From an uncultured Bacteroidales bacterium (GTDB lineage: Bacteria > Bacteroidota > Bacteroidia > Bacteroidales > FEN-979): DNA of 54,280 nt. The stretch is taken from positions 1-54,280 of the forward strand of contig CAIKNA010000364.1 in assembly GCA_903828645.1 (NCBI GenBank). Direction: 5' to 3'. Each line of letters opens with the position of its first letter. Positions within the stretch are counted from its first letter, which is position 1. Below, in pieces: positions 1 to 54,280 of this stretch. Both the position numbers and the translations under genes were made by a program. The notes beneath the pieces are model-generated. The model made no database searches, was not told the origin of the DNA, and saw only the letters and a list, made by a program, of their open reading frames with translations.

Positions 1-4
1 GTCA

Positions 5-796
5 TCAATAGTCATCTGAATCGTGGTCAAAACCTGACAAGCGTTTATCCAGGTTTTCAATATCTTCGTAATCTTCTATATGATCAAGTTTTTCATCTTC
101 CTCAGAATCTTCCTGTTCCCCAAATAAAAAATCGTCGCTTTCATTGTCGCCGGCCCGGTTAGTTTCAAAAGCCGGTTCTTCGTCCACTTCTTCAATCAGT
201 CCGCCCAACTCATTTTCAATGGCTGCCAACTCATGTTCATCTTCAACAATATCGTCGAATTTCACAAGTTGTTCTAATTTAGGAAGCGGGACTTTAGGGA
301 CGACCATCCTCTGCACCACTGGTGCCGCAACTGCCAAAACAGGCTGTTCGGCCTTTTTGGGTAATTCGGCAATACGCTTGATGCATTTCGGGTACGAGGA
401 TGTCTCATCCGCCGGGAAGATTTTAAACAATTCAAGGTGAAATGAGAAGATATCTCGACCAATGAACTCATAAATCATCTTCTGGTGCGGATCCTCGATG
501 TAGTTCTTCAACTTCTCAGTCTTCATCAGCGGCAGTGTAACTGACTCTGTAACAACCTGGTCAAGATCTTCGTCATATTTTCTTACATGGCGCTTTTCGG
601 ACTTCAGCGATATTTCCCGGTCTTTTTTATACTTTTTGTCTGTCATAAAAAAAGAGGCACGGTCGCAATGCATCAATTCAGCAGAATCCAATAGAATATA
701 ATGGAAATCAAGAAAAGTCTGATTCGGCTGAATTTCGATTTCCCTGAGAAATCCATCATGCTCTTCGCATGTTATTCTAAAACGATAAATCAACAT
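5..796 (-). CDS. plasmid pRiA4b ORF-3-like protein (IS1096 TnpR-like family)
   Basis: The 263-residue protein opens with a fold typical of the pRiA4b ORF-3 family: residues 1-60 carry the pattern of a YRFRI strand, then a DFHYILLDS helix, then an HCDRASFF strand. The C-terminal third (from about residue 185) is highly acidic, with long Asp/Glu runs, and ends in DDSDDY. The family is common as a single gene in Bacteroidota chromosomes and its function is unknown; its name comes from passenger genes of mobile elements, but no transposase or terminal repeat is seen here. A minus-strand TAnnTTTG-type box (CAAAAATA on the plus strand at 822-829) lies just upstream. I infer a cytoplasmic protein and cannot give it a role. 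Confidence 0.75.
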   Translation of the reverse strand: MLIYRFRITCEEHDGFLREIEIQPNQTFLDFHYILLDSAELMHCDRASFFMTDKKYKKDREISLKSEKRHVRKYDEDLDQVVTESVTLPLMKTEKLKNYIEDPHQKMIYEFIGRDIFSFHLELFKIFPADETSSYPKCIKRIAELPKKAEQPVLAVAAPVVQRMVVPKVPLPKLEQLVKFDDIVEDEHELAAIENELGGLIEEVDEEPAFETNRAGDNESDDFLFGEQEDSEEDEKLDHIEDYEDIENLDKRLSGFDHDSDDY

Positions 797-861
797 AGCT
801 GTTCCGCGTAGAAATCAGGTCCAAAAATATAAAATTCCACCAAACAATCGGAAAAAAATGT

Positions 862-2277
862 TCAACTGTTTTTTTTATCCAGGCCGAGTTTTTCTCCCAA
901 CCTGAGCATCAGTTGATATGCTTCGTCAAAATTATTGGCAATTTCGCCTTCAAGGATGGCTTCGGTAATTGCATCCTTGATGATCCCAACCGATTTGGAA
1001 GGCGGGATGCCGAAAGTTTTCATGATCACCTCCCCGGTGACCGGAGGCTGCCAGTTTCTCAACTGGTCCTTCTCCTCTATTTCCCTGAGTTTTTGCCTGA
1101 CAATGTTGAAGTTTGCAAGATACCGCCTTACTTTATTCGGATTTTTGGAAGTGATATCTGCGTTGCACAGGAGCATGAGGTCGTCAATGTCTTCGCCTGC
1201 CTCAAAGAGAAGCCTGCGAACCGCCGAATCTGTAACCACATCTTCAGCCAGAACGATGGGCCGGAGATGGAGCAACACCAGTTTTTCGACATAATGCATT
1301 TTTTCGTTCAGCGGAAGTTTAAGCTGCCTGAATATGTTCGGGACCATTTTAGCTCCCTTGAATTCATGGGCATGAAAAGTCCATCCGGTGCCCTGCACGA
1401 ATTTTTTCGTGACAGGTTTGGCAATATCATGAAGGATAGCCGCCCACCGAAGCCACAGGTCGTTGGAAACCTCTGCGACATTATCCAGCACTGCAAGGGT
1501 ATGGTGGAAATTATCCTTGTGGCCTTTACCATCGATTATTTCGGACCCCTTGAGTTCACAAAACTCAGGGAAAATGATTTTCAAAAGCCCGGTTTCATCC
1601 AGTAACCGAAATCCTGCCGACGGAACGCCAGCCTGGATGATCTGGTTTAATTCATCTGAAACCCGTTCCATCGAGACAATCGAAATCCGTTCGCAATTCC
1701 GCGTGATTGCCTCAAAGCAGGAAGGTTCGATGGTGAAACAAAGTTGGGTGGCAAACCTGATTGCACGCATCATGCGCAGAGGATCATCAGAAAATGTGAT
1801 ATCCGGGTCGAGGGGAGTTCTGATAATTTTTTCCTTCAGATCGCTGATGCCATTGAAAGGGTCAACCAATTGTCCGTAATTTTCACGGGTCAGATTGATG
1901 GCCATTGCATTAATGGTAAAGTCGCGGCGGTTCTGGTCGTCTTCGTTCGTACCGTCCTCAACAATAGGCTTGCGGGAATTGCGGCGGTAAGACTCCTTTC
2001 GAGCACCGACGAATTCAATTTTCCAGCCATGGAAATTGAGCATGGCAGTGCCAAAATTCTTAAAAAATTTCACCGGGGTATCCTCATTCAGTTTGGCAGC
2101 CACCTGGTGGGCAAAATCAATGCCACTGCCAAGCACAACGATGTCGATATCCTGTTTGTTGTCGCGGTTCAGCAAAAGGTCGCGAACAAACCCACCGATA
2201 ACGAAAGCCTGCACTTGCATTTCGCCCGCGACCTGCGAGATTATCTCAAAGATTGGATTTGTTAAATGCTTTTTCAA
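862..2277 (-). CDS. cca: CCA tRNA nucleotidyltransferase with HD domain
   Basis: This enzyme adds or repairs the 3'-terminal CCA of tRNAs using CTP and ATP. The class II polymerase-beta-like head is clear: GGFVRD at residues 28-33, the metal-binding DID at 43-45, RRDFTINAMA at 117-126 and DDPLRMMRAIRFA near 164-176. A C-terminal HD phosphohydrolase domain follows, with LHDIAKP at about 282-288. At 471 aa it has the length usual for Bacteroidota CCA/HD enzymes. The tRNA-Lys in this window already encodes its CCA, so for that tRNA the enzyme would act in repair. It is transcribed divergently from the isocitrate dehydrogenase gene. Confidence 0.93.
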   Translation of the reverse strand: MKKHLTNPIFEIISQVAGEMQVQAFVIGGFVRDLLLNRDNKQDIDIVVLGSGIDFAHQVAAKLNEDTPVKFFKNFGTAMLNFHGWKIEFVGARKESYRRNSRKPIVEDGTNEDDQNRRDFTINAMAINLTRENYGQLVDPFNGISDLKEKIIRTPLDPDITFSDDPLRMMRAIRFATQLCFTIEPSCFEAITRNCERISIVSMERVSDELNQIIQAGVPSAGFRLLDETGLLKIIFPEFCELKGSEIIDGKGHKDNFHHTLAVLDNVAEVSNDLWLRWAAILHDIAKPVTKKFVQGTGWTFHAHEFKGAKMVPNIFRQLKLPLNEKMHYVEKLVLLHLRPIVLAEDVVTDSAVRRLLFEAGEDIDDLMLLCNADITSKNPNKVRRYLANFNIVRQKLREIEEKDQLRNWQPPVTGEVIMKTFGIPPSKSVGIIKDAITEAILEGEIANNFDEAYQLMLRLGEKLGLDKKNS

Positions 2278-2401
2278 ATCAATTTGTCTTTCTTTGCGGT
2301 GCTCTGTGCCTTCTTCGTGGTCCTCTGAAGTAAAAAAGATTTAAAGGGTGAGGAACGCACGGTTTTTTCAGAGAGCCCCAGAGGTAGTACAACCGATTTT
2401 G

Positions 2402-2409
2402 CAAAAGTA
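2402..2409 (-). promoter_or_regulatory. possible -7 box for cca
   Basis: CAAAAGTA on the plus strand reads TACTTTTG on the minus strand, a full match to the Bacteroidetes -7 consensus TAnnTTTG. No TTTG is found at the proper -33 distance, so only the -7 element is supported. It would give a leader of about 120 nt before cca. Confidence 0.35.
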
Positions 2410-2453
2410 AGGATTTACCGCAAAAACTTTCGGTAAAAATCTGCAAAAACGTC

Positions 2454-2484
2454 TTTGTGGATTTCAACCGGTGTTGTATCTTTG
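2454..2484 (+). promoter_or_regulatory. Bacteroidetes-type promoter of the isocitrate dehydrogenase gene
   Basis: TTTG at 2454-2457, a 19-bp spacer and TATCTTTG at 2477-2484 match the primary sigma factor consensus of Bacteroidetes (-33 TTTG, -7 TAnnTTTG, spacing 19-21) exactly. Transcription would begin near 2491, leaving about 38 nt before the ATG at 2529. Confidence 0.75.
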
Positions 2485-2528
2485 GCGTCCAATTGTGAAA
2501 TATTTAACTATAAATAAACAAACTACTT

Positions 2529-3719
2529 ATGGCAAAAAGAACAATCGTAGCGATGCCCGGGGATGGCATCGGCAAAGTCGTTTTGGATGAGGCCATCCGC
2601 GTATTGGATGCTGCCGGTTTTGACGCGGAATATGTTCATGGAGACATTGGTTGGGAATTCTGGTGCAAAGAAGGTGATCCATTTCCGGAACGAACACAGA
2701 AATTGCTCGAAAAACATAAAATCGGTCTGTTTGGGGCCATCACATCAAAACCCAAAGATAAAACAGACACGGAACTGGCTCCTGAGCTCAAAGGCAAAGG
2801 ATTTGCCTATTACAGCCCGATTGTGACCATGAGGCAAAAGTACGACCTTGATATCTGCATGCGGCCTTGCAAAACCTTCAAAGGAAACCCGCTAAACTTC
2901 ATCCGTCGCGGGTTTGGAGGCGTCATTGAAGAACCCATCATCGATACGATGATCTTCCGTCAGAATACGGAGTGCCTTTATGGCGGTGTGGAATGGTCAA
3001 ATCCATCCGACCTGGTATACGATGCACTGATGACACATAAGAAGTTCAGGGATAACTTTGCCTGGTGCCCACGTCCTGAACTGGCTGTATCGACCCGTAT
3101 ATTTACCAGGAAATACACCGGGCGCATCCTGAAAGCAGCTTTTGAATATGCCAAAGCGCGCGGGTTCAATACTGTAACTGTATGCGAAAAGCCCAACGTG
3201 ATCCGCGAAACCTCAGGCATGATGCTTAAAATGGCCCAGGAGATGGCTAAGAACGAATACCCGGGGATCAAGGTGCAGGACACCAATATTGACGCCCAGA
3301 TGATGTGGCTCACCAAGAATCCCGAAACCTACCACGTAATGGTTGCCGGCAATATGTTCGGCGATATCGTCTCCGATGGTTTTGCCGGACTTATCGGCGG
3401 ACTTGGCTTTGCTTGCAGTGCCAACATCGGTCCTGAAATCGCAGTTTTCGAACCCACCCATGGTTCAGCACCAAAATATGCCGAATTTAATCCCTCCATC
3501 GTCAACCCTACCGCCATGATCCTTTCCGCGGTAATGATGCTGGAACATCTCGGCGAGATGGAAATGGCCGCCAAAATTTCAAAAGCCGTTGCAGATGTTG
3601 TTGAAGAAGGCAAGGTAATGACATACGACATGATGAAACTACCCGGAACACCTGAGGCATTCAGCAGGGGTGCCGCAACGACACAGCAGATGGCAGACGC
3701 GATAATCGCAAAATTGTAG
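2529..3719 (+). CDS. icd: isocitrate dehydrogenase, probably NADP-dependent
   Basis: The 396-residue protein belongs to the isocitrate/isopropylmalate dehydrogenase family and would convert isocitrate to 2-oxoglutarate. It resembles bacterial ICDH more than isopropylmalate dehydrogenase: FRQNTECLYGGVEW at 143-156 matches the ICDH motif around the catalytic Tyr. Substrate residues Ser96 and Arg102 are kept, but the position of E. coli Asn115 is Ile. Metal ligands appear in GDIVSD (Asp279, Asp283). Lys316-Tyr317 in HGSAPKY and Tyr366 match the NADP-binding positions of E. coli Icd, which favours NADP. The downstream fused aconitase-like enzyme would supply its substrate. A consensus promoter lies 45 bp upstream. 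Confidence 0.87.
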   Translation: MAKRTIVAMPGDGIGKVVLDEAIRVLDAAGFDAEYVHGDIGWEFWCKEGDPFPERTQKLLEKHKIGLFGAITSKPKDKTDTELAPELKGKGFAYYSPIVTMRQKYDLDICMRPCKTFKGNPLNFIRRGFGGVIEEPIIDTMIFRQNTECLYGGVEWSNPSDLVYDALMTHKKFRDNFAWCPRPELAVSTRIFTRKYTGRILKAAFEYAKARGFNTVTVCEKPNVIRETSGMMLKMAQEMAKNEYPGIKVQDTNIDAQMMWLTKNPETYHVMVAGNMFGDIVSDGFAGLIGGLGFACSANIGPEIAVFEPTHGSAPKYAEFNPSIVNPTAMILSAVMMLEHLGEMEMAAKISKAVADVVEEGKVMTYDMMKLPGTPEAFSRGAATTQQMADAIIAKL

Positions 3720-3819
3720 AATGAAAACAATGCAGACAATGCAGACAATGAAAACAATTTATTAATTACATTTTTTCATTGCATACATTGCATACATTGC
3801 TTTCATTGCTTTCATTGCC
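3720..3819. repeat. inverted pair of 9-bp degenerate tandem arrays
   Basis: Directly after the icd stop lie four 9-bp units of the form AATGnanAC (3720-3759). After a short AT-rich spacer come five 9-bp units of the form CATTGCnnn (3777-3819). The second array is roughly the reverse complement of the first, so the whole can fold as an imperfect long hairpin. It fills the gap between icd and the HD-domain gene. Confidence 0.8.
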
Positions 3820-3838
3820 TAATTAATCCAAAGTGAGT

Positions 3839-4387
3839 ATGACCGATAAAATTTTAGCCCTGTGGCCGGAGTTGATGTGGATCCAGGATCCGGACCTCCG
3901 TGAAAAGACAGCGAGGACATGGGAAGTTGCTGTCGAAAAGAGCGTTCTGACACCCGATGACCTGAAAATAATCCCATTCACCCTGCTGGCAGGGCCGGAG
4001 ATGAAGGTCTCCTTCATGGCCCATAAACGCTGCGTGGTTCATGTGGCCCGCGATGCCGGGAACAAGATGAATGAATTTTTCAAGGAGGATCTCCCGGTAA
4101 ATATGGACATATTGATCTCCGGGGCTATCCTTGCAGATGTAGGCAAATTGCTGGAATATGAACTGGATTCAAATGGCAAGTCGTTCCAGGGAAAGTACGG
4201 GAAGTACCTCCGCCACCCGTTTTCAGGCGTATCTTTGGCTGAACAATGCGGGGTTCCTGCTGCCGTGTGTCATATCATTGCCACCCATGCAGGCGAAGGC
4301 GATATGGTTAAACGCACCACCGAAGCCTATGTCGTGCATCATGCAGATTTCATGACTTTTGAACCGTTCAGGGAGCGGCTAAAGTAG
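3839..4387 (+). CDS. HD-domain-like protein with degenerate HD motif
   Basis: The 182-residue protein has the helical pattern of an HD-superfamily phosphohydrolase: His-containing VVHVARDAG near residue 31, then ILADVGK near 78-84 where an active enzyme has LHDIGK, then a HPFSG and IIATHAGEGD segment. The His of the paired HD is replaced by Ala while the Asp is kept, so metal-dependent hydrolysis is doubtful. I chose the ATG at 3839 over the in-frame GTG at 3833. It lies between icd and the fused aconitase gene on the same strand, with a 31-bp gap to the latter, which suggests a structural or regulatory link. Substrate and role are unknown. Confidence 0.7.
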   Translation: MTDKILALWPELMWIQDPDLREKTARTWEVAVEKSVLTPDDLKIIPFTLLAGPEMKVSFMAHKRCVVHVARDAGNKMNEFFKEDLPVNMDILISGAILADVGKLLEYELDSNGKSFQGKYGKYLRHPFSGVSLAEQCGVPAAVCHIIATHAGEGDMVKRTTEAYVVHHADFMTFEPFRERLK

Positions 4388-4418
4388 ATTCGACAACGCC
4401 AATTCAAACACAAAGCCA

Positions 4419-6221
4419 ATGACCATTATAGAAAAAATTATTTCAGCCCACAGTAACCAGCAACCGGTAAAACCAGGTGACATCGTGGATGTTGCCATCG
4501 ACACCCGTGCCGCCCGCGATTTTGGCGGGGCCAATGTGGTAAAAAACTTACTGGATAACGGGTTGACAATTGCCGATCCGAGAAAGACCATCTTCACCTT
4601 CGACTGCAATCCCGGCGGATCAGATCAGAAATATGCTGCAAACCAGCATTATTGCAGGCAATACGCCCGTGACAATGGGATCAGGGTCTATGACGTGGAT
4701 GCAGGGATCGGAACCCACCTGGCCATCGACAATGGTTTAACCTGGCCCGGGAGTACTTTTGTTTCAACAGATTCACATGCCAACATCATGGGTGCCATCT
4801 CCGCTTTCGGACAAGGCATGGGTGACCAGGATATAGCCGCAGCCTGGGCCAAAGGTGCTGTTTGGTTCAAAGTACCTGCCTCGGTAAAGATCAACCTCAT
4901 GGGGAAAAGGCCTGCCACCCTGACTGCCAAAGATGTTGTACTGAACCTCCTCTCGATTTTCGGCGCCAACAAACTTCTAGGATATTCGGTTGAAATCTAT
5001 GGAGAAGAGACGGAAAAATTCACCCTTGCCGATCGTATTACCATCTCTTCGATGGGCACCGAGATGGGGGCGATTATCATCCTATTTCCAACTTCGCCGT
5101 CACTGCTTCAGGAATTGAAGCGCATCACAGGCAAAGAGTACCAGTCTGTCACTGCTTCTGCTAACGCGGTTTATGAAAAAACCTTCGACATCGACATGAG
5201 CAAATTTGTCACAATGGTGGCAAAGCCGGGACATCCGCATGACGATGCTTCCATCGAAACTGTTCGCAACCAGAAAATCGATTCGGGGTTTATAGGCAGT
5301 TGCACCAACGGCCGGATCGAAGATCTTCGCGCTGCCGCTGCAGTGCTGAGTGGACGTAAGGTTGCTCCAGGAGTAGTCCTGAAAATAGTTCCGGCAACGG
5401 ATGCCATCTGGACCCAGGCCATGGATGAAGGGATTATCCAGATTTTCAAGGAGGCTGGCGTTATGGTTTCAAACGCAGGGTGTGCCGGTTGTGCAGCCGG
5501 ACAAGTGGGCCAAAATGGACCGGGTGAAGTGACCATCAGCACGGGGAACCGAAATTTCGAAGGAAAACAAGGCAAGGGGTATGTCTACCTGGCTTCGCCT
5601 GCTGTCGTTGCTGCTTCTGCTGTGGCCGGATTCATCACCACTCCCGATCAGATTCCCGATAAGCCGGCCCTTTTTTCGCCCTCAGGCAACACATCACCTG
5701 TCGCGCGTCAGGAGAAAATAAAAGTTGCCAAACCCACAGAAGTAGAGGGTAACGTGTGGATTATCCCGAAAGATGATATCGATACTGATATGATTTTTCA
5801 CAACCGTTATCTCACCATCACAGAGATCAGGGAGATGGGGCAGTACACTTTTGACAATCTGAAGGGATTCGAGGATTTTGCCAGGAAGGCTAATCCCGGG
5901 GATATTGTGATCACACAGAAAAATTTCGGTGCAGGCAGCTCACGCCAGCAGGCTGTAGATTGCTTCCTGTCACTTGGAATCAGCTGCATCCTTGCCGAAT
6001 CTTATGGTGCCATTTACGAACGCAATGCCATCAATGCGGCCATGCCAATCCTGACCTATAACCCTGAAATTCTCGCCCAGGCAGAAATAGAGTCCGGCGA
6101 CAGGGTTAAGGTGGATTTTATTTCAGGAATACTTACAAACCTGAAAACCGGGAAGACCGTGCAACTGGATAAATTCTACGATGCACAGATGGCGATATAC
6201 CAGAATGGCGGTTTGTTGTAG
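4419..6221 (+). CDS. fused aconitase / 3-isopropylmalate dehydratase-family protein (LeuC-LeuD type)
   Basis: One 600-residue chain joins a LeuC-like catalytic part and a LeuD-like swivel part. The 4Fe-4S ligands are Cys295 (GSCTNGR), Cys355 and Cys358 (GCAGC). The swivel domain starts near 440, with DDIDTD at 452-457 and the substrate-binding GSSRQ at 506-510. The family hydrates and dehydrates citrate, isopropylmalate, homocitrate or related acids. The loop residues after RYL (464-468, reading TI) match neither the isopropylmalate nor the homoaconitate enzymes I know, so sequence alone does not fix the substrate. The neighbouring isocitrate dehydrogenase favours citrate to isocitrate. It is shorter than the usual ~750-900 aa AcnA/AcnB aconitases. 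Confidence 0.85.
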   Translation: MTIIEKIISAHSNQQPVKPGDIVDVAIDTRAARDFGGANVVKNLLDNGLTIADPRKTIFTFDCNPGGSDQKYAANQHYCRQYARDNGIRVYDVDAGIGTHLAIDNGLTWPGSTFVSTDSHANIMGAISAFGQGMGDQDIAAAWAKGAVWFKVPASVKINLMGKRPATLTAKDVVLNLLSIFGANKLLGYSVEIYGEETEKFTLADRITISSMGTEMGAIIILFPTSPSLLQELKRITGKEYQSVTASANAVYEKTFDIDMSKFVTMVAKPGHPHDDASIETVRNQKIDSGFIGSCTNGRIEDLRAAAAVLSGRKVAPGVVLKIVPATDAIWTQAMDEGIIQIFKEAGVMVSNAGCAGCAAGQVGQNGPGEVTISTGNRNFEGKQGKGYVYLASPAVVAASAVAGFITTPDQIPDKPALFSPSGNTSPVARQEKIKVAKPTEVEGNVWIIPKDDIDTDMIFHNRYLTITEIREMGQYTFDNLKGFEDFARKANPGDIVITQKNFGAGSSRQQAVDCFLSLGISCILAESYGAIYERNAINAAMPILTYNPEILAQAEIESGDRVKVDFISGILTNLKTGKTVQLDKFYDAQMAIYQNGGLL

Positions 6222-6225
6222 GTGG

Positions 6226-7092
6226 TCATCTTTTCAGTTTCCATCTGCGGTGTGACCAAAGATAATATTCAGGATTTTCGTTGATGATCTCTTCAAGCTT
6301 TTTCATAAACCGGCCGGTAATCTCGCCGGTTTTTGTTTGGACCGGGTTTGCTTCCAACAGTTTGAAATCAACGGTATAAAATCCCCGCTTTATCTTTTTC
6401 ACACTGGCGAAAACCACAGGATAGTCATGTACCCTCGCATATTTTTCCGGTCCATGCAACACGGCGGTATCCTGGTTCATAAAATTCACCCAATAAGCCA
6501 GCCTTACACTGGAGGGACTCTGGTCGGCAACCATGTAAAAAGCTGCAGGTTCACCCCAGTCAGTTTTGAATGTTTCGGCTGTTTTAACTATGGATGCCAG
6601 TTTAGCCCGTCCCTGAACCCTGGTCTTTTGTATATACTGATCTATATACTTATTCGACAGCGGTTTGTAGAAACCAACCGGTTTGTGGAGCATCTGTTTA
6701 CCGGCAGCAATACCGGCCCACTCCCAGTTTCCATAATGTCCGGCCACACAGATTATCTGTTTTCCCTGTTTGTAAAAGTCATCAGGGAAAGTGGTGTTGA
6801 TGAATTTATATCTCCTGATCACTGCATCTTCTGTCATGGTAAAAGCTTTAAGACTTTCAACCAGCATGTCTGCAAAATGATGATAAAAGCCTTTTGCGAT
6901 CCTGTTGATCTCCTTCTCTGATTTCCCCGGGAAAGAATGTTTAAGATTTTCAAATACTACCTTCTTCCGGTATCCTGCCAAATAATACACTATGCAAAAA
7001 ATGATGTCAGCAAAACCGTAGACAAGTCGGAACGGAATGAACCGAAACAGGAAAATGAAACCACGAAATACAAGGTAAGTTAAATAATTCAT
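6226..7092 (-). CDS. lysophospholipid/lipid A acyltransferase family protein
   Basis: This is a member of the LpxL/HtrB acyltransferase family, which transfers a secondary acyl chain onto the lipid A precursor at the inner membrane. An N-terminal hydrophobic anchor (LVFRGFIFLFRFIPF) is followed by the catalytic H-x4-E motif in GHYGNWEW and by a conserved QSPS segment. The open frame reaches 7122, but the ATG at 7092 (MNYLTYL) is the better start: it precedes the membrane anchor directly, and the -7 box at 7131-7138 would place the transcript start near 7124. The gene is divergent from lplA and convergent with the aconitase-like gene, leaving 4 bp between stops. Confidence 0.85.
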   Translation of the reverse strand: MNYLTYLVFRGFIFLFRFIPFRLVYGFADIIFCIVYYLAGYRKKVVFENLKHSFPGKSEKEINRIAKGFYHHFADMLVESLKAFTMTEDAVIRRYKFINTTFPDDFYKQGKQIICVAGHYGNWEWAGIAAGKQMLHKPVGFYKPLSNKYIDQYIQKTRVQGRAKLASIVKTAETFKTDWGEPAAFYMVADQSPSSVRLAYWVNFMNQDTAVLHGPEKYARVHDYPVVFASVKKIKRGFYTVDFKLLEANPVQTKTGEITGRFMKKLEEIINENPEYYLWSHRRWKLKR

Positions 7093-7130
7093 AAGGGAAG
7101 ATTGAGAATCGGTGAACCACAAACTGCCTG

Positions 7131-7169
7131 CAAAGATAATTACCTATTTGCAGGAAAGCTTTACTTTTG
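7131..7169. promoter_or_regulatory. divergent -7 boxes for the acyltransferase gene and lplA
   Basis: CAAAGATA at 7131-7138 is TATCTTTG on the minus strand, facing the acyltransferase gene. TACTTTTG at 7162-7169 on the plus strand faces the lipoate ligase gene. Both match TAnnTTTG exactly, but neither has a clear -33 TTTG at the usual spacing. Confidence 0.5.
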
Positions 7170-7187
7170 CCTCAAAATTATCTGCAG

Positions 7188-8171
7188 ATGCTCATCATCA
7201 AAAGACACAACACAGATCCTTACTTCAACCTCGCAACGGAAGAGTACATCTTAAAAAATTTCGAAGAAGACTCCTTCATGCTTTGGCGGAATGCGCCGTG
7301 CATCATCGTCGGGAAACACCAGAATACCCTTGCAGAGATAAATGCTGATTATGTGAAGCAGAACAACATCCCGGTGGTTCGCAGGCTCAGCGGCGGCGGT
7401 GCGGTTTTCCATGACCTGGGAAACCTGAACTTCACCTTTATTAAAACCGGCGCCAAGGAAAGCCTGATCGACTTCAGGAGATATACTGAGCCAATTTTAG
7501 AGGTATTGCAGATGATGGGTATCGATGCAAGGTTTGAAGGCAGGAATGACCTGACCATCGAAGGCAGGAAATTTTCCGGGAATGCCGAACATATATGGAA
7601 AAACAAGGTGCTTCATCATGGCACACTCCTGTTTTCCTCGCACATGCCTGACCTGGCAGACGCTCTGAATGCTGATCCTTTAAAGTTCCAGGATAAAGCC
7701 GTGAAATCGGTGCGCAGCAGGGTTACCAACATCAGCGAACACCTGAAAAGCCCCATGGATGTCATGCAATTTGCAACGCTGATCCAGGATCACATTATCA
7801 CAAAGTACCCGGATGCCCAAACATTAGAATTATCGGATTCGGATCATGATCAAATCAATCAACTGGTTAGAAATAAATACAACTCATGGGAATGGAATTT
7901 CGGATACTCACCCAACTACAATTTTAGAAAAGTGTTCCGCACCGAGAGAAGCGGAACACTCGAATTCGATCTTGATGTGGACAACGGCATCATCCGGTCC
8001 ATAAAAATTTTCGGCGATTACTTCAACAGATATGATACGGAAGAGATTGAATCAGTTCTAAACGGAGTTCCTCACAATGAAGTTGAAATCCTTAAAATAC
8101 TGGAGCCGTTCAACATTGAAGATTACTTTTCCGGCCTGACCTTAAAAGAGCTGGTTGCAGGAATGTTCTAA
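7188..8171 (+). CDS. lplA: lipoate--protein ligase
   Basis: The enzyme activates free lipoate with ATP and attaches it to lysines of 2-oxoacid dehydrogenase E2 and GcvH proteins. The biotin/lipoate ligase fold is shown by NLATEEYIL near the start, RRLSGGGAVFHDLGNLNFT around residues 68-86, GRNDLTIEGRKFSGNA near 128-143 and HHGTLLF near 152. A C-terminal accessory domain of about 90 residues ends the protein, as in bacterial LplA. The frame extends to a TTG at 7167, but that codon lies inside the -7 promoter box, so I place the start at ATG 7188 (327 aa). Confidence 0.92.
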   Translation: MLIIKRHNTDPYFNLATEEYILKNFEEDSFMLWRNAPCIIVGKHQNTLAEINADYVKQNNIPVVRRLSGGGAVFHDLGNLNFTFIKTGAKESLIDFRRYTEPILEVLQMMGIDARFEGRNDLTIEGRKFSGNAEHIWKNKVLHHGTLLFSSHMPDLADALNADPLKFQDKAVKSVRSRVTNISEHLKSPMDVMQFATLIQDHIITKYPDAQTLELSDSDHDQINQLVRNKYNSWEWNFGYSPNYNFRKVFRTERSGTLEFDLDVDNGIIRSIKIFGDYFNRYDTEEIESVLNGVPHNEVEILKILEPFNIEDYFSGLTLKELVAGMF

Positions 8172-8205
8172 CAAAAAAATCCCGTTTTCGCGGGATTTTT
8201 TTGTT
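8170..8205. terminator. bidirectional intrinsic terminator
   Basis: A perfect 15-bp stem (AACAAAAAAATCCCG, 8170-8184, with its complement at 8191-8205) encloses a 6-nt loop. The A-tract and T-tract on either side let it work in both directions. It overlaps the lplA stop codon and ends the convergent giant gene as well. Confidence 0.9.
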
Positions 8206-8226
8206 ATTAAACTTGTGTTGAATGAG

Positions 8227-11200
8227 CTAATTTATTTTTACCAATTTGATTGTCTCAGCTTCATTACCTGCTACAACCTTTACAAAGTAGAGCCCGGCCG
8301 GGAAATCAGAGATTGAAAATTCATGCTTCTTTTCCCTGGTCAATTCCCCTGACATCACTCTTCCACCCTGGATTCCATAAATCTCAACCTTAACAGATTC
8401 ATGCAGGGATCCGCTTGTTTGCTCAAGGGTAAAGTTACCGGTTGTCGGGTTGGGGTAGAGTTTGAAGGAAGAATTTTGCAAAATCACAGGCTGTTCCACT
8501 GTGCCTTCAGCTGAATTTACAAGGGATGGGGATTTATATCCGCAGTAAGCACCATCAAAGATTTTACCATGCATATATCCTCCCGGTTCAACCGTTGTTC
8601 CAGGCAGATAGATGATGTTCTGCCCGGCGATAAAGGTTGCACTCCCCCCGGTTTTAACTACGAATTTAGTTCCTCCACCGGCAACGGTGATGGTCTGCAG
8701 GGCATTGTAACATTTGGTTTCACCACTGGCAACATTCCCGGTTACAGTTATACTACCGACAGAAACACCTGTAACGGTCATGATTATCGTATTGGATGTA
8801 GCTGGACCGGAATTACAGATTTCACTGGAAGTCAGCAGGCAGGTCACTGCATCGCCATTCACAGGTTTATAGGTATAGGTTGGTCCGTTGGCACCGGTAA
8901 TGTCAAAGCCGTTTACTTTCCACTGGTAGAATGGTGAGACACCTCCATTGACCGCCGTGGAAGTAAAAGTGACATTCTGATCAGCAGGAACAGTAATGGT
9001 TGGGGTGGCAATTGACACGCTAACCTGCACCGGAGGATAGGTAGTGATGATCATACATTCATACATCCTGTTGAAACAATGAGTCGTCATATTTTCGGCG
9101 AGTACCCAGTAGTTTCCCGGCAAAGTCAATGGAGGAGCGAAGAAGATCGGACCTCCGGTTCCCGCAACAACAGGACTAACCTGGGTAATGCCGATCCATA
9201 CAGAATAACTAACCCCTATCTGCGAACCTGTGATACCGACAGTTATACCGGGTCCATTGGCGCAGATGGTAGCAGTTGCAGGTACTCCAAAATAGACAAT
9301 AGGCAACTGGTTGATCGTGACAACTACCGGTTTGATGTCGAACCATCCTCCGGGAGTAATGGTTGCCTTAATATAGTAGGTTCCGTTACCCACCGCTGTT
9401 GGTGTTGCAACCGGACTTGTAGTAGCAGTTGCATCGTTCCAATAAGTAAGAATTGTAACAGGAGGCAGGAAACTTCCTGCAGTTACTGACGGATCGGTAA
9501 GGTCAACCCTGTTGGGAGAGCAAGCAACCTGATTCGTTATGACCAGGATAGGTTTGGGATTCACCGTGATGGTGAAAGTTTTAGGAGGCCCTGGACAACC
9601 AACGGATCCAAATGTAAAAGTCGGTGTCACGGTAATCGTCGCAACCACAGGAACTGCCCCGCTGTTGATTGCAGTAAAGGCCGCAATATTTCCCGTGCCG
9701 CTTGCTGCAAGCCCTATACTGGTAAGGTTATTTGTCCATGTATAGGTCGTAACTCCTACAGTGTTAATGGTTGTGAATGCAACAACGGCGGTATTTTCTC
9801 CATTGCCGACAATCTGATCGGCCGGCTGGTTCATCTGTCCTGTCGGATTAACTGTAATAGTGAAAGACTGCGGAGTTCCTACACACCCGCCGGGCACATA
9901 TCTAGGTGTTACGACGATTGTGGCTACTACCGGAGCTGCACCCGTGTTAATTGCGGTAAAGGGATCAATATTTCCATTGCCGCTGACAGCAAGGCCAATT
10001 CCCGGTGTGTCATTCACCCAGGAATATAGAGTGGTTCCGCCTGTATTGGTTGTTGTAAAGTTCACCGCTATGGTTGTTGACCCATTGCATAATACCTGGT
10101 CAGCAGGATCAATCACCTGTCCGGTTGGATTAACCGTTATGTAGAAAGATTCTGTCGGCCCGCTGCAACCTACCGATCCATTCGTAAACACGGGGGTCAC
10201 AACGATCATGGCAGTCACAGGTCCATTTCCGGTATTGATGGCTGTAAAGGCTGCAATATTTCCCGTTCCGCTTGCACCAAGACCTATGCTGGGAAGGTTA
10301 TTTGTCCAATTATAGGTAGTAACTCCACCTGTGTTATTTGTTGTAAAGTCTACCTCAGTGGTAAGCGCACCATTGCACAATTCCTGGTTTCCAAGGCCAC
10401 CATTCATCTGCCCGGTCGGGTTAACGGTAATCGTAAAGGTCTGACTCAACCCAACACAACTTACACCTTCATATGTAAAAGTAGCTGTCACATCAAAGCT
10501 GGCAACAACTGGCGCGTTGCCGGTATTAATAGCTGTGAAGACTGGAAGGTTTCCCGTACCGCTGGCACCAATGCCAATGGACGTGTTTGTATTTGTCCAC
10601 GTATACGTCGTGCTTCCAACCGTATTGTTAGTGGAGAATGTAACAGCTGATGTAGATGCTCCATTGCAAACAACCTGGTCGCCCGGATCATTAACCTGCC
10701 CGCTTGGATTGACTGTGAAGGTGAAAGTCTGGGCAAGTCCATCACAGGTAACCAAACCGTTTTCAAAATGAGGTGTAACGGTGATGGTTGCAACTACCGG
10801 TGCTGAGCCCGTATTGGCGGCAGTAAACGAACTGATATTCCCTGAACCACTGGCTGCGAGGCCAATGCTTGTTGTGTTATTTGTCCAGGTATAGGAAGTG
10901 GTTCCACCAAGGTTATTAGAGGTAAAGTCAACTAAAGTTGTAGATCCTCCATTGCAAACAACCTGGTCTCCCGGCTTGTTCACCTGTCCGGATGGATTAA
11001 CCGTAATGGTAAATGTCTTGAAAAGTCCCGGGCAACTTACCGATTTCTTCTCAAAGGTCGGAGTTACCGTGATGGTGGCTACAACAGGCGAAGTACCGGT
11101 GTTGATAGCGGTAAAGGCAGAAATATTGCCCGTTCCGCTTCCAGCAAGGCCGATACCTGGAGTGTTGTTGGTCCAGGAATAGGTCGTAGTGCCATCAATA

Positions 11201-14200
11201 TTTACCGTGCTAAATGTGGCCGAAGTGCTGGAGCCATTGCAGACTATCTGGTTGTCTGGCTGATTCACCTGACCTGTCGGGTTCACTGTGATGGAAAATG
11301 TTTTTGTGGGCCCCGAACAACTCACGGAATTATTGGTGAATGTGGGAGTTACAACAATGATTGCAAAAACAGGCTGATTACCTGTATTGGTTGCAACAAA
11401 GGAAATATTTCCCACGCCGATGGGATCAAGACCGATGGCGGGATTGTTGTTGGTCCACAGATAGGTAGTGGTTCCACCTGTATTGTCGGTTCCGAATGAA
11501 ACTGAAGTGTTATTTCCATTGCAAACAACCTGACTGACAGGTTGGTTCACATGGCCCGACGGATTGACCGTGATGGTAAAGTTCTCTGTTGGCCCGCTGC
11601 AGGAAACCGACCCGTTTTCAAAATATGGTCTCACTGTAATGGTCGCAGTTACTGGTGCATTGGAACTGTTGACGGCAACAAAGGCTGCTATATTGCCTGT
11701 CCCGGCAGCAGCAAGGCCAATACTTGAATTGGTATTCGTCCATGTATAGGTGGCATTTCCGCCGGAGTTGCTGGTGGCGAAATTCACAGCGCTCGTATTT
11801 GCTCCATTGCAAACGGTCTGGTCCGAAGGATCGATCACCTGTCCGGTTGGATTGACTGTGATGGTGAAATCCGTCGATGGTCCGTCACAAGTAACAGAAC
11901 TGTTTTTAAAATGAGGGGTTACGGTAACCGTGGCAATAACCGGTGCATTCGTACTATTGGTGGCGGTAAAAGAAGGTATGTTGCCTGAACCGCTCGAACC
12001 AAGTCCGATGCTGATGTTGGTATTTGTCCAGGTATAGTTAGTGGTTCCAACGGTGTTGTTTGTGGTAAAAGTAACCGAAGAGGTACTTCCTCCGTTGCAA
12101 ACAACCTGGTCGGCCGGATCATTCACCTGTCCCGTCGGGTTGACCGTGATGCTGAACTGGGCAGTTCCGTCGCAGGTAACCGACCCGTATTCAAAATGAG
12201 CTGTTACAGTGATCGTGGCAACAACCGGGGCAGTTGTAGTGTTGGTGGCGGTAAATGAAGAAATATCGCCGGTACCGCTGGCACCGAGCCCGATGCTGGT
12301 AGTGTTGTTGACCCATGTATAGGTAGTAGTACCAACTGTATTTACAGTTCCGAAAGTTACCAGGGTAGTAGATGCATTATTACATACTACCTGGTCTCCG
12401 GGAACATTCACCTGTCCCGAAGGATTGACCGTAATAGTAAAGGTTTGCAGGGTTCCATCGCAGGTAACTGATCCGTTGGTAAAATGAGGTGTCACGGTTA
12501 TCGTGGCAACTATAGGTGCCGTTGTTGTATTGGCAGCTGTAAAAGCGGAGATATTGCCGGTACCGGTGGCACCAAGTCCGATACTGGTCGTATTGTTCGA
12601 CCATGTATAAGTAGTGGTTCCATCCATGTTGCTGGTGGTAAAGGTCACCGCAGTTGTTAGAGCGCCGTTGCAAACTACCTGGTCGGCAGGATCATTTACC
12701 TGTCCGGCAGGATTGACGGTAATGGTGAACGTTTGTGCTGTTCCGTCACAGGTAACTGATTCGTAGGTAAAATGAGGCGTTACGGTTATCGTGGCAACTA
12801 CCGGTGCATTTGTTGTATTGGCAGCTCTAAAAGAAGCAATGTCGCCTTTACCGGCAGCACCAAGACCGATGCTGGTTGTGGTATTGGCCCATGTATAATT
12901 TGTTATTCCTACAGTGTTAATCGTACCAAACGTCACCAGCGTTGTGGATGCGTTTTTGCAGACCACCTGATCAGCAGGATCGTTCACCTGTCCGGAGGGG
13001 TTCACAGTAATAGTAAAAGTCTGGGGGAGTCCAACACAACTTGTTCCACCGTCTGTCAGGGTAGGTGTTACCGTGATGGTAGCCACTACAGGTGCAGTGC
13101 CTGTATTGCTTGCTGTGAAAGCGCCGATATTCCCCGTTCCTGATGCACCAAGTCCGATGCTGGTTGTGTTATTGGTCCATGCATAGGTAGTGGTCCCGAC
13201 TACATTGGTCGTTGTAAAGTTAACGGCAGTGGTGAGTGCACCATTGCAAACCACCTGGTCGGCAGGATCATTTACCTGGCCGGCAGGATTTACTTTTACA
13301 ACACCCGGAATGTAGAATGATGCAGTTGGACTGTCGCAGAAAGGATTGTAATCAAATGCAATACCGGTAAACTCGCATGCCGTCCCCTGGGCATCTTCCT
13401 TAAATGTAAGGTTTGATAAAGTTGTTCCACTGACGATATTGAATCTAAGTGTAAAAATGGTTTCCCCAACTCCCAGGGTTACGCCATCGGTGGGATCGTA
13501 ACCCAAACCCGACACCTTATATTTACCGCTGGCAAGTATGATCAAATTGGTAGTTGAATCAAACACCGGCCATGCGTGGCCAGGCAAATCAAAGGCAGCA
13601 TTTCTGCTTACAATTCTCGGTGCCCTCAGTTCCGTTGGAGTAAATCCAAAAGTTAAAGAGAAACTTCCCACGTTATTAAAGGAAGAAACCGTTATGGGGA
13701 TGTCCACATAAGTGGCTCCTGTGCAAACATTCACATTAGAAATAGTAGTGACCGGGCCGTTGGGAACAGTCACAACGGTGGCGATTCCTGTAAGCTGGGC
13801 TGAACAACCGGTCGCAACAATTGTGGCAAGTACATTAAATGTAGTGGTGCCTGTAAGGGGGCCTGTGGGAAGGCTGATGGTTCCGCCATCACCCGGAACA
13901 GGCGAACCAATCAGGCTGTTGTCAGCATTGTTTCTTAACTGGTATGTTGTTCCAACTTCAGATGATGCAATTGTAAGATAGGTGCCGGTTCCTGAACAGA
14001 CCTGGCCTCCTGCAACATCAACAATCAAATCGATGGCTGGCAAAGGATTCACCGTTATGGTTGCCTTGCCGGTCAGTGTGGCTGAACATCCGGTTGTAAT
14101 CATTGTTGCCAGTACATTGAATGTTGTTGTAACTGTTACGGGACCTGTTGGCAGGTTGATTGTTCCGCCATCGCCCGCAACCGGCAATCCGACCAGACTG

Positions 14201-17200
14201 TTGTCGGCATCATTTCTTAACTGGTAGTTTGTGCCGATTACCGATGGTGAAACAGTAACATTGATGCTAGCACCTGAACAAGCCGTAGTTGAACCAGCAA
14301 CGGTCGAATTTATGGAGGGCACTGGGTTTACAATAACGGTGACACTTCCGCTCATGATGGTGGAACATCCGTCGGTTACGTTGGTACCGACAATCGTATA
14401 TGTTCCGGGGGTAATCACCCCGGGGAATGCCAGTCCGCAACAGGTTGTACCGGGAATGATCGTTCCCGTAGCAAAACCATCTTTCCAGAGTTCATAGTTC
14501 ACACCTAACTCCGAACCGGAAAGAAAAATATAAACTCCCGTTCCACCTTCGCAATAAGAGCCACCACCTGCAACCGTGAAGAGAGTTGGAGCGGTTTTCA
14601 CAACAACCGTAGCGCTGCTCGTTGCAGTAAAACCATTGCCATCGGTTACAGTTACGGTATAACCTGCTGAACCTGATAAAAGTGTAGAAGGATTGATCGA
14701 TTGGGTTATTTCGCCACCCGGGCTCCATAAATAGGTAAAGGTGGGATCACCCACTGGATTTGCTGTAAGGGTTAGTGCCGCATTGGGGCATACAGACAAG
14801 GATGGATTCGGGGTGATGTTAACAGTAGGTCCAAGTAAGGATATGCCAGTGAAATCGGAAAAACCTGTAACGCCCATTGCAGTGAGCGTATTTGCACCGA
14901 GTGGTGCAAATTTCACCCATGGCAATGAACCACTGTATTTTCCCGTAACCTGGCTGCCTTCTGTTCCTGCAATATCAGCAGGGACATAAGTTCCTGTTAC
15001 ATTACATGAAAAAGCGGTTATGCCTGAGGAGGAGACTGTCCAGTAGCGGTCTAAATAATTTGTCGTACTTGCATTGCTCGGATGCTTCGCATTTTTCACT
15101 TTCACGCCGGCATAACCACCAGAATAGCTGCCTGAAGTGAAATTCAAGGTCATGGGGGTATAATCGGGGGCACCTGTGTTATCCCCTACCGGAAATAGAA
15201 AGGAACCATTGGCCGTGAAATTTTTTCTAACTTCACCACTGCCATTGGTAACAATCATATTGGTAACACCCGGGGTTCCGGCGATGCCAGGGGAAGATGG
15301 ACCGAGGATCAGATTACCTGAACCAAGGCTGAGCAACCCGGCAGACAAGGTTAAAGTGCCATTCACGGTCATATCGCTGGAAAGGTTGACACCATTAGTC
15401 CTGCCAACAGTAAAATTATTCAAACCACCTGTTATGGCAGGCAAGGTTAAGTTTGCCGTTCCTCCGATGATCAGGTTGCTCGTACTGCTGACGTTGATTG
15501 TACCGGTACCTGTTCCTCCATCGTTCAGGATAAGCGTATTGTTTGCACCAATATTATAAGTACTTAATGGTATTACGTCAAAAACACCATTCACAGTAGC
15601 TGTTGAGGCTACAGGTGTGATGACAACACCATCAACAACCAGGTTGTCAAAATTCCAGGAATCAAGTGCGTAGGGATCACCCACGAAGGCAAACTGAAAG
15701 TACATGTTTCCGCCAACATCGTTGGTGTAGTTTGGAATTGAAATACTTGAAGCTGCATGCGCTGCATATGCCATTGACCATACATCATGCCAGGGGCCGC
15801 TTGTGCTCGTGGCAGATTGCAGTTTCAAATAGGTGGGATAATTTTGAATATAGTTTCCCGTGGCATAAGATTTGAAGGCAACATTCACCGCATTGTACCC
15901 AGTGGTGTTTACAGGTCCGCGGTAGATGTAATTTGTGACGTTCGAGTGGGTCCCTTCAGTGCTGTAATAGCGGCCTTCAGGCGAAGTGCCGCCGGCAAGT
16001 GCAGATGCATTTGCAGCAAATTGCATGGATCCAGTTCCGATATTCCCTGTCCAGCTTGTTAAATTCGGGAAGGCATCGGTAAGTAAATTAGTTGTACTGG
16101 ATGTATATGCGTATTGGGTCAAACCACCTAAATTCGTTGTTAAATTATTAAGGGCAGATGAGGTTGTAGGCAATTCCATTCCCATGGTTATGGGTGAAGC
16201 TCCTGAGTAAGTAAGATTTACGGTTCCCGCGAAGGTTGGAGCATTTGTCAAACTACCGGCCGCCCGGAAAATAGTACTTCCGGTTGCCATTGTCAGGTAA
16301 GCTCCGTTGTTCACAAGTCCATTCACGAGAGATAAGGTGCCATTTACAGTAACAGCACCGTTCAGTGTTAATCCTCCGTTGTTGATTGTCAAATTATTCA
16401 GTCCGCCTGATACAGCCGGTAAGAGAGTGGCCGGTGCACCCGATCCTCCCGAGAAAGAAATGTTGGAAGATGTGCCGCCTGTCGCCGTTCCGCTAACGAT
16501 CCCTATTGTTCCGTTAACAGTGAGTGTATGGGCACCAATATTGAGGTTCCCACTGGAAAAATTCAATCCGGTTGTATAAACATAAGGAATGGTCACATCT
16601 CTGGTGATTGATAATGTCCTCGGAGTGCAAACCAGCAGCAGGTAGGCAATGTTGCCATCGGCGGGAACTTCGTAAGAGGTCGAATAATCATTCAGTGCAG
16701 GTGCATATAACAATTGGTATCCACCGGTTCCTGCATTGAAGACAGGGGGTTGATCAAAACTGCCGGCAGCATAGGTTGTACTCGCCCCTATCTGGACTAC
16801 GCCATAGGTGGTTCCACCATTTCCCAGGAGGATCCTATTGGAATTGGTCATTAAACCATAATATAAGTTAACTCTCTGACATACTATCTGATTGGCACCT
16901 AAAAGCGACAACCCTGCGGTATTTCCAAGAGCAAGCGTGTACATTGGCGCTGTAACAGTGCCATCATTGGTAAAGGTTTGTGCCAGGCTGCCAAGGAAAT
17001 AGACAACCGTATAGGCCGCTGTTCCATTGATGGTTGCTCCGGGGCTATTGGTCAGATTGGCGCCTAAAACCAGGTAAGTGCTTGTTGCGCTTGTCCCTGC
17101 AGTTAATACAAGAGTTGAACCATTTGTGCAATTTCCATTTACCTGTACTGTTTTGGAAGCAGCAATTGTTTTTGTTCCTGCACCTGTAAGTGAGAGGATT

Positions 17201-18048
17201 CCATAAGTTCCCGGTATCAACGTTTGTGCAGTGGCACCGGTGTAGTTTACAACAGAACCGGCAACAGAGGTAAAAGCTGGAGTACCAGTTATGGTACCTC
17301 CCAGATTCAATGTCCCTGCTCCGGTAAAGGTGATCTGGCAACCAGTCGTACCGGTTGTAAGTGTTCCTGTTACAGTAACGTTTCCAGTGGAAATGCTAAG
17401 AATATCATTCCTCGTCGTTGTGGTTGCAGCCATTGTCAATGAGCCGCACGACAATGTTCCTGCACCCACGGCAATCGTGAAGTTGGTTGCGTTTGTTCCC
17501 GGTCTGGCCATGGTAATGAGCCCTGTTACGGTCAGCGAATTCGATCCGCTTATTGTTATCCCTCCAGTATTTACGGTGGTCAGCGAGGCACAGGTTGCTG
17601 CAACATCAACGGTCACCGATATTCCATTATTAATCGTCACTGCATCTGCAGAAGTTGGAACAGCAGTGCCACCCCAGGTAGCAATATCGCTCCAGTTTCC
17701 CGACACAGAGGCCGTCCTGGCAACAAGCGGTGCATCCGTGGCGGGTGGGATAATGATATTTTCAACCGTGTTGTCATTTGAAACCGCCTGTTCGGGAATT
17801 TGAATATTTTCAGGTACTTTGTCAGATTGAACAGTGGCCATTTGAACCCCTGCATCTTTTTTACCCGGGCCAAAGTTATCCTTGCCAGCCTTGTTCTGCC
17901 CAGCCCCAAAGTTACTAAACCCAAGCAACAGAGCTAACAGCAGCGCTGTATAAAAGCCATGCACGCGTTTAATTGTAAACAGAGATGAGGCATTGGTCGG
18001 CTGAATCTTGGTAGGCTGTTCAGCATGGAAGAAGTAATTTTTTTTCAT
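8227..18048 (-). CDS. giant T9SS-exported multidomain surface protein (3273 aa)
   Basis: The N terminus has a long signal region with its hydrophobic core near residues 31-50. Near 115-170 a SGNWSDIATWGG segment opens a stretch of beta-rich domains. Residues about 645-805 resemble a jelly-roll/MAM-like domain (SWNFDNLVVDG). A PKD-like domain follows near 1070-1150, and about 1430-1580 looks like a cohesin-type domain. Residues 1590-2832 are 13 tandem modules of about 95 residues. Each begins GQVN-P-DQVVCNG, passes through TYTWTNN--SIGL and ends TFTITVNP. The last ~80 residues are a T9SS type A sorting domain (FKLYPNPTTGNF, ending in AETIKLVKIN), predicting export through the outer membrane and surface attachment. 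It is likely an adhesin or structural surface protein; no catalytic domain is recognised. No frameshift is seen over 9.8 kb. Confidence 0.9.
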   Translation of the reverse strand: MKKNYFFHAEQPTKIQPTNASSLFTIKRVHGFYTALLLALLLGFSNFGAGQNKAGKDNFGPGKKDAGVQMATVQSDKVPENIQIPEQAVSNDNTVENIIIPPATDAPLVARTASVSGNWSDIATWGGTAVPTSADAVTINNGISVTVDVAATCASLTTVNTGGITISGSNSLTVTGLITMARPGTNATNFTIAVGAGTLSCGSLTMAATTTTRNDILSISTGNVTVTGTLTTGTTGCQITFTGAGTLNLGGTITGTPAFTSVAGSVVNYTGATAQTLIPGTYGILSLTGAGTKTIAASKTVQVNGNCTNGSTLVLTAGTSATSTYLVLGANLTNSPGATINGTAAYTVVYFLGSLAQTFTNDGTVTAPMYTLALGNTAGLSLLGANQIVCQRVNLYYGLMTNSNRILLGNGGTTYGVVQIGASTTYAAGSFDQPPVFNAGTGGYQLLYAPALNDYSTSYEVPADGNIAYLLLVCTPRTLSITRDVTIPYVYTTGLNFSSGNLNIGAHTLTVNGTIGIVSGTATGGTSSNISFSGGSGAPATLLPAVSGGLNNLTINNGGLTLNGAVTVNGTLSLVNGLVNNGAYLTMATGSTIFRAAGSLTNAPTFAGTVNLTYSGASPITMGMELPTTSSALNNLTTNLGGLTQYAYTSSTTNLLTDAFPNLTSWTGNIGTGSMQFAANASALAGGTSPEGRYYSTEGTHSNVTNYIYRGPVNTTGYNAVNVAFKSYATGNYIQNYPTYLKLQSATSTSGPWHDVWSMAYAAHAASSISIPNYTNDVGGNMYFQFAFVGDPYALDSWNFDNLVVDGVVITPVASTATVNGVFDVIPLSTYNIGANNTLILNDGGTGTGTINVSSTSNLIIGGTANLTLPAITGGLNNFTVGRTNGVNLSSDMTVNGTLTLSAGLLSLGSGNLILGPSSPGIAGTPGVTNMIVTNGSGEVRKNFTANGSFLFPVGDNTGAPDYTPMTLNFTSGSYSGGYAGVKVKNAKHPSNASTTNYLDRYWTVSSSGITAFSCNVTGTYVPADIAGTEGSQVTGKYSGSLPWVKFAPLGANTLTAMGVTGFSDFTGISLLGPTVNITPNPSLSVCPNAALTLTANPVGDPTFTYLWSPGGEITQSINPSTLLSGSAGYTVTVTDGNGFTATSSATVVVKTAPTLFTVAGGGSYCEGGTGVYIFLSGSELGVNYELWKDGFATGTIIPGTTCCGLAFPGVITPGTYTIVGTNVTDGCSTIMSGSVTVIVNPVPSINSTVAGSTTACSGASINVTVSPSVIGTNYQLRNDADNSLVGLPVAGDGGTINLPTGPVTVTTTFNVLATMITTGCSATLTGKATITVNPLPAIDLIVDVAGGQVCSGTGTYLTIASSEVGTTYQLRNNADNSLIGSPVPGDGGTISLPTGPLTGTTTFNVLATIVATGCSAQLTGIATVVTVPNGPVTTISNVNVCTGATYVDIPITVSSFNNVGSFSLTFGFTPTELRAPRIVSRNAAFDLPGHAWPVFDSTTNLIILASGKYKVSGLGYDPTDGVTLGVGETIFTLRFNIVSGTTLSNLTFKEDAQGTACEFTGIAFDYNPFCDSPTASFYIPGVVKVNPAGQVNDPADQVVCNGALTTAVNFTTTNVVGTTTYAWTNNTTSIGLGASGTGNIGAFTASNTGTAPVVATITVTPTLTDGGTSCVGLPQTFTITVNPSGQVNDPADQVVCKNASTTLVTFGTINTVGITNYTWANTTTSIGLGAAGKGDIASFRAANTTNAPVVATITVTPHFTYESVTCDGTAQTFTITVNPAGQVNDPADQVVCNGALTTAVTFTTSNMDGTTTYTWSNNTTSIGLGATGTGNISAFTAANTTTAPIVATITVTPHFTNGSVTCDGTLQTFTITVNPSGQVNVPGDQVVCNNASTTLVTFGTVNTVGTTTYTWVNNTTSIGLGASGTGDISSFTATNTTTAPVVATITVTAHFEYGSVTCDGTAQFSITVNPTGQVNDPADQVVCNGGSTSSVTFTTNNTVGTTNYTWTNTNISIGLGSSGSGNIPSFTATNSTNAPVIATVTVTPHFKNSSVTCDGPSTDFTITVNPTGQVIDPSDQTVCNGANTSAVNFATSNSGGNATYTWTNTNSSIGLAAAGTGNIAAFVAVNSSNAPVTATITVRPYFENGSVSCSGPTENFTITVNPSGHVNQPVSQVVCNGNNTSVSFGTDNTGGTTTYLWTNNNPAIGLDPIGVGNISFVATNTGNQPVFAIIVVTPTFTNNSVSCSGPTKTFSITVNPTGQVNQPDNQIVCNGSSTSATFSTVNIDGTTTYSWTNNTPGIGLAGSGTGNISAFTAINTGTSPVVATITVTPTFEKKSVSCPGLFKTFTITVNPSGQVNKPGDQVVCNGGSTTLVDFTSNNLGGTTSYTWTNNTTSIGLAASGSGNISSFTAANTGSAPVVATITVTPHFENGLVTCDGLAQTFTFTVNPSGQVNDPGDQVVCNGASTSAVTFSTNNTVGSTTYTWTNTNTSIGIGASGTGNLPVFTAINTGNAPVVASFDVTATFTYEGVSCVGLSQTFTITVNPTGQMNGGLGNQELCNGALTTEVDFTTNNTGGVTTYNWTNNLPSIGLGASGTGNIAAFTAINTGNGPVTAMIVVTPVFTNGSVGCSGPTESFYITVNPTGQVIDPADQVLCNGSTTIAVNFTTTNTGGTTLYSWVNDTPGIGLAVSGNGNIDPFTAINTGAAPVVATIVVTPRYVPGGCVGTPQSFTITVNPTGQMNQPADQIVGNGENTAVVAFTTINTVGVTTYTWTNNLTSIGLAASGTGNIAAFTAINSGAVPVVATITVTPTFTFGSVGCPGPPKTFTITVNPKPILVITNQVACSPNRVDLTDPSVTAGSFLPPVTILTYWNDATATTSPVATPTAVGNGTYYIKATITPGGWFDIKPVVVTINQLPIVYFGVPATATICANGPGITVGITGSQIGVSYSVWIGITQVSPVVAGTGGPIFFAPPLTLPGNYWVLAENMTTHCFNRMYECMIITTYPPVQVSVSIATPTITVPADQNVTFTSTAVNGGVSPFYQWKVNGFDITGANGPTYTYKPVNGDAVTCLLTSSEICNSGPATSNTIIMTVTGVSVGSITVTGNVASGETKCYNALQTITVAGGGTKFVVKTGGSATFIAGQNIIYLPGTTVEPGGYMHGKIFDGAYCGYKSPSLVNSAEGTVEQPVILQNSSFKLYPNPTTGNFTLEQTSGSLHESVKVEIYGIQGGRVMSGELTREKKHEFSISDFPAGLYFVKVVAGNEAETIKLVKIN
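9553..13281 (-). repeat. 13 tandem ~287-bp coding modules (PKD-like repeats)
   Basis: Thirteen consecutive in-frame modules encode residues 1590-2832 of the giant protein. Each is about 285-291 bp, with conserved starts (GQVN/GQVI/GQMN) and ends (TITVNP). Sequence drift between copies is moderate; module 13 has VGNGEN in place of VCNG, and module 12 is shortened near its end. The array marks serial duplication within the gene. Confidence 0.88.
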
Positions 18049-18182
18049 AATACAGGGGGTTAGGTTGTAAATAAAAGATTAATAAGGACACGGTAAGCGG
18101 GTTATTTTCAGTTTGCAATGATCTATTCAGTTTAATCGGCTAATATAATCAAAATTCAAAATGAATACACTTATCAGTATGG

Positions 18183-18190
18183 CAAAAATA
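18183..18190 (-). promoter_or_regulatory. possible -7 box for the giant T9SS gene
   Basis: CAAAAATA on the plus strand reads TATTTTTG on the minus strand, matching TAnnTTTG. It would give a leader of about 125 nt. No TTTG lies at the normal -33 distance. The rest of the 222-bp gap (18049-18270) is AT-rich and shows nothing further. Confidence 0.3.
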
Positions 18191-18270
18191 GGAAAACTAT
18201 TTTACAAAATAAAAAAAAAAATCTGCGAACGCTTTTAGGATAAACAGGGACGGTGTTTTGAGGTGAAATG

Positions 18271-19419
18271 TCATTCGGGTGATTGTTTTTCCGGCAGTGT
18301 TTTCAACAACCATAAAAAACCTATGGTTCCCGCAATGGTTGAGGAGATCAGCACTGCAATTTTCGAACTGTTAATGAACGAAACCCTGTCAAATGCCAGC
18401 AGTGTGATAAATATGGACATGGTAAACCCAATACCCCCCAGGAAGCCTGTGCCGGCAATGTGTTTCCATTTCAGACCCCTGGGCAGGGAGCAGATTCCAA
18501 GTGCAATACCCACCATCGAAAACAAGCAGATACCAAGGGGTTTTCCCAGGATAAGCCCGATGAAGATTCCAATACTCTCTGGCTCATATAAACTGTGATG
18601 CCAGTTACTGGTAAGAATGATCGCAGTATTGGCGAGTGCAAAAAGAGGAAGTATGATGAATGCTACCGGCCTGTGCAGGAAATGCTGTAGTTTGTAAGAA
18701 GGTGATTTTTCACCCCCGTCGCCAAATGGGATTGCAAAAGCGATCAATACCCCGGTAATTGTGGCATGTATTCCCGAGTGCAACATAAAATACCACATCA
18801 GTACTCCCCCGGCTAAATAGGGCAAAATCAGGTTTATTTTTAACCTGTTAAATATCAGCAATAAACCAAATATTCCCATCGCAATTAACAAATTTGACCA
18901 AACCAGTGCCGAAGTATAAAAAAATGCGATGATCAAGATGGCGCCCAGGTCGTCAATAACAGCCAAAGCTGTAAGGAATACTTTTAACGAGGCCGGTACC
19001 CTGCTGCCAAGCAAAGAGAGAATCCCAATGGCAAATGCGATGTCGGTAGCCATGGGAATTCCGGCTCCGGACCGGGTGGCCGTGTTGATATTGACCACCA
19101 GGTAAAGGCCTGCCGGGATGACCATCCCTCCCAGTGCTGCCATCAGCGGTAACGTGGCATTTCGAACATCGGACAATTCACCTGCATATATTTCCCGCTC
19201 AAGTTCCAGTCCGATCATCAGAAAAAAAACTGTCATCAACCCATCGTTGACCCAATGTTGCAAAGGATGACCTCCAATACTGAAGCTCCATAATTGCAGA
19301 TAATCTTCACCCAGGAATGAGTTTGCAGCCAGAATTGAAAAAACGGTACAAATAATCAGAATGATGCCCCCGGATTTTTCACTGTTAAAAAAATCGGTAA
19401 ATTGTCGGGTCAAGTTCAT
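18271..19419 (-). CDS. nhaA: Na+/H+ antiporter NhaA
   Basis: This inner-membrane antiporter exchanges protons for sodium and controls pH and salt. The 382-residue chain is about the length of E. coli NhaA and has the usual series of some 12 hydrophobic segments. The ion-binding pair Asp156-Asp157 is present in AVIDDLGA, and Asp126 in MATDIAFA corresponds to the conserved Asp133 of E. coli NhaA. The SIGGHPLQHWVNDGLM segment near the first loop is typical of the family. It stands as a single gene on the minus strand downstream of the DsrE-like gene, 89 bp away. Confidence 0.95.
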   Translation of the reverse strand: MNLTRQFTDFFNSEKSGGIILIICTVFSILAANSFLGEDYLQLWSFSIGGHPLQHWVNDGLMTVFFLMIGLELEREIYAGELSDVRNATLPLMAALGGMVIPAGLYLVVNINTATRSGAGIPMATDIAFAIGILSLLGSRVPASLKVFLTALAVIDDLGAILIIAFFYTSALVWSNLLIAMGIFGLLLIFNRLKINLILPYLAGGVLMWYFMLHSGIHATITGVLIAFAIPFGDGGEKSPSYKLQHFLHRPVAFIILPLFALANTAIILTSNWHHSLYEPESIGIFIGLILGKPLGICLFSMVGIALGICSLPRGLKWKHIAGTGFLGGIGFTMSIFITLLAFDRVSFINSSKIAVLISSTIAGTIGFLWLLKTLPEKQSPE

Positions 19420-19508
19420 GTTCGTTCCCTAATTACCTCTGTTTTGAATCGCTTCCATGAAGGTAAACCAACTAAAGAAATAGATTCCGTCATTTATCCT
19501 GTACACCA

Positions 19509-19844
19509 TTAAAAAGTTATCACCTTGTCGCTGCCTGATAAATATTCGGTAAACGGTCCTCCCATATACCTCACCGTTATTCCGAGAGTGATAAGCTTTT
19601 CAGTCACCTGATAGGCATCTGTACAGGCCTGGCAGGCTTCAACCGTGATTCCACTGTCAAACATATCTTTAAGCTGGCGATGGATATCCAGGTCCCCTCC
19701 CGTCAGCTTTGCAGAAGGTCCCCAAATGATCAGGTTGATCTCATCCCACCATCCGTTCGCCTTGGCGTTGACAAGATATGGAAATATGACCTTCATAGCC
19801 ACATCCTTTTCACCTGTCGTCCAAAGTAAATGCAATTTCCGCAT
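19509..19844 (-). CDS. DsrE-family-like protein
   Basis: The 111-residue protein has the DsrE/TusD-type fold pattern: an N-terminal LHLLWTTGEKDVAMKVIFPYL strand-helix, the central INLIIWGPSAKL strand, and EACQACTDAY with a Cys pair near residues 70-73, where DsrE-family proteins carry their reactive Cys. Family members move sulfur or sense redox state, but many small copies have no assigned role. It starts 13 bp after the M3 peptidase gene stops and is probably cotranscribed with it. Confidence 0.75.
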   Translation of the reverse strand: MRKLHLLWTTGEKDVAMKVIFPYLVNAKANGWWDEINLIIWGPSAKLTGGDLDIHRQLKDMFDSGITVEACQACTDAYQVTEKLITLGITVRYMGGPFTEYLSGSDKVITF

Positions 19845-19857
19845 GGTTTCCTTCGGT

Positions 19858-21966
19858 TTATTTCAATCCGCGTCGTTTCAGTAAAGGATCAACGGAAGGA
19901 TCCTGTCCCCTGAATTTACGGTACTGAACCATTCCTTCGTCATCCCCTGATTCGGCCAGGCAATATTTCCTGAACTTTGCAGCGAGTTCCTTATTGAAAA
20001 TATCGCCGGTTGATTTGAATGCATTGAAAGCATCAGCATCCAGCACGGCGGCCCATATGTATACGTAATACCCTGCAGCGTAGCCTCCTCCGAAGATATG
20101 GGCAAAATAGGTGGTCCGGTAACGGGGAAGTATCTCGGGAATCAGCCCGATTTTATTCATGGCATCATTTTCGAACTTTAACACATCCACATCAGCCGGA
20201 GTTGTCAATCCGTGATAGTCCATATCCAGAATGGAAGCAGCAAGGTATTCAACCGTCTCAAATCCCTGGTTGAAAAGGGCGCTGTTTTGAATTTTACCGA
20301 TCAGTTTATCGGGAATGGGCTCCCCTGTCTTATAATTCTTTGCATAGGCTTTCAGAACTTCAGGTTCCCCTGCCCAGTTTTCATTGAACTGCGACGGCAT
20401 CTCAACATAGTCCTGGGGAACATTTCCTGCAGTCCTTGTATATTTTCCTTCGGTGAACAATCCGTGCAAGGCATGACCGAATTCATGAAAAAGAGTAGTT
20501 GTCTCATCCCAGCTGAGCAGTGAAGGAGTGTCGGCGGTTGGTTTGGTAGCATTGCAGGTGACTGACATCACCGGGTAAACTTTTTTTCCGTTTTCCCAGC
20601 CGGCAGCCTGGAAATCGGTACACCATGCACCACCTCTCTTTCCATCACGGGGGTAATAATCCAGGTACAATATACCCAGGTGGCTTCCGTTGGCTTCTTT
20701 CACTTCAAAGGTCTCCACATCTTTCTGAAATACTGGCAGATCGGTTCGTTTTGTAAATGTTATTCCATAGAGTCTGTTCGCAACCAGGAACATTCCTTCC
20801 CTAACATTGGAGAGGCTGAAATAGGGTTTCAGTTCACTCTCGTCGAGGCTGTACTTCTCTTTGTGGATGATTTCTGAATAGTACCACCAATCCCATGACT
20901 GTAATTTAAATTTGCCTCCCTCCCGGTCGATGATCTTCTGCATTTCAGCCAATTCCTTTTCAGCAACCGGGAGTGCCGCCGTCCATAACTTTGCAAGAAA
21001 ATCATTCACCTTTGCCGGGGTCTTTGCCATGTTGTCATCAACCACGTATGCGGCATAACTTTCAAAACCAAGCAACCTGGCTTTCTCCAAGCGGAGTTTC
21101 ACGATTTTAGCGACGGTTTCCTTGTTATCATTTTTATTTCCATTATTTCCACGCATAAAATAACCGCGGTAGATCTGTTCACGCAGATCACGGTTTTTGG
21201 CATATTGAAGGAACGGGATCATGCTGGGTTTGGACAATGTAAACACCCATTTTCCGGCCATTCCTTTCTCCTTCGCTGTTTCTGCAGCCCCGTCAACCAC
21301 TCCCTGCGGCAAACCATCGAGGTTATTTTTATCCGAAATGACCAGTTTGAAATTTTCGTTGGTCTCCGCAAGAAGATTTTCACCAAAAGTGAGCGCAAGC
21401 ATTGACAATTCCTCGTTCAATTTTCGCAACTGGTCCTTTTTTTCAGGAGATAAATTTGCACCCTGGCGCTCAAAATCACGGAAATATTTCTCAACCACCC
21501 GCAATTGCTGGTCATCCATGTTCATGACTTTGCGCCGGTCGTAAACCGCCTTAATCCGCATAAACAGTTTTTCATTCAACGCAATATCATCATTGTGTTT
21601 TGAGACGACCGGGCTTAACTGCCGTGCGATCAACTGCAACTGCTTGTTAGTCTCTGCCTCGTTCAGGTTGTAAAAAACCTTACTGACCCGCGTAAGCAGT
21701 TTTCCCGATTTATCAAAGGCAAGGATCGTATTGGTAAAATCGGGTGTGGCAGAGTTGTTCACAATCGCCTCAATCTCGGCATTTTGCTGCTTTATTCCCT
21801 CCATGAATGCAGGCATGTAATCTGTTGTATCGATTTTATCGAACGGGGGTACCTGGAATGGGGTCTTGAATTCCGTAAAAAAGGGATTATCCCTCTTTTT
21901 TTCAGGTTTAAACCCGGAGAAAAGCAACATGGACATGGCCAACAACGTTATTGACAGGATTTTCAT
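19858..21966 (-). CDS. dcp: M3 family metallopeptidase (peptidyl-dipeptidase Dcp-like)
   Basis: This zinc peptidase cleaves dipeptides or short pieces from oligopeptides. The M3 signature HEFGHALHG lies near residue 493 and the downstream ENWAGEPEVL segment provides the third ligand region. An N-terminal signal peptide (ILSITLLAMSMLLFSGF) suggests a periplasmic or envelope location, as is common for Bacteroidota copies, unlike cytoplasmic E. coli Dcp. Its 702 residues fit the Dcp branch. A consensus promoter lies 30-60 bp upstream, and a DsrE-like gene follows in the same unit. Confidence 0.93.
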   Translation of the reverse strand: MKILSITLLAMSMLLFSGFKPEKKRDNPFFTEFKTPFQVPPFDKIDTTDYMPAFMEGIKQQNAEIEAIVNNSATPDFTNTILAFDKSGKLLTRVSKVFYNLNEAETNKQLQLIARQLSPVVSKHNDDIALNEKLFMRIKAVYDRRKVMNMDDQQLRVVEKYFRDFERQGANLSPEKKDQLRKLNEELSMLALTFGENLLAETNENFKLVISDKNNLDGLPQGVVDGAAETAKEKGMAGKWVFTLSKPSMIPFLQYAKNRDLREQIYRGYFMRGNNGNKNDNKETVAKIVKLRLEKARLLGFESYAAYVVDDNMAKTPAKVNDFLAKLWTAALPVAEKELAEMQKIIDREGGKFKLQSWDWWYYSEIIHKEKYSLDESELKPYFSLSNVREGMFLVANRLYGITFTKRTDLPVFQKDVETFEVKEANGSHLGILYLDYYPRDGKRGGAWCTDFQAAGWENGKKVYPVMSVTCNATKPTADTPSLLSWDETTTLFHEFGHALHGLFTEGKYTRTAGNVPQDYVEMPSQFNENWAGEPEVLKAYAKNYKTGEPIPDKLIGKIQNSALFNQGFETVEYLAASILDMDYHGLTTPADVDVLKFENDAMNKIGLIPEILPRYRTTYFAHIFGGGYAAGYYVYIWAAVLDADAFNAFKSTGDIFNKELAAKFRKYCLAESGDDEGMVQYRKFRGQDPSVDPLLKRRGLK

Positions 21967-21994
21967 ACTATTATTTTTTTGGGATATCAGGCTG

Positions 21995-22027
21995 CAAAGT
22001 TATCGGAAAGATTTAAAATCCGACAAA
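21995..22027 (-). promoter_or_regulatory. Bacteroidetes-type promoter of the M3 peptidase gene
   Basis: On the minus strand TTTG (plus-strand CAAA at 22024-22027) is followed by a 21-bp spacer and TAACTTTG (plus-strand CAAAGTTA at 21995-22002). Transcription would begin near 21988, 22 nt before the ATG. Confidence 0.65.
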
Positions 22028-22068
22028 TTCTTGTAACCTTTTTAAATTTACAGCATCTATATGGCATC

Positions 22069-22743
22069 ATGATAAAGATCAACCAGATTCACAAATCATA
22101 TGTAACAGGCAAGAACAGCCTGCATGTGCTCAAAGGGATTGACCTGGAAATAGCAGCCGGGGATATGATATCCATCATGGGTGCTTCAGGATCCGGAAAA
22201 TCGACCCTGCTGAACATACTCGGAATCCTGGACAGTTATGACTCCGGTGAATACCTGCTGAACGGTCTCAGGATAAATAGGTTAAGTGAACGAAAGGCTG
22301 CCCAGTTGAGAAACAGGATGCTCGGGTTCGTGTTCCAGTCGTTCAACCTCGTCTCCTTTAAAAATGCCATGGAAAATGTGGCACTTCCGCTATATTACCA
22401 GGATGTACCCCGAAAAAAACGGAACCTGATCGCGATGGAATACCTTGACCGGATGGGACTGAAAGAGTGGGCCCTTCACCTGCCCAACGAACTGTCGGGA
22501 GGGCAGAAACAGCGGGTTGCCATTGCCAGGGCACTCATCGGGAAACCAAAGGTAATCCTGGCTGACGAACCTACAGGCGCACTTGATTCGGCCACATCAC
22601 TGGAAGTCATGGACATTCTCCAGGAAATCAATGCCACCGGCATCACCGTGATCATCGTCACGCATGAGCATGACATAGCACTGCGCACCAGGAAGACCAT
22701 AAGGATTACTGATGGGAATATTACAGAGATTGTTGTTAATTGA
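22069..22743 (+). CDS. ABC transporter ATP-binding protein (MacB/LolD type)
   Basis: This 224-residue ATPase powers the two FtsX-like permeases encoded next to it. Walker A GASGSGKST lies near residue 41, the ABC signature LSGGQKQRVAIARAL follows the helical domain, Walker B is VILADEPTGALD, and the His switch is VTHEHD. It groups with MacB/LolD ATPases by its FQSFNLVSFKNAMENVALPL segment. The open frame extends upstream to 21979, but the ATG at 22069 (MIKINQIHKSY) matches the family start. Order: ATPase, permease, permease, adaptor. Confidence 0.93.
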   Translation: MIKINQIHKSYVTGKNSLHVLKGIDLEIAAGDMISIMGASGSGKSTLLNILGILDSYDSGEYLLNGLRINRLSERKAAQLRNRMLGFVFQSFNLVSFKNAMENVALPLYYQDVPRKKRNLIAMEYLDRMGLKEWALHLPNELSGGQKQRVAIARALIGKPKVILADEPTGALDSATSLEVMDILQEINATGITVIIVTHEHDIALRTRKTIRITDGNITEIVVN

Positions 22744-22745
22744 TT

Positions 22746-22779
22746 CAAAATGCAAAATCAAAATGCAAAATGCAAAACA
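22746..22779 (+). repeat. short CAAAATG heptad array
   Basis: About five units of CAAAATG, one of them a base short, fill most of the gap between the ABC ATPase stop and the first permease start. It belongs with the other phased 7-9 bp arrays in this window, but here only one arm is present. Confidence 0.6.
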
Positions 22780-22797
22780 GCGAAATGGTGATGTGGG

Positions 22798-24036
22798 ATG
22801 TTTGAGATAGATAAATGGCAGGAGATTTACAGTACGATCCGTAAAAACAAGTTGCGGACGTTTCTCACAGGCTTCAGTGTTGCCTGGGGAATTTTTATGC
22901 TGATTCTTCTGCTTGGTTCAGGATCGGGGCTTGAAAATGGCGTGAAAGAACAATTCAAGGGCGGTGCGACCAACGGAGTATGGATCAGCAGCGGCAAGAC
23001 GAGCATCCAATACAAAGGGCTGAAAATCGGGCGGCAGATCAAATTCACCAATGAGGATTACAAATCCATCAAATCAACAGTATCCGGTCCCGATCATATT
23101 TCAGCCAGGCTATTCCTTGGAAACAACCTGATCTCATATAAAAATGAATATGGTTCATTCTTTTTATCGCCTTGTCACCCCGATTATGGGTTTATCAAGG
23201 AGGTGGACATCCTGCAGGGACGATTCCTGAACAACATCGACATAAATGAATTCAGGAAAGTCGCCGTGATTGGGGAAAAGGTAAAATCATCGCTGTTCAA
23301 GGGTGCCGATTCAGTTGCGATGGGAAAGTATATCAAAATAAACGGGGTGCTGTTTAAAGTTGTGGGCATTTTCAGGGATTACAGCAGGAATGACGATGAA
23401 CAGAAAAGGGTTTACATACCGATATCCACCGCGCAGCGCGTCTTCCAGGGGGAGAATGTCATCAACCAGATCTCCTTCACCACCGGCAATGCTTCCGCCG
23501 GTGAGTCGGACCTGATGATAAAAAAATCAAAGGCTGTCCTGGCCAAAATGCACACTTTCGATATCGAAGATAACCGTGCCATCAACGTCTGGAACAAAAA
23601 CGAGGAGGTTCGCAAATTCAGGGCTTTGTTTGCAGGTATCCGGCTTTTTATCTGGATCATCGGCATCGGGACCATCATAGCCGGCATTGTGGGCGTAAGC
23701 AACATCATGATGATCGTGGTTAAGGAAAGAACCAAGGAGATCGGGATCAGAAAATCGCTGGGTGCGACACCCTGGTCGATCGTTGCCCTGATCATGCAGG
23801 AAGCCATTGTAATTACCTCGTTCGCCGGGTATATCGGACTGGTTCTGGGGGTTGGTTTGCTGGAATTGATTTCAACAAAGATGCCTCCCACAGATTTTTT
23901 CAGGAATCCCCAGGCTGATTTTTCAGTTGCGGTGATGGCCACTTTTCTGCTAATCATTGCCGGCGCAGTAGCAGGCTTTTTTCCCGCGATGAAAGCAGCC
24001 AGGGTAAACCCCGTGGAGGCGCTGAGGGATGAATAA
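22798..24036 (+). CDS. MacB-like ABC transporter permease 1
   Basis: This inner-membrane permease has one N-terminal transmembrane helix (FLTGFSVAWGIFMLILLLGSG), a large periplasmic MacB-PCD domain (about residues 45-270) and three C-terminal helices typical of FtsX-type permeases, with the conserved KERTKEIGIRKSLGATPWSI loop. It is 412 residues and lacks the ATPase domain that MacB carries in one chain. It shares its overall design with the next gene, which suggests they are diverged duplicates forming a heterodimer. Confidence 0.92.
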   Translation: MFEIDKWQEIYSTIRKNKLRTFLTGFSVAWGIFMLILLLGSGSGLENGVKEQFKGGATNGVWISSGKTSIQYKGLKIGRQIKFTNEDYKSIKSTVSGPDHISARLFLGNNLISYKNEYGSFFLSPCHPDYGFIKEVDILQGRFLNNIDINEFRKVAVIGEKVKSSLFKGADSVAMGKYIKINGVLFKVVGIFRDYSRNDDEQKRVYIPISTAQRVFQGENVINQISFTTGNASAGESDLMIKKSKAVLAKMHTFDIEDNRAINVWNKNEEVRKFRALFAGIRLFIWIIGIGTIIAGIVGVSNIMMIVVKERTKEIGIRKSLGATPWSIVALIMQEAIVITSFAGYIGLVLGVGLLELISTKMPPTDFFRNPQADFSVAVMATFLLIIAGAVAGFFPAMKAARVNPVEALRDE

Positions 24037-24044
24037 GGAAAAAA

Positions 24045-24083
24045 GAATATCGAATATCGAACAACGAATTATGAATAATGAAC
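24045..24083 (+). repeat. GAAnnnn heptad array
   Basis: Six successive 7-bp units all begin GAA and differ in the last four bases (tatc, tatc, caac, ttat, taat, ctac). It lies between the two permease genes. The same first units occur in the array at 53374-53466, 29 kb away, so the arrays are related in sequence as well as in design. Confidence 0.75.
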
Positions 24084-24135
24084 TACAATTATCTTACAGC
24101 CTGTAACTTAACACATAAACCTTAAAACTTTTTTC

Positions 24136-25398
24136 ATGTTTGATCTTGATCGCTGGCAGGAAATTTATCATGTGCTGAGTAAGAACAAACTCAGGACCTT
24201 CCTCACGGCATTCGGGGTCTTCTGGGGCATCTTCATGCTTGTAATCATGCTGGGGTCGGGCAATGGACTGCAGCGCGGGGTAACCCAGAATTTCGGCGAT
24301 ATGGCCACCAACAGTGTCTTTATCTGGACACAGCAAACCTCCATCCCTTACAGGGGATTTCCAAGAGGAAGAGGATATAATTTTGACAACGAGGATGTTG
24401 TAGCCATCAGGCATTCCATCCCCGAAATCAAATATCTTGCCCCGCGACTGCAGGCCGGGGGGTACCAGCAGAGCAACAACGTCATCAGGGGGTTAAAATC
24501 CGGGGTGTTCAACATCATGGGAGATTACCCGGCCTTCAACAAAATTGATCCGTTGAATTTCATCAAGGGACGGTTTATCAACGAATTGGATATCAAGGAT
24601 AAACGTAAGATCGCTGTCATCGGAAGCCGGGTCGTTGAGATCCTGTTTACAAAAAATGAAAATCCCATCAGTCAATATATTCAGATACAGGGAGTCTATT
24701 TCCAGGTGGTCGGCATTTTCAAATCAAAAAGAAACGGCGAACAGGCTGACCAGGAAAACCAGAACATATACCTCCCTTTCACTACCCTGCAGCAGACTTA
24801 TAATTATGGTAATGCGGTCGGTTTCTTTTCCATCACCGCACAGGATGACATCCCTGTTTCAGTAGTTGAGGAAAAAACAATCAGGTTGCTGAAGAAGCGC
24901 CATTCGGTTGCACCGGCTGATGATGCTGCCGTGGGACATTTTAACCTGAAAAAGGAGTTTGACAAGATGCAGGGCTTATTCTTTGGAATCCGCCTGCTGG
25001 TTTGGATTGTCGGAACGGGGACACTGCTGGCCGGGGTGATCGGGGTAAGCAACATCATGCTGGTAGTGGTCAGGGAACGTACAAAAGAGATCGGCATTCA
25101 GCGGGCACTTGGTGCAACACCCTGGAAGGTGATCAGCCAGATCATCATGGAATCGGTGGTGCTTACAACCTTTGCCGGTTACTTTGGACTCGTGGTTGGT
25201 GTCGGGTTGCTTGAGCTGATCAATTTTCTGCTTGGATCCCCGGGTGCAAATACCGAAATGTTTGTCCATCCCGGGATCGATTTTTCGGTTGCCGTCACCG
25301 CACTGTCAATCCTTGTATTCTGCGGTGCACTGGCAGGGCTTATTCCTGCGCGCAGGGCAGTCTCGGTGAAGCCCATCGATGCATTGCGTTATGAATGA
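24136..25398 (+). CDS. MacB-like ABC transporter permease 2
   Basis: The 420-residue protein has the same plan as permease 1: an N-terminal helix (FLTAFGVFWGIFMLVIMLGSG), a periplasmic MacB-PCD domain and three C-terminal helices with VRERTKEIGIQRALGATPWKV. Both open with FDxDxWQEIY. The adaptor gene follows after 36 bp. Together these products should export a substrate from the periplasm or inner membrane; the substrate (antibiotic, peptide or lipid) cannot be read from the sequence. Confidence 0.92.
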   Translation: MFDLDRWQEIYHVLSKNKLRTFLTAFGVFWGIFMLVIMLGSGNGLQRGVTQNFGDMATNSVFIWTQQTSIPYRGFPRGRGYNFDNEDVVAIRHSIPEIKYLAPRLQAGGYQQSNNVIRGLKSGVFNIMGDYPAFNKIDPLNFIKGRFINELDIKDKRKIAVIGSRVVEILFTKNENPISQYIQIQGVYFQVVGIFKSKRNGEQADQENQNIYLPFTTLQQTYNYGNAVGFFSITAQDDIPVSVVEEKTIRLLKKRHSVAPADDAAVGHFNLKKEFDKMQGLFFGIRLLVWIVGTGTLLAGVIGVSNIMLVVVRERTKEIGIQRALGATPWKVISQIIMESVVLTTFAGYFGLVVGVGLLELINFLLGSPGANTEMFVHPGIDFSVAVTALSILVFCGALAGLIPARRAVSVKPIDALRYE

Positions 25399-25434
25399 TA
25401 CATTAATATTAAATGATTTACACCTATATCTCTC

Positions 25435-26538
25435 ATGAAAAAAATCATCCAGATCTCGGTTCTCATCCTCATTCTTGCGGTTTTTGCAGTAACAATCATT
25501 TATCTCTACCGCAAATCACAGGAAAAACCGGTCGTTTATCAAACTGAAAAACCATTTATAACGACCATCATCAAGAAAACCGTCGCAACAGGTTCTGTCA
25601 TTCCCAGGAAAGAAATTGAAATAAAGCCTCAGGTTTCGGGTATCGTAGAGGAGATTTTCGTTCAGGCCGGCAAACAGGTCAGGCAGGGGGATGTTATTGC
25701 CCGGGTGCGAATCATTCCCGACCTCATCAACCTGAACAATGCGGAGGCACGCCTCGAAAGGGCAAAGATTGCTTTTGACGATGCCAAACTGAATGCCGAC
25801 CGGCAGGAAAAACTTTACAGCCAGGGGGTGATCTCTGCAGCGGAGAACCAGCAAACCCAAGTCAGTTATAAAAATGCCCGACAGGAGACTGACGCCGCAG
25901 AATCCAACCTTGAACTGATCCGCGAAGGGGTGAATAAAAAATCGGGTAAAACGACCAATACCCTGATCCGGTCGACCATCGACGGAATGCTGCTCGATAT
26001 CCCGATAAAAGTGGGGAACAGTGTGATAGAAACAAACAACTTCAACGCAGGGACCACCATCGCCACCGTGGCAGATGTGGGAGATATGATCTTCCAGGGA
26101 AAAGTCGATGAAACAGAGGTCGGCAAGATCAAGCCAGGCATGGATCTGATGCTCATCATCGGTGCCATTGACAACGATACATTCCATGCAACCCTCAAAT
26201 ATATTTCTCCCAAAGGGATCCTTGAAAACGGTGCGGTTCAGTTTGAAATAAAGGCGGATGTGAAGCTGAAGGAGAACCAGTTTATCCGGGCGGGTTACAG
26301 TGCCAATGCCGACATTATGCTCGATCACAGGGACCATGTACTTGCAGTAAAAGAGGCTGCACTCCTTTTCCAGGGAGATTCAACCTATGTGGAGGTGGAA
26401 AATACTTCCCAGAAGTTTGAAAAACGGTTCATTAAAACGGGCCTTTCCGATGGAATCAACATCCAGATTCTGTCAGGCCTTACTGAAAAAGACAAGATCA
26501 AGGTCCAGCAACCCAACGGCAACGGATCCACGAAATAA
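25435..26538 (+). CDS. periplasmic adaptor (membrane fusion) protein, MacA/HlyD-like
   Basis: The adaptor links the inner-membrane ABC permeases to an outer-membrane channel. It has one N-terminal membrane anchor (residues about 5-24), a first lipoyl half (SGIVEEIFVQAGKQVRQGDVIA), an alpha-hairpin coiled coil around residues 100-160, a second lipoyl half (STIDGMLLDIPIKVGN), and beta-barrel and membrane-proximal domains to the C terminus. It is 367 residues, normal for MacA. No TolC-like gene is present nearby, so an outer-membrane partner must be encoded elsewhere. Confidence 0.92.
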   Translation: MKKIIQISVLILILAVFAVTIIYLYRKSQEKPVVYQTEKPFITTIIKKTVATGSVIPRKEIEIKPQVSGIVEEIFVQAGKQVRQGDVIARVRIIPDLINLNNAEARLERAKIAFDDAKLNADRQEKLYSQGVISAAENQQTQVSYKNARQETDAAESNLELIREGVNKKSGKTTNTLIRSTIDGMLLDIPIKVGNSVIETNNFNAGTTIATVADVGDMIFQGKVDETEVGKIKPGMDLMLIIGAIDNDTFHATLKYISPKGILENGAVQFEIKADVKLKENQFIRAGYSANADIMLDHRDHVLAVKEAALLFQGDSTYVEVENTSQKFEKRFIKTGLSDGINIQILSGLTEKDKIKVQQPNGNGSTK

Positions 26539-26664
26539 TGACCGGCGGTTGACCGGATAATGCTCCCGTTTTACCGATTATTTTACCCTATTCATTGCCT
26601 TACCAGGCGTTTGTCCTTCCATGGGATTTCCTTATCTGAAATTTAATTCGGTTTACCGATTACA

Positions 26665-26697
26665 TTTGTTTTCAATGTGTTATTGAACATACATTTG
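26665..26697 (+). promoter_or_regulatory. candidate promoter of the TonB-C-like gene
   Basis: TTTG at 26665-26668 and TACATTTG at 26690-26697 are 21 bp apart, fitting the Bacteroidetes consensus. The -33 TTTG is itself the end of another TACATTTG (26661-26668), so the octamer occurs twice in direct repeat. A leader of about 110 nt precedes the ATG at 26815. The remainder of the 276-bp gap after the adaptor gene shows no other feature. Confidence 0.5.
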
Positions 26698-26814
26698 TAC
26701 ATGAACATTCTGTTAAACATATGTTAAAAATTTATATAAATTGTAACGTTACGATAAAAAAAACGTCATAAATACAATTATCCGACATTTTTAAACCCTT
26801 AAAAAAACACAGCC

Positions 26815-27171
26815 ATGAAAACAGTAAAATCACTCCGCACGATCATCATTATCCTGATGGTGATTTGCATGTCAGGAATTTCGTCTTACGCCATAGAACC
26901 TGCAATTGCTCCTGCATTGCACATTCAGAAAGTGATCAGGCAAAATATTGCCTATCCTGAAAATGCAGTCAAAAACTCTACTACAGGCACTGTAAACGTG
27001 ATTTTCGCCATCGATGAAAGCGGGAAGATCATGATTAAGAAATTGTTAAGCGACAACAAGGAGATTGCAGAAGAGGTTAAAACACAATTATCCAAAATCA
27101 ATTACAAGGAGGCCAACGCTCCGTCGTACCAGTTATATAAAATAACGATCTCATTCAGACTGATCGGATAA
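26815..27171 (+). CDS. small exported protein resembling the TonB C-terminal domain
   Basis: A signal peptide (TIIIILMVICMSGISSYA, residues about 9-26) precedes a single ~85-residue domain. Its YPENAVKNSTTGTVNVIFAIDESGKI pattern matches the TonB C-terminal fold, with its PxxA turn and G-x-V-x-V-x-F strand. There is no membrane-spanning TonB stalk or proline-rich linker, so it is not a full energy transducer. Such short periplasmic TonB-C-like proteins are frequent in Bacteroidota and have no known role. An intrinsic terminator follows. Confidence 0.7.
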   Translation: MKTVKSLRTIIIILMVICMSGISSYAIEPAIAPALHIQKVIRQNIAYPENAVKNSTTGTVNVIFAIDESGKIMIKKLLSDNKEIAEEVKTQLSKINYKEANAPSYQLYKITISFRLIG

Positions 27172-27208
27172 AGTCTTCCGTTTACTGCTGAAAGCCAGGA
27201 AAAAAAAC

Positions 27209-27247
27209 AGAGGCTGTCTCACCATTAATTCGTGAGAGAGCCTCTTT
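27209..27247. terminator. intrinsic terminator between convergent genes
   Basis: A 14-bp stem with one mismatch (AGAGGCT-GTCTCAC at 27209-27222 with its complement at 27232-27245) lies between the TonB-C-like gene and the convergent Rrf2 gene. An A-tract on the left and T-rich sequence on the right suit use from both sides. Confidence 0.85.
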
Positions 27248-27271
27248 GCTTTTTCAACGGCCAATGATGGA

Positions 27272-27688
27272 TCAGCTTTCTCTGATCAAATCCTGAAGGG
27301 TGGCATGTTCCAGCTTTTCAAAAGTATTGTCCCTGATCTCCTTAAATACTTTGCGAATATTGCACGCAATCTCGTCTTTGCAAAATTCACAGGGTTGGTA
27401 GGCTTTCTCCGACACGCATGGCAACAAGGCAATTGGCCCGTCGAACTGACGGACAACCTCTGCAAGGTTAACATCCTTGGGGTGCCTCAGGAGAAAATAA
27501 CCACCTGATTTGCCCAGTTTACTCCCGAGGATTCCCATTTTCTTTAACTCCAGTAAGATATTTTCGAGAAAACGTTGGGGGAGTTTTTCACTTTTCGCAA
27601 GTTCACTGATCAAAATGGCTCCTGTCCCATATTCACGGGCAAGCCTTGTCAGCGCAACCATCGCGTATCTTGTTTTTTTTGAGAGCAT
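27272..27688 (-). CDS. Rrf2 family transcriptional regulator with four Cys
   Basis: The 138-residue protein has the Rrf2 winged helix: KTRYAMVALTRLA, the recognition region LPQRFLENILLELKKMGIL, and a wing GKSGGYFLLR. The C-terminal half carries Cys91, Cys100, Cys103 and Cys109. Rrf2 proteins such as IscR, NsrR and RirA bind an Fe-S cluster through three Cys here and sense cluster supply, NO or iron; the spacing (x8, x2, x5) is not that of IscR. It follows the FNR-like gene by 10 bp on the same strand and so is probably in one operon with it. Targets may include the divergent NifS-containing unit. Confidence 0.9.
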   Translation of the reverse strand: MLSKKTRYAMVALTRLAREYGTGAILISELAKSEKLPQRFLENILLELKKMGILGSKLGKSGGYFLLRHPKDVNLAEVVRQFDGPIALLPCVSEKAYQPCEFCKDEIACNIRKVFKEIRDNTFEKLEHATLQDLIRES

Positions 27689-27698
27689 TTTGAAACGA

Positions 27699-28403
27699 TT
27701 ATCCGTTTTTACTGATTGCCTTTAGTTTATCAATATCCCTGATGATTATTTTTCGACCTTCAAAACTGATCAGCCCCTCCTTATTATATGCAGACAAAAC
27801 AGAAATGACATTTTCATGGGAACATGCTGCAAATTCTGAAATCTCTTTCCTGGTCAGAGTGAAATCATATGCAGAATTCCTGTAAACATTTTCCCAGAGA
27901 AAAATCAGGATGTCTGCGATCCTTCCATTTACATGGTTGTGGGCAAGGCTTATGAAATTGAATATGGAGGACTGGAACATGTCGGTGGAGCGTTCAACCA
28001 TGGATATTAAAAACTTGCCGTGATTTTCAAGTACACCAAGGACTGTCCGGCTATCCAGGAAACATATCTCGCAATCCTCCACCGCGACGATTGAAAAAAT
28101 ATTTTTCTCCCTGAAAAACAAGTTCGCCTGTCCGATCAGTTTTGGTCCCGAAACCACCGTCATGATATAACTTTTTTTCGCATCCTTCTGGTAGGTAAAC
28201 TTAACGATCCCCTTATGCAGAAAACCAATGCTGGTTGCATTTGCACCCTGTTTCAGGATCACTTCTCCTTTTTTGAAATTCAGTTGATTCGCGTTGCCGC
28301 AAATAATTGCACGCTCCTCTTTAGTTAAGTAAAGACCTGTAAAATTACTTAAAAAGCAGTTGTTGCAATCAAAAAGTTTGTTGTCGTTTCCGAATGATTC
28401 CAT
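27699..28403 (-). CDS. Crp/Fnr family regulator, FNR-like
   Basis: The 234-residue protein has a cyclic-nucleotide-binding-type sensor domain (residues about 30-150) and a C-terminal helix-turn-helix (TRKEISEFAACSHENVISVLSAY, near 185-206). N-terminal Cys13 and Cys16, Cys35, and Cys111 or Cys114 in the sensor core are placed much as the four cluster ligands of FNR, so an oxygen- or NO-labile 4Fe-4S sensor is plausible but unproven. It is divergent from the ABC ATPase gene, with a palindromic operator and opposed promoters between, and likely regulates both arms and itself. Confidence 0.88.
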   Translation of the reverse strand: MESFGNDNKLFDCNNCFLSNFTGLYLTKEERAIICGNANQLNFKKGEVILKQGANATSIGFLHKGIVKFTYQKDAKKSYIMTVVSGPKLIGQANLFFREKNIFSIVAVEDCEICFLDSRTVLGVLENHGKFLISMVERSTDMFQSSIFNFISLAHNHVNGRIADILIFLWENVYRNSAYDFTLTRKEISEFAACSHENVISVLSAYNKEGLISFEGRKIIIRDIDKLKAISKNG

Positions 28404-28458
28404 ATTTTTTAATACTTGGGGCTATAAAATTTCATTTTGCAGTATTGAATATTCCGGA

Positions 28459-28498
28459 CAAATGTACACTATTTTGATGAACATAGTGTATATATTTG
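28459..28498. promoter_or_regulatory. divergent promoter with palindromic operator
   Basis: The palindrome has arms TACACTAT (28465-28472) and ATAGTGTA (28483-28490) around a 10-bp spacer. It is flanked exactly by a minus-strand -7 box (plus-strand CAAATGTA at 28459-28466, i.e. TACATTTG) and a plus-strand -7 box TATATTTG (28491-28498). Neither side has a -33 TTTG at 19-21 bp, so both promoters may depend on a bound protein. The spacer holds a TTGAT half site like that of FNR. The likely binder is the FNR-like or Rrf2 regulator encoded on the left. Confidence 0.7.
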
Positions 28499-28518
28499 TA
28501 AAAAAAAATTAACAACCT

Positions 28519-29316
28519 ATGGAAGTAACTAAAATCACCCTCTTCGGAGGGTATGGAAAAGACGGCTCAGCAGAGAAAGTGAAAGAATTCAGCATGGAAG
28601 TCGGGGACATTGTAAGCATTGTCGGCCCCACCGGTTGCGGAAAAACAACATTGATCAATGACATTGAACTTTTTGCCAACCAGAACACCCCTTCCGGAAG
28701 GAGGGTTTCAATTAACGGGGAACCCGTGCCGGAAGATTTCATCTTTGACCCCGCGAACCACCCAATTGCCCTGATCTCGCAGCACACGAATTTTCTGAGC
28801 GACCTGCCGGTGGAGGAATTCCTTGCGATTCATGCAACCGTGCGCGGGGCACAGGATGTCGAATCAATCGTTGGCGAAACACTCGATTTCGCCAATGAAC
28901 TCACAGGGGAGGCCATCATGAAGGACATTGCAATGACAGAGTTATCCGGGGGGCAAACACGGTCGTTACTCATCGCCGATGCGGTGGTAATTGGAAACGC
29001 TCCTATTATTTTGCTTGACGAGATTGAAAACGCCGGCATTCATCGCACCAAGGCGCTCGAATTGCTGAAGCGATACAAGAAAATATTTGTTTTTGTCACC
29101 CACGATCCGTGCATCGCACTGATGTCCGATTTCAGAATCGTCATGCAAAACGGTGCCATGCAGCAATTGATCACGACCCAACCCGAAGAGAAGAAGGTTG
29201 CCGGGAAAATGAAACAGATCGACGACATGATGCTCGATTTCAGGCAGATCATCCGCTCGGGTGATGAACTATCCGAATCAATTTTCAATGAAAGTTTTAA
29301 AGTATTAACCTTTTAA
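28519..29316 (+). CDS. stand-alone ABC-type ATPase
   Basis: The 265-residue protein is a complete ABC nucleotide-binding domain: Walker A GPTGCGKT (36-43), Q-loop Gln88 in ISQHTNF, signature LSGGQ (142-146), Walker B ILLDEIE with Asp167-Glu168, and His195 in VTHDP. No membrane protein of an ABC transporter is encoded anywhere in this unit. That makes a soluble role likely, such as ATP-driven assembly or activation, as for SufC or the methyl-CoM reductase activator A2. It is the first gene after the divergent operator and ends 9 bp before the GTPase start. It does not look like SufC itself. Confidence 0.85.
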   Translation: MEVTKITLFGGYGKDGSAEKVKEFSMEVGDIVSIVGPTGCGKTTLINDIELFANQNTPSGRRVSINGEPVPEDFIFDPANHPIALISQHTNFLSDLPVEEFLAIHATVRGAQDVESIVGETLDFANELTGEAIMKDIAMTELSGGQTRSLLIADAVVIGNAPIILLDEIENAGIHRTKALELLKRYKKIFVFVTHDPCIALMSDFRIVMQNGAMQQLITTQPEEKKVAGKMKQIDDMMLDFRQIIRSGDELSESIFNESFKVLTF

Positions 29317-29325
29317 TTGTATAAT

Positions 29326-30027
29326 ATGAAATTAGTAATTTTTGCCGGTCCGCCAACCTGCGGAAAAACCACCGTCATCAGGCAGGTGTTGAAACGCATG
29401 GCAGCCAGGGAGATTAAAACCGCCTATCTTAAAATAGATGTCCTTTATGCCGACGATGACATCCTTGTTAAAAAGGAGTTCGGGATTCCTGTAAAAAAAA
29501 TCTATTCCGGAGAGTTGTGCCCCGATCATTGCAACGTTGTTGTGCTTGACGAAGCGGTTGAATGGGCTGAAAGATCGGGGGCAAGTTACCTTTTTGTTGA
29601 GACGGCCGGACTTTGCCTGCGCTGTTCACCCTACGTGGAAAACTCCCTGGGGATTGTGGTACTTGAAGCAACCAGCGGCATGAACCTTCCCAGGAAAATA
29701 GGTCCCATGCTCACGCTGGCCGACATCTGCGTAATTACCAAGATCGATCTCATTTCACAGGCCGAGCGGGAAGTTTTTCGCTACCGTGTGCTTGAATCGG
29801 CAAAAAAGATCACAGTTGTTGAAAGCAATGCCCTTTACGGAATTGGTATCGACCCTATTGTAAAACAAATTCTTAAAACCCCTGAAGTTGAATTCCCGAT
29901 GTATCTCAGGGGAAATCCCCCGGTGGGAACCTGCACCATCTGCGTGGGCAAAAAAGAGATCGGTGCCAAAAATCATTTTGGTGTTCTCCGCACTCTTGAA
30001 CAGGAAATTTTTTATGTCGGTGAATAA
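29326..30027 (+). CDS. HypB/UreG-like G3E GTPase, putative metallochaperone
   Basis: The 233-residue protein has a G3E P-loop (GPPTCGKTT, 8-16), a Walker B region VETAGLCLRC (91-100), LADICVITKIDL (131-142) providing the guanine-specificity TKxD, and an overall order like HypB, the nickel-inserting GTPase of hydrogenase maturation. Three Cys pairs stand out: Cys65/Cys69 (CPDHC), Cys97/Cys100 (CLRC) and Cys203/Cys206 (CTIC), probable metal or cluster ligands. The frame reaches a TTG at 29317, but the ATG at 29326 begins the beta strand before the P-loop. No hydrogenase or urease genes are nearby, so the client is unknown. It overlaps nifS by 14 nt if that gene starts at 30014. Confidence 0.83.
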   Translation: MKLVIFAGPPTCGKTTVIRQVLKRMAAREIKTAYLKIDVLYADDDILVKKEFGIPVKKIYSGELCPDHCNVVVLDEAVEWAERSGASYLFVETAGLCLRCSPYVENSLGIVVLEATSGMNLPRKIGPMLTLADICVITKIDLISQAEREVFRYRVLESAKKITVVESNALYGIGIDPIVKQILKTPEVEFPMYLRGNPPVGTCTICVGKKEIGAKNHFGVLRTLEQEIFYVGE

Positions 30028-31222
30028 TAATCATATGGAAACAGAAGGAATTTACCTCGACAATGCAGCAACAACCCGTGTGGACGATCGGGTGATCAGG
30101 TCGATGATTCCAGTTTTTTCCCAGGAGTACGGCAACGCTTCGAGTCTTCATCATTTTGGCACACAGGCAAGGGAAGTTCTCGAAAATTCGAGGACGACCC
30201 TTGCAGAGTGCATCGGAGCAGATTCCGGCGAAGTGTACTTCACCTCCGGCGGGACAGAATCCAACAACTGGGCACTGAAAGGTATTGCAGAATCCAACAG
30301 GCATAAAGGGCGGCACATCATCGTATCCTCCATTGAACACGACTGCGTGCTGAATACCTGCAACTGGCTTGCCGGACAAGGATTTTTCGTCACTTATCTT
30401 CCGGTTGATTCCTCCGGGCTGGTCGACCTCGAAACTTTGAAAAAAGCGATCAACCCTAAAACGATCCTTGTCTCGGTGATGCATGCCAATAATGAGATCG
30501 GCACCATCGAGCCCGTTGAAGAGATCGGCCGGATTTGCAAAAAGCACGATGTTTACTTTCATTCAGATGCCTGCCAGTCGTTCGGAAAAATTCCAGTCGA
30601 TGTAAACGCAATGGGAATCGATCTGCTGACGGTCAATTCCCATAAAATTTATGGTCCGAAAGGCATTGGTGCGCTCTATGTCAGGAAAGGCGTCGACATT
30701 GCCCCGATGTTGCATGGCGGAGGACAGGAAGCAGGATTGCGGTCAACCACCGAAAACATGCCTGCCATCGTAGGCTTTGCCGAAGCTGCCGCAATCTGCC
30801 TGAGGGAGATGAAGAGCGAAGCAATACGTTTGTCGCTACTCAGGGAAAAACTGGTCAGGTTCATCTTCGCTGAATGTGAAAATGCTTACATAAATGGCCA
30901 TCAGGTGCAAAGGTTGCCAGGGCACCTGAGTTTCAGTTTTCATGGCCTGGAAGGTGAAACGATCAGGCTGCTCCTGATGCTCGACGAGATGGGAATAGCA
31001 GTTTCAGCCGGGTCTGCCTGCTCATCAAATGACAAATCACACAATGCATCGCATGTTCTTCAGGCGATCGGGCTCAATCCTTTTGAGGCCCGCGGGGCCA
31101 TCAGGGTGAGCATGGGGAGGTTCACCACCGAAGCCCAACTGAACATATTTACGGATTCACTCGGACAAGCCTTAAAAAGCCTGACTTCAATATTTTCAGG
31201 AAATTCAATCATGAATCTTTAA
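30014..31222 (+). CDS. cysteine desulfurase, NifS/IscS family
   Basis: This PLP enzyme takes sulfur from cysteine as a persulfide for Fe-S clusters or other sulfur cofactors. It opens with IYLDNAATT and contains the PLP-binding SHKIYGPKG lysine and the catalytic Cys in SAGSACSSND, typical of group I (NifS/IscS) enzymes. From ATG 30014 it has 402 residues; the frame extends upstream inside the GTPase gene, and an alternative ATG at 30035 would remove the overlap. No IscU, SufB or SufU scaffold gene is adjacent, so it seems dedicated to this gene set rather than to general cluster assembly. Confidence 0.92.
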   Translation: MSVNNNHMETEGIYLDNAATTRVDDRVIRSMIPVFSQEYGNASSLHHFGTQAREVLENSRTTLAECIGADSGEVYFTSGGTESNNWALKGIAESNRHKGRHIIVSSIEHDCVLNTCNWLAGQGFFVTYLPVDSSGLVDLETLKKAINPKTILVSVMHANNEIGTIEPVEEIGRICKKHDVYFHSDACQSFGKIPVDVNAMGIDLLTVNSHKIYGPKGIGALYVRKGVDIAPMLHGGGQEAGLRSTTENMPAIVGFAEAAAICLREMKSEAIRLSLLREKLVRFIFAECENAYINGHQVQRLPGHLSFSFHGLEGETIRLLLMLDEMGIAVSAGSACSSNDKSHNASHVLQAIGLNPFEARGAIRVSMGRFTTEAQLNIFTDSLGQALKSLTSIFSGNSIMNL

Positions 31223-31223
31223 T

Positions 31224-31451
31224 ATGGAAAAAACAACTTTATTTACTAAACACCCCCGTGAAGTAAGGATGTCATATCTGCAACACACCAGGTTTGCGCT
31301 AATGCTTTCGGGTACCACATTTAAATGCGCCATTGCTTCCCTCGTTCATGCTTTTTTGCCGTTTCTGTTTGTGACACACACAAGTACGACGATTTACAAA
31401 TTGCATGACATTTTTGAAGAGCGGCAGAAGGAATTAACAGACTTGAAATAG
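31224..31451 (+). CDS. DUF6356 family small membrane protein
   Basis: The 75-residue protein follows the DUF6356 pattern: an N-terminal LFTKHPREVRMSYLQH segment, one hydrophobic stretch ending in VHAFLPFLFV (residues about 25-50) and a TTIYKLHD tail. The family has no assigned function; members are small, with one or two membrane segments. Its start is 1 bp after the nifS stop, so it is almost certainly translated from the same mRNA. It could anchor or tether the soluble proteins of this unit, which is speculation. Confidence 0.8.
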   Translation: MEKTTLFTKHPREVRMSYLQHTRFALMLSGTTFKCAIASLVHAFLPFLFVTHTSTTIYKLHDIFEERQKELTDLK

Positions 31452-31476
31452 AAACCAATATCAAATAAAAACAAAC

Positions 31477-32166
31477 ATGGAAACAAAAGTCATAGAAAGT
31501 TCAACATTTGCAAGTTTACCAATGCTGAACTGCGGTATATGCGGGTATAAAACCTGTGATGAATTTGCCGTTGCAGTAGACAATTCCGAAACCTCGCTGA
31601 AGATGTGTATCCACCTCAAGCTGAATGGTTCGGATACCAGGACAATTCCCAACTGCATCGAGTGCAAGGATGCAGGTCGGGTTGGTGAAAAAATGGGGTG
31701 GAAGGATCACCTGAAGCGGGATTTTGATTTCATCCTCGATTGCTTTGACAACGAACCTGGTCCCAGGGAGACGATACTCCCCTACAACCCGGCATTGACA
31801 GCGAGCCTTGGAGTGAAAAAAGGGGATGTGATGATTGGCCGGCCAATGGGAATGTCGTGTGGCTGCCCGATCACACACTGCGGCGTCGTAACGGATGCCG
31901 ACCAACGCAACGGTGTGATCAACTGGTGCGTTACAGGTCCGCTAAGACCCCGGTCGGAAGGATTTATCGATATCGGTTACTACATCGCCCAGGGCTATGA
32001 AGGAATTATCAAGGAATCGAAGGAGAAAATAGACCTGGGCCGCAGGTACTGGTTCATGCCAAGGAGATGCATGTTGCAGTGGAGACACAGCGGACTGGTA
32101 AATGCCGTCACCAAATTACCCGACGGAAGCTACAAAGTACGCATCGAAGGCTTGTTTATCGGGTAA
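31477..32166 (+). CDS. Cys-rich 4Fe-4S protein (FeS domain plus unknown domain)
   Basis: Cys19, Cys22, Cys27 and Cys44 give C-x2-C-x4-C-x16-C, the exact pattern of the FeS domain found in the large subunit of the corrinoid/Fe-S protein (AcsC) and in electron-transfer subunits such as RnfB. Further Cys follow: the pair Cys60/Cys63, Cys128/Cys130/Cys135 in SCGCPITHC, and one in MPRRCML near the end. The C-terminal ~150 residues belong to no family I recognise. There is no signal peptide. The position after GTPase and NifS suggests a scaffold, carrier or reductase in the same process. Length 229 aa. Confidence 0.82.
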   Translation: METKVIESSTFASLPMLNCGICGYKTCDEFAVAVDNSETSLKMCIHLKLNGSDTRTIPNCIECKDAGRVGEKMGWKDHLKRDFDFILDCFDNEPGPRETILPYNPALTASLGVKKGDVMIGRPMGMSCGCPITHCGVVTDADQRNGVINWCVTGPLRPRSEGFIDIGYYIAQGYEGIIKESKEKIDLGRRYWFMPRRCMLQWRHSGLVNAVTKLPDGSYKVRIEGLFIG

Positions 32167-32231
32167 GTCACCCGGATATAAATTTCATCCCTGGGCGAAG
32201 GCGGACTGGTTTCCCGGAAAAACAATTAAAA

Positions 32232-33641
32232 ATGAAAACGATTGCAATCATTGGCTGCGGATTCTCGGGAACCATGACCGCCATTCAACTCATCAAAAAT
32301 GCTGCCGAACCTTTTAGCCTGGTGTTGATAGACCATCCCGGCCATTTCAACAGGGGTATCGCGTACAATCCATCTTCAAAAAAACAGTTGCTGAATGTCA
32401 CCGCCGCAAGGATGAGCGCGTTTCAGGATAAACCCGACGACTTTTTAAACTGGGTAGTGGGGAGGGAGGAGTTTACTGGGATTCACAGGGATGTACTCGC
32501 CAATACTTATCTCCCCCGCTATTTTTATGGAGAATACCTGGAAAGCCTGTGGAGTGAGGCCCTGCAATCATCCATTGCTCAAAACGTAACGGTCTCTATA
32601 AAACACGCATTGGCAACCGGGATGGAGGTGTCTGACCAGGAGATCACTTTATTGCTTGATAATGACGAAAAAGTGACGGCACAATTCGGTGTAATTGCAA
32701 CTGGCAACTGCCTGCCGGGAAATCCGGATATTAAAAACACCGGCATTTTCAACCATCCCCGCTATTACAGGAATCCATGGGATGCCTATGCTGTAAAGAC
32801 ACCTGACCTCAAGTTCCCTGTTTTAATTCTTGGGAATGGCCTAACCATGGCAGATACGGTATTGGGCCTGGTTGAAAATGGATTTGACAATGAAATCCAC
32901 ACCCTTTCGCCGCATGGATTTACAACTTTGCAGCACGGACAACCGGCAATCGGTTATACCGCAATAGCCGGAGAGTTTCATAATAACAGGCAGAGTCTTA
33001 CCGACCTCCTCAGGATTGTCATTAAGCACATCAGGCTGGCCAGGAATCAAGGATTAACTGCAGCAACTGTGATCGATGCCATCCGGCCTTTTACACAACA
33101 AATCTGGCAGAACCTGACGATCCGCGAAAAACGTTTATTCCTCTCAAGATTGCGCCACCTGTGGGACACTGCCAGGCACAGGATTCCTTCACAGATTCAT
33201 GACAAACTGATGAAGCTGGAAGCTAGCGGCAAGTTATACCTGCATTCCGGAAAACTGATTGAAATCACAGAAGATGGCGATTGCCTCATCGTCCGTTTTT
33301 TTGATCACCAAAAACAGCTCACGCAGGAGATGCGCTTTTCGGCGGTGATAAACTGCACCGGACCTGTCACTGATTTGATGAAGGCGGAAAGCGGGTTATT
33401 AAAAAAATGCCTGGTGAATGGCATCCTTGTTCAGGATGAGCTGAACTTAGGCATTGCAACCGATCCTAAGACATTTGAGGTGTATGACGGGTTGCATGAA
33501 TCCAGGCGAAACCTTTTTGCAATAGGACCACTCTTAAAAGGCGTACTCTGGGAAAGTACTGCAGTTAAAGAATTGCGGGAACAGGCCGAAGCGATTTCAA
33601 AGCTCCTGATCAATAAAATCGGGCAATCGTCAGGGGGCTAA
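32232..33641 (+). CDS. FAD/NAD(P)-binding protein (NAD_binding_9 type)
   Basis: The 469-residue flavoprotein starts with a Rossmann GCGFSG (8-13). It has the family-specific LLNVTAARMSAF segment near residue 55, an ATGNCLPG strand-turn, and a second dinucleotide site LILGNGLTMADTV. It resembles the YdhS/HpyO-like group of FAD-dependent proteins with unclear substrates. The frame runs upstream to 32067 inside the preceding gene, but the ATG at 32232 gives the proper N terminus. It may supply electrons to the Fe-S protein encoded just upstream. Its 3' end overlaps the convergent pdxH gene by 12 bp. Confidence 0.85.
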   Translation: MKTIAIIGCGFSGTMTAIQLIKNAAEPFSLVLIDHPGHFNRGIAYNPSSKKQLLNVTAARMSAFQDKPDDFLNWVVGREEFTGIHRDVLANTYLPRYFYGEYLESLWSEALQSSIAQNVTVSIKHALATGMEVSDQEITLLLDNDEKVTAQFGVIATGNCLPGNPDIKNTGIFNHPRYYRNPWDAYAVKTPDLKFPVLILGNGLTMADTVLGLVENGFDNEIHTLSPHGFTTLQHGQPAIGYTAIAGEFHNNRQSLTDLLRIVIKHIRLARNQGLTAATVIDAIRPFTQQIWQNLTIREKRLFLSRLRHLWDTARHRIPSQIHDKLMKLEASGKLYLHSGKLIEITEDGDCLIVRFFDHQKQLTQEMRFSAVINCTGPVTDLMKAESGLLKKCLVNGILVQDELNLGIATDPKTFEVYDGLHESRRNLFAIGPLLKGVLWESTAVKELREQAEAISKLLINKIGQSSGG

Positions 33642-34274
33642 TCTTTCAGTCACCCAGGTTTTTTTTGCAAGTCGGTATTGAAGCCTGTCGTGAAGGCGAT
33701 GAGCCCTCCCCTGCCAGAATTCCATCCTTGTTGGCTTGAGGAGGTATCCGCCCCAGTTGTCAGGGCATCGCGGGGAACGGCCATTTAAGTCTCTGATCAG
33801 CCCCTCACGCATGGATTCCAGGAATGCACGATCTGGGATGATACCACTCTGCGGTGAAATGCAGGCACTTAATTTGCTGTCGGCAGGACGACTGTTGAAA
33901 TAAGCTTCAGATTCCTTCCGGTTTATTTTCAGCACGTTCCCTTCCACCCTGATTTGCCTTTCAATGGCATACCACAGGAATGTGAGGGCGGCCCTTGGGT
34001 TTGCTGCAATTTGTATCCCTTTGCTGCTATCATAATTGGTAAAAAAAAGAAATCCTCCTTTTTCAACCCCTTTCAGCAGGACGACCCTGGCGGAAACATT
34101 CGCGGCCAGGTCTGCAGTAGACAAAACCATTGCGTTTGGTTCTTCAACTTCAGCAAGAACTGCCTCTCCAAACCACTTCGAAAATTGTTTCAGGGGATCT
34201 GCTTCAGCGGTTTTTTCATCGAGCGATGCAAAAAGGTATTCCTTCCGCAGGTCAGTCAGCAGCATTTTTGTCAT
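33630..34274 (-). CDS. pdxH: pyridoxamine 5'-phosphate oxidase
   Basis: This FMN enzyme oxidises pyridoxine or pyridoxamine 5'-phosphate to PLP using oxygen. The 214-residue protein shows the usual PdxH order: DPLKQFSKWF near 26, NAMVLSTAD followed by RVVLLKG for FMN and substrate binding, FTNYDSSKG, and the C-terminal FWQGRAHRLHDR motif. PLP is the cofactor of the NifS-type enzyme nearby, which may or may not explain the position. It needs oxygen, so the organism probably meets at least traces of it. Confidence 0.94.
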   Translation of the reverse strand: MTKMLLTDLRKEYLFASLDEKTAEADPLKQFSKWFGEAVLAEVEEPNAMVLSTADLAANVSARVVLLKGVEKGGFLFFTNYDSSKGIQIAANPRAALTFLWYAIERQIRVEGNVLKINRKESEAYFNSRPADSKLSACISPQSGIIPDRAFLESMREGLIRDLNGRSPRCPDNWGGYLLKPTRMEFWQGRAHRLHDRLQYRLAKKTWVTERLAP

Positions 34275-34355
34275 AAGGCGAAGTATTTTCCATGGGAAAC
34301 TGTGGATAAAAGTAAATTAATTTTTACCTTTACGAAAATTTAAATACTGATTTAT

Positions 34356-34847
34356 ATGTCAAGCAAAGTTACAAAAGCAGAACTTTCTGAGTTCAAAACA
34401 AATAAAGAATCAGCTAAAGAATTCTCCAACGGAGAAGTTACAGTTTACTGGAAGGCTGAATTGTGCATTCACTCTGCAAATTGCCTGATCGGTCTGCCAG
34501 GCGTTTTCAATTCAAAGAAAAAACCATGGATCAATGTTCATGCCGCAGACAGCAAAGAGATCATGAAAGTTATTGACACGTGCCCATCCCGTGCTCTTAC
34601 CTACCTGAAGAGCACCAAGTTTGTCACTTCAAAACCCCGCGCCACCGCCAAAATGAAATCAAAATTTGCCCGGGTCCATATCCTGAAAAATGGTCCCGCT
34701 TTGATCACAGGCAATTTTATTTTACGGGACTCAAAGAAAAAGAAGATCCAGATCGAAAACGAGGTGGCAGCCATTTGCCGTTGCGGCGCCAGCAAGAAAA
34801 AACCTTTCTGCGACGGAAGCCACCAGACAGTCGGGTTTACAGACTAG
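34356..34847 (+). CDS. CDGSH iron-sulfur protein with N-terminal Fer4_19-like domain
   Basis: The 163-residue protein combines two cluster domains. The N-terminal half has Cys37, Cys43 and Cys76 (CIHSANC, DTCPSRAL), the pattern of Fer4_19-type domains. The C-terminal half ends in a CDGSH motif: Cys141, Cys143, Cys152 and His156 bind a labile 2Fe-2S cluster with a 3Cys-1His set. CDGSH proteins are thought to act in redox sensing or cluster transfer. It is divergent from pdxH and lies next to the Fe-S themed unit. Confidence 0.9.
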   Translation: MSSKVTKAELSEFKTNKESAKEFSNGEVTVYWKAELCIHSANCLIGLPGVFNSKKKPWINVHAADSKEIMKVIDTCPSRALTYLKSTKFVTSKPRATAKMKSKFARVHILKNGPALITGNFILRDSKKKKIQIENEVAAICRCGASKKKPFCDGSHQTVGFTD

Positions 34848-34856
34848 AAACACTTT

Positions 34857-34981
34857 GATTTACGATTGAAGATTTACGATTTTCGATTGACCTGCTGATT
34901 TCGGGTATACCCAATATAATTTCTAAGGATTAATTGTTCTCTGAAATCGTAAATCGTAAATCGTAAATCGTAAATCGCAAA
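34857..34981. repeat. inverted pair of GATTnnn heptad arrays
   Basis: Left arm 34857-34891 has five 7-bp units starting GATT (tac, gaa, tac, ttc, gac). Right arm 34944-34981 has five 7-bp units of AAATCGT, which is GATTTAC repeated on the other strand. About 50 bp separate the arms, which could pair in a long hairpin. It fills the gap upstream of pntAA. Confidence 0.8.
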
Positions 34982-35003
34982 CACTTTCCCTAATCACTGA
35001 TGT

Positions 35004-36131
35004 ATGATTATTGGTATTTTAAAAGAAGAGAGCCCTGAAAATCGTGTTGCCCTCCTGCCAGAATCTGTGGCAACCCTCACGAAAATGATGGTCACTGTTT
35101 ATGTTGAAAAAGAAGCGGGGCTAAGGGCTTTTGCATCTGACGCAGAATATGAAACTGCCGGGGCAAAAATTGCTGTGAAAGAAGATGTAATTGCCCAATC
35201 TGAACTGCTGGTCAAGATCAATCCCCCGACAGATGCCGAATTTGGTCAGATGAAAGAGAAGTCAATTCTCCTTGCGGTTCTCAATCCCTATTTCAACGGC
35301 GAACTCATCAAAAAACTCGCCCTGAAGAATATCACGAGCTTTAGCCTTGACGTTGTTCCCCGCACGAGCCGTGCACAATCGATGGATATCCTGTCATCCA
35401 TGGCTACCGTATCAGGTTACAAAGCTGTGCTGACAGCAGCCAACTCGCTGCCGAAATTCTTCCCGATGTTCATGACTGCAGCCGGGACAATCACACCGGC
35501 CAAGGTTTTGATCCTGGGTGCCGGTGTTGCCGGGTTGCAGGCTCTCGCCACTTCGCGTAAACTTGGAGCTGTGGTCGAGGTTTTCGATGTGCGGGCTGCA
35601 GTAAAAGAGGAGGTTGTAGGGTTGGGAGGAAAATTTGTCGAGGTGGAGGGTGCCGTTGATGACAAATCAGCTGGTGGCTATGCCGTGGAACAAAGCGATG
35701 ATTTTAAGAAAAAACAGGCTGCCGCCGTGCATGACCATGCCGTCAAATCTGATGTTGTCATCTGTACAGCCCAAATCCCGGGAAAAAGGGCTCCTGTACT
35801 GTTAAAAAAGGAGAGTGTTGAAGCCATGAAACCCGGTTCGGTCATCATCGACCTGGCAGCATCTACCGGCGGGAACTGCGAACTGACCAAAAATGATGAA
35901 ACCATCCTGTTTCATGGTGTGAAAATAATCGGCAATTCATCATTTCCTGTTGACCTGCCTTCCGATGCAAGCAAAATGTTCGGCAAGAACGTGATCAACT
36001 TTCTGAAACTTATGATCAGCGCCAAAGGCGAATTCAACCTCAACTGGCAGGATGACATTGTAAAAGGCACCTGTGTTACCCACGATCATGAGATCGTTCA
36101 TGAACGTGTGAAGGCAATGATAACTGCATAA
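35004..36131 (+). CDS. pntAA: NAD(P) transhydrogenase subunit alpha part 1
   Basis: This is the NAD(H)-binding domain (dI) of the proton-translocating transhydrogenase, which makes NADPH from NADH at the expense of the proton gradient. MIIGILKEESPENRVALLPESV at the start and the Rossmann segment ILGAGVAGLQALATSRKLGAVVEVFDVR near residues 169-195 are typical. At 375 residues it ends before the membrane part, so the alpha subunit is split over two genes. An 11-bp gap leads to pntAB. Confidence 0.95.
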   Translation: MIIGILKEESPENRVALLPESVATLTKMMVTVYVEKEAGLRAFASDAEYETAGAKIAVKEDVIAQSELLVKINPPTDAEFGQMKEKSILLAVLNPYFNGELIKKLALKNITSFSLDVVPRTSRAQSMDILSSMATVSGYKAVLTAANSLPKFFPMFMTAAGTITPAKVLILGAGVAGLQALATSRKLGAVVEVFDVRAAVKEEVVGLGGKFVEVEGAVDDKSAGGYAVEQSDDFKKKQAAAVHDHAVKSDVVICTAQIPGKRAPVLLKKESVEAMKPGSVIIDLAASTGGNCELTKNDETILFHGVKIIGNSSFPVDLPSDASKMFGKNVINFLKLMISAKGEFNLNWQDDIVKGTCVTHDHEIVHERVKAMITA

Positions 36132-36142
36132 ATAACAGAACT

Positions 36143-36454
36143 ATGAATGATATTTTAAAATTTTTCTTTGAGTACAGGGAGGCGATTTTCATCATTATTT
36201 TATCCATTTTCCTTGGAATTGAGGTGATTTCGCATGTTCCATCGGTTTTGCACACCCCGCTGATGTCAGGTGCGAATGCCATTCACGGGGTTGTAATCAT
36301 CGGCGCCATCATTGTAATGGGTCATGCAGGAAATCTGATCTCCATGATCCTGGGATTTATCGCTGTCGTTCTCGGAACGCTGAATGTGGTTGGCGGTTTT
36401 GTTGTGACCGACCGCATGCTCGAGATGTTTAAGAAAAAGAAAAAACAGCTATAA
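36143..36454 (+). CDS. pntAB: NAD(P) transhydrogenase subunit alpha part 2
   Basis: This 103-residue membrane protein is the alpha-chain transmembrane part (dII) of the transhydrogenase. Its three to four hydrophobic helices include the conserved HTPLMSGANAIHGVV loop near residues 35-50. It lies between pntAA and pntB, with gaps of 11 and 9 bp, in a three-gene operon. Confidence 0.93.
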   Translation: MNDILKFFFEYREAIFIIILSIFLGIEVISHVPSVLHTPLMSGANAIHGVVIIGAIIVMGHAGNLISMILGFIAVVLGTLNVVGGFVVTDRMLEMFKKKKKQL

Positions 36455-36463
36455 GAAGGAACC

Positions 36464-37936
36464 ATGGAAACGATACAAACCCTCACCAGAAACTATAATT
36501 TTTCCGAATACCTTTCGATCCTGGAGGTGTCATATATCCTCGCTTCAGTACTTTTCATCCTTGGACTGAAAAAGCTTGGACATCCCGAAACCGCCCGCAG
36601 TGGGAATCTTTGGGCAGCGGCAGGGATGGGGCTTGCCATCCTCTTCACGATCCTGTTTCATAAGACAAAAATGGATGATGGTTCATACCAGGGCATTCAC
36701 AACATCGGCTGGATTGCCGGCGCACTGGTTATCGGGTCGGTGGTTGGCTGGATGGCTGCCAAAAAGGTAAAAATGACCGCAATGCCGCAAATGGTCTCTC
36801 TTTTCAACGGAATGGGCGGTGCATGTGCGGCCCTCATTTCCATGATGGAATTTCCGAGAATGCAAACCCAGCTGGCTGATCAGCATTTTACCACCATGTT
36901 GAACGGAGAAGCGCTTGCCATCTTGCTGGGACTGATGATCGGTGGTGTCTCTTTTGCCGGCAGCATGATAGCGTTTGGTAAACTTGACGAACGGATCGGT
37001 GATGTGAAGAGTCCGGTTCTGCGCTACATAAACCTCTCATTTTTATTTATATTATTTGCCTTCGTGGTGTTCATCATGTTTAAAACACCGGTTGCCGGTG
37101 AAAACTGGATGATTTACACCCTGGCCGCACTTGCACTGGTTTACGGTGTCACCTTCGTAATGCCCATCGGCGGCGCTGACATGCCTGTGGTCATCTCGCT
37201 GTTAAATTCTTTTACGGGGGTAGCTGCTGCCATGGGCGGTTTTCTTTACAGCAACCAGGCGATGCTCACTGGTGGCATTTTGGTCGGATCATCGGGAACC
37301 ATCCTCACCATACTCATGTGTAAAGCCATGAACCGGTCGTTGCTGAATGTTATCATTGGCGCTTTTGGCGGAAGCTCGGCAGCCGCTGCTGATACAGGTG
37401 ATAAAACCGTGAAGGAGATTTCACTGAGCGATGCCGCGGTCCTGCTCAGCTATTCACAAAAAGTCCTGGTTGTTCCCGGCTATGGTCTGGCAGTTGCCCA
37501 GGCACAGCATCTTTGCCATGAACTGGAAAACCTGCTTGCCTCCAAGGGGGTCGAGCTGAAATACGGCATTCATCCTGTTGCAGGCCGCATGCCGGGGCAC
37601 ATGAATGTCCTGCTGGCCGAAGCAGATGTGGCCTATGAAAAATTGCAGGAGATGGAGGATGCAAACAATGAAATGAACAATACCGATGTGGTGATTGTGG
37701 TTGGTGCCAACGATGTCGTAAACCCCGCTGCAGAGGAAGATCCTTCAAGCCCAATCTACGGAATGCCTGTAATCAAAGTGTGGGAAGCCAGGAACACAAT
37801 CATCATGAAACGGAGCATGGCGAAGGGATATGCTGCAATCGAGAACAACCTTTTCTTTATGCCCAAATCGCGGATGCTCTTTGGTGATGCCAAGGCGACC
37901 CTGCAAAAGCTTGTTGGTGAAATTAAAAACTTATAG
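36464..37936 (+). CDS. pntB: NAD(P) transhydrogenase subunit beta
   Basis: The 490-residue beta subunit has about nine transmembrane helices followed by the NADP(H)-binding domain III, which starts near residue 310 with VLVVPGYGLAVAQAQH; the RMPGHMNVLLAEA and VGANDVVNPAAEEDP motifs follow. With pntAA and pntAB it completes the enzyme. An intrinsic terminator lies 22 bp after its stop, so the operon ends here. Confidence 0.96.
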   Translation: METIQTLTRNYNFSEYLSILEVSYILASVLFILGLKKLGHPETARSGNLWAAAGMGLAILFTILFHKTKMDDGSYQGIHNIGWIAGALVIGSVVGWMAAKKVKMTAMPQMVSLFNGMGGACAALISMMEFPRMQTQLADQHFTTMLNGEALAILLGLMIGGVSFAGSMIAFGKLDERIGDVKSPVLRYINLSFLFILFAFVVFIMFKTPVAGENWMIYTLAALALVYGVTFVMPIGGADMPVVISLLNSFTGVAAAMGGFLYSNQAMLTGGILVGSSGTILTILMCKAMNRSLLNVIIGAFGGSSAAAADTGDKTVKEISLSDAAVLLSYSQKVLVVPGYGLAVAQAQHLCHELENLLASKGVELKYGIHPVAGRMPGHMNVLLAEADVAYEKLQEMEDANNEMNNTDVVIVVGANDVVNPAAEEDPSSPIYGMPVIKVWEARNTIIMKRSMAKGYAAIENNLFFMPKSRMLFGDAKATLQKLVGEIKNL

Positions 37937-37958
37937 ACATTTCTGCGTGGATCCATGC

Positions 37959-37993
37959 AATAAAAAAGCCCCGTATGCCGGGGCTTTTTTATT
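37959..37993. terminator. intrinsic terminator after pntB
   Basis: A perfect 15-bp stem (AATAAAAAAGCCCCG at 37959-37973 with its complement at 37979-37993) encloses a 5-nt loop. The A- and T-tracts make it usable from both directions, serving pntB and the convergent lipoprotein gene. Confidence 0.92.
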
Positions 37994-38009
37994 TTGTTCT
38001 GGTTGGAGA

Positions 38010-38303
38010 TTATTTGCCTTTTTTTGCAGGCTTTGCAGGTTTTGCAGGTTTTGCAGATTTGAATAATTTCGGGAATTTCTTCACGGAATCAGCATGAGCA
38101 ACAGAATCGGCAATCATTTTCTCCTGTTGAACTTTTGCAATTGAATCGGCGATTCTCTGCTGTTCAGCCTGAACCATTGCCAATGAGTCAGCAACGCGGA
38201 TAGAGTCAGCAATTCTGGTTTCTTCGATCTGTTTTGCGCTTGGGCCACAGGAGTACATGAAAGCTACTACTCCGATCAGTAATAAAGTTGCAAGTTTTTT
38301 CAT
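38010..38303 (-). CDS. small lipoprotein with coiled-coil repeats and KPA tail
   Basis: The 97-residue protein has a lipoprotein signal peptide ending in a lipobox-like FMYSC, with Cys19 as the probable lipidated residue. The middle is a predicted helical coil with repeats of the type R-IADSI / VADSL / RIADSIAKV. The tail is a run of KPA triplets ending KKGK. The DNA for this tail is a 9-bp tandem repeat near 38022-38058. It is likely an envelope lipoprotein whose basic tail could touch peptidoglycan or nucleic acid; no family function is known. It has its own consensus promoter. Confidence 0.8.
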   Translation of the reverse strand: MKKLATLLLIGVVAFMYSCGPSAKQIEETRIADSIRVADSLAMVQAEQQRIADSIAKVQQEKMIADSVAHADSVKKFPKLFKSAKPAKPAKPAKKGK

Positions 38304-38331
38304 TGTCTATTGATTTTTTATAATTAGTTTG

Positions 38332-38364
38332 CAAAGATAAGCCAATGTGCTGCCTCGTTCCAAA
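38332..38364 (-). promoter_or_regulatory. Bacteroidetes-type promoter of the small lipoprotein gene
   Basis: On the minus strand TTTG (plus-strand CAAA at 38361-38364), a 21-bp spacer and TATCTTTG (plus-strand CAAAGATA at 38332-38339) match the consensus. Transcription would begin near 38325, about 22 nt before the start codon. Confidence 0.72.
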
Positions 38365-38441
38365 TATTTTAACCATTATTATTTAACATTTTTTAACATT
38401 TGCTCTATCACGTTGAATATCAACCAGAATAATTTTATCTT

Positions 38442-38472
38442 TTTGGGGCCGACTGGATTTACGTTATCTTTG
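38442..38472 (+). promoter_or_regulatory. Bacteroidetes-type promoter abutting the rarA start codon
   Basis: TTTG at 38442-38445, a 19-bp spacer and TATCTTTG at 38465-38472 match the consensus perfectly. The predicted transcript start (about 7 nt downstream, near 38479) coincides with the ATG at 38477, which leaves almost no leader. Confidence 0.7.
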
Positions 38473-38476
38473 CTCC

Positions 38477-39745
38477 ATGTTAATTCCATTGGCTGAGCAG
38501 TTACGTCCGGATTCGCTGGAAAATTACCTGGGACAGGAACATTTGATTGGCAGGGGGGCTATCCTGCAGCGGGCCATTGAGTCGGGCAATGTTCCTTCCA
38601 TGATCCTCTGGGGTTCACCCGGGATTGGGAAAACCACGCTGGCCCATATCATTTCGAAACAACTGAAAAGGACTTTTTACACCCTTAGCGCTGTAAGTTC
38701 AGGAGTAAAGGAAGTTCGTGAAGTCATTTCAAAAGCCCTGGAAGCAAGCGACAGCCCGTTCCTGTTCATTGATGAAATTCACCGGTTCAGCAAGTCGCAG
38801 CAGGATGCCCTGCTTGGCGCTGTTGAAAAAGGGGTGGTGACCTTCATAGGCGCCACTACAGAAAATCCTTCGTTTGAAGTTATCTCCCCTCTCCTTTCAA
38901 GATGCCAGATTTATATTTTGAAACCCCTGGAAGAAACTCACTTGCTCAAACTCCTTGAACAGGGACGAGTGCATCTTGAAAACAACCTGAAGACGGATAT
39001 TGAAATTCCCGAACCAGAGGCCATGCTCCGTATTTCAGGCGGGGATGCAAGGAAACTGCTGAATGCACTTGAACTCATTGTCACTACGGAACTCAAACAA
39101 GGCTCGCCGGTAAGAATTACCAATGAAAAAACCATCAGGATCATCCAGCAGAACCTGGCGATGTATGACAAAACAGGTGAGATGCATTACGATATCATCT
39201 CGGCCTTCATCAAATCGATGCGTGGAAGCGATCCGAATGCAGCCGTTTACTGGCTTGCACGCATGATCGCGGCGGGCGAAGATCCGAAATTCATCGCCCG
39301 CCGCATGCTGATCCTTGCCTCAGAAGATATCGGCAATGCCAACCCAAATGCGCTGTTGCTTGCCTCAACCTGTTTTCAGGCCGTGGAGGTGATCGGGTAC
39401 CCTGAATGCGACCTGATCCTCTCGCAAACGGCTATCTACCTTGCCTGTTCTGTCAAAAGCAATGCATCCTACCTTGCCATCCGGAATGCCCAGAAAACCT
39501 TCAGGGAGGCCGGTGACCTTCCTGTTCCTTTGCATATACGGAATGCCCCAACCAACCTGATGAAGAAAATCGGGTATGGAAAGGATTACAAATATGCTCA
39601 CGATTTTGACAACAATTTTATTGATCAGGAGTTCCTGCCTGAGAAGATCAAAGGGGTAAAGTTTTATGACCCGCAGAATAACCCACGGGAGAATGAAATC
39701 AGGATGAAGCTGAAAACGATGTGGAAGGATAAGTACAAATATTAA
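38477..39745 (+). CDS. rarA: replication-associated recombination protein A (RarA/MgsA)
   Basis: This AAA+ ATPase of the clamp-loader-like group acts at stalled replication forks. Walker A GSPGIGKTT lies at 46-54 and Walker B LFIDEIHRF near 95-103. The sensor segment GATTENPSFEV and the C-terminal tetramerisation region (SEDIGNANP) match the family. At 422 residues it has the usual length. The start is at or just before the predicted transcript start, so translation may be leaderless or may use a later codon. Confidence 0.95.
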   Translation: MLIPLAEQLRPDSLENYLGQEHLIGRGAILQRAIESGNVPSMILWGSPGIGKTTLAHIISKQLKRTFYTLSAVSSGVKEVREVISKALEASDSPFLFIDEIHRFSKSQQDALLGAVEKGVVTFIGATTENPSFEVISPLLSRCQIYILKPLEETHLLKLLEQGRVHLENNLKTDIEIPEPEAMLRISGGDARKLLNALELIVTTELKQGSPVRITNEKTIRIIQQNLAMYDKTGEMHYDIISAFIKSMRGSDPNAAVYWLARMIAAGEDPKFIARRMLILASEDIGNANPNALLLASTCFQAVEVIGYPECDLILSQTAIYLACSVKSNASYLAIRNAQKTFREAGDLPVPLHIRNAPTNLMKKIGYGKDYKYAHDFDNNFIDQEFLPEKIKGVKFYDPQNNPRENEIRMKLKTMWKDKYKY

Positions 39746-39787
39746 ATGCAGAAATGCAAGAATGCAGGAATGCAGGAATGCAAAAAT
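39746..39787 (+). repeat. GAATGCAn octad array
   Basis: About five units of 8-9 bp built on GAATGCAG or GAATGCAA fill the gap between the rarA stop and kdsA. It is a single-arm member of the family of short phased arrays in this window. Confidence 0.65.
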
Positions 39788-39811
39788 ATTTAGTTTGTTG
39801 AAAAATATAAA

Positions 39812-40627
39812 ATGAAAGAAAAATTCTTTTCTGAATTGAAGAGTGACAAGCTTCAGAATTTTTTCCTGATTGCCGGCCCGTGTGTGGTTGAAAATGAGGA
39901 GATGCCGATGGAGATCGCCAGGCACATCAAGAAGATAACCGACCGGCTGCGCATCCCCTTTATTTTTAAAGCCTCGTACCTGAAAGCTAACCGGTCGCGG
40001 GGAGATTCGTTTACCGGGATCGGCCACGAAAATGCTCTGTGTCTGATCGGGCAGGTTGGCAAAGAACTCGGGATCCCGGTATTAACCGACATCCATAATG
40101 AAGCACATGCAGCCATGGCCGCGGCCTATGTCGACATCCTTCAAATCCCCGCCTTCCTTTGCCGCCAGACCGAACTGCTTGTTGCTGCCGGGAAAACCGG
40201 TAAGGTTGTAAATATAAAAAAAGGTCAGTTTGCATCTGCCGAATCGATGAAATTCGCCGTTCAGAAGGTTATGCAAACAGGCAATTCAAAAGTAATGCTG
40301 ACCGAAAGGGGCACCACTTTCGGCTACAACGACCTCGTTGTCGATTTCAGGAACATCCCTGAAATGCAGACAAACGGGGTTCCTGTTGTCGTTGATGTTA
40401 CCCATTCGCTGCAGCAGCCCAACCAGGCCTCCGGCATTACGGGCGGGAGACCAGGCCTGATCGAAACCATTGCCAGGGCAGCAATTGCGGTAGGTGCCGA
40501 TGGCATTTTCATCGAAACCCACCCTGATCCTGAAAATGCAAAATCCGATGGTGCCAATATGTTGCGCATTGACTACCTGGAAGACCTGCTTGAGAAACTG
40601 GTCAGAATAAGAAAAGCGAGTTACTGA
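39812..40627 (+). CDS. kdsA: 3-deoxy-8-phosphooctulonate synthase
   Basis: The enzyme condenses PEP with arabinose 5-phosphate to Kdo-8-phosphate for the lipopolysaccharide core. The 271-residue TIM-barrel shows IAGPCVVENEEM, FKASYLKANRSRGDSFTG, VLTDIHNE, IPAFLCRQTELL, NIKKGQFASAESM and FIETHPDPENAKSDG, all standard KdsA motifs. Its 3' end overlaps the convergent DUF4831 gene by 7 bp. Confidence 0.96.
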   Translation: MKEKFFSELKSDKLQNFFLIAGPCVVENEEMPMEIARHIKKITDRLRIPFIFKASYLKANRSRGDSFTGIGHENALCLIGQVGKELGIPVLTDIHNEAHAAMAAAYVDILQIPAFLCRQTELLVAAGKTGKVVNIKKGQFASAESMKFAVQKVMQTGNSKVMLTERGTTFGYNDLVVDFRNIPEMQTNGVPVVVDVTHSLQQPNQASGITGGRPGLIETIARAAIAVGADGIFIETHPDPENAKSDGANMLRIDYLEDLLEKLVRIRKASY

Positions 40628-41802
40628 ACTTCCAACCCTTTGATACCACCGGTTTCCTTATGAAACATCACCTTCCATTTGCTGGCAGGCAGGTTGGTCA
40701 CAACCCCCAATTGGGACACCAGGCACTGGGTCTCCTCCTGGGTATTTTCATCAAGTTTTACTGAAACACGCGCCAGTTCAGGGATACGGTACGAAAATCC
40801 CTGGACTTTTGATTTTTTTTCTGCTTTTTTTAGGTAATTCGCAACGGTATTGGTATTTCCAACACGCTGGATTTTAATGGTGACCACTTTCCCTCCCTGT
40901 TCATCCAGATCAATCACCCCTTTGGATTTCAGAAATTTAAAGATCGGAATTTCCGTATTGATCTGGTTGGGAACAGGGATATATTTATAGCTGAATGTCA
41001 GGTTCTTGTGAATGCTGATTCCGGTAAAAAGCTTCAGGTACTCTTTTTCCATCCGGTTCAACTGGTCGTCCATGTATTCCAGCGTCTCCTTGTTATAGTT
41101 AACCTCCTGGGTCCCGCTGATAAGGTTGAACCGGTTGTCCTTGATTTTAGAAATGTAGTCGGCCGCCTCCTTGGCTTTTTGCTCCGGCGACTTTTCTACC
41201 ATGGTGCGTTTGTAATATTGGCGCTCGACCGTCATGGTATCGATGTTGATTTTCCTGATGATGGTGTCTACTTTCTCGAAAACACTCACATCGGCCGAAT
41301 ATTTAAACAGCTCGCCAAATGCATCTTTATCAGCATCGGCTCTCGATTCATCCGTTTTTGCCAAACGGACCATATTTCTTGTTGTATCAATGTCTGCAGG
41401 AATTGTTCCAATAATTACCCCGGCATCGCTCAGTGAGAGCATGCCTGCCTTCTCCCCTTTCGAAATTTTATCGCCCAACTCTACAAAATAGTATTGATCA
41501 GGGTCGGGTTCGGGGTAGGTAGTAATAATGATGTCGCTGATCCTGTAATCAATGGAATTTGAAGGGACCACATTTTTCAATCCAAGGAATCTCAGTGCAA
41601 AATCAGCATAAGGTCCTTTATAATTCTCAATGCGGTCAATTTTCACATCTATTTTCACCACGGTGCGAGGCAATGAATAAAAAACTCCATCCGTGGTTTG
41701 AGGTGCGGCATTGTTATCGATGCGCAACACATTGATCTGTCCAAAGATGGCACAGGCCAATATGAACTGCAACAATATTGCTGTTGCGATGCTCTTTTTC
41801 AT
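40621..41802 (-). CDS. DUF4831 family protein
   Basis: The 393-residue protein begins with a signal peptide (SIATAILLQFILACAIFGQ) from the ATG at 41802; the open frame runs on to 41892 but that part overlaps the glutamine synthetase gene and lacks family features. The DGVFYSLPRTVVKIDV strand near the N terminus, DYRISDIIITTYPEPDPDQYY and the central KEAADYISKIKDNRF-type helix fit DUF4831, a Bacteroidota-specific periplasmic or outer-membrane family with no known function. It starts 10 bp after the glutamine synthetase III stop and may be cotranscribed with it. Confidence 0.82.
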   Translation of the reverse strand: MKKSIATAILLQFILACAIFGQINVLRIDNNAAPQTTDGVFYSLPRTVVKIDVKIDRIENYKGPYADFALRFLGLKNVVPSNSIDYRISDIIITTYPEPDPDQYYFVELGDKISKGEKAGMLSLSDAGVIIGTIPADIDTTRNMVRLAKTDESRADADKDAFGELFKYSADVSVFEKVDTIIRKINIDTMTVERQYYKRTMVEKSPEQKAKEAADYISKIKDNRFNLISGTQEVNYNKETLEYMDDQLNRMEKEYLKLFTGISIHKNLTFSYKYIPVPNQINTEIPIFKFLKSKGVIDLDEQGGKVVTIKIQRVGNTNTVANYLKKAEKKSKVQGFSYRIPELARVSVKLDENTQEETQCLVSQLGVVTNLPASKWKVMFHKETGGIKGLEVQ

Positions 41803-41812
41803 AATCAGTGTT

Positions 41813-44002
41813 TTAACGGGTAAATAATAGTTCTCGGTATTTCGGTAAAGGCCACAGTTCATCATCAACGAGCAACTCCAGCTTATCGGCATGCGACCTT
41901 ATTTTTTCAAAATATGGAAGAACCTTGTAGCAGTATGCGAAAGCCTTTTCTTCTGGTTCATGAATCTGATTGGCCGCTTTCCTGGCATCGACCATCTCAT
42001 TCACGAAGGTTTTGATTTTATCTACATGTTCGGAAATTTCGGTGATGGTCTCCATCTGGTTTTGTGAAAGCTTTCCATAGGTCTTCAGGTCAAGAACTTC
42101 CTTCAGCCCTTTCACATTTTCGATGAGTGTATTCTGGTAACGGATGGCCACCGGGATGATGTGATTCCCTGCAAGATCGCCCAGTACCCGGGATTCGATC
42201 TGGATTTTTTTAGTATAATTTTCCAGCATGATCTCATGACGGGCAATCAGTTCACGCGTTGAAAGAACATTGTTCCTTTCAAACAGGTCGGCCGATTTTT
42301 TCTCAATAAATCCTTTGAGCGCTTCAGGTGTGTTTTTGCGATTGGATAACCCGCGACTGGCTGCCTCCTTCACCCATTCATCAGAATAATTATTTCCTTC
42401 GAACCTGATCTTTTTTGACTCCCGGCTGTATTTCTTAATTACCTGGAAAAGCGCATCCTCCTTCCCTGTTTTTTTCGCAATCAGGGCATCTACTTCAACT
42501 TTGAACTTGCGAAGCTGATCAGCCACGATCAGATTCAGTATGATCATGGGCGGGGCGCATGTTTGTGCTGATCCAACAGCCCGGAATTCAAATTTGTTGC
42601 CCGTGAAGGCAAAAGGCGATGTTCGGTTGCGATCAGTATTATCCAGTAAAATTTCAGGAATCTTTGGCAGGCTTTTCAACATGTCACTGCCAGCCTCAGG
42701 TTTAGCCAGGGTATGTTTATCCGCCTTTTCGATAACTTCAAGCATTTGGGTGAGCTGGGTGCCGATAAAAACAGAAATAATTGCAGGCGGAGCTTCGTTG
42801 GCCCCCAGCCGGTGGTCGTTGCCCGGCGAGGCAATGATCGCCCTGATCAGGTCGGCATGTTCATGAACTGCTTTGAGTATATTGACCAGAAAAGTGAGAA
42901 ACCGAAGATTTTCCTGTCGAGATTTCCCCGGGGAGAGCAGATTTTCATGCGTGTTTGTTGCAAGCGACCAGTTGTTGTGTTTTCCAGAACCATTCACCCC
43001 GCTGAAGGGTTTTTCATGAAGGAGAACGGTAAAATCATGATGCCCGGCAATTTTATCCAGCAGATGCATCATAAGCTGGTTATGATCTATCGAGAGATTG
43101 ACCTCCTCAAATACAGGTGCACATTCAAACTGGTTTGGAGCAACTTCATTGTGCCGCGTTTTAACCGGGATACCCAACCTGTGCGCTTCATATTCAAATT
43201 CCTGCATAAAGGCCAGTACCCGCTGTGGGATCGTTCCAAAATAGTGATCCTCCAACTGCTGGTCCTTTGCAGATGAGTGGCCAAACAAGGTTCTCCCGGT
43301 CAGAACAAGGTCGGGACGGGCCAGGTACAATGCATTGTCAACAAGGAAATACTCCTGCTCCCAACCCAGTGTCGCAAACACCTTGGTGATGTTTTTATCA
43401 AAATACTGGCAAACATCCACGGCAGCTTTATCAATGGAATAAATCGCCTTCAGCAGGGGAGTTTTGAAATCAAGGGACTCGCCGGTGTAGGAGACGAAAA
43501 CCGTCGGAATACACAAGGTTCGATCCATGATAAAGGCCGGGGAGGTGGGATCCCAGGCAGTGTAACCCCTCGCCTCGAAAGTACTCCTGATTCCTCCGCT
43601 CGGGAAACTTGATGCATCGGGTTCCTGCTGGGTAAGCTCGCTACCCCTGAACTTTTCAATTCCCTCTCCTCCCTCAACAGGGTCGACAAATGCATCATGC
43701 TTTTCGGCAGTGGCGCCAGTCAACGGTAAAAACCAATGGGTGTAGTGCGTGGCTCCCTTGCTGATGGCCCAGGCCTTGATGCCGGCAGCTACCTGGTCTG
43801 CTATTTTCCGGTCGATCTTCTCCCCTTTTTCGATGGAGTTCATCACCTGTTTGAATGCCTCCTCGGTGAGGTATTCACGCATTGCAGCATGGTTAAACGT
43901 AAGTTCGCCAAAATATTCGGAAGCCTTCCTGTCAGGATAGCCGACAACATGGCTTGAGCGGGTCATGGAAATTTCGAGGGCTCTGGAACGTAAATTGTTC
44001 AT
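41813..44002 (-). CDS. glnN: glutamine synthetase type III
   Basis: The enzyme makes glutamine from glutamate, ammonia and ATP. Its 729 residues and order are those of the GSIII (GlnN) family of Bacteroidota and cyanobacteria. FNHAAMREYLTEEAF opens the family-specific N-terminal region. The catalytic core shows GWEQEYFLVD, HNEVAPNQFE and SGKHNNWSLATN with substrate and metal ligands. The NDHRLGANEAPPAI segment and a long helical C-terminal extension follow. No PII gene or other nitrogen gene is nearby, and I found no clear -7 box in the 136 bp upstream. Confidence 0.96.
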   Translation of the reverse strand: MNNLRSRALEISMTRSSHVVGYPDRKASEYFGELTFNHAAMREYLTEEAFKQVMNSIEKGEKIDRKIADQVAAGIKAWAISKGATHYTHWFLPLTGATAEKHDAFVDPVEGGEGIEKFRGSELTQQEPDASSFPSGGIRSTFEARGYTAWDPTSPAFIMDRTLCIPTVFVSYTGESLDFKTPLLKAIYSIDKAAVDVCQYFDKNITKVFATLGWEQEYFLVDNALYLARPDLVLTGRTLFGHSSAKDQQLEDHYFGTIPQRVLAFMQEFEYEAHRLGIPVKTRHNEVAPNQFECAPVFEEVNLSIDHNQLMMHLLDKIAGHHDFTVLLHEKPFSGVNGSGKHNNWSLATNTHENLLSPGKSRQENLRFLTFLVNILKAVHEHADLIRAIIASPGNDHRLGANEAPPAIISVFIGTQLTQMLEVIEKADKHTLAKPEAGSDMLKSLPKIPEILLDNTDRNRTSPFAFTGNKFEFRAVGSAQTCAPPMIILNLIVADQLRKFKVEVDALIAKKTGKEDALFQVIKKYSRESKKIRFEGNNYSDEWVKEAASRGLSNRKNTPEALKGFIEKKSADLFERNNVLSTRELIARHEIMLENYTKKIQIESRVLGDLAGNHIIPVAIRYQNTLIENVKGLKEVLDLKTYGKLSQNQMETITEISEHVDKIKTFVNEMVDARKAANQIHEPEEKAFAYCYKVLPYFEKIRSHADKLELLVDDELWPLPKYRELLFTR

Positions 44003-44138
44003 GAATCAAGTATATAAAATAATGGTTACTAATTAAATTGACTTTTCAAAGTTCCTTCATTTTGAAGCTCCCTACTCCCCTCCCCTGAAAATGCAAGAGG
44101 CAGAATCCTTCCCGTTTGGTGATGGGTTCAGGCAGGAA

Positions 44139-45596
44139 TCAATTTGTGGCAGCTTTCTTCCTGAAAAAGAACAATCCGGCAAATGTAATAAATCCATTTA
44201 AGATCAGAAGTTCAAATCCGAAACGGTATCCATGGAAGATATCAACAGAATGCTCACTCAGAAAAAAACAGATAACCGGTGAAAGAAGCGCAATTAATGG
44301 TACCCAGCGATCACGGACCTGGAATTTTGTGAATAACCCGAATGCAAAGAGGCCGAGCAATGGCCCATAGGTATACCCTGCAACGGTAAATAATTTGTCA
44401 ATCACGGCCCGGTCGTTGATGGCCCTGAACAACACGATCACCATCAGCAGGATGAAAGCAAAGGCGACATGAACCATCTGCCTTATCCTCTTTTTCTCAT
44501 TTTCGGTGAGCGATTCGCGTTTATTTATTCCCAGGAAATCAATGCTGAAAGAGGTTGTCAGCGAAGTTAGAGCCCCGTCTGCACTGGGATAGGCGGCGGA
44601 AATGAGCCCGATGAGGAATACCAGCCCTGCAGCCGGCCCCAGATGGCCGATGGCAATAACCGGGAAAAGATCATCGGTTTTGACCGGGACTCCGATGCCC
44701 CTTGATGAGGTGAAAATGTAGAGGCATGCTCCAAGAAAGAGAATTAAAAAATTGACGAACACCATGATGCCGGTAAAGGTGAACATGTTTTTCTGAGCAT
44801 CTTTCAGAGACCGGCAACTTAAATTTTTTTGCATCATCTCCTGGTCAAGCCCGGTCATGACAATTGCGATGAAGGCCCCGCTGAATAGCTCTTTGAGAAA
44901 GAACCGCTTATCGCTCCAGTCGGTGAATATCATTTTTGAATAATTGCTCGAATAAACCTTGCCCGCCATTTCGCCCAGGTTCAACCCCATTCGGTCTGTG
45001 ATGAGCCAGATGGACATCACCAGCGATAACAGCATGAAGGTGGTTTGAATCATATCGGTCCAGATAATGGTTTTGATACCTCCCTTAAAGGTGTATAAAA
45101 GAATGAGGACGATGAAAATCGATACCGTTACAAAGAATGGGATATTCCATGCATCGAAAATGAAAATCTGCAGAACATTCACCACCAGGAACATTCTGAA
45201 TGATGCCCCGATGGTACGCGAAAGGATAAAGTAAAAAGCACCGGTCTTGTAGGACCAGAAACCGAACCGTGTTTCAAGGTATGAATAGATGGAAGTGAGG
45301 TTCAACCTGTAATAGAGCGGCAGCAATACATTCGCGATCACAAGGTACCCGAACACATACCCGATAACGACCATCATGTATGAAAAATTGGCGGTGCCGA
45401 CCCACCCGGGGACCGACATAAATGTCACCCCCGACATGGAGGCTCCGATCATGCCGTACGCCACCACGAACCAGGGCGAAGCTTTATTTCCAAGGAAAAA
45501 GCTGCGGTTGGTCGATTTGCGCGCGGTGAGCCACGTAATCACAAACAGGAGTGCCGTGTAGGCCAGAAAACAGGTGAGGATGATGGTTGGGCTCAT
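44139..45596 (-). CDS. sodium:solute symporter (SSS family)
   Basis: The 485-residue protein has about 13 transmembrane helices and the SSS core: SGVTFMSVPGW near residues 54-64, a YRLNLTSIYSYLETRFG loop, and AAYPSADGALTSLTTSFSIDF with the conserved Ser/Thr of the second Na+ site. It would take up an organic solute with sodium. The start lies 10 bp after the gmhB stop, so it is probably part of the heptose operon. The substrate cannot be named. Confidence 0.9.
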   Translation of the reverse strand: MSPTIILTCFLAYTALLFVITWLTARKSTNRSFFLGNKASPWFVVAYGMIGASMSGVTFMSVPGWVGTANFSYMMVVIGYVFGYLVIANVLLPLYYRLNLTSIYSYLETRFGFWSYKTGAFYFILSRTIGASFRMFLVVNVLQIFIFDAWNIPFFVTVSIFIVLILLYTFKGGIKTIIWTDMIQTTFMLLSLVMSIWLITDRMGLNLGEMAGKVYSSNYSKMIFTDWSDKRFFLKELFSGAFIAIVMTGLDQEMMQKNLSCRSLKDAQKNMFTFTGIMVFVNFLILFLGACLYIFTSSRGIGVPVKTDDLFPVIAIGHLGPAAGLVFLIGLISAAYPSADGALTSLTTSFSIDFLGINKRESLTENEKKRIRQMVHVAFAFILLMVIVLFRAINDRAVIDKLFTVAGYTYGPLLGLFAFGLFTKFQVRDRWVPLIALLSPVICFFLSEHSVDIFHGYRFGFELLILNGFITFAGLFFFRKKAATN

Positions 45597-45606
45597 TTGA
45601 AAATGA

Positions 45607-46161
45607 TTACAGTGAATGAGCCAGGGTGATGAGGTCTGGGTAAAGGAAGTCTATCTGCCGCGGGTGTTTTTTTGCAAGCGTGGCATCTGCTGAAATCAAC
45701 ACCGTGATCATGCCGGCACGTTTGCCGAAAAACATGTCAGACAGTGAATCGCCAGCCATGACCGAATGTTTAAGACGAATATCCGGAAATTGCTTCCGGG
45801 CCTTCAGCGCCATGCCTATATTTGGTTTCCTCATGACCGACCGGTCCGACTTAAGATGCGGTGAAAAGAATACCGCATCCACCCCGCCTCCTGCATCACT
45901 TATCTCTTCCGTCATCCTTCGATGGATCGAATCTACCCCGGTTTCATCCATCAACCCCTTGCCTACCCCCTGCTGATTGCTGACCACGATAATCCGGTCA
46001 AATGCCATCCTGAAGAGTTTCATTGCATCAAGTACGCCCGGTAAAAATTCAAACTGGTCCCAGGTTTTGACATAATCGTCCACGATCCGGCGGTTGATGA
46101 CTCCATCGCGGTCGAGAAACAAGGTACAGGAACGGTCAATGGTTAAATGCGGCAAATTCAT
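45607..46161 (-). CDS. gmhB: D-glycero-manno-heptose 1,7-bisphosphate 7-phosphatase (HAD-IIIA)
   Basis: This HAD phosphatase removes the 7-phosphate of heptose 1,7-bisphosphate. LFLDRDGVIN near residue 14 is the nucleophile motif, SNQQGVGKG holds the second motif, and MAGDSLSDMFFGKRAGM the fourth. Length 184 aa is typical. Its start overlaps the end of hddC by 26 bp, showing tight coupling. With GmhA, HddA and HddC it completes the GDP-heptose route. Confidence 0.9.
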   Translation of the reverse strand: MNLPHLTIDRSCTLFLDRDGVINRRIVDDYVKTWDQFEFLPGVLDAMKLFRMAFDRIIVVSNQQGVGKGLMDETGVDSIHRRMTEEISDAGGGVDAVFFSPHLKSDRSVMRKPNIGMALKARKQFPDIRLKHSVMAGDSLSDMFFGKRAGMITVLISADATLAKKHPRQIDFLYPDLITLAHSL

Positions 46162-46837
46162 GTTGTGCTTTCAAATAATCATCGGGGATGCCAATGTCGA
46201 GAAAATAACCTTCCGCCGGAAATCCGAACAATTTTGAGTTGGTGAAATATTTTTCAAAGCAATCTTTTTCCATGGAGAAACGGCCTCGGAACTCAGGTTC
46301 CATCAGGAAATATTTCTCAATGATGTAGACCCCTCCATTGATATAGCCGGGTCCGGCCGAAAGCCCTTTTTCTTCAAACCCGGTGACACGCCTGATCCGG
46401 TTCACAGATACCCTGCCATAACGGCCGGTATCCTTCAATTTTCGTAACGCAATGGTCGCATCTGCTTTTTTTCTGAGATGAAACTCCATCATGGCTCGAT
46501 AATCGAGCCTGAAGAGGCTGTCGCCATTCATCACAAGGGCCCGAAGTCCGCTGATCTTCCACAGGGCAAGCCGGATACCGCCGCCGGTTCCAAGGGGTTC
46601 TGTTTCCACTGTGTACTGGATGGGAAGCGACTTATACCGCTCCCCGAAGTGTCCGGAAATGATCTCATGCTTGTAACCCACGGCGAGTACAACTTTCTCT
46701 ACCCCCTGGGTGATAAGGTCATCGAAAAGATATTCCAGGAACGGACGCTGGTTGATCAGCGCCATCGATTTAGGAACATCACTCACTAACTCCTGTAAAC
46801 GTGTGCCGAACCCGCCGGCAAGTATGATTGCCTCCAC
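46136..46837 (-). CDS. hddC: D-glycero-alpha-D-manno-heptose 1-phosphate guanylyltransferase
   Basis: This nucleotidyltransferase joins GMP to heptose 1-phosphate, making GDP-D-glycero-alpha-D-manno-heptose. AIILAGGFGTRL starts the protein, followed by VPKSMALINQRPFLEYL and the metal-binding VMNGDSLF. I chose the GTG at 46837, one base past the gmhA stop codon and directly before the first strand; the frame also runs up to a TTG at 46870 inside gmhA. The assignment as HddC rather than another sugar nucleotidyltransferase rests on the gmhA-hddA-gmhB neighbours. Confidence 0.85.
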   Translation of the reverse strand: MEAIILAGGFGTRLQELVSDVPKSMALINQRPFLEYLFDDLITQGVEKVVLAVGYKHEIISGHFGERYKSLPIQYTVETEPLGTGGGIRLALWKISGLRALVMNGDSLFRLDYRAMMEFHLRKKADATIALRKLKDTGRYGRVSVNRIRRVTGFEEKGLSAGPGYINGGVYIIEKYFLMEPEFRGRFSMEKDCFEKYFTNSKLFGFPAEGYFLDIGIPDDYLKAQHEFAAFNH

Positions 46838-46838
46838 A

Positions 46839-47417
46839 TTAGCCCTCTTTGGGAAACAAGGTTGACTCAACCTGTTCGCAAATGATGTGGCCGACCATGA
46901 TATGCGACTCCTGGATACGGGGTGTGTCCTGTGATGGAATGTTGATCAGGAAATCGCATAATCCGGCCAGGTTACCTCCGGTCTCCCCGGTGAGTCCGAC
47001 CGTTGTAATATGCATTTCACGGGCCACCTCAAACGCCCGGATGATATTTTTCGAATTTCCCGAGGTTGACAAACCGATCAGCACATCTCCCTCCCTGCCA
47101 ATTCCTTTAAGCAATCTTGCATAAACCTCATCGAATGAGTAGTCGTTGGCAACGGCAGTGAGAAAAGAGCTGTTCACGTGGAGCGCCTCGGCGGGCAATG
47201 GTGGACGATCGTAATAGAATCGGCCGGAAAATTCTGCGGCAAGGTGTTGTGCATCGGCTGCACTTCCGCCATTGCCGCAAAACAGCACCTTGTTGCCCCT
47301 TGAAAAAGCATTGGCACAGACCACGGAAATTTTACGAATATCCCTGATAAGCAATGAGTTCGTGAGTATTTTTTGTTTTACTTCGATGGATTCTTTTATC
47401 GATTCGATGATGCGCAT
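46839..47417 (-). CDS. gmhA: D-sedoheptulose 7-phosphate isomerase
   Basis: The enzyme turns sedoheptulose 7-phosphate into D-glycero-D-manno-heptose 7-phosphate, the first step of heptose synthesis. The SIS-domain protein (192 aa) has VLFCGNGGSAADAQHLAAEFSGRF, LIGLSTSGNSKNI and a C-terminal ESHIMVGHIICEQVE helix, all as in GmhA. It starts 81 bp after the nitroreductase gene and is followed directly by hddC. Confidence 0.94.
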   Translation of the reverse strand: MRIIESIKESIEVKQKILTNSLLIRDIRKISVVCANAFSRGNKVLFCGNGGSAADAQHLAAEFSGRFYYDRPPLPAEALHVNSSFLTAVANDYSFDEVYARLLKGIGREGDVLIGLSTSGNSKNIIRAFEVAREMHITTVGLTGETGGNLAGLCDFLINIPSQDTPRIQESHIMVGHIICEQVESTLFPKEG

Positions 47418-47498
47418 AGGACAAATGTAAAATGGTAAAATCAGAAAAATTAAAATTCCGCTATATAGGTGATTTGGTACAACGGAACAAGGGCAAAG

Positions 47499-48023
47499 TT
47501 AAAAAGTTTCGTAATGAATGATCTCGTTCATGGATTTTCTGTTGGGATGCCTTGCATGATCATCACCGGAAATCCCGGGGTAACCAATGGGTAAATAGGC
47601 GACAGGCTCTAAATTTTCCGGAAGTCTCAATTCTTTCCTGCATAAAGCAGCATCAAAATTACAGATCCAGCAGGTTCCAAGGCCTTGTTCTGCAGCAGCA
47701 AGGGTCATGTGGTCGATGATGATGGCTGCATCGATATCCGTATGGTCTTTACCATCGGCACGCTTCCAACCGGCTGTGTGATCACCGCAAATGACAAGTA
47801 CCACGGGAGCCATGAGGAACCAGGCGCGGTTGTAGGTGGCACCCAGTTTCCGGCGCATACCGGGTTCCCTGATCAAGATGATGTGCCAGGGTTGGTAATT
47901 GGCGGCAGATGGTGCCACCCTTCCACATTCCAGGATATACTGCAGTTTTTCCTCCTCCACCGGTTTATCCAGGTAATTTCTGACGGAAGACCGTGCTTTT
48001 GCCAATTCTAAAAAACTCTTCAT
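47499..48023 (-). CDS. nitroreductase family protein
   Basis: The 174-residue FMN protein has the RSSVRNYLDKPV start, PSAANYQPWH in the FMN-binding segment, the DIDAAIIIDHMTLAAAEQGLGTCWIC helix-strand and a C-terminal LPIGYPG. Such enzymes reduce nitro compounds, quinones or flavins, and the natural substrate here is unknown. It lies between hddA and gmhA in the same direction, with about 81 bp on both sides, and has no evident role in heptose synthesis. Confidence 0.9.
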   Translation of the reverse strand: MKSFLELAKARSSVRNYLDKPVEEEKLQYILECGRVAPSAANYQPWHIILIREPGMRRKLGATYNRAWFLMAPVVLVICGDHTAGWKRADGKDHTDIDAAIIIDHMTLAAAEQGLGTCWICNFDAALCRKELRLPENLEPVAYLPIGYPGISGDDHARHPNRKSMNEIIHYETF

Positions 48024-48104
48024 CTAAAAAAATAATAAGTCAACAAAATTCCGCTTATTTTTCAATTTAACAATTTGCAATTTATATTGATACATTGTTG
48101 CATT

Positions 48105-49127
48105 TCATATGGTCCACGTCGACAAACCTTTCGACGCAAATTCATACCGTTTTGTCTGGCCCCCGAATTTCTTCAAAGATTCTATCACCTTTGAACGGTT
48201 GTTGCCGGGACAATAGAAAAAGATAAAGCCTCCCCCTCCTGCGCCGGATATTTTCCCGCCGGTCGCACCGTTTTTCATCGCGGTTTCGTAAATTTCATCG
48301 ATAAATTCATTGCTGACTCCTTCTGCAAGGTTCTTTTTAAACTGCCAGCCGAAATCGAGAATTTCACCAATTTCATCCAGGTTGCCCTTCAGAATGGCTT
48401 CCTTCATCATCACCGCCTGTTCCTTGAGTTTGTGCATGGCCTCCAGCGATTTTACATTTTTAGCCAGTACGTTTATTGTTTGCTGTTCGATGATTTTTGA
48501 GGAGAGCCGGCTTGTTTCAGTATGGTACAGGATGAGGTTGTGGGCAAGTTCGTCGAGGTATTTTTCCCTGATTCTTAACGGATTAACGATCACCTTATCG
48601 TCCCGGAAAAACTCCATGAAGTTTACTCCTCCAAAGGTAGCCGCGTACTGATCCTGTTTTCCGCCGGCCATTCCAAGGTCATTCCGTTCAATTTCATAAG
48701 CAAGGTGGGCGAGATCATAATCCCCCATGGGAAGTTTGAGCCATTCGGCAAAAGCGCCGACAATGGCCACTACCAGGGTTGAAGAGGTTCCCAGGCCCGA
48801 ACCCGGCGGGGCATCCACGTAGGTTGACAGTTCAAAAGAGAGCGGCTTGTGGGTGAAATCACGAACGATCCTGTTATAAATCCCCTTATGCAGGTCAAGG
48901 TTTCCGTCAATGGGCAGGATATCAGAAGAATCCAGGTTGTAAAACTCCTTTTTATCCATGGAGTTGAGCACGATCCGGCCGTCATTACGCGGTTGTATCG
49001 AGGCATGGGCATACATGCTGATGGTGGCATTAAGGATAGCACCACCGTAGAGTTCCGAGAACGGTGCCACATCGGTTCCTCCCCCGGCAAGACCAAGACG
49101 TAAGGGTGCTTTGCTGCGAATGATCAT
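48105..49127 (-). CDS. hddA: D-glycero-alpha-D-manno-heptose 7-phosphate kinase (GHMP family)
   Basis: This GHMP kinase phosphorylates heptose 7-phosphate at C1. It opens with SKAPLRLGLAGGGTDV, has the ATP-binding PPGSGLGTSSTLVVA near residues 107-121, and ends with SGAGGGGFIFFYCP, the third GHMP motif. Length 340 aa fits HddA. Its place next to gmhA, hddC and gmhB supports the GDP-heptose (alpha) branch rather than the ADP-heptose (beta) branch, which would use HldE. Confidence 0.92.
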   Translation of the reverse strand: MIIRSKAPLRLGLAGGGTDVAPFSELYGGAILNATISMYAHASIQPRNDGRIVLNSMDKKEFYNLDSSDILPIDGNLDLHKGIYNRIVRDFTHKPLSFELSTYVDAPPGSGLGTSSTLVVAIVGAFAEWLKLPMGDYDLAHLAYEIERNDLGMAGGKQDQYAATFGGVNFMEFFRDDKVIVNPLRIREKYLDELAHNLILYHTETSRLSSKIIEQQTINVLAKNVKSLEAMHKLKEQAVMMKEAILKGNLDEIGEILDFGWQFKKNLAEGVSNEFIDEIYETAMKNGATGGKISGAGGGGFIFFYCPGNNRSKVIESLKKFGGQTKRYEFASKGLSTWTI

Positions 49128-49167
49128 GCGATGAAAATAAGGTGTGACAACAAGCGTAATTTTGCTG

Positions 49168-49175
49168 CAAATTTA
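49168..49175 (-). promoter_or_regulatory. possible -7 box for hddA
   Basis: CAAATTTA on the plus strand is TAAATTTG on the minus strand, matching TAnnTTTG. It overlaps the last bases of the upstream T9SS protein gene and would start transcription near 49161, 34 nt before the hddA ATG. A weak CAA lies about 18 bp further as a poor -33. Confidence 0.4.
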
Positions 49176-50519
49176 CTGGATTATCAGTTTGTTCAACCGG
49201 ATATTCCCATCAATTTTTGTCCGCAGGAAATAGATTCCTCCCGGTAACCCGGCAAGGTTCAGCGAAATTGGGGGATCTCCCGGGTTAACCTTCCTTACCC
49301 AACTTTTAATCCCGCGGTTTTGAGGCGTGAACAGTTCAAATATGACGTCTGATCTAGTCTGAACATTCAGTTGCAGTATGGCGACATCGTGCAAAGGATT
49401 CGGATAAATGGTCACCCCAAAGTTGCCAGCCTGATCTTTAATGGCGTTCGCAATGATGATGACAGAGTCACAAAAAGTTTGCTCGTTGCAGCCATTCGTC
49501 ACTTTTTCGCATACAAGATAGGACCCGGAGTAATTGAAATAATGTTGCGGATTATTCAGATCAGAATAAAATCCATCCCCGAAATCCCAGAACCATGATT
49601 GCGGCGTAGTGGATGAATCGCGAAAAGCAACCATATTGCCATCAGCCGAATAATTAAAATGTGGTTCTGGTGATTTACATACATGCAGCTCCTTGCAGAC
49701 GGTATCTGATCCGCAGGAATCACTGGCGGCGAGGCAAACCGTGTAAATGCCCTGCATGGCATAAGTGTGCTGAGGGTTTTGCAGGTTAGAGAAGTAACCG
49801 TCGCCAAAACTCCAGAACCAGGTAGTAGCGGCACTTGAAGTATCTGAAAAAGCCACCGAGGGAATTTGAGTGGTAAAAGTAAATCCCGCGACAGGACGGT
49901 CACATTTCCTATAGGTAATCACCAGTTTCGGATGTTTGACAGTATTAACATGATCGCTTGAAGAATAGGTTATGCAGCAATATGTGATTTCGGTTACCAT
50001 GCTGTGCATAAAACCAAAATTGGTTTCGGGATGAAGCACCCATCCTGCAACAAACCCGGTAATATCAATATCAACCAAATCTTCAGAAGTGCTGTTGGTT
50101 TTAGGTAAGTAGACTGCCCCTGCCGGTGTTGCTGATGGCTGGGTATTCCAGGTAACGGTCATTTCGTTCCAATCCTCCGTGATCCGCTGCAGCGAGGATG
50201 CATTTTCACCATACTGTTCGCCAAAGCCGGCCTCCGGATCATAAAAAAGCGTCAGCCGTGCATCCAGGACCTGTGTGCCCGGAGGAATTTGTGAAAGATC
50301 GAACCTGATCAGCGCCCTGCCAGCGCCAAACACACCGTCATAGGTCCATGCTGATGGAATCATGTTGGGATTTGTTCCCCAGTTGCGATCGGGATAGGCA
50401 CTGTTTACGTAGGTGTCTTTCCCGTCAACCGGCCCGGGCTGCAAAACAAGGAGCTGCTGTGTAAAACCGGCTGCGAAAACAAGCAATAAAAAGACGGACG
50501 TAATAAAAACATACCTCAT
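49173..50519 (-). CDS. T9SS-exported protein with DNRLRE and two PKD domains
   Basis: From the ATG at 50519 the 448-residue protein starts with a signal peptide (FITSVFLLLVFAAGFTQ). Residues about 30-200 match a DNRLRE domain (DTYVNSAYPDRNWG, ALIRFDLSQIPPGTQVLDARL, DWNEMTVTWN). Two PKD domains follow, each with a WFW-FGDG motif. The last ~75 residues are a T9SS type A sorting signal (VTIYPNPLHDVAILQL, ending in RLNKLIIQ). It is predicted to be secreted and surface-attached. The open frame extends upstream to 50756, but that part overlaps the glycosyltransferase gene. It sits between glycosyltransferase and heptose genes. Confidence 0.9.
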   Translation of the reverse strand: MRYVFITSVFLLLVFAAGFTQQLLVLQPGPVDGKDTYVNSAYPDRNWGTNPNMIPSAWTYDGVFGAGRALIRFDLSQIPPGTQVLDARLTLFYDPEAGFGEQYGENASSLQRITEDWNEMTVTWNTQPSATPAGAVYLPKTNSTSEDLVDIDITGFVAGWVLHPETNFGFMHSMVTEITYCCITYSSSDHVNTVKHPKLVITYRKCDRPVAGFTFTTQIPSVAFSDTSSAATTWFWSFGDGYFSNLQNPQHTYAMQGIYTVCLAASDSCGSDTVCKELHVCKSPEPHFNYSADGNMVAFRDSSTTPQSWFWDFGDGFYSDLNNPQHYFNYSGSYLVCEKVTNGCNEQTFCDSVIIIANAIKDQAGNFGVTIYPNPLHDVAILQLNVQTRSDVIFELFTPQNRGIKSWVRKVNPGDPPISLNLAGLPGGIYFLRTKIDGNIRLNKLIIQ

Positions 50520-50559
50520 GAAAGCCTCCTTTTTAAAACACCCTGTAAATATAGGGCCT

Positions 50560-51693
50560 TCAAAGGAGTTTGTCAATAGTCTCCACCATATTTCCCCAGG
50601 AATATTTTTGCTTTTCAAGGGCTGCATTGGCGGAAAATTCCGACTCCCTGTTTTCATCGTAAAAGCGAACGATGGCAGAGGCAATTTCGGCAGGGTCCGG
50701 ATTAACGATATAACCGACTTTTCCATCCGGAACAAATTCAGCGAGACCACCAACATCCGTAATGATCATGGGCTTGTTGAAATGGTAGGCAATTTGTGTC
50801 ACACCGCTCTGGGTGGCGCTTTTATACGGCTGGACCACCAGGTCGGCCGCACAGAAATAATTGAGTACCCGGCTGTCGGGGATGAAGTCATTGCTCATGA
50901 TCACTAGGTCATCCAGGTGATGACGGGCAATGATCGCCTGGAAGGGTTTTGGATCACAATAAAACTCGCCTGCGACCAGCAATCTGATCTTCATTCGGCG
51001 CAGCCGTTCATCCGCAAATGCTTCCAGGAGCAGGTCCAGACCTTTGTAATCACGGATAAACCCAAAAAAAAGAACATAATGGGAAGCGGGATCCAATTTC
51101 AACCTTTGAAGGGCTTCATGTTTTGGAATAGGATCGCCGAAATTGTCGTACAGCGGATGCGGGCAGAAAAGTTTCGGCTTCGTCGTATCAAACTTCCCAA
51201 GGTCGTCCAGCACCGATTTCGACATGGCAACGCACCCGTCAACACTGCCGATCCAGTATGATGAAAGCAACCTGTCGCCTGGCCGGTGCTCATGTGGGAT
51301 GATGTTGTCGATGATGGTGATGATCCGGGAGTGGTTGTTTCCCCTGATGATCCTGCAGATCGTGCCGAAACAGGGCGCCATGAAAGGCATCCAGAATTTG
51401 ACGATCACCAGGTCGGGTCTCAGTTTTCGGAGCTCCAGCCCTGTTTTAATCCAGTTGAACGGATTGATGCTGTTCACCTTGATGTAGATCGGAAGGTCTC
51501 GGGGGGCCGGTTCCGAGGATATCTGTGTTTTCCCCGGAAATAACAATGAGGGATACTGAAGGCTGAAGGTGTAAATGCAGGCATCAGAACCATTCGCACG
51601 GTATTCGCGGATCAGCCTTTCATTGAAGGTTGCCAGTCCGCCCCGCAATGGATGGGCCGGGCCTATCAAAACTACGTTCCGGGGGGTCTTCAT
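50560..51693 (-). CDS. glycosyltransferase family 4 protein
   Basis: The 377-residue GT-B enzyme has an N-terminal GPAHPLRGGLATFNERLI acceptor region and a C-terminal nucleotide-sugar domain with LFFGFIRDYKGLDLLLEAF and VVQPYKSATQSGVTQIAYHFNKP, the E-x7-type GT4 segment in modified form. It likely adds a sugar to a surface polysaccharide; donor and acceptor are unknown. It overlaps the preceding glycosyltransferase gene by 4 bp, so the two are translationally coupled. Confidence 0.9.
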   Translation of the reverse strand: MKTPRNVVLIGPAHPLRGGLATFNERLIREYRANGSDACIYTFSLQYPSLLFPGKTQISSEPAPRDLPIYIKVNSINPFNWIKTGLELRKLRPDLVIVKFWMPFMAPCFGTICRIIRGNNHSRIITIIDNIIPHEHRPGDRLLSSYWIGSVDGCVAMSKSVLDDLGKFDTTKPKLFCPHPLYDNFGDPIPKHEALQRLKLDPASHYVLFFGFIRDYKGLDLLLEAFADERLRRMKIRLLVAGEFYCDPKPFQAIIARHHLDDLVIMSNDFIPDSRVLNYFCAADLVVQPYKSATQSGVTQIAYHFNKPMIITDVGGLAEFVPDGKVGYIVNPDPAEIASAIVRFYDENRESEFSANAALEKQKYSWGNMVETIDKLL

Positions 51694-52631
51694 TCCACCC
51701 CGAGTTTCTCTTCGATCAGGTAGTTGTTCCGGTCGGAAGAGCTTCGTGAAACAAGTTCGCCGAGGAATCCTGCCACAAACAACTGGGTCCCGATGATCAT
51801 GGCGAGCAACCCAAAGAAAAACAGGGGCCGTTCGGTCATTTTGAACGCCAGTTTGAAGAATTTCTCATAGGCCAGGTATCCAGCGATGCCAAGTCCTCCA
51901 AGGAAAATAAGGCTTCCCCATAGCCCGAAAAAATGCATGGGTCTTTTGCCAAACCTTGAAGTGAAGGTGATGGTAACCAGGTCAAGGTAGCCTTTGTAAA
52001 AACGGTCAAGCCCGTATTTTGTCTTCCCGAATTTGCGTTTCTGATGATGCACAACCTTCTCCCCTATTTTTGAAAACCCGGCCCATTTAGCCAGGAAGGG
52101 TATATATCTGTGCATGTCGCCATATATCTCTATGCTTTTCACAACCGTATTCCGGTAGGCTTTCAACCCGCAATTGAAATCATGCAGCCTGATTCCCGAC
52201 ATCCGGCGGGCCGACCAATTATAAAATTTCGTAGGGATGGTCTTCGAAATCGGGTCATGTCGTTTTTTCTTCCATCCCGAAACGAGGTCGTACCCTTCTT
52301 CCATGATCATGCGGTACATCCCGGGGAATTCATCGGGGCTGTCCTGGAGATCGGCATCCATGGTGAATACCACTTCACCCGCTGCGGCAATAAAACCCAC
52401 ATTCAGTGCTGCTGCTTTCCCGTAATTCCGGCGAAATTTGATCCCCTTTATACAGGCGTTGTTTTTCTGTAAAAGCCGGATAACCTGCCAGGATTTATCT
52501 TTACTGCCATCATCGACGAAAATAATTTCATAGGAATAGTGATTCGCGAGCATGATACGTTCGATCCAGGCAGCAAGTTCGGGCAGGGATTCTTCTTCGT
52601 TGAGCAAAGGGATAACAACAGATACATTCAT
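51690..52631 (-). CDS. glycosyltransferase family 2 (DPM1/GtrB-like)
   Basis: The 313-residue protein has a GT-A domain: VSVVIPLLNEEESLPEL, FVDDGSKDKSW and the metal-binding FTMDADLQDSPDEF. Two C-terminal transmembrane helices follow (near residues 230-250 and 265-290). This plan is shared by dolichol/undecaprenyl-phosphate sugar transferases such as GtrB and ArnC, so it may load a sugar on the lipid carrier. It follows the DUF4199 gene by 10 bp and overlaps the GT4 gene by 4 bp. Confidence 0.92.
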   Translation of the reverse strand: MNVSVVIPLLNEEESLPELAAWIERIMLANHYSYEIIFVDDGSKDKSWQVIRLLQKNNACIKGIKFRRNYGKAAALNVGFIAAAGEVVFTMDADLQDSPDEFPGMYRMIMEEGYDLVSGWKKKRHDPISKTIPTKFYNWSARRMSGIRLHDFNCGLKAYRNTVVKSIEIYGDMHRYIPFLAKWAGFSKIGEKVVHHQKRKFGKTKYGLDRFYKGYLDLVTITFTSRFGKRPMHFFGLWGSLIFLGGLGIAGYLAYEKFFKLAFKMTERPLFFFGLLAMIIGTQLFVAGFLGELVSRSSSDRNNYLIEEKLGVE

Positions 52632-52641
52632 CCTGACAGGA

Positions 52642-53178
52642 TTATACGGCAGTATTTAACGAAGGATCTTCCTTTTTCAGGAAAATGGCCAGGATCAGTC
52701 CGATAATGGCAGACATAGCAGCGTAGGCAGCAAAGCCCCAAACGCTCATCATTGCGGGTGACATGAATTTCGCAGACATTGAAACTGCCTGTTCAATCTG
52801 TTCTTCCGACATGTCGGGTTTCGATGCGACTATATTAGCCCGTATCTGATCCAGCATTTCGTTGATAAAACCGGGATGGATAACCTGGATAAAAACAAAA
52901 AAATAGACCGAAGCCAGGATTCCGGCAAACAACCCGATCCAGAAACAGGAACTGAATGCTTTGCCATAGGTGATGAATCCGTTCGAATATTTATTCCGGT
53001 ACTCAAGGGTTCCCCAGATCATGCCGGCAATGAGGAAAACATATCCGATCCAGTTGACTGCCTTGTTCAAATAAAGGTCAAGAAGGAACATGATCAGTGA
53101 GAATACGATGATGGCTGCTCCGGCGATCAATCCATAATAGATTCCATTGGATATGACGGAACGTGGTTTTTCTTCCAT
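52642..53178 (-). CDS. DUF4199 family membrane protein
   Basis: The 178-residue protein has four predicted transmembrane helices and the DUF4199 layout: helices 1 and 2 near the N terminus, an ITYGKAFSSCFWIGLFAGILASVYFFVF helix after a short loop, a charged periplasmic loop, and a last helix before KKEDPSLNTAV. The ATG at 53178 (MEEKPRS) is favoured over 53205, because the -7 box at 53208-53215 would start the mRNA near 53201. The family function is unknown; it often lies upstream of GT2 genes in Bacteroidota. Confidence 0.82.
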   Translation of the reverse strand: MEEKPRSVISNGIYYGLIAGAAIIVFSLIMFLLDLYLNKAVNWIGYVFLIAGMIWGTLEYRNKYSNGFITYGKAFSSCFWIGLFAGILASVYFFVFIQVIHPGFINEMLDQIRANIVASKPDMSEEQIEQAVSMSAKFMSPAMMSVWGFAAYAAMSAIIGLILAIFLKKEDPSLNTAV

Positions 53179-53207
53179 GGGACTAGGTTTTAAGGTTTGT
53201 AGCATGG

Positions 53208-53215
53208 CAAACTTA
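53208..53215 (-). promoter_or_regulatory. possible -7 box for the DUF4199-glycosyltransferase unit
   Basis: CAAACTTA on the plus strand is TAAGTTTG on the minus strand, matching TAnnTTTG. The predicted start is near 53201. No -33 TTTG is seen at 19-21 bp. Confidence 0.4.
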
Positions 53216-53257
53216 CAAAAAAAAAGAGCGTCGTGTTAAAAGAGGCTGATAAATTTG

Positions 53258-53265
53258 TATTTTTG
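53258..53265 (+). promoter_or_regulatory. -7 box of the SRP RNA gene
   Basis: TATTTTTG matches TAnnTTTG. Its distance to the first base of the SRP RNA (about 4-7 nt) is what is expected for a transcript start. The -33 element is not clear. Confidence 0.55.
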
Positions 53266-53268
53266 CAG

Positions 53269-53367
53269 CGGGTAAGTCTTATACGACCAGCTCCCAACTA
53301 ACTCCCCCAGGTTTGGAAGAAAGCAAGGGTACGATGGTTGAGCGGTGCGATATAAGGGGCTTACCCA
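53269..53367 (+). ncRNA. ffs: signal recognition particle RNA, small bacterial type
   Basis: The ~99-nt element has the SRP domain IV core: CAGG at 53309-53312, the GGAAG loop region and AGCAAGGG following, as in 4.5S RNA. The ends pair: GGGTAAG at 53270-53276 with CTTACCC at 53360-53366. A Bacteroidetes -7 box ends at 53265. It binds Ffh and directs ribosomes making membrane and secreted proteins. I read it by eye, so the exact ends are uncertain by a few bases. Confidence 0.85.
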
Positions 53368-53373
53368 TTTTTT

Positions 53374-53466
53374 ATTGAATATCGAATATCGAATTATGAA
53401 GTTCGAAGTTCAGCATTAGTTGTTCATTATTCATTATTCGATATTCATTATTCGATATTCATTATT
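53374..53466. repeat. inverted pair of GAAnnnn heptad arrays
   Basis: The left arm has five 7-bp units starting GAA (tatc, tatc, ttat, gttc, gttc). After a short spacer the right arm, read on the other strand, has six or more units starting GAA (taat, taat, tatc, taat, tatc). The arms can pair. It lies between the SRP RNA and the YciO-like gene, and its first units match the array at 24045. Confidence 0.8.
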
Positions 53467-53489
53467 TTTGCAGGTGTCAATACCCATCC

Positions 53490-54107
53490 ATGCTTTTAAA
53501 GATCCACCCCGACAACCCCAGCCCACGACAACTGAAAACCGTCGTTGATTGCCTGCGCCAGGGTGGAGTGATTATTTATCCATCAGACACTGTTTACGGG
53601 ATGGGGTGCGACATTACCCAGATCAAGGCGGTTGACCGGGTGGCACAGATCAAGGGGATCAAACGGGAAAAAGCGAATTTCTCATTCGTTTGCAGCGACC
53701 TCAGCCAGCTTTCGGGCTATTCAAAACCGATTCCCAATCATACTTTCAAGGTGATGCGGCGTGCATTGCCAGGCCCATTCACCTTCATACTGAACGCCAC
53801 CAACACGGTTCCCCACTTCTTCCAGAGCAAGAAAAAGACCGTTGGCATCCGTATTCCCGACCACAACATCCCCATCCGGATTGTCGAATTGCTGGGCAAT
53901 CCCATCATGACCACTTCCATCCATGCAGACGATGAATTTATTGATTATCAAACTGATCCGGAATTGATTTATGAGCGCTTTTACAAACTGGTGGATATCG
54001 TGATTGATTCGGGACCATGCGGGAATGTACCCTCGACCGTAATTGACTGTACGGGAGATGAGATGATTGTTGTAAGAGCAGGAAAAGGCAATATTTCCCT
54101 TTATTAG
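53490..54107 (+). CDS. Sua5/YciO/YrdC family protein, YciO subgroup
   Basis: The 205-residue protein has the TsaC/Sua5 fold: GGVIIYPSDTVYGMGCD at the N terminus, LPGPFTFIL in the middle and VGIRIPDHNIPIRIVELLGNPIMTTSIH near the end. The segment RVAQIKGIKREKANFSFVCSDLSQLSGYS resembles E. coli YciO (FTLMCRDLSELSTYS) rather than TsaC. TsaC makes threonylcarbamoyl-AMP for the t6A tRNA modification; the YciO subgroup is less well understood. A TATTTTTG -7 box lies at 53463-53470, about 20 nt before the ATG. tRNA-Lys, an ANN-decoding tRNA that normally carries t6A, follows. Confidence 0.85.
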   Translation: MLLKIHPDNPSPRQLKTVVDCLRQGGVIIYPSDTVYGMGCDITQIKAVDRVAQIKGIKREKANFSFVCSDLSQLSGYSKPIPNHTFKVMRRALPGPFTFILNATNTVPHFFQSKKKTVGIRIPDHNIPIRIVELLGNPIMTTSIHADDEFIDYQTDPELIYERFYKLVDIVIDSGPCGNVPSTVIDCTGDEMIVVRAGKGNISLY

Positions 54108-54131
54108 AGATTGACATTCAAATATTTGTAT

Positions 54132-54166
54132 TTTTTTAATTTTTAATTTTTAATTTTTAATTTTTA
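54132..54166 (+). repeat. AATTTTT heptad run upstream of tRNA-Lys
   Basis: Four near-perfect AATTTTT units lie just upstream of the -7 box of the tRNA gene. It is AT-only and so less telling than the other heptad arrays, but its period is the same 7 bp. It also occupies the place where a -33 element would be. Confidence 0.5.
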
Positions 54167-54170
54167 GTAC

Positions 54171-54178
54171 TACTTTTG
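54171..54178 (+). promoter_or_regulatory. -7 box of tRNA-Lys
   Basis: TACTTTTG matches TAnnTTTG. Transcription would begin near 54185, 14 nt before the mature tRNA 5' end. There is no -33 TTTG; the region is taken by the AT heptad run. Confidence 0.5.
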
Positions 54179-54198
54179 CACCCTCAAATTCAAAGGCA

Positions 54199-54274
54199 GA
54201 TTAGCTAGCTCAGCCGGTAGAGCATCGCCCTTTTAAGGCGGGGGTCCTGGGTTCGAATCCCAGGCTGATCACCA
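54199..54274 (+). tRNA. tRNA-Lys (anticodon TTT)
   Basis: The cloverleaf is complete. The acceptor arm GATTAGC (54199-54205) pairs with GCTGATC (54264-54270). The D arm is GCTC/GAGC. The anticodon stem TCGCC/GGCGG has the loop CTTTTAA with anticodon TTT. The T arm CTGGG/CCCAG has the loop TTCGAAT. The discriminator A is followed by an encoded CCA at 54272-54274. Confidence 0.97.
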
Positions 54275-54280
54275 AACACA

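Follow-up and report, generated by a model that had tools for sequence, protein, structure and literature searches.

An ABC ATPase–GTPase–Fe-S protein gene module conserved across bacteria and archaea, with a possible role in metal-sulfur cofactor assembly or activation

Introduction

To our knowledge, few nucleoside triphosphate-driven routes to complex metal-sulfur centres are known. The ABC protein A2 activates methyl-coenzyme M reductase, and the RACE proteins do the same for corrinoids, while ISC-type operons show a pattern with cysE/cysK and an Rrf2 regulator. Where sulfur acquisition is concerned, a nitrogenase-like methylthio-alkane reductase provides a precedent for a sulfur-acquiring reductase. 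The activation complex of methyl-coenzyme M reductase handles its metal centre in an ATP-driven manner (PMC12176620), and for many G3E-type (COG0523) GTPases the identity of the client is described as an open question (PMC9164220).

Here we describe a gene module located in a 54,280-nucleotide stretch of DNA from an uncultured Bacteroidales bacterium (hereafter, the window). A full-text search of open-licence PMC papers, with some queries devoted to side questions, returned no account of this module. Its GTPase belongs to the same P-loop family as HypB and UreG, with a CPDHC motif at the place of the UreG CPH and HypB CH motifs and a CLRC motif beside the second conserved Cys of HypB, but it scores below the equivalog cut-offs of both, carries an extra CTIC pair and has an ABC ATPase as its partner. 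A free-standing ABC ATPase and a cysteine desulfurase are shared with the SUF system (SufC, SufBD, SufS); however, the desulfurase of the module is of the NifS/IscS type, a GTPase is added, the Fe-S protein is unrelated, and no SufB/D domain (PF01458) was found in the module proteins of the window or in the Fe-S proteins. As in ISC-type operons, an Rrf2 regulator, a desulfurase and cysteine-synthesis genes occur in one neighbourhood, whereas the ABC ATPase, the GTPase and the Fe-S protein stand in the place of the scaffold. With the methyl-coenzyme M reductase activation complex the module may share the ATP-driven handling of a metal centre, but most of its carriers are, judging by their titles, not methanogens. 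Finally, the GTPase and ABC ATPase of DUF364 metal-chelation clusters are homologous to those of the module, although these clusters have reversed gene order, importer genes, and neither Fe-S protein nor NifS.

Results

The locus in the window

The genes listed in Table 1 were assigned with Pfam and NCBIfam models on ORF translations. According to the ORF coordinates, the ABC ATPase and GTPase genes are separated by 9 bp and the GTPase and NifS genes overlap by 14 bp; the gaps that follow measure 1 bp (NifS to DUF6356), 25 bp (DUF6356 to the Fe-S gene) and 65 bp (Fe-S gene to FAD gene). A preliminary description of the locus had reported the first five genes as overlapping or 1-25 bp apart, three Cys pairs in the GTPase and a C-x2-C-x4-C-x16-C motif in the Fe-S protein; the gene order and spacing are present in the ORF list and in the sequence, and so are both sets of cysteines.

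Table 1. Features of the module locus in the window.
Feature	Position	Strand	Supporting match or remark
Rrf2-family regulator (IscR/CymR-like)	27272..27688	-	PF02082 1e-33
CRP/FNR-family regulator	27699..28403	-	PF00027 + PF13545
Candidate operator, imperfect inverted repeat ACAAATGTACACTA..TAGTGTATATATTTGT	28458..28499	.	between divergent genes
Free-standing ABC ATPase	28519..29316	+	PF00005 1.6e-15
CobW/HypB/UreG-type GTPase	29326..30027	+	PF02492 1.8e-12
NifS/IscS-type cysteine desulfurase, optional member	30014..31222	+	PF00266 9e-84; TIGR03402 481.5 bits
DUF6356 small protein, local accessory	31224..31451	+	PF19883 1.1e-19
Fe-S protein, PF04060 4Fe-4S motif and new C-terminal beta domain	31477..32166	+	PF04060
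FAD/NAD(P)-binding protein, adjoining gene outside the core	32232..33641	+	PF13454 2.5e-32

Extent and co-inheritance of the conserved unit

Fewer than six genes make up the conserved unit: its constant members are the ABC ATPase, GTPase and Fe-S protein, and NifS is an optional one. This core trio is inherited as a set and lost as a set; a cysteine desulfurase gene often goes with it, and an Rrf2 regulator is often close by. No violation of core gene order or strand was found in the 80 loci of the genome scan, the top 80 among 169 relatives (some of these genomes also belong to the 100 relatives considered below). Layouts were determined by tblastn because of wrong ORF frames in several G+C-rich loci (L118, L136, L177-L179). 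Losses of core genes in these loci fall at contig ends, except in L088, where the Fe-S gene is absent although about 1.6 kb of sequence follows NifS. The ABC ATPase is present in 76 loci, and in the remaining four the GTPase lies at most 138 bp from a contig end. The carriers are unrelated anaerobes which, as far as record titles tell, span about a dozen phyla, including archaea.

Among 100 relatives, a full ABC orthologue was found in 24, a full Fe-S protein in 25, and both in 23 (Fisher p = 3e-19, kinship not being corrected for). The three mismatches correspond to two contig ends (G286 and G269) and a broken operon (G268). In a further genome, G265, both regulators remain and the core is missing as if by a single deletion; G272 is another natural deletion genome. 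The evolutionary distances of the three core proteins correlate, none of 2000 permutations reaching as high a value. The tree comprised 34 rows, i.e. the window and the 33 loci represented in all three alignments; L138 was excluded from it and from alignments A7 and A8 because of a masked stretch. Fourteen further genomes, which match over 31-66 residues around the Fe-S motif only, were not counted as homologues. A plasmid collection gave one match (41% identity), located on a 2.1-Mb 'plasmid' of Fusobacterium. In two Rhodospirillales loci (L173 and L174), the GTPase matches at E of about 1e-54.

The other genes of the window locus are less constant. NifS, counted only if its start lies no more than 2.5 kb from the end of the GTPase gene, accompanies 61/80 loci: 46/49 of the Bacteroidota loci and 15/31 of the distant ones, the other 16 lacking it. 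DUF6356 occurs in 11/49 Bacteroidota loci and the FAD gene in 3/49, with neither seen in the 31 others. A unit of six genes, as originally proposed, was therefore rejected: cohesion across phyla holds for the core genes, NifS is optional, and the DUF6356 and FAD genes are local only. Both fall outside the conserved unit, the former having been regarded as a member of the same-strand run and the latter as the point of electron entry.

Properties of the encoded proteins

The motifs of the ABC ATPase (GPTGCGKTT, LSGGQ, LLDEIE and THDP) are intact, and across 36 homologues their residues vary little or not at all. No ABC permease appeared among the recurrent neighbour clusters of the 80 grade I loci (45 largest clusters), in agreement with the earlier designation of the ATPase as permease-less; a secondary-type permease recurs in only four Omnitrophota loci among the neighbour clusters listed.

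In the GTPase, the Cys pairs C65/C69, C97/C100 and C203/C206 (motifs CPDHC, CLRC and CTIC) are invariant in 38/38 proteins, and H68 is likewise kept together with C65 and C69. The CPDHC motif aligns with the nickel site of UreG and HypB, which bears out the suggested likeness to these proteins; the scores are 47.7 bits against the HypB equivalog TIGR00073 (cut-off 121.2) and 31.9 bits against the UreG equivalog (cut-off 204.2). By eye, no hydrogenase or urease operon was found beside the GTPase among the neighbours listed, and only HydE was present (L090, L101, L103 and L106). HydE, scoring above cut-off, is placed between NifS and the Fe-S gene in two loci (L090 and L103) and follows the Fe-S gene in L106.

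The cysteines of the Fe-S protein motif (C19-x2-C22-x4-C27-x16-C44) are invariant in both alignments (40 and 38 proteins). PF04060 was found in 38/38 of the proteins, which matched no family of another kind at E < 0.001; hits to the Thiolase_C (E 0.02, 5 members) and N-acetylglutamate synthase (E 0.007, 13 members) models were taken as chance. The N-terminal motif is nearest to those of the corrinoid/iron-sulfur protein and of RnfB. The C-terminal half (residues about 72-229) is a new beta domain without a family model and possibly metal-binding, with a second, Cys2His2 set of residues (Cys130, His134, Cys198 and His204) invariant in 50/50 sequences. An AF2 model of this domain had a pLDDT of 92.6 and a pTM of 0.86. 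Fold searches of the PDB with the whole protein and with the C-terminal domain gave no match at E <= 0.001, and weak matches to barrels of the PilZ type and to split barrels, with E of 0.04-0.8, are a hint only.

The cysteine desulfurase has a class V aminotransferase fold according to PF00266, and its translation reads AGSACSS, containing the SACSS sequence that we take to be the active-site loop motif of NifS/IscS enzymes. Its score against TIGR03402 is below the cut-off of 530.75 bits, so its subfamily is not certified.

Regulators and candidate operator

The Rrf2 regulator does not reach the equivalog cut-off of either CymR or IscR. A divergent Rrf2 gene is present within 3 kb in 22/49 Bacteroidota loci and a same-strand one in 14/31 distant loci; a divergent CRP/FNR gene accompanies 37/49 Bacteroidota loci and none of the others. 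Of the two regulators of the FNR/Rrf2 control initially suggested, Rrf2 was thus seen beside distant loci as well, and FNR beside Bacteroidota loci only. The candidate operator is, by eye, the most conserved part of an intergenic alignment of 13 sequences including the window, and its pattern occurs once in the window vs 0 in 100 shuffles. Of the 45 Bacteroidota loci searched for it, nine carry the strict pattern, which is therefore local to near relatives.

Genomic neighbourhood

Enzymes of cysteine and methionine metabolism flank 19/80 module loci vs 0/40 control windows (p = 3e-4, an optimistic value in that the families and query proteins were drawn post hoc from these same loci after inspection). 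The controls were arbitrary windows of carrier genomes with a mean length of 11.7 kb, compared with 15.6 kb for the module loci. The remaining 61 module loci had no such enzyme in the flanks covered. When transporters, MoeB/ThiF-like and Mar genes were added, the counts became 20/80 and 1/40. In L110, cysC (Pfam), cysD (by eye) and cysN (TIGR02034) lie directly 3' of the Fe-S gene; sulfonate-transport-like genes are found near the module in L115 and L117 (the SsuA family scoring below its cut-off), and nitrogenase-like genes adjoin it in L134 and L139. The cysteine/methionine neighbourhood had gone unnoticed in the earlier reading of the locus.

More diverged loci were also found. Cysteine/methionine enzymes are present in 1/7 of those of grade II, one of which (L181) adjoins a UROD-type protein and DUF1847, and in 0/8 of grade III. 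The latter contain a diverged GTPase-ABC pair (about 36-43% identity to the module proteins) in reversed order, the ABC protein having an N-terminal extension, and DUF364-like and importer genes in place of the Fe-S protein and NifS. DUF364-like genes are present in 6/8 and FecBCD-like importers in 5/8 of the grade III loci listed, assigned mostly by eye and by Pfam in L187; in Fusobacterium vincentii, the pair lies beside ZnuABC-like genes (by eye).

Candidate clients in carrier genomes

The gene content of 24 near carriers was compared with that of 22 distant carriers and of 24 non-carriers, one of which (G286) is really a carrier interrupted by a contig end. A nitrogenase-like enzyme was rejected as a universal client, PF00148 being absent from the genome of the window and present in 7/22 distant carriers. 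Nor was [FeFe]-hydrogenase maturation supported in this role, since HydE is found in 21/24 near carriers, 18/24 non-carriers and 12/22 distant carriers. Sulfite reductase (PF01077) is present in 0/24 near and 11/22 distant carriers; its replacement as a special trait of carriers was not supported either, because PF01077 is also absent from 23/24 non-carriers and CysN barely discriminates (23/24 near carriers vs 19/24 non-carriers). SUF is present in 24/24 near carriers, lying on other contigs in the genome of the window, and SufBD in 6/22 distant carriers. For near carriers, replacement of SUF was therefore rejected, and the presence of a separate SUF implies that the module is not a housekeeping system needed for ordinary Fe-S clusters.

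Discussion

The best reading of these data, to which we would give an even chance, is that the module is a nucleotide-driven machine for the assembly or activation of a metal-sulfur cofactor, tied to sulfur supply. The preliminary description had proposed the building, repair or activation of such a centre, and its main idea is retained in view of the GTPase motif, the Cys2His2 set, HydE and the metal-uptake-like neighbours of grade III, without the parts given to the FAD and DUF6356 proteins. Since the search for a client enzyme yielded none, the data do not discriminate between assembly, repair and reductive activation. In the proposed mechanism, NifS, or the general desulfurase of the cell, would provide sulfur from cysteine, and the GTPase would bind a metal at CPDHC, CLRC and CTIC. 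The Fe-S protein would hold a [4Fe-4S] cluster, with a second metal on C130, H134, C198 and H204, and could serve as a scaffold, a carrier or a reductant. Hydrolysis of ATP by an ABC dimer would then power the change by which the product is released or activated on a client enzyme, presumably one required at low sulfide. The client may differ between lineages.

The neighbourhood could also be read as indicating that the module acquires sulfur in its own right, as an ATP-driven reductase of low potential. Its Fe-S protein would then act on a sulfur compound, organic or oxidised, by cleavage or reduction, and the resulting sulfide or persulfide would be fed to CysK/MetY, for which the nitrogenase-like methylthio-alkane reductase offers a parallel. 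The cysteine/methionine neighbours point in this direction, as do the cysC, cysD and cysN genes of L110 in a genome without a PF01077 match, the lack of PF01077 in all near carriers, the sulfonate-transport-like and nitrogenase-like genes described above, and the freshwater, low-sulfide habitat that record titles suggest for many carriers. However, PF01077 is equally missing from non-carriers and CysN differs little, a nickel-chaperone-like GTPase and a cysteine-consuming desulfurase would be odd parts for such an enzyme, and the C-terminal domain of the Fe-S protein shows no link to reductases by sequence or fold, so that we regard this alternative as unlikely.

Distinctly unlikely, in our opinion, is a reductive activase, in which the ABC ATPase and the Fe-S protein would drive electrons uphill into the metal centre of a client such as a methyl-transfer enzyme of methionine synthesis. 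It would suit the affinities of the N-terminal motif, the methionine genes nearby and the neighbours of L181, but it leaves NifS and the HypB-like metal motif unexplained, its candidate for electron entry, the FAD protein, is not conserved, and no corrinoid protein was seen as a constant neighbour. The DUF364-like, FecBCD-like and ZnuABC-like genes beside grade III pairs could instead suggest a partner in metal uptake, with the ATPase working for a permease whose gene lies elsewhere and the imported metal being passed on by the GTPase; yet grade I modules have no recurrent ABC permease beside them, and the importers near grade III pairs encode, by eye, their own ATPase, which makes this highly improbable.

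Cofactor assembly or activation, the reading preferred here, can be extended to a more specific proposal, which is possible and on the whole doubtful: that the module represents an undescribed mobile assembly pathway for a metal-sulfur cofactor in anaerobic bacteria and archaea, combining a new metal-binding Cys2His2 beta-fold domain with a GTPase-ABC motor, and making an Fe-S or mixed-metal centre of a special kind with which sulfur is acquired when sulfide is low. Carriers include two named collection strains, Heliobacterium mobile DSM 6151 and Pararhodospirillum oryzae NBRC 107573, which makes the module testable. It constitutes an intact portable gene set with a protein domain that has no family model, and its neighbourhood hints at a way in which anaerobes may cope with scarce sulfur.

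Conservation of the gene set

In the window, which lies on contig 364 of a 5.1 Mb assembly in 409 contigs, the genes of an Rrf2 and a CRP/FNR regulator diverge from a run encoding an ABC ATPase (with Walker, signature and H-loop motifs all intact), a GTPase, a cysteine desulfurase (NifS), a DUF6356 protein, an Fe-S protein and an FAD protein, the successive spacings being 9 bp, a 14 bp overlap, 1 bp, 25 bp and 65 bp. Of 100 related genomes, 24 had a full orthologue of the ABC ATPase and 25 a full Fe-S protein; both occurred together in 23, and 71 had no trace of either. Orthologues of the ABC ATPase were clearly separated from paralogues (at least 66% versus at most about 36% identity), and the genomes with mismatched presence of the two genes showed contig ends (G286, G269) or a broken operon (G268).

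An alignment of the GTPase was used to scan 84,980 species genomes and gave 169 relatives, the best 80 of which (grade I; 49 Bacteroidota and 31 distant loci) were analysed. The layout was ABC-GTP-NifS-FeS at 54 of these 80 loci, ABC-GTP-FeS at 17, ABC-GTP-NifS at five, GTP-NifS-FeS at two and GTP-FeS at two, and a deviating gene order or strand was found at none. At all four loci lacking the ABC gene, the GTPase gene is no more than 138 bp away from where the contig ends, and at four of the five lacking the Fe-S gene the contig ends shortly after; the fifth, L088, gave no Fe-S match, though about 1.6 kb remains past NifS.

By record title, which can mislead, the best 80 of the 169 include Bacteroidota, Omnitrophota, Planctomycetota, Acidobacteriota, Thermodesulfobacteriota and Myxococcota, a Schekmanbacterium, a Patescibacterium, two methanogens and a Freyarchaeote, the named organisms including Heliobacterium mobile and Pararhodospirillum oryzae. 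For example, L069 bears the title Alphaproteobacteria, but its contig seems identical to one in G251, of the window's genus, and its bin is probably mislabelled. The module is rare: in an even sample of 247 genomes from the phylum, the window's own genome alone has the full-length Fe-S protein.

In 25 distant loci, the ABC, GTPase and Fe-S proteins have correlated pairwise distances (0.54-0.82), a level reached in 0 of 2000 permutations. A joint tree places the Heliobacterium and Pararhodospirillum copies as sisters (100/99), as whole-set transfer between phyla would give. These two organisms (L134, L139) belong to different phyla, and nitrogenase-like genes adjoin both copies. In the order of Pararhodospirillum, grade I was found in one of 150 genomes, that of Pararhodospirillum itself.

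In the class of Heliobacterium, the GTPase was detected at E <= 1e-50 in 21 of 82 genomes. Grade I is present in two, and grade II (E about 1e-95 to 1e-98) in seven, both grade I genomes included; where frames are clear (L175, L180, L181, L182), grade II combines the GTPase with ABC and Fe-S genes, without NifS. L181 adjoins genes for DUF1847 and a UROD-type protein; an excerpt of PMC10418091 covers clusters that combine methyltransferases with sulfur genes. Grade III is carried by the remaining 14 of the 21, at E about 1e-51 to 1e-60; in the loci read it is a GTPase-ABC pair, with the ABC protein extended at its N-terminus. In eight listed loci, a DUF364-like gene occurs in six (Pfam-tested in L187) and FecBCD-like genes in five. 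The diverged pair often lies near DUF364-like, NTPase_1 and FecBCD-like genes (L183-L187, L190, L191, L194, L243), with ZnuABC-like genes adjoining it in L243, and is possibly a separate metal-handling system.

Neighbouring genes and possible control

Flanks of up to 10 kb were compared with fixed query proteins for MetY/CGS, CysK, CysE, CysC, CysD and CysN. Among the best 80 of 169, such genes flank 12 of 49 Bacteroidota and 7 of 31 distant loci, against none of 40 windows drawn arbitrarily from carrier genomes (p = 3e-4 overall, 0.014 for Bacteroidota and 0.034 for distant loci, values that are optimistic because the families were picked after looking). Some follow the Fe-S gene closely: CGS at 77 bp (L078) and 74 bp (L080), CysK at 64 bp (L094, by longest ORF), CysE at 132 bp (L071) and, in L110, cysC at 24 bp, then cysD and cysN. 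With NCBIfam, one MetY, one CysK and one CGS example scored over the cut-off and one CysE under it. In Omnitrophota, MetY occurs in L115-L117, CysK in L116 and L122, and a secondary permease gene shortly past the module in L115-L117 and L122.

In some Bacteroidota (L090, L101, L103, L106), the [FeFe]-hydrogenase maturase HydE is encoded within or directly past the operon; scoring over its cut-off, it lies between the NifS and Fe-S genes in L090 and L103 and past the Fe-S gene in L106. Three genomes (G271, G278, G281) have a second HydE elsewhere. The NifD/K-like genes adjoining L134 and L139 score under the nitrogenase cut-offs. An excerpt of PMC9147875 describes a MarDK-like pair of H. mobile, which may be the pair found here, and one of PMC12552129 describes the R. 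rubrum enzyme. LuxR-type response-regulator-like genes recur, by eye, near the module in L077-L081, L083 and L087. A Fer4_19 and CDGSH iron-sulfur fusion protein stays near it in several near relatives, and the window also encodes a 3273-residue protein in which Pfam recognises nothing but a Por secretion sorting domain at the C-terminus.

The inverted repeat between the divergent regulator and ABC genes occurs once in the window and in none of 100 shuffles, and is, by eye, the best-conserved stretch in an alignment of 13 intergenic sequences. Its strict form is present at 9 of 45 Bacteroidota loci, and it is therefore local. The seven Rrf2 proteins scanned are CymR- and IscR-like, yet score under both cut-offs.

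Coordinates of features in the window and in related loci
Feature	Sequence	Positions	Strand
3273-residue protein	window	8227-18048	-
Imperfect inverted repeat	window	28458-28499	
Fer4_19 + CDGSH fusion protein	window	34356-34847	
HydE gene	L090	11907-13019	
HydE gene	L103	11889-13001	
HydE gene	L106	4374-5477	
Deletion or decay of operon core	L236 (G265)	10395-10611	

Proteins and possible function

Residues C65, H68, C69, C97, C100, C203 and C206 of the GTPase are invariant in 38 of 38 sequences. Its CPDHC aligns with the CPH motif of UreG and the CH motif of HypB, so that the position of the Cys/His motif is shared with both, but the protein scores far under both equivalog cut-offs. All 38 Fe-S proteins contain PF04060, and every family at E < 0.001 is of the Fe-S-motif kind; at this threshold, no family model was found for their C-terminal half. 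This half was predicted confidently from 50 sequences (pLDDT 92.6, pTM 0.86), and Foldseek returned no solved fold at E <= 0.001. G121-R122-P123, C130, H134, C198 and H204 do not vary in any of the 50 sequences, four of which are grade II proteins of only 31-38% identity, and 45 of the 50 also have C128 and C135. The half is predicted to hold a Cys2His2 metal site.

From these gene-level facts we infer metal binding, activity, a complex and a client. NifS would mobilise sulfur, the GTPase would carry a metal, the Fe-S protein could act as a scaffold, a carrier or a reductant, and the power stroke would come from the ABC ATPase; cysteine or Fe-S status perhaps switches the module on. The client is the weak point of this mechanism. 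None of three candidates is universal: nitrogenase-like proteins occur in 7 of 22 distant carriers, sulfite reductase in 11 of 22 distant and 0 of 24 near ones, and HydE in 12 of 22 distant and 21 of 24 near ones. SUF is present in all 24 near carriers and serves their ordinary clusters.

The defining features of HypB, UreG and SUF fail here, which places the module outside all three; we class it as a new variation on NTP-driven metallocentre assembly. Full-text searches of open-licence PMC papers found no account of it.

Nature has also provided deletions or decay of the operon core, in L236 (G265), L237 (G272) and L059 (G268). In G265, both regulators are intact and the core is missing: 37 residues of the ABC start are fused straight to 38 residues of the Fe-S end, in a different frame, as a single deletion of the core would leave them. 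Operon remnants persist in G272. These three genomes are ready-made for comparison with the carriers.
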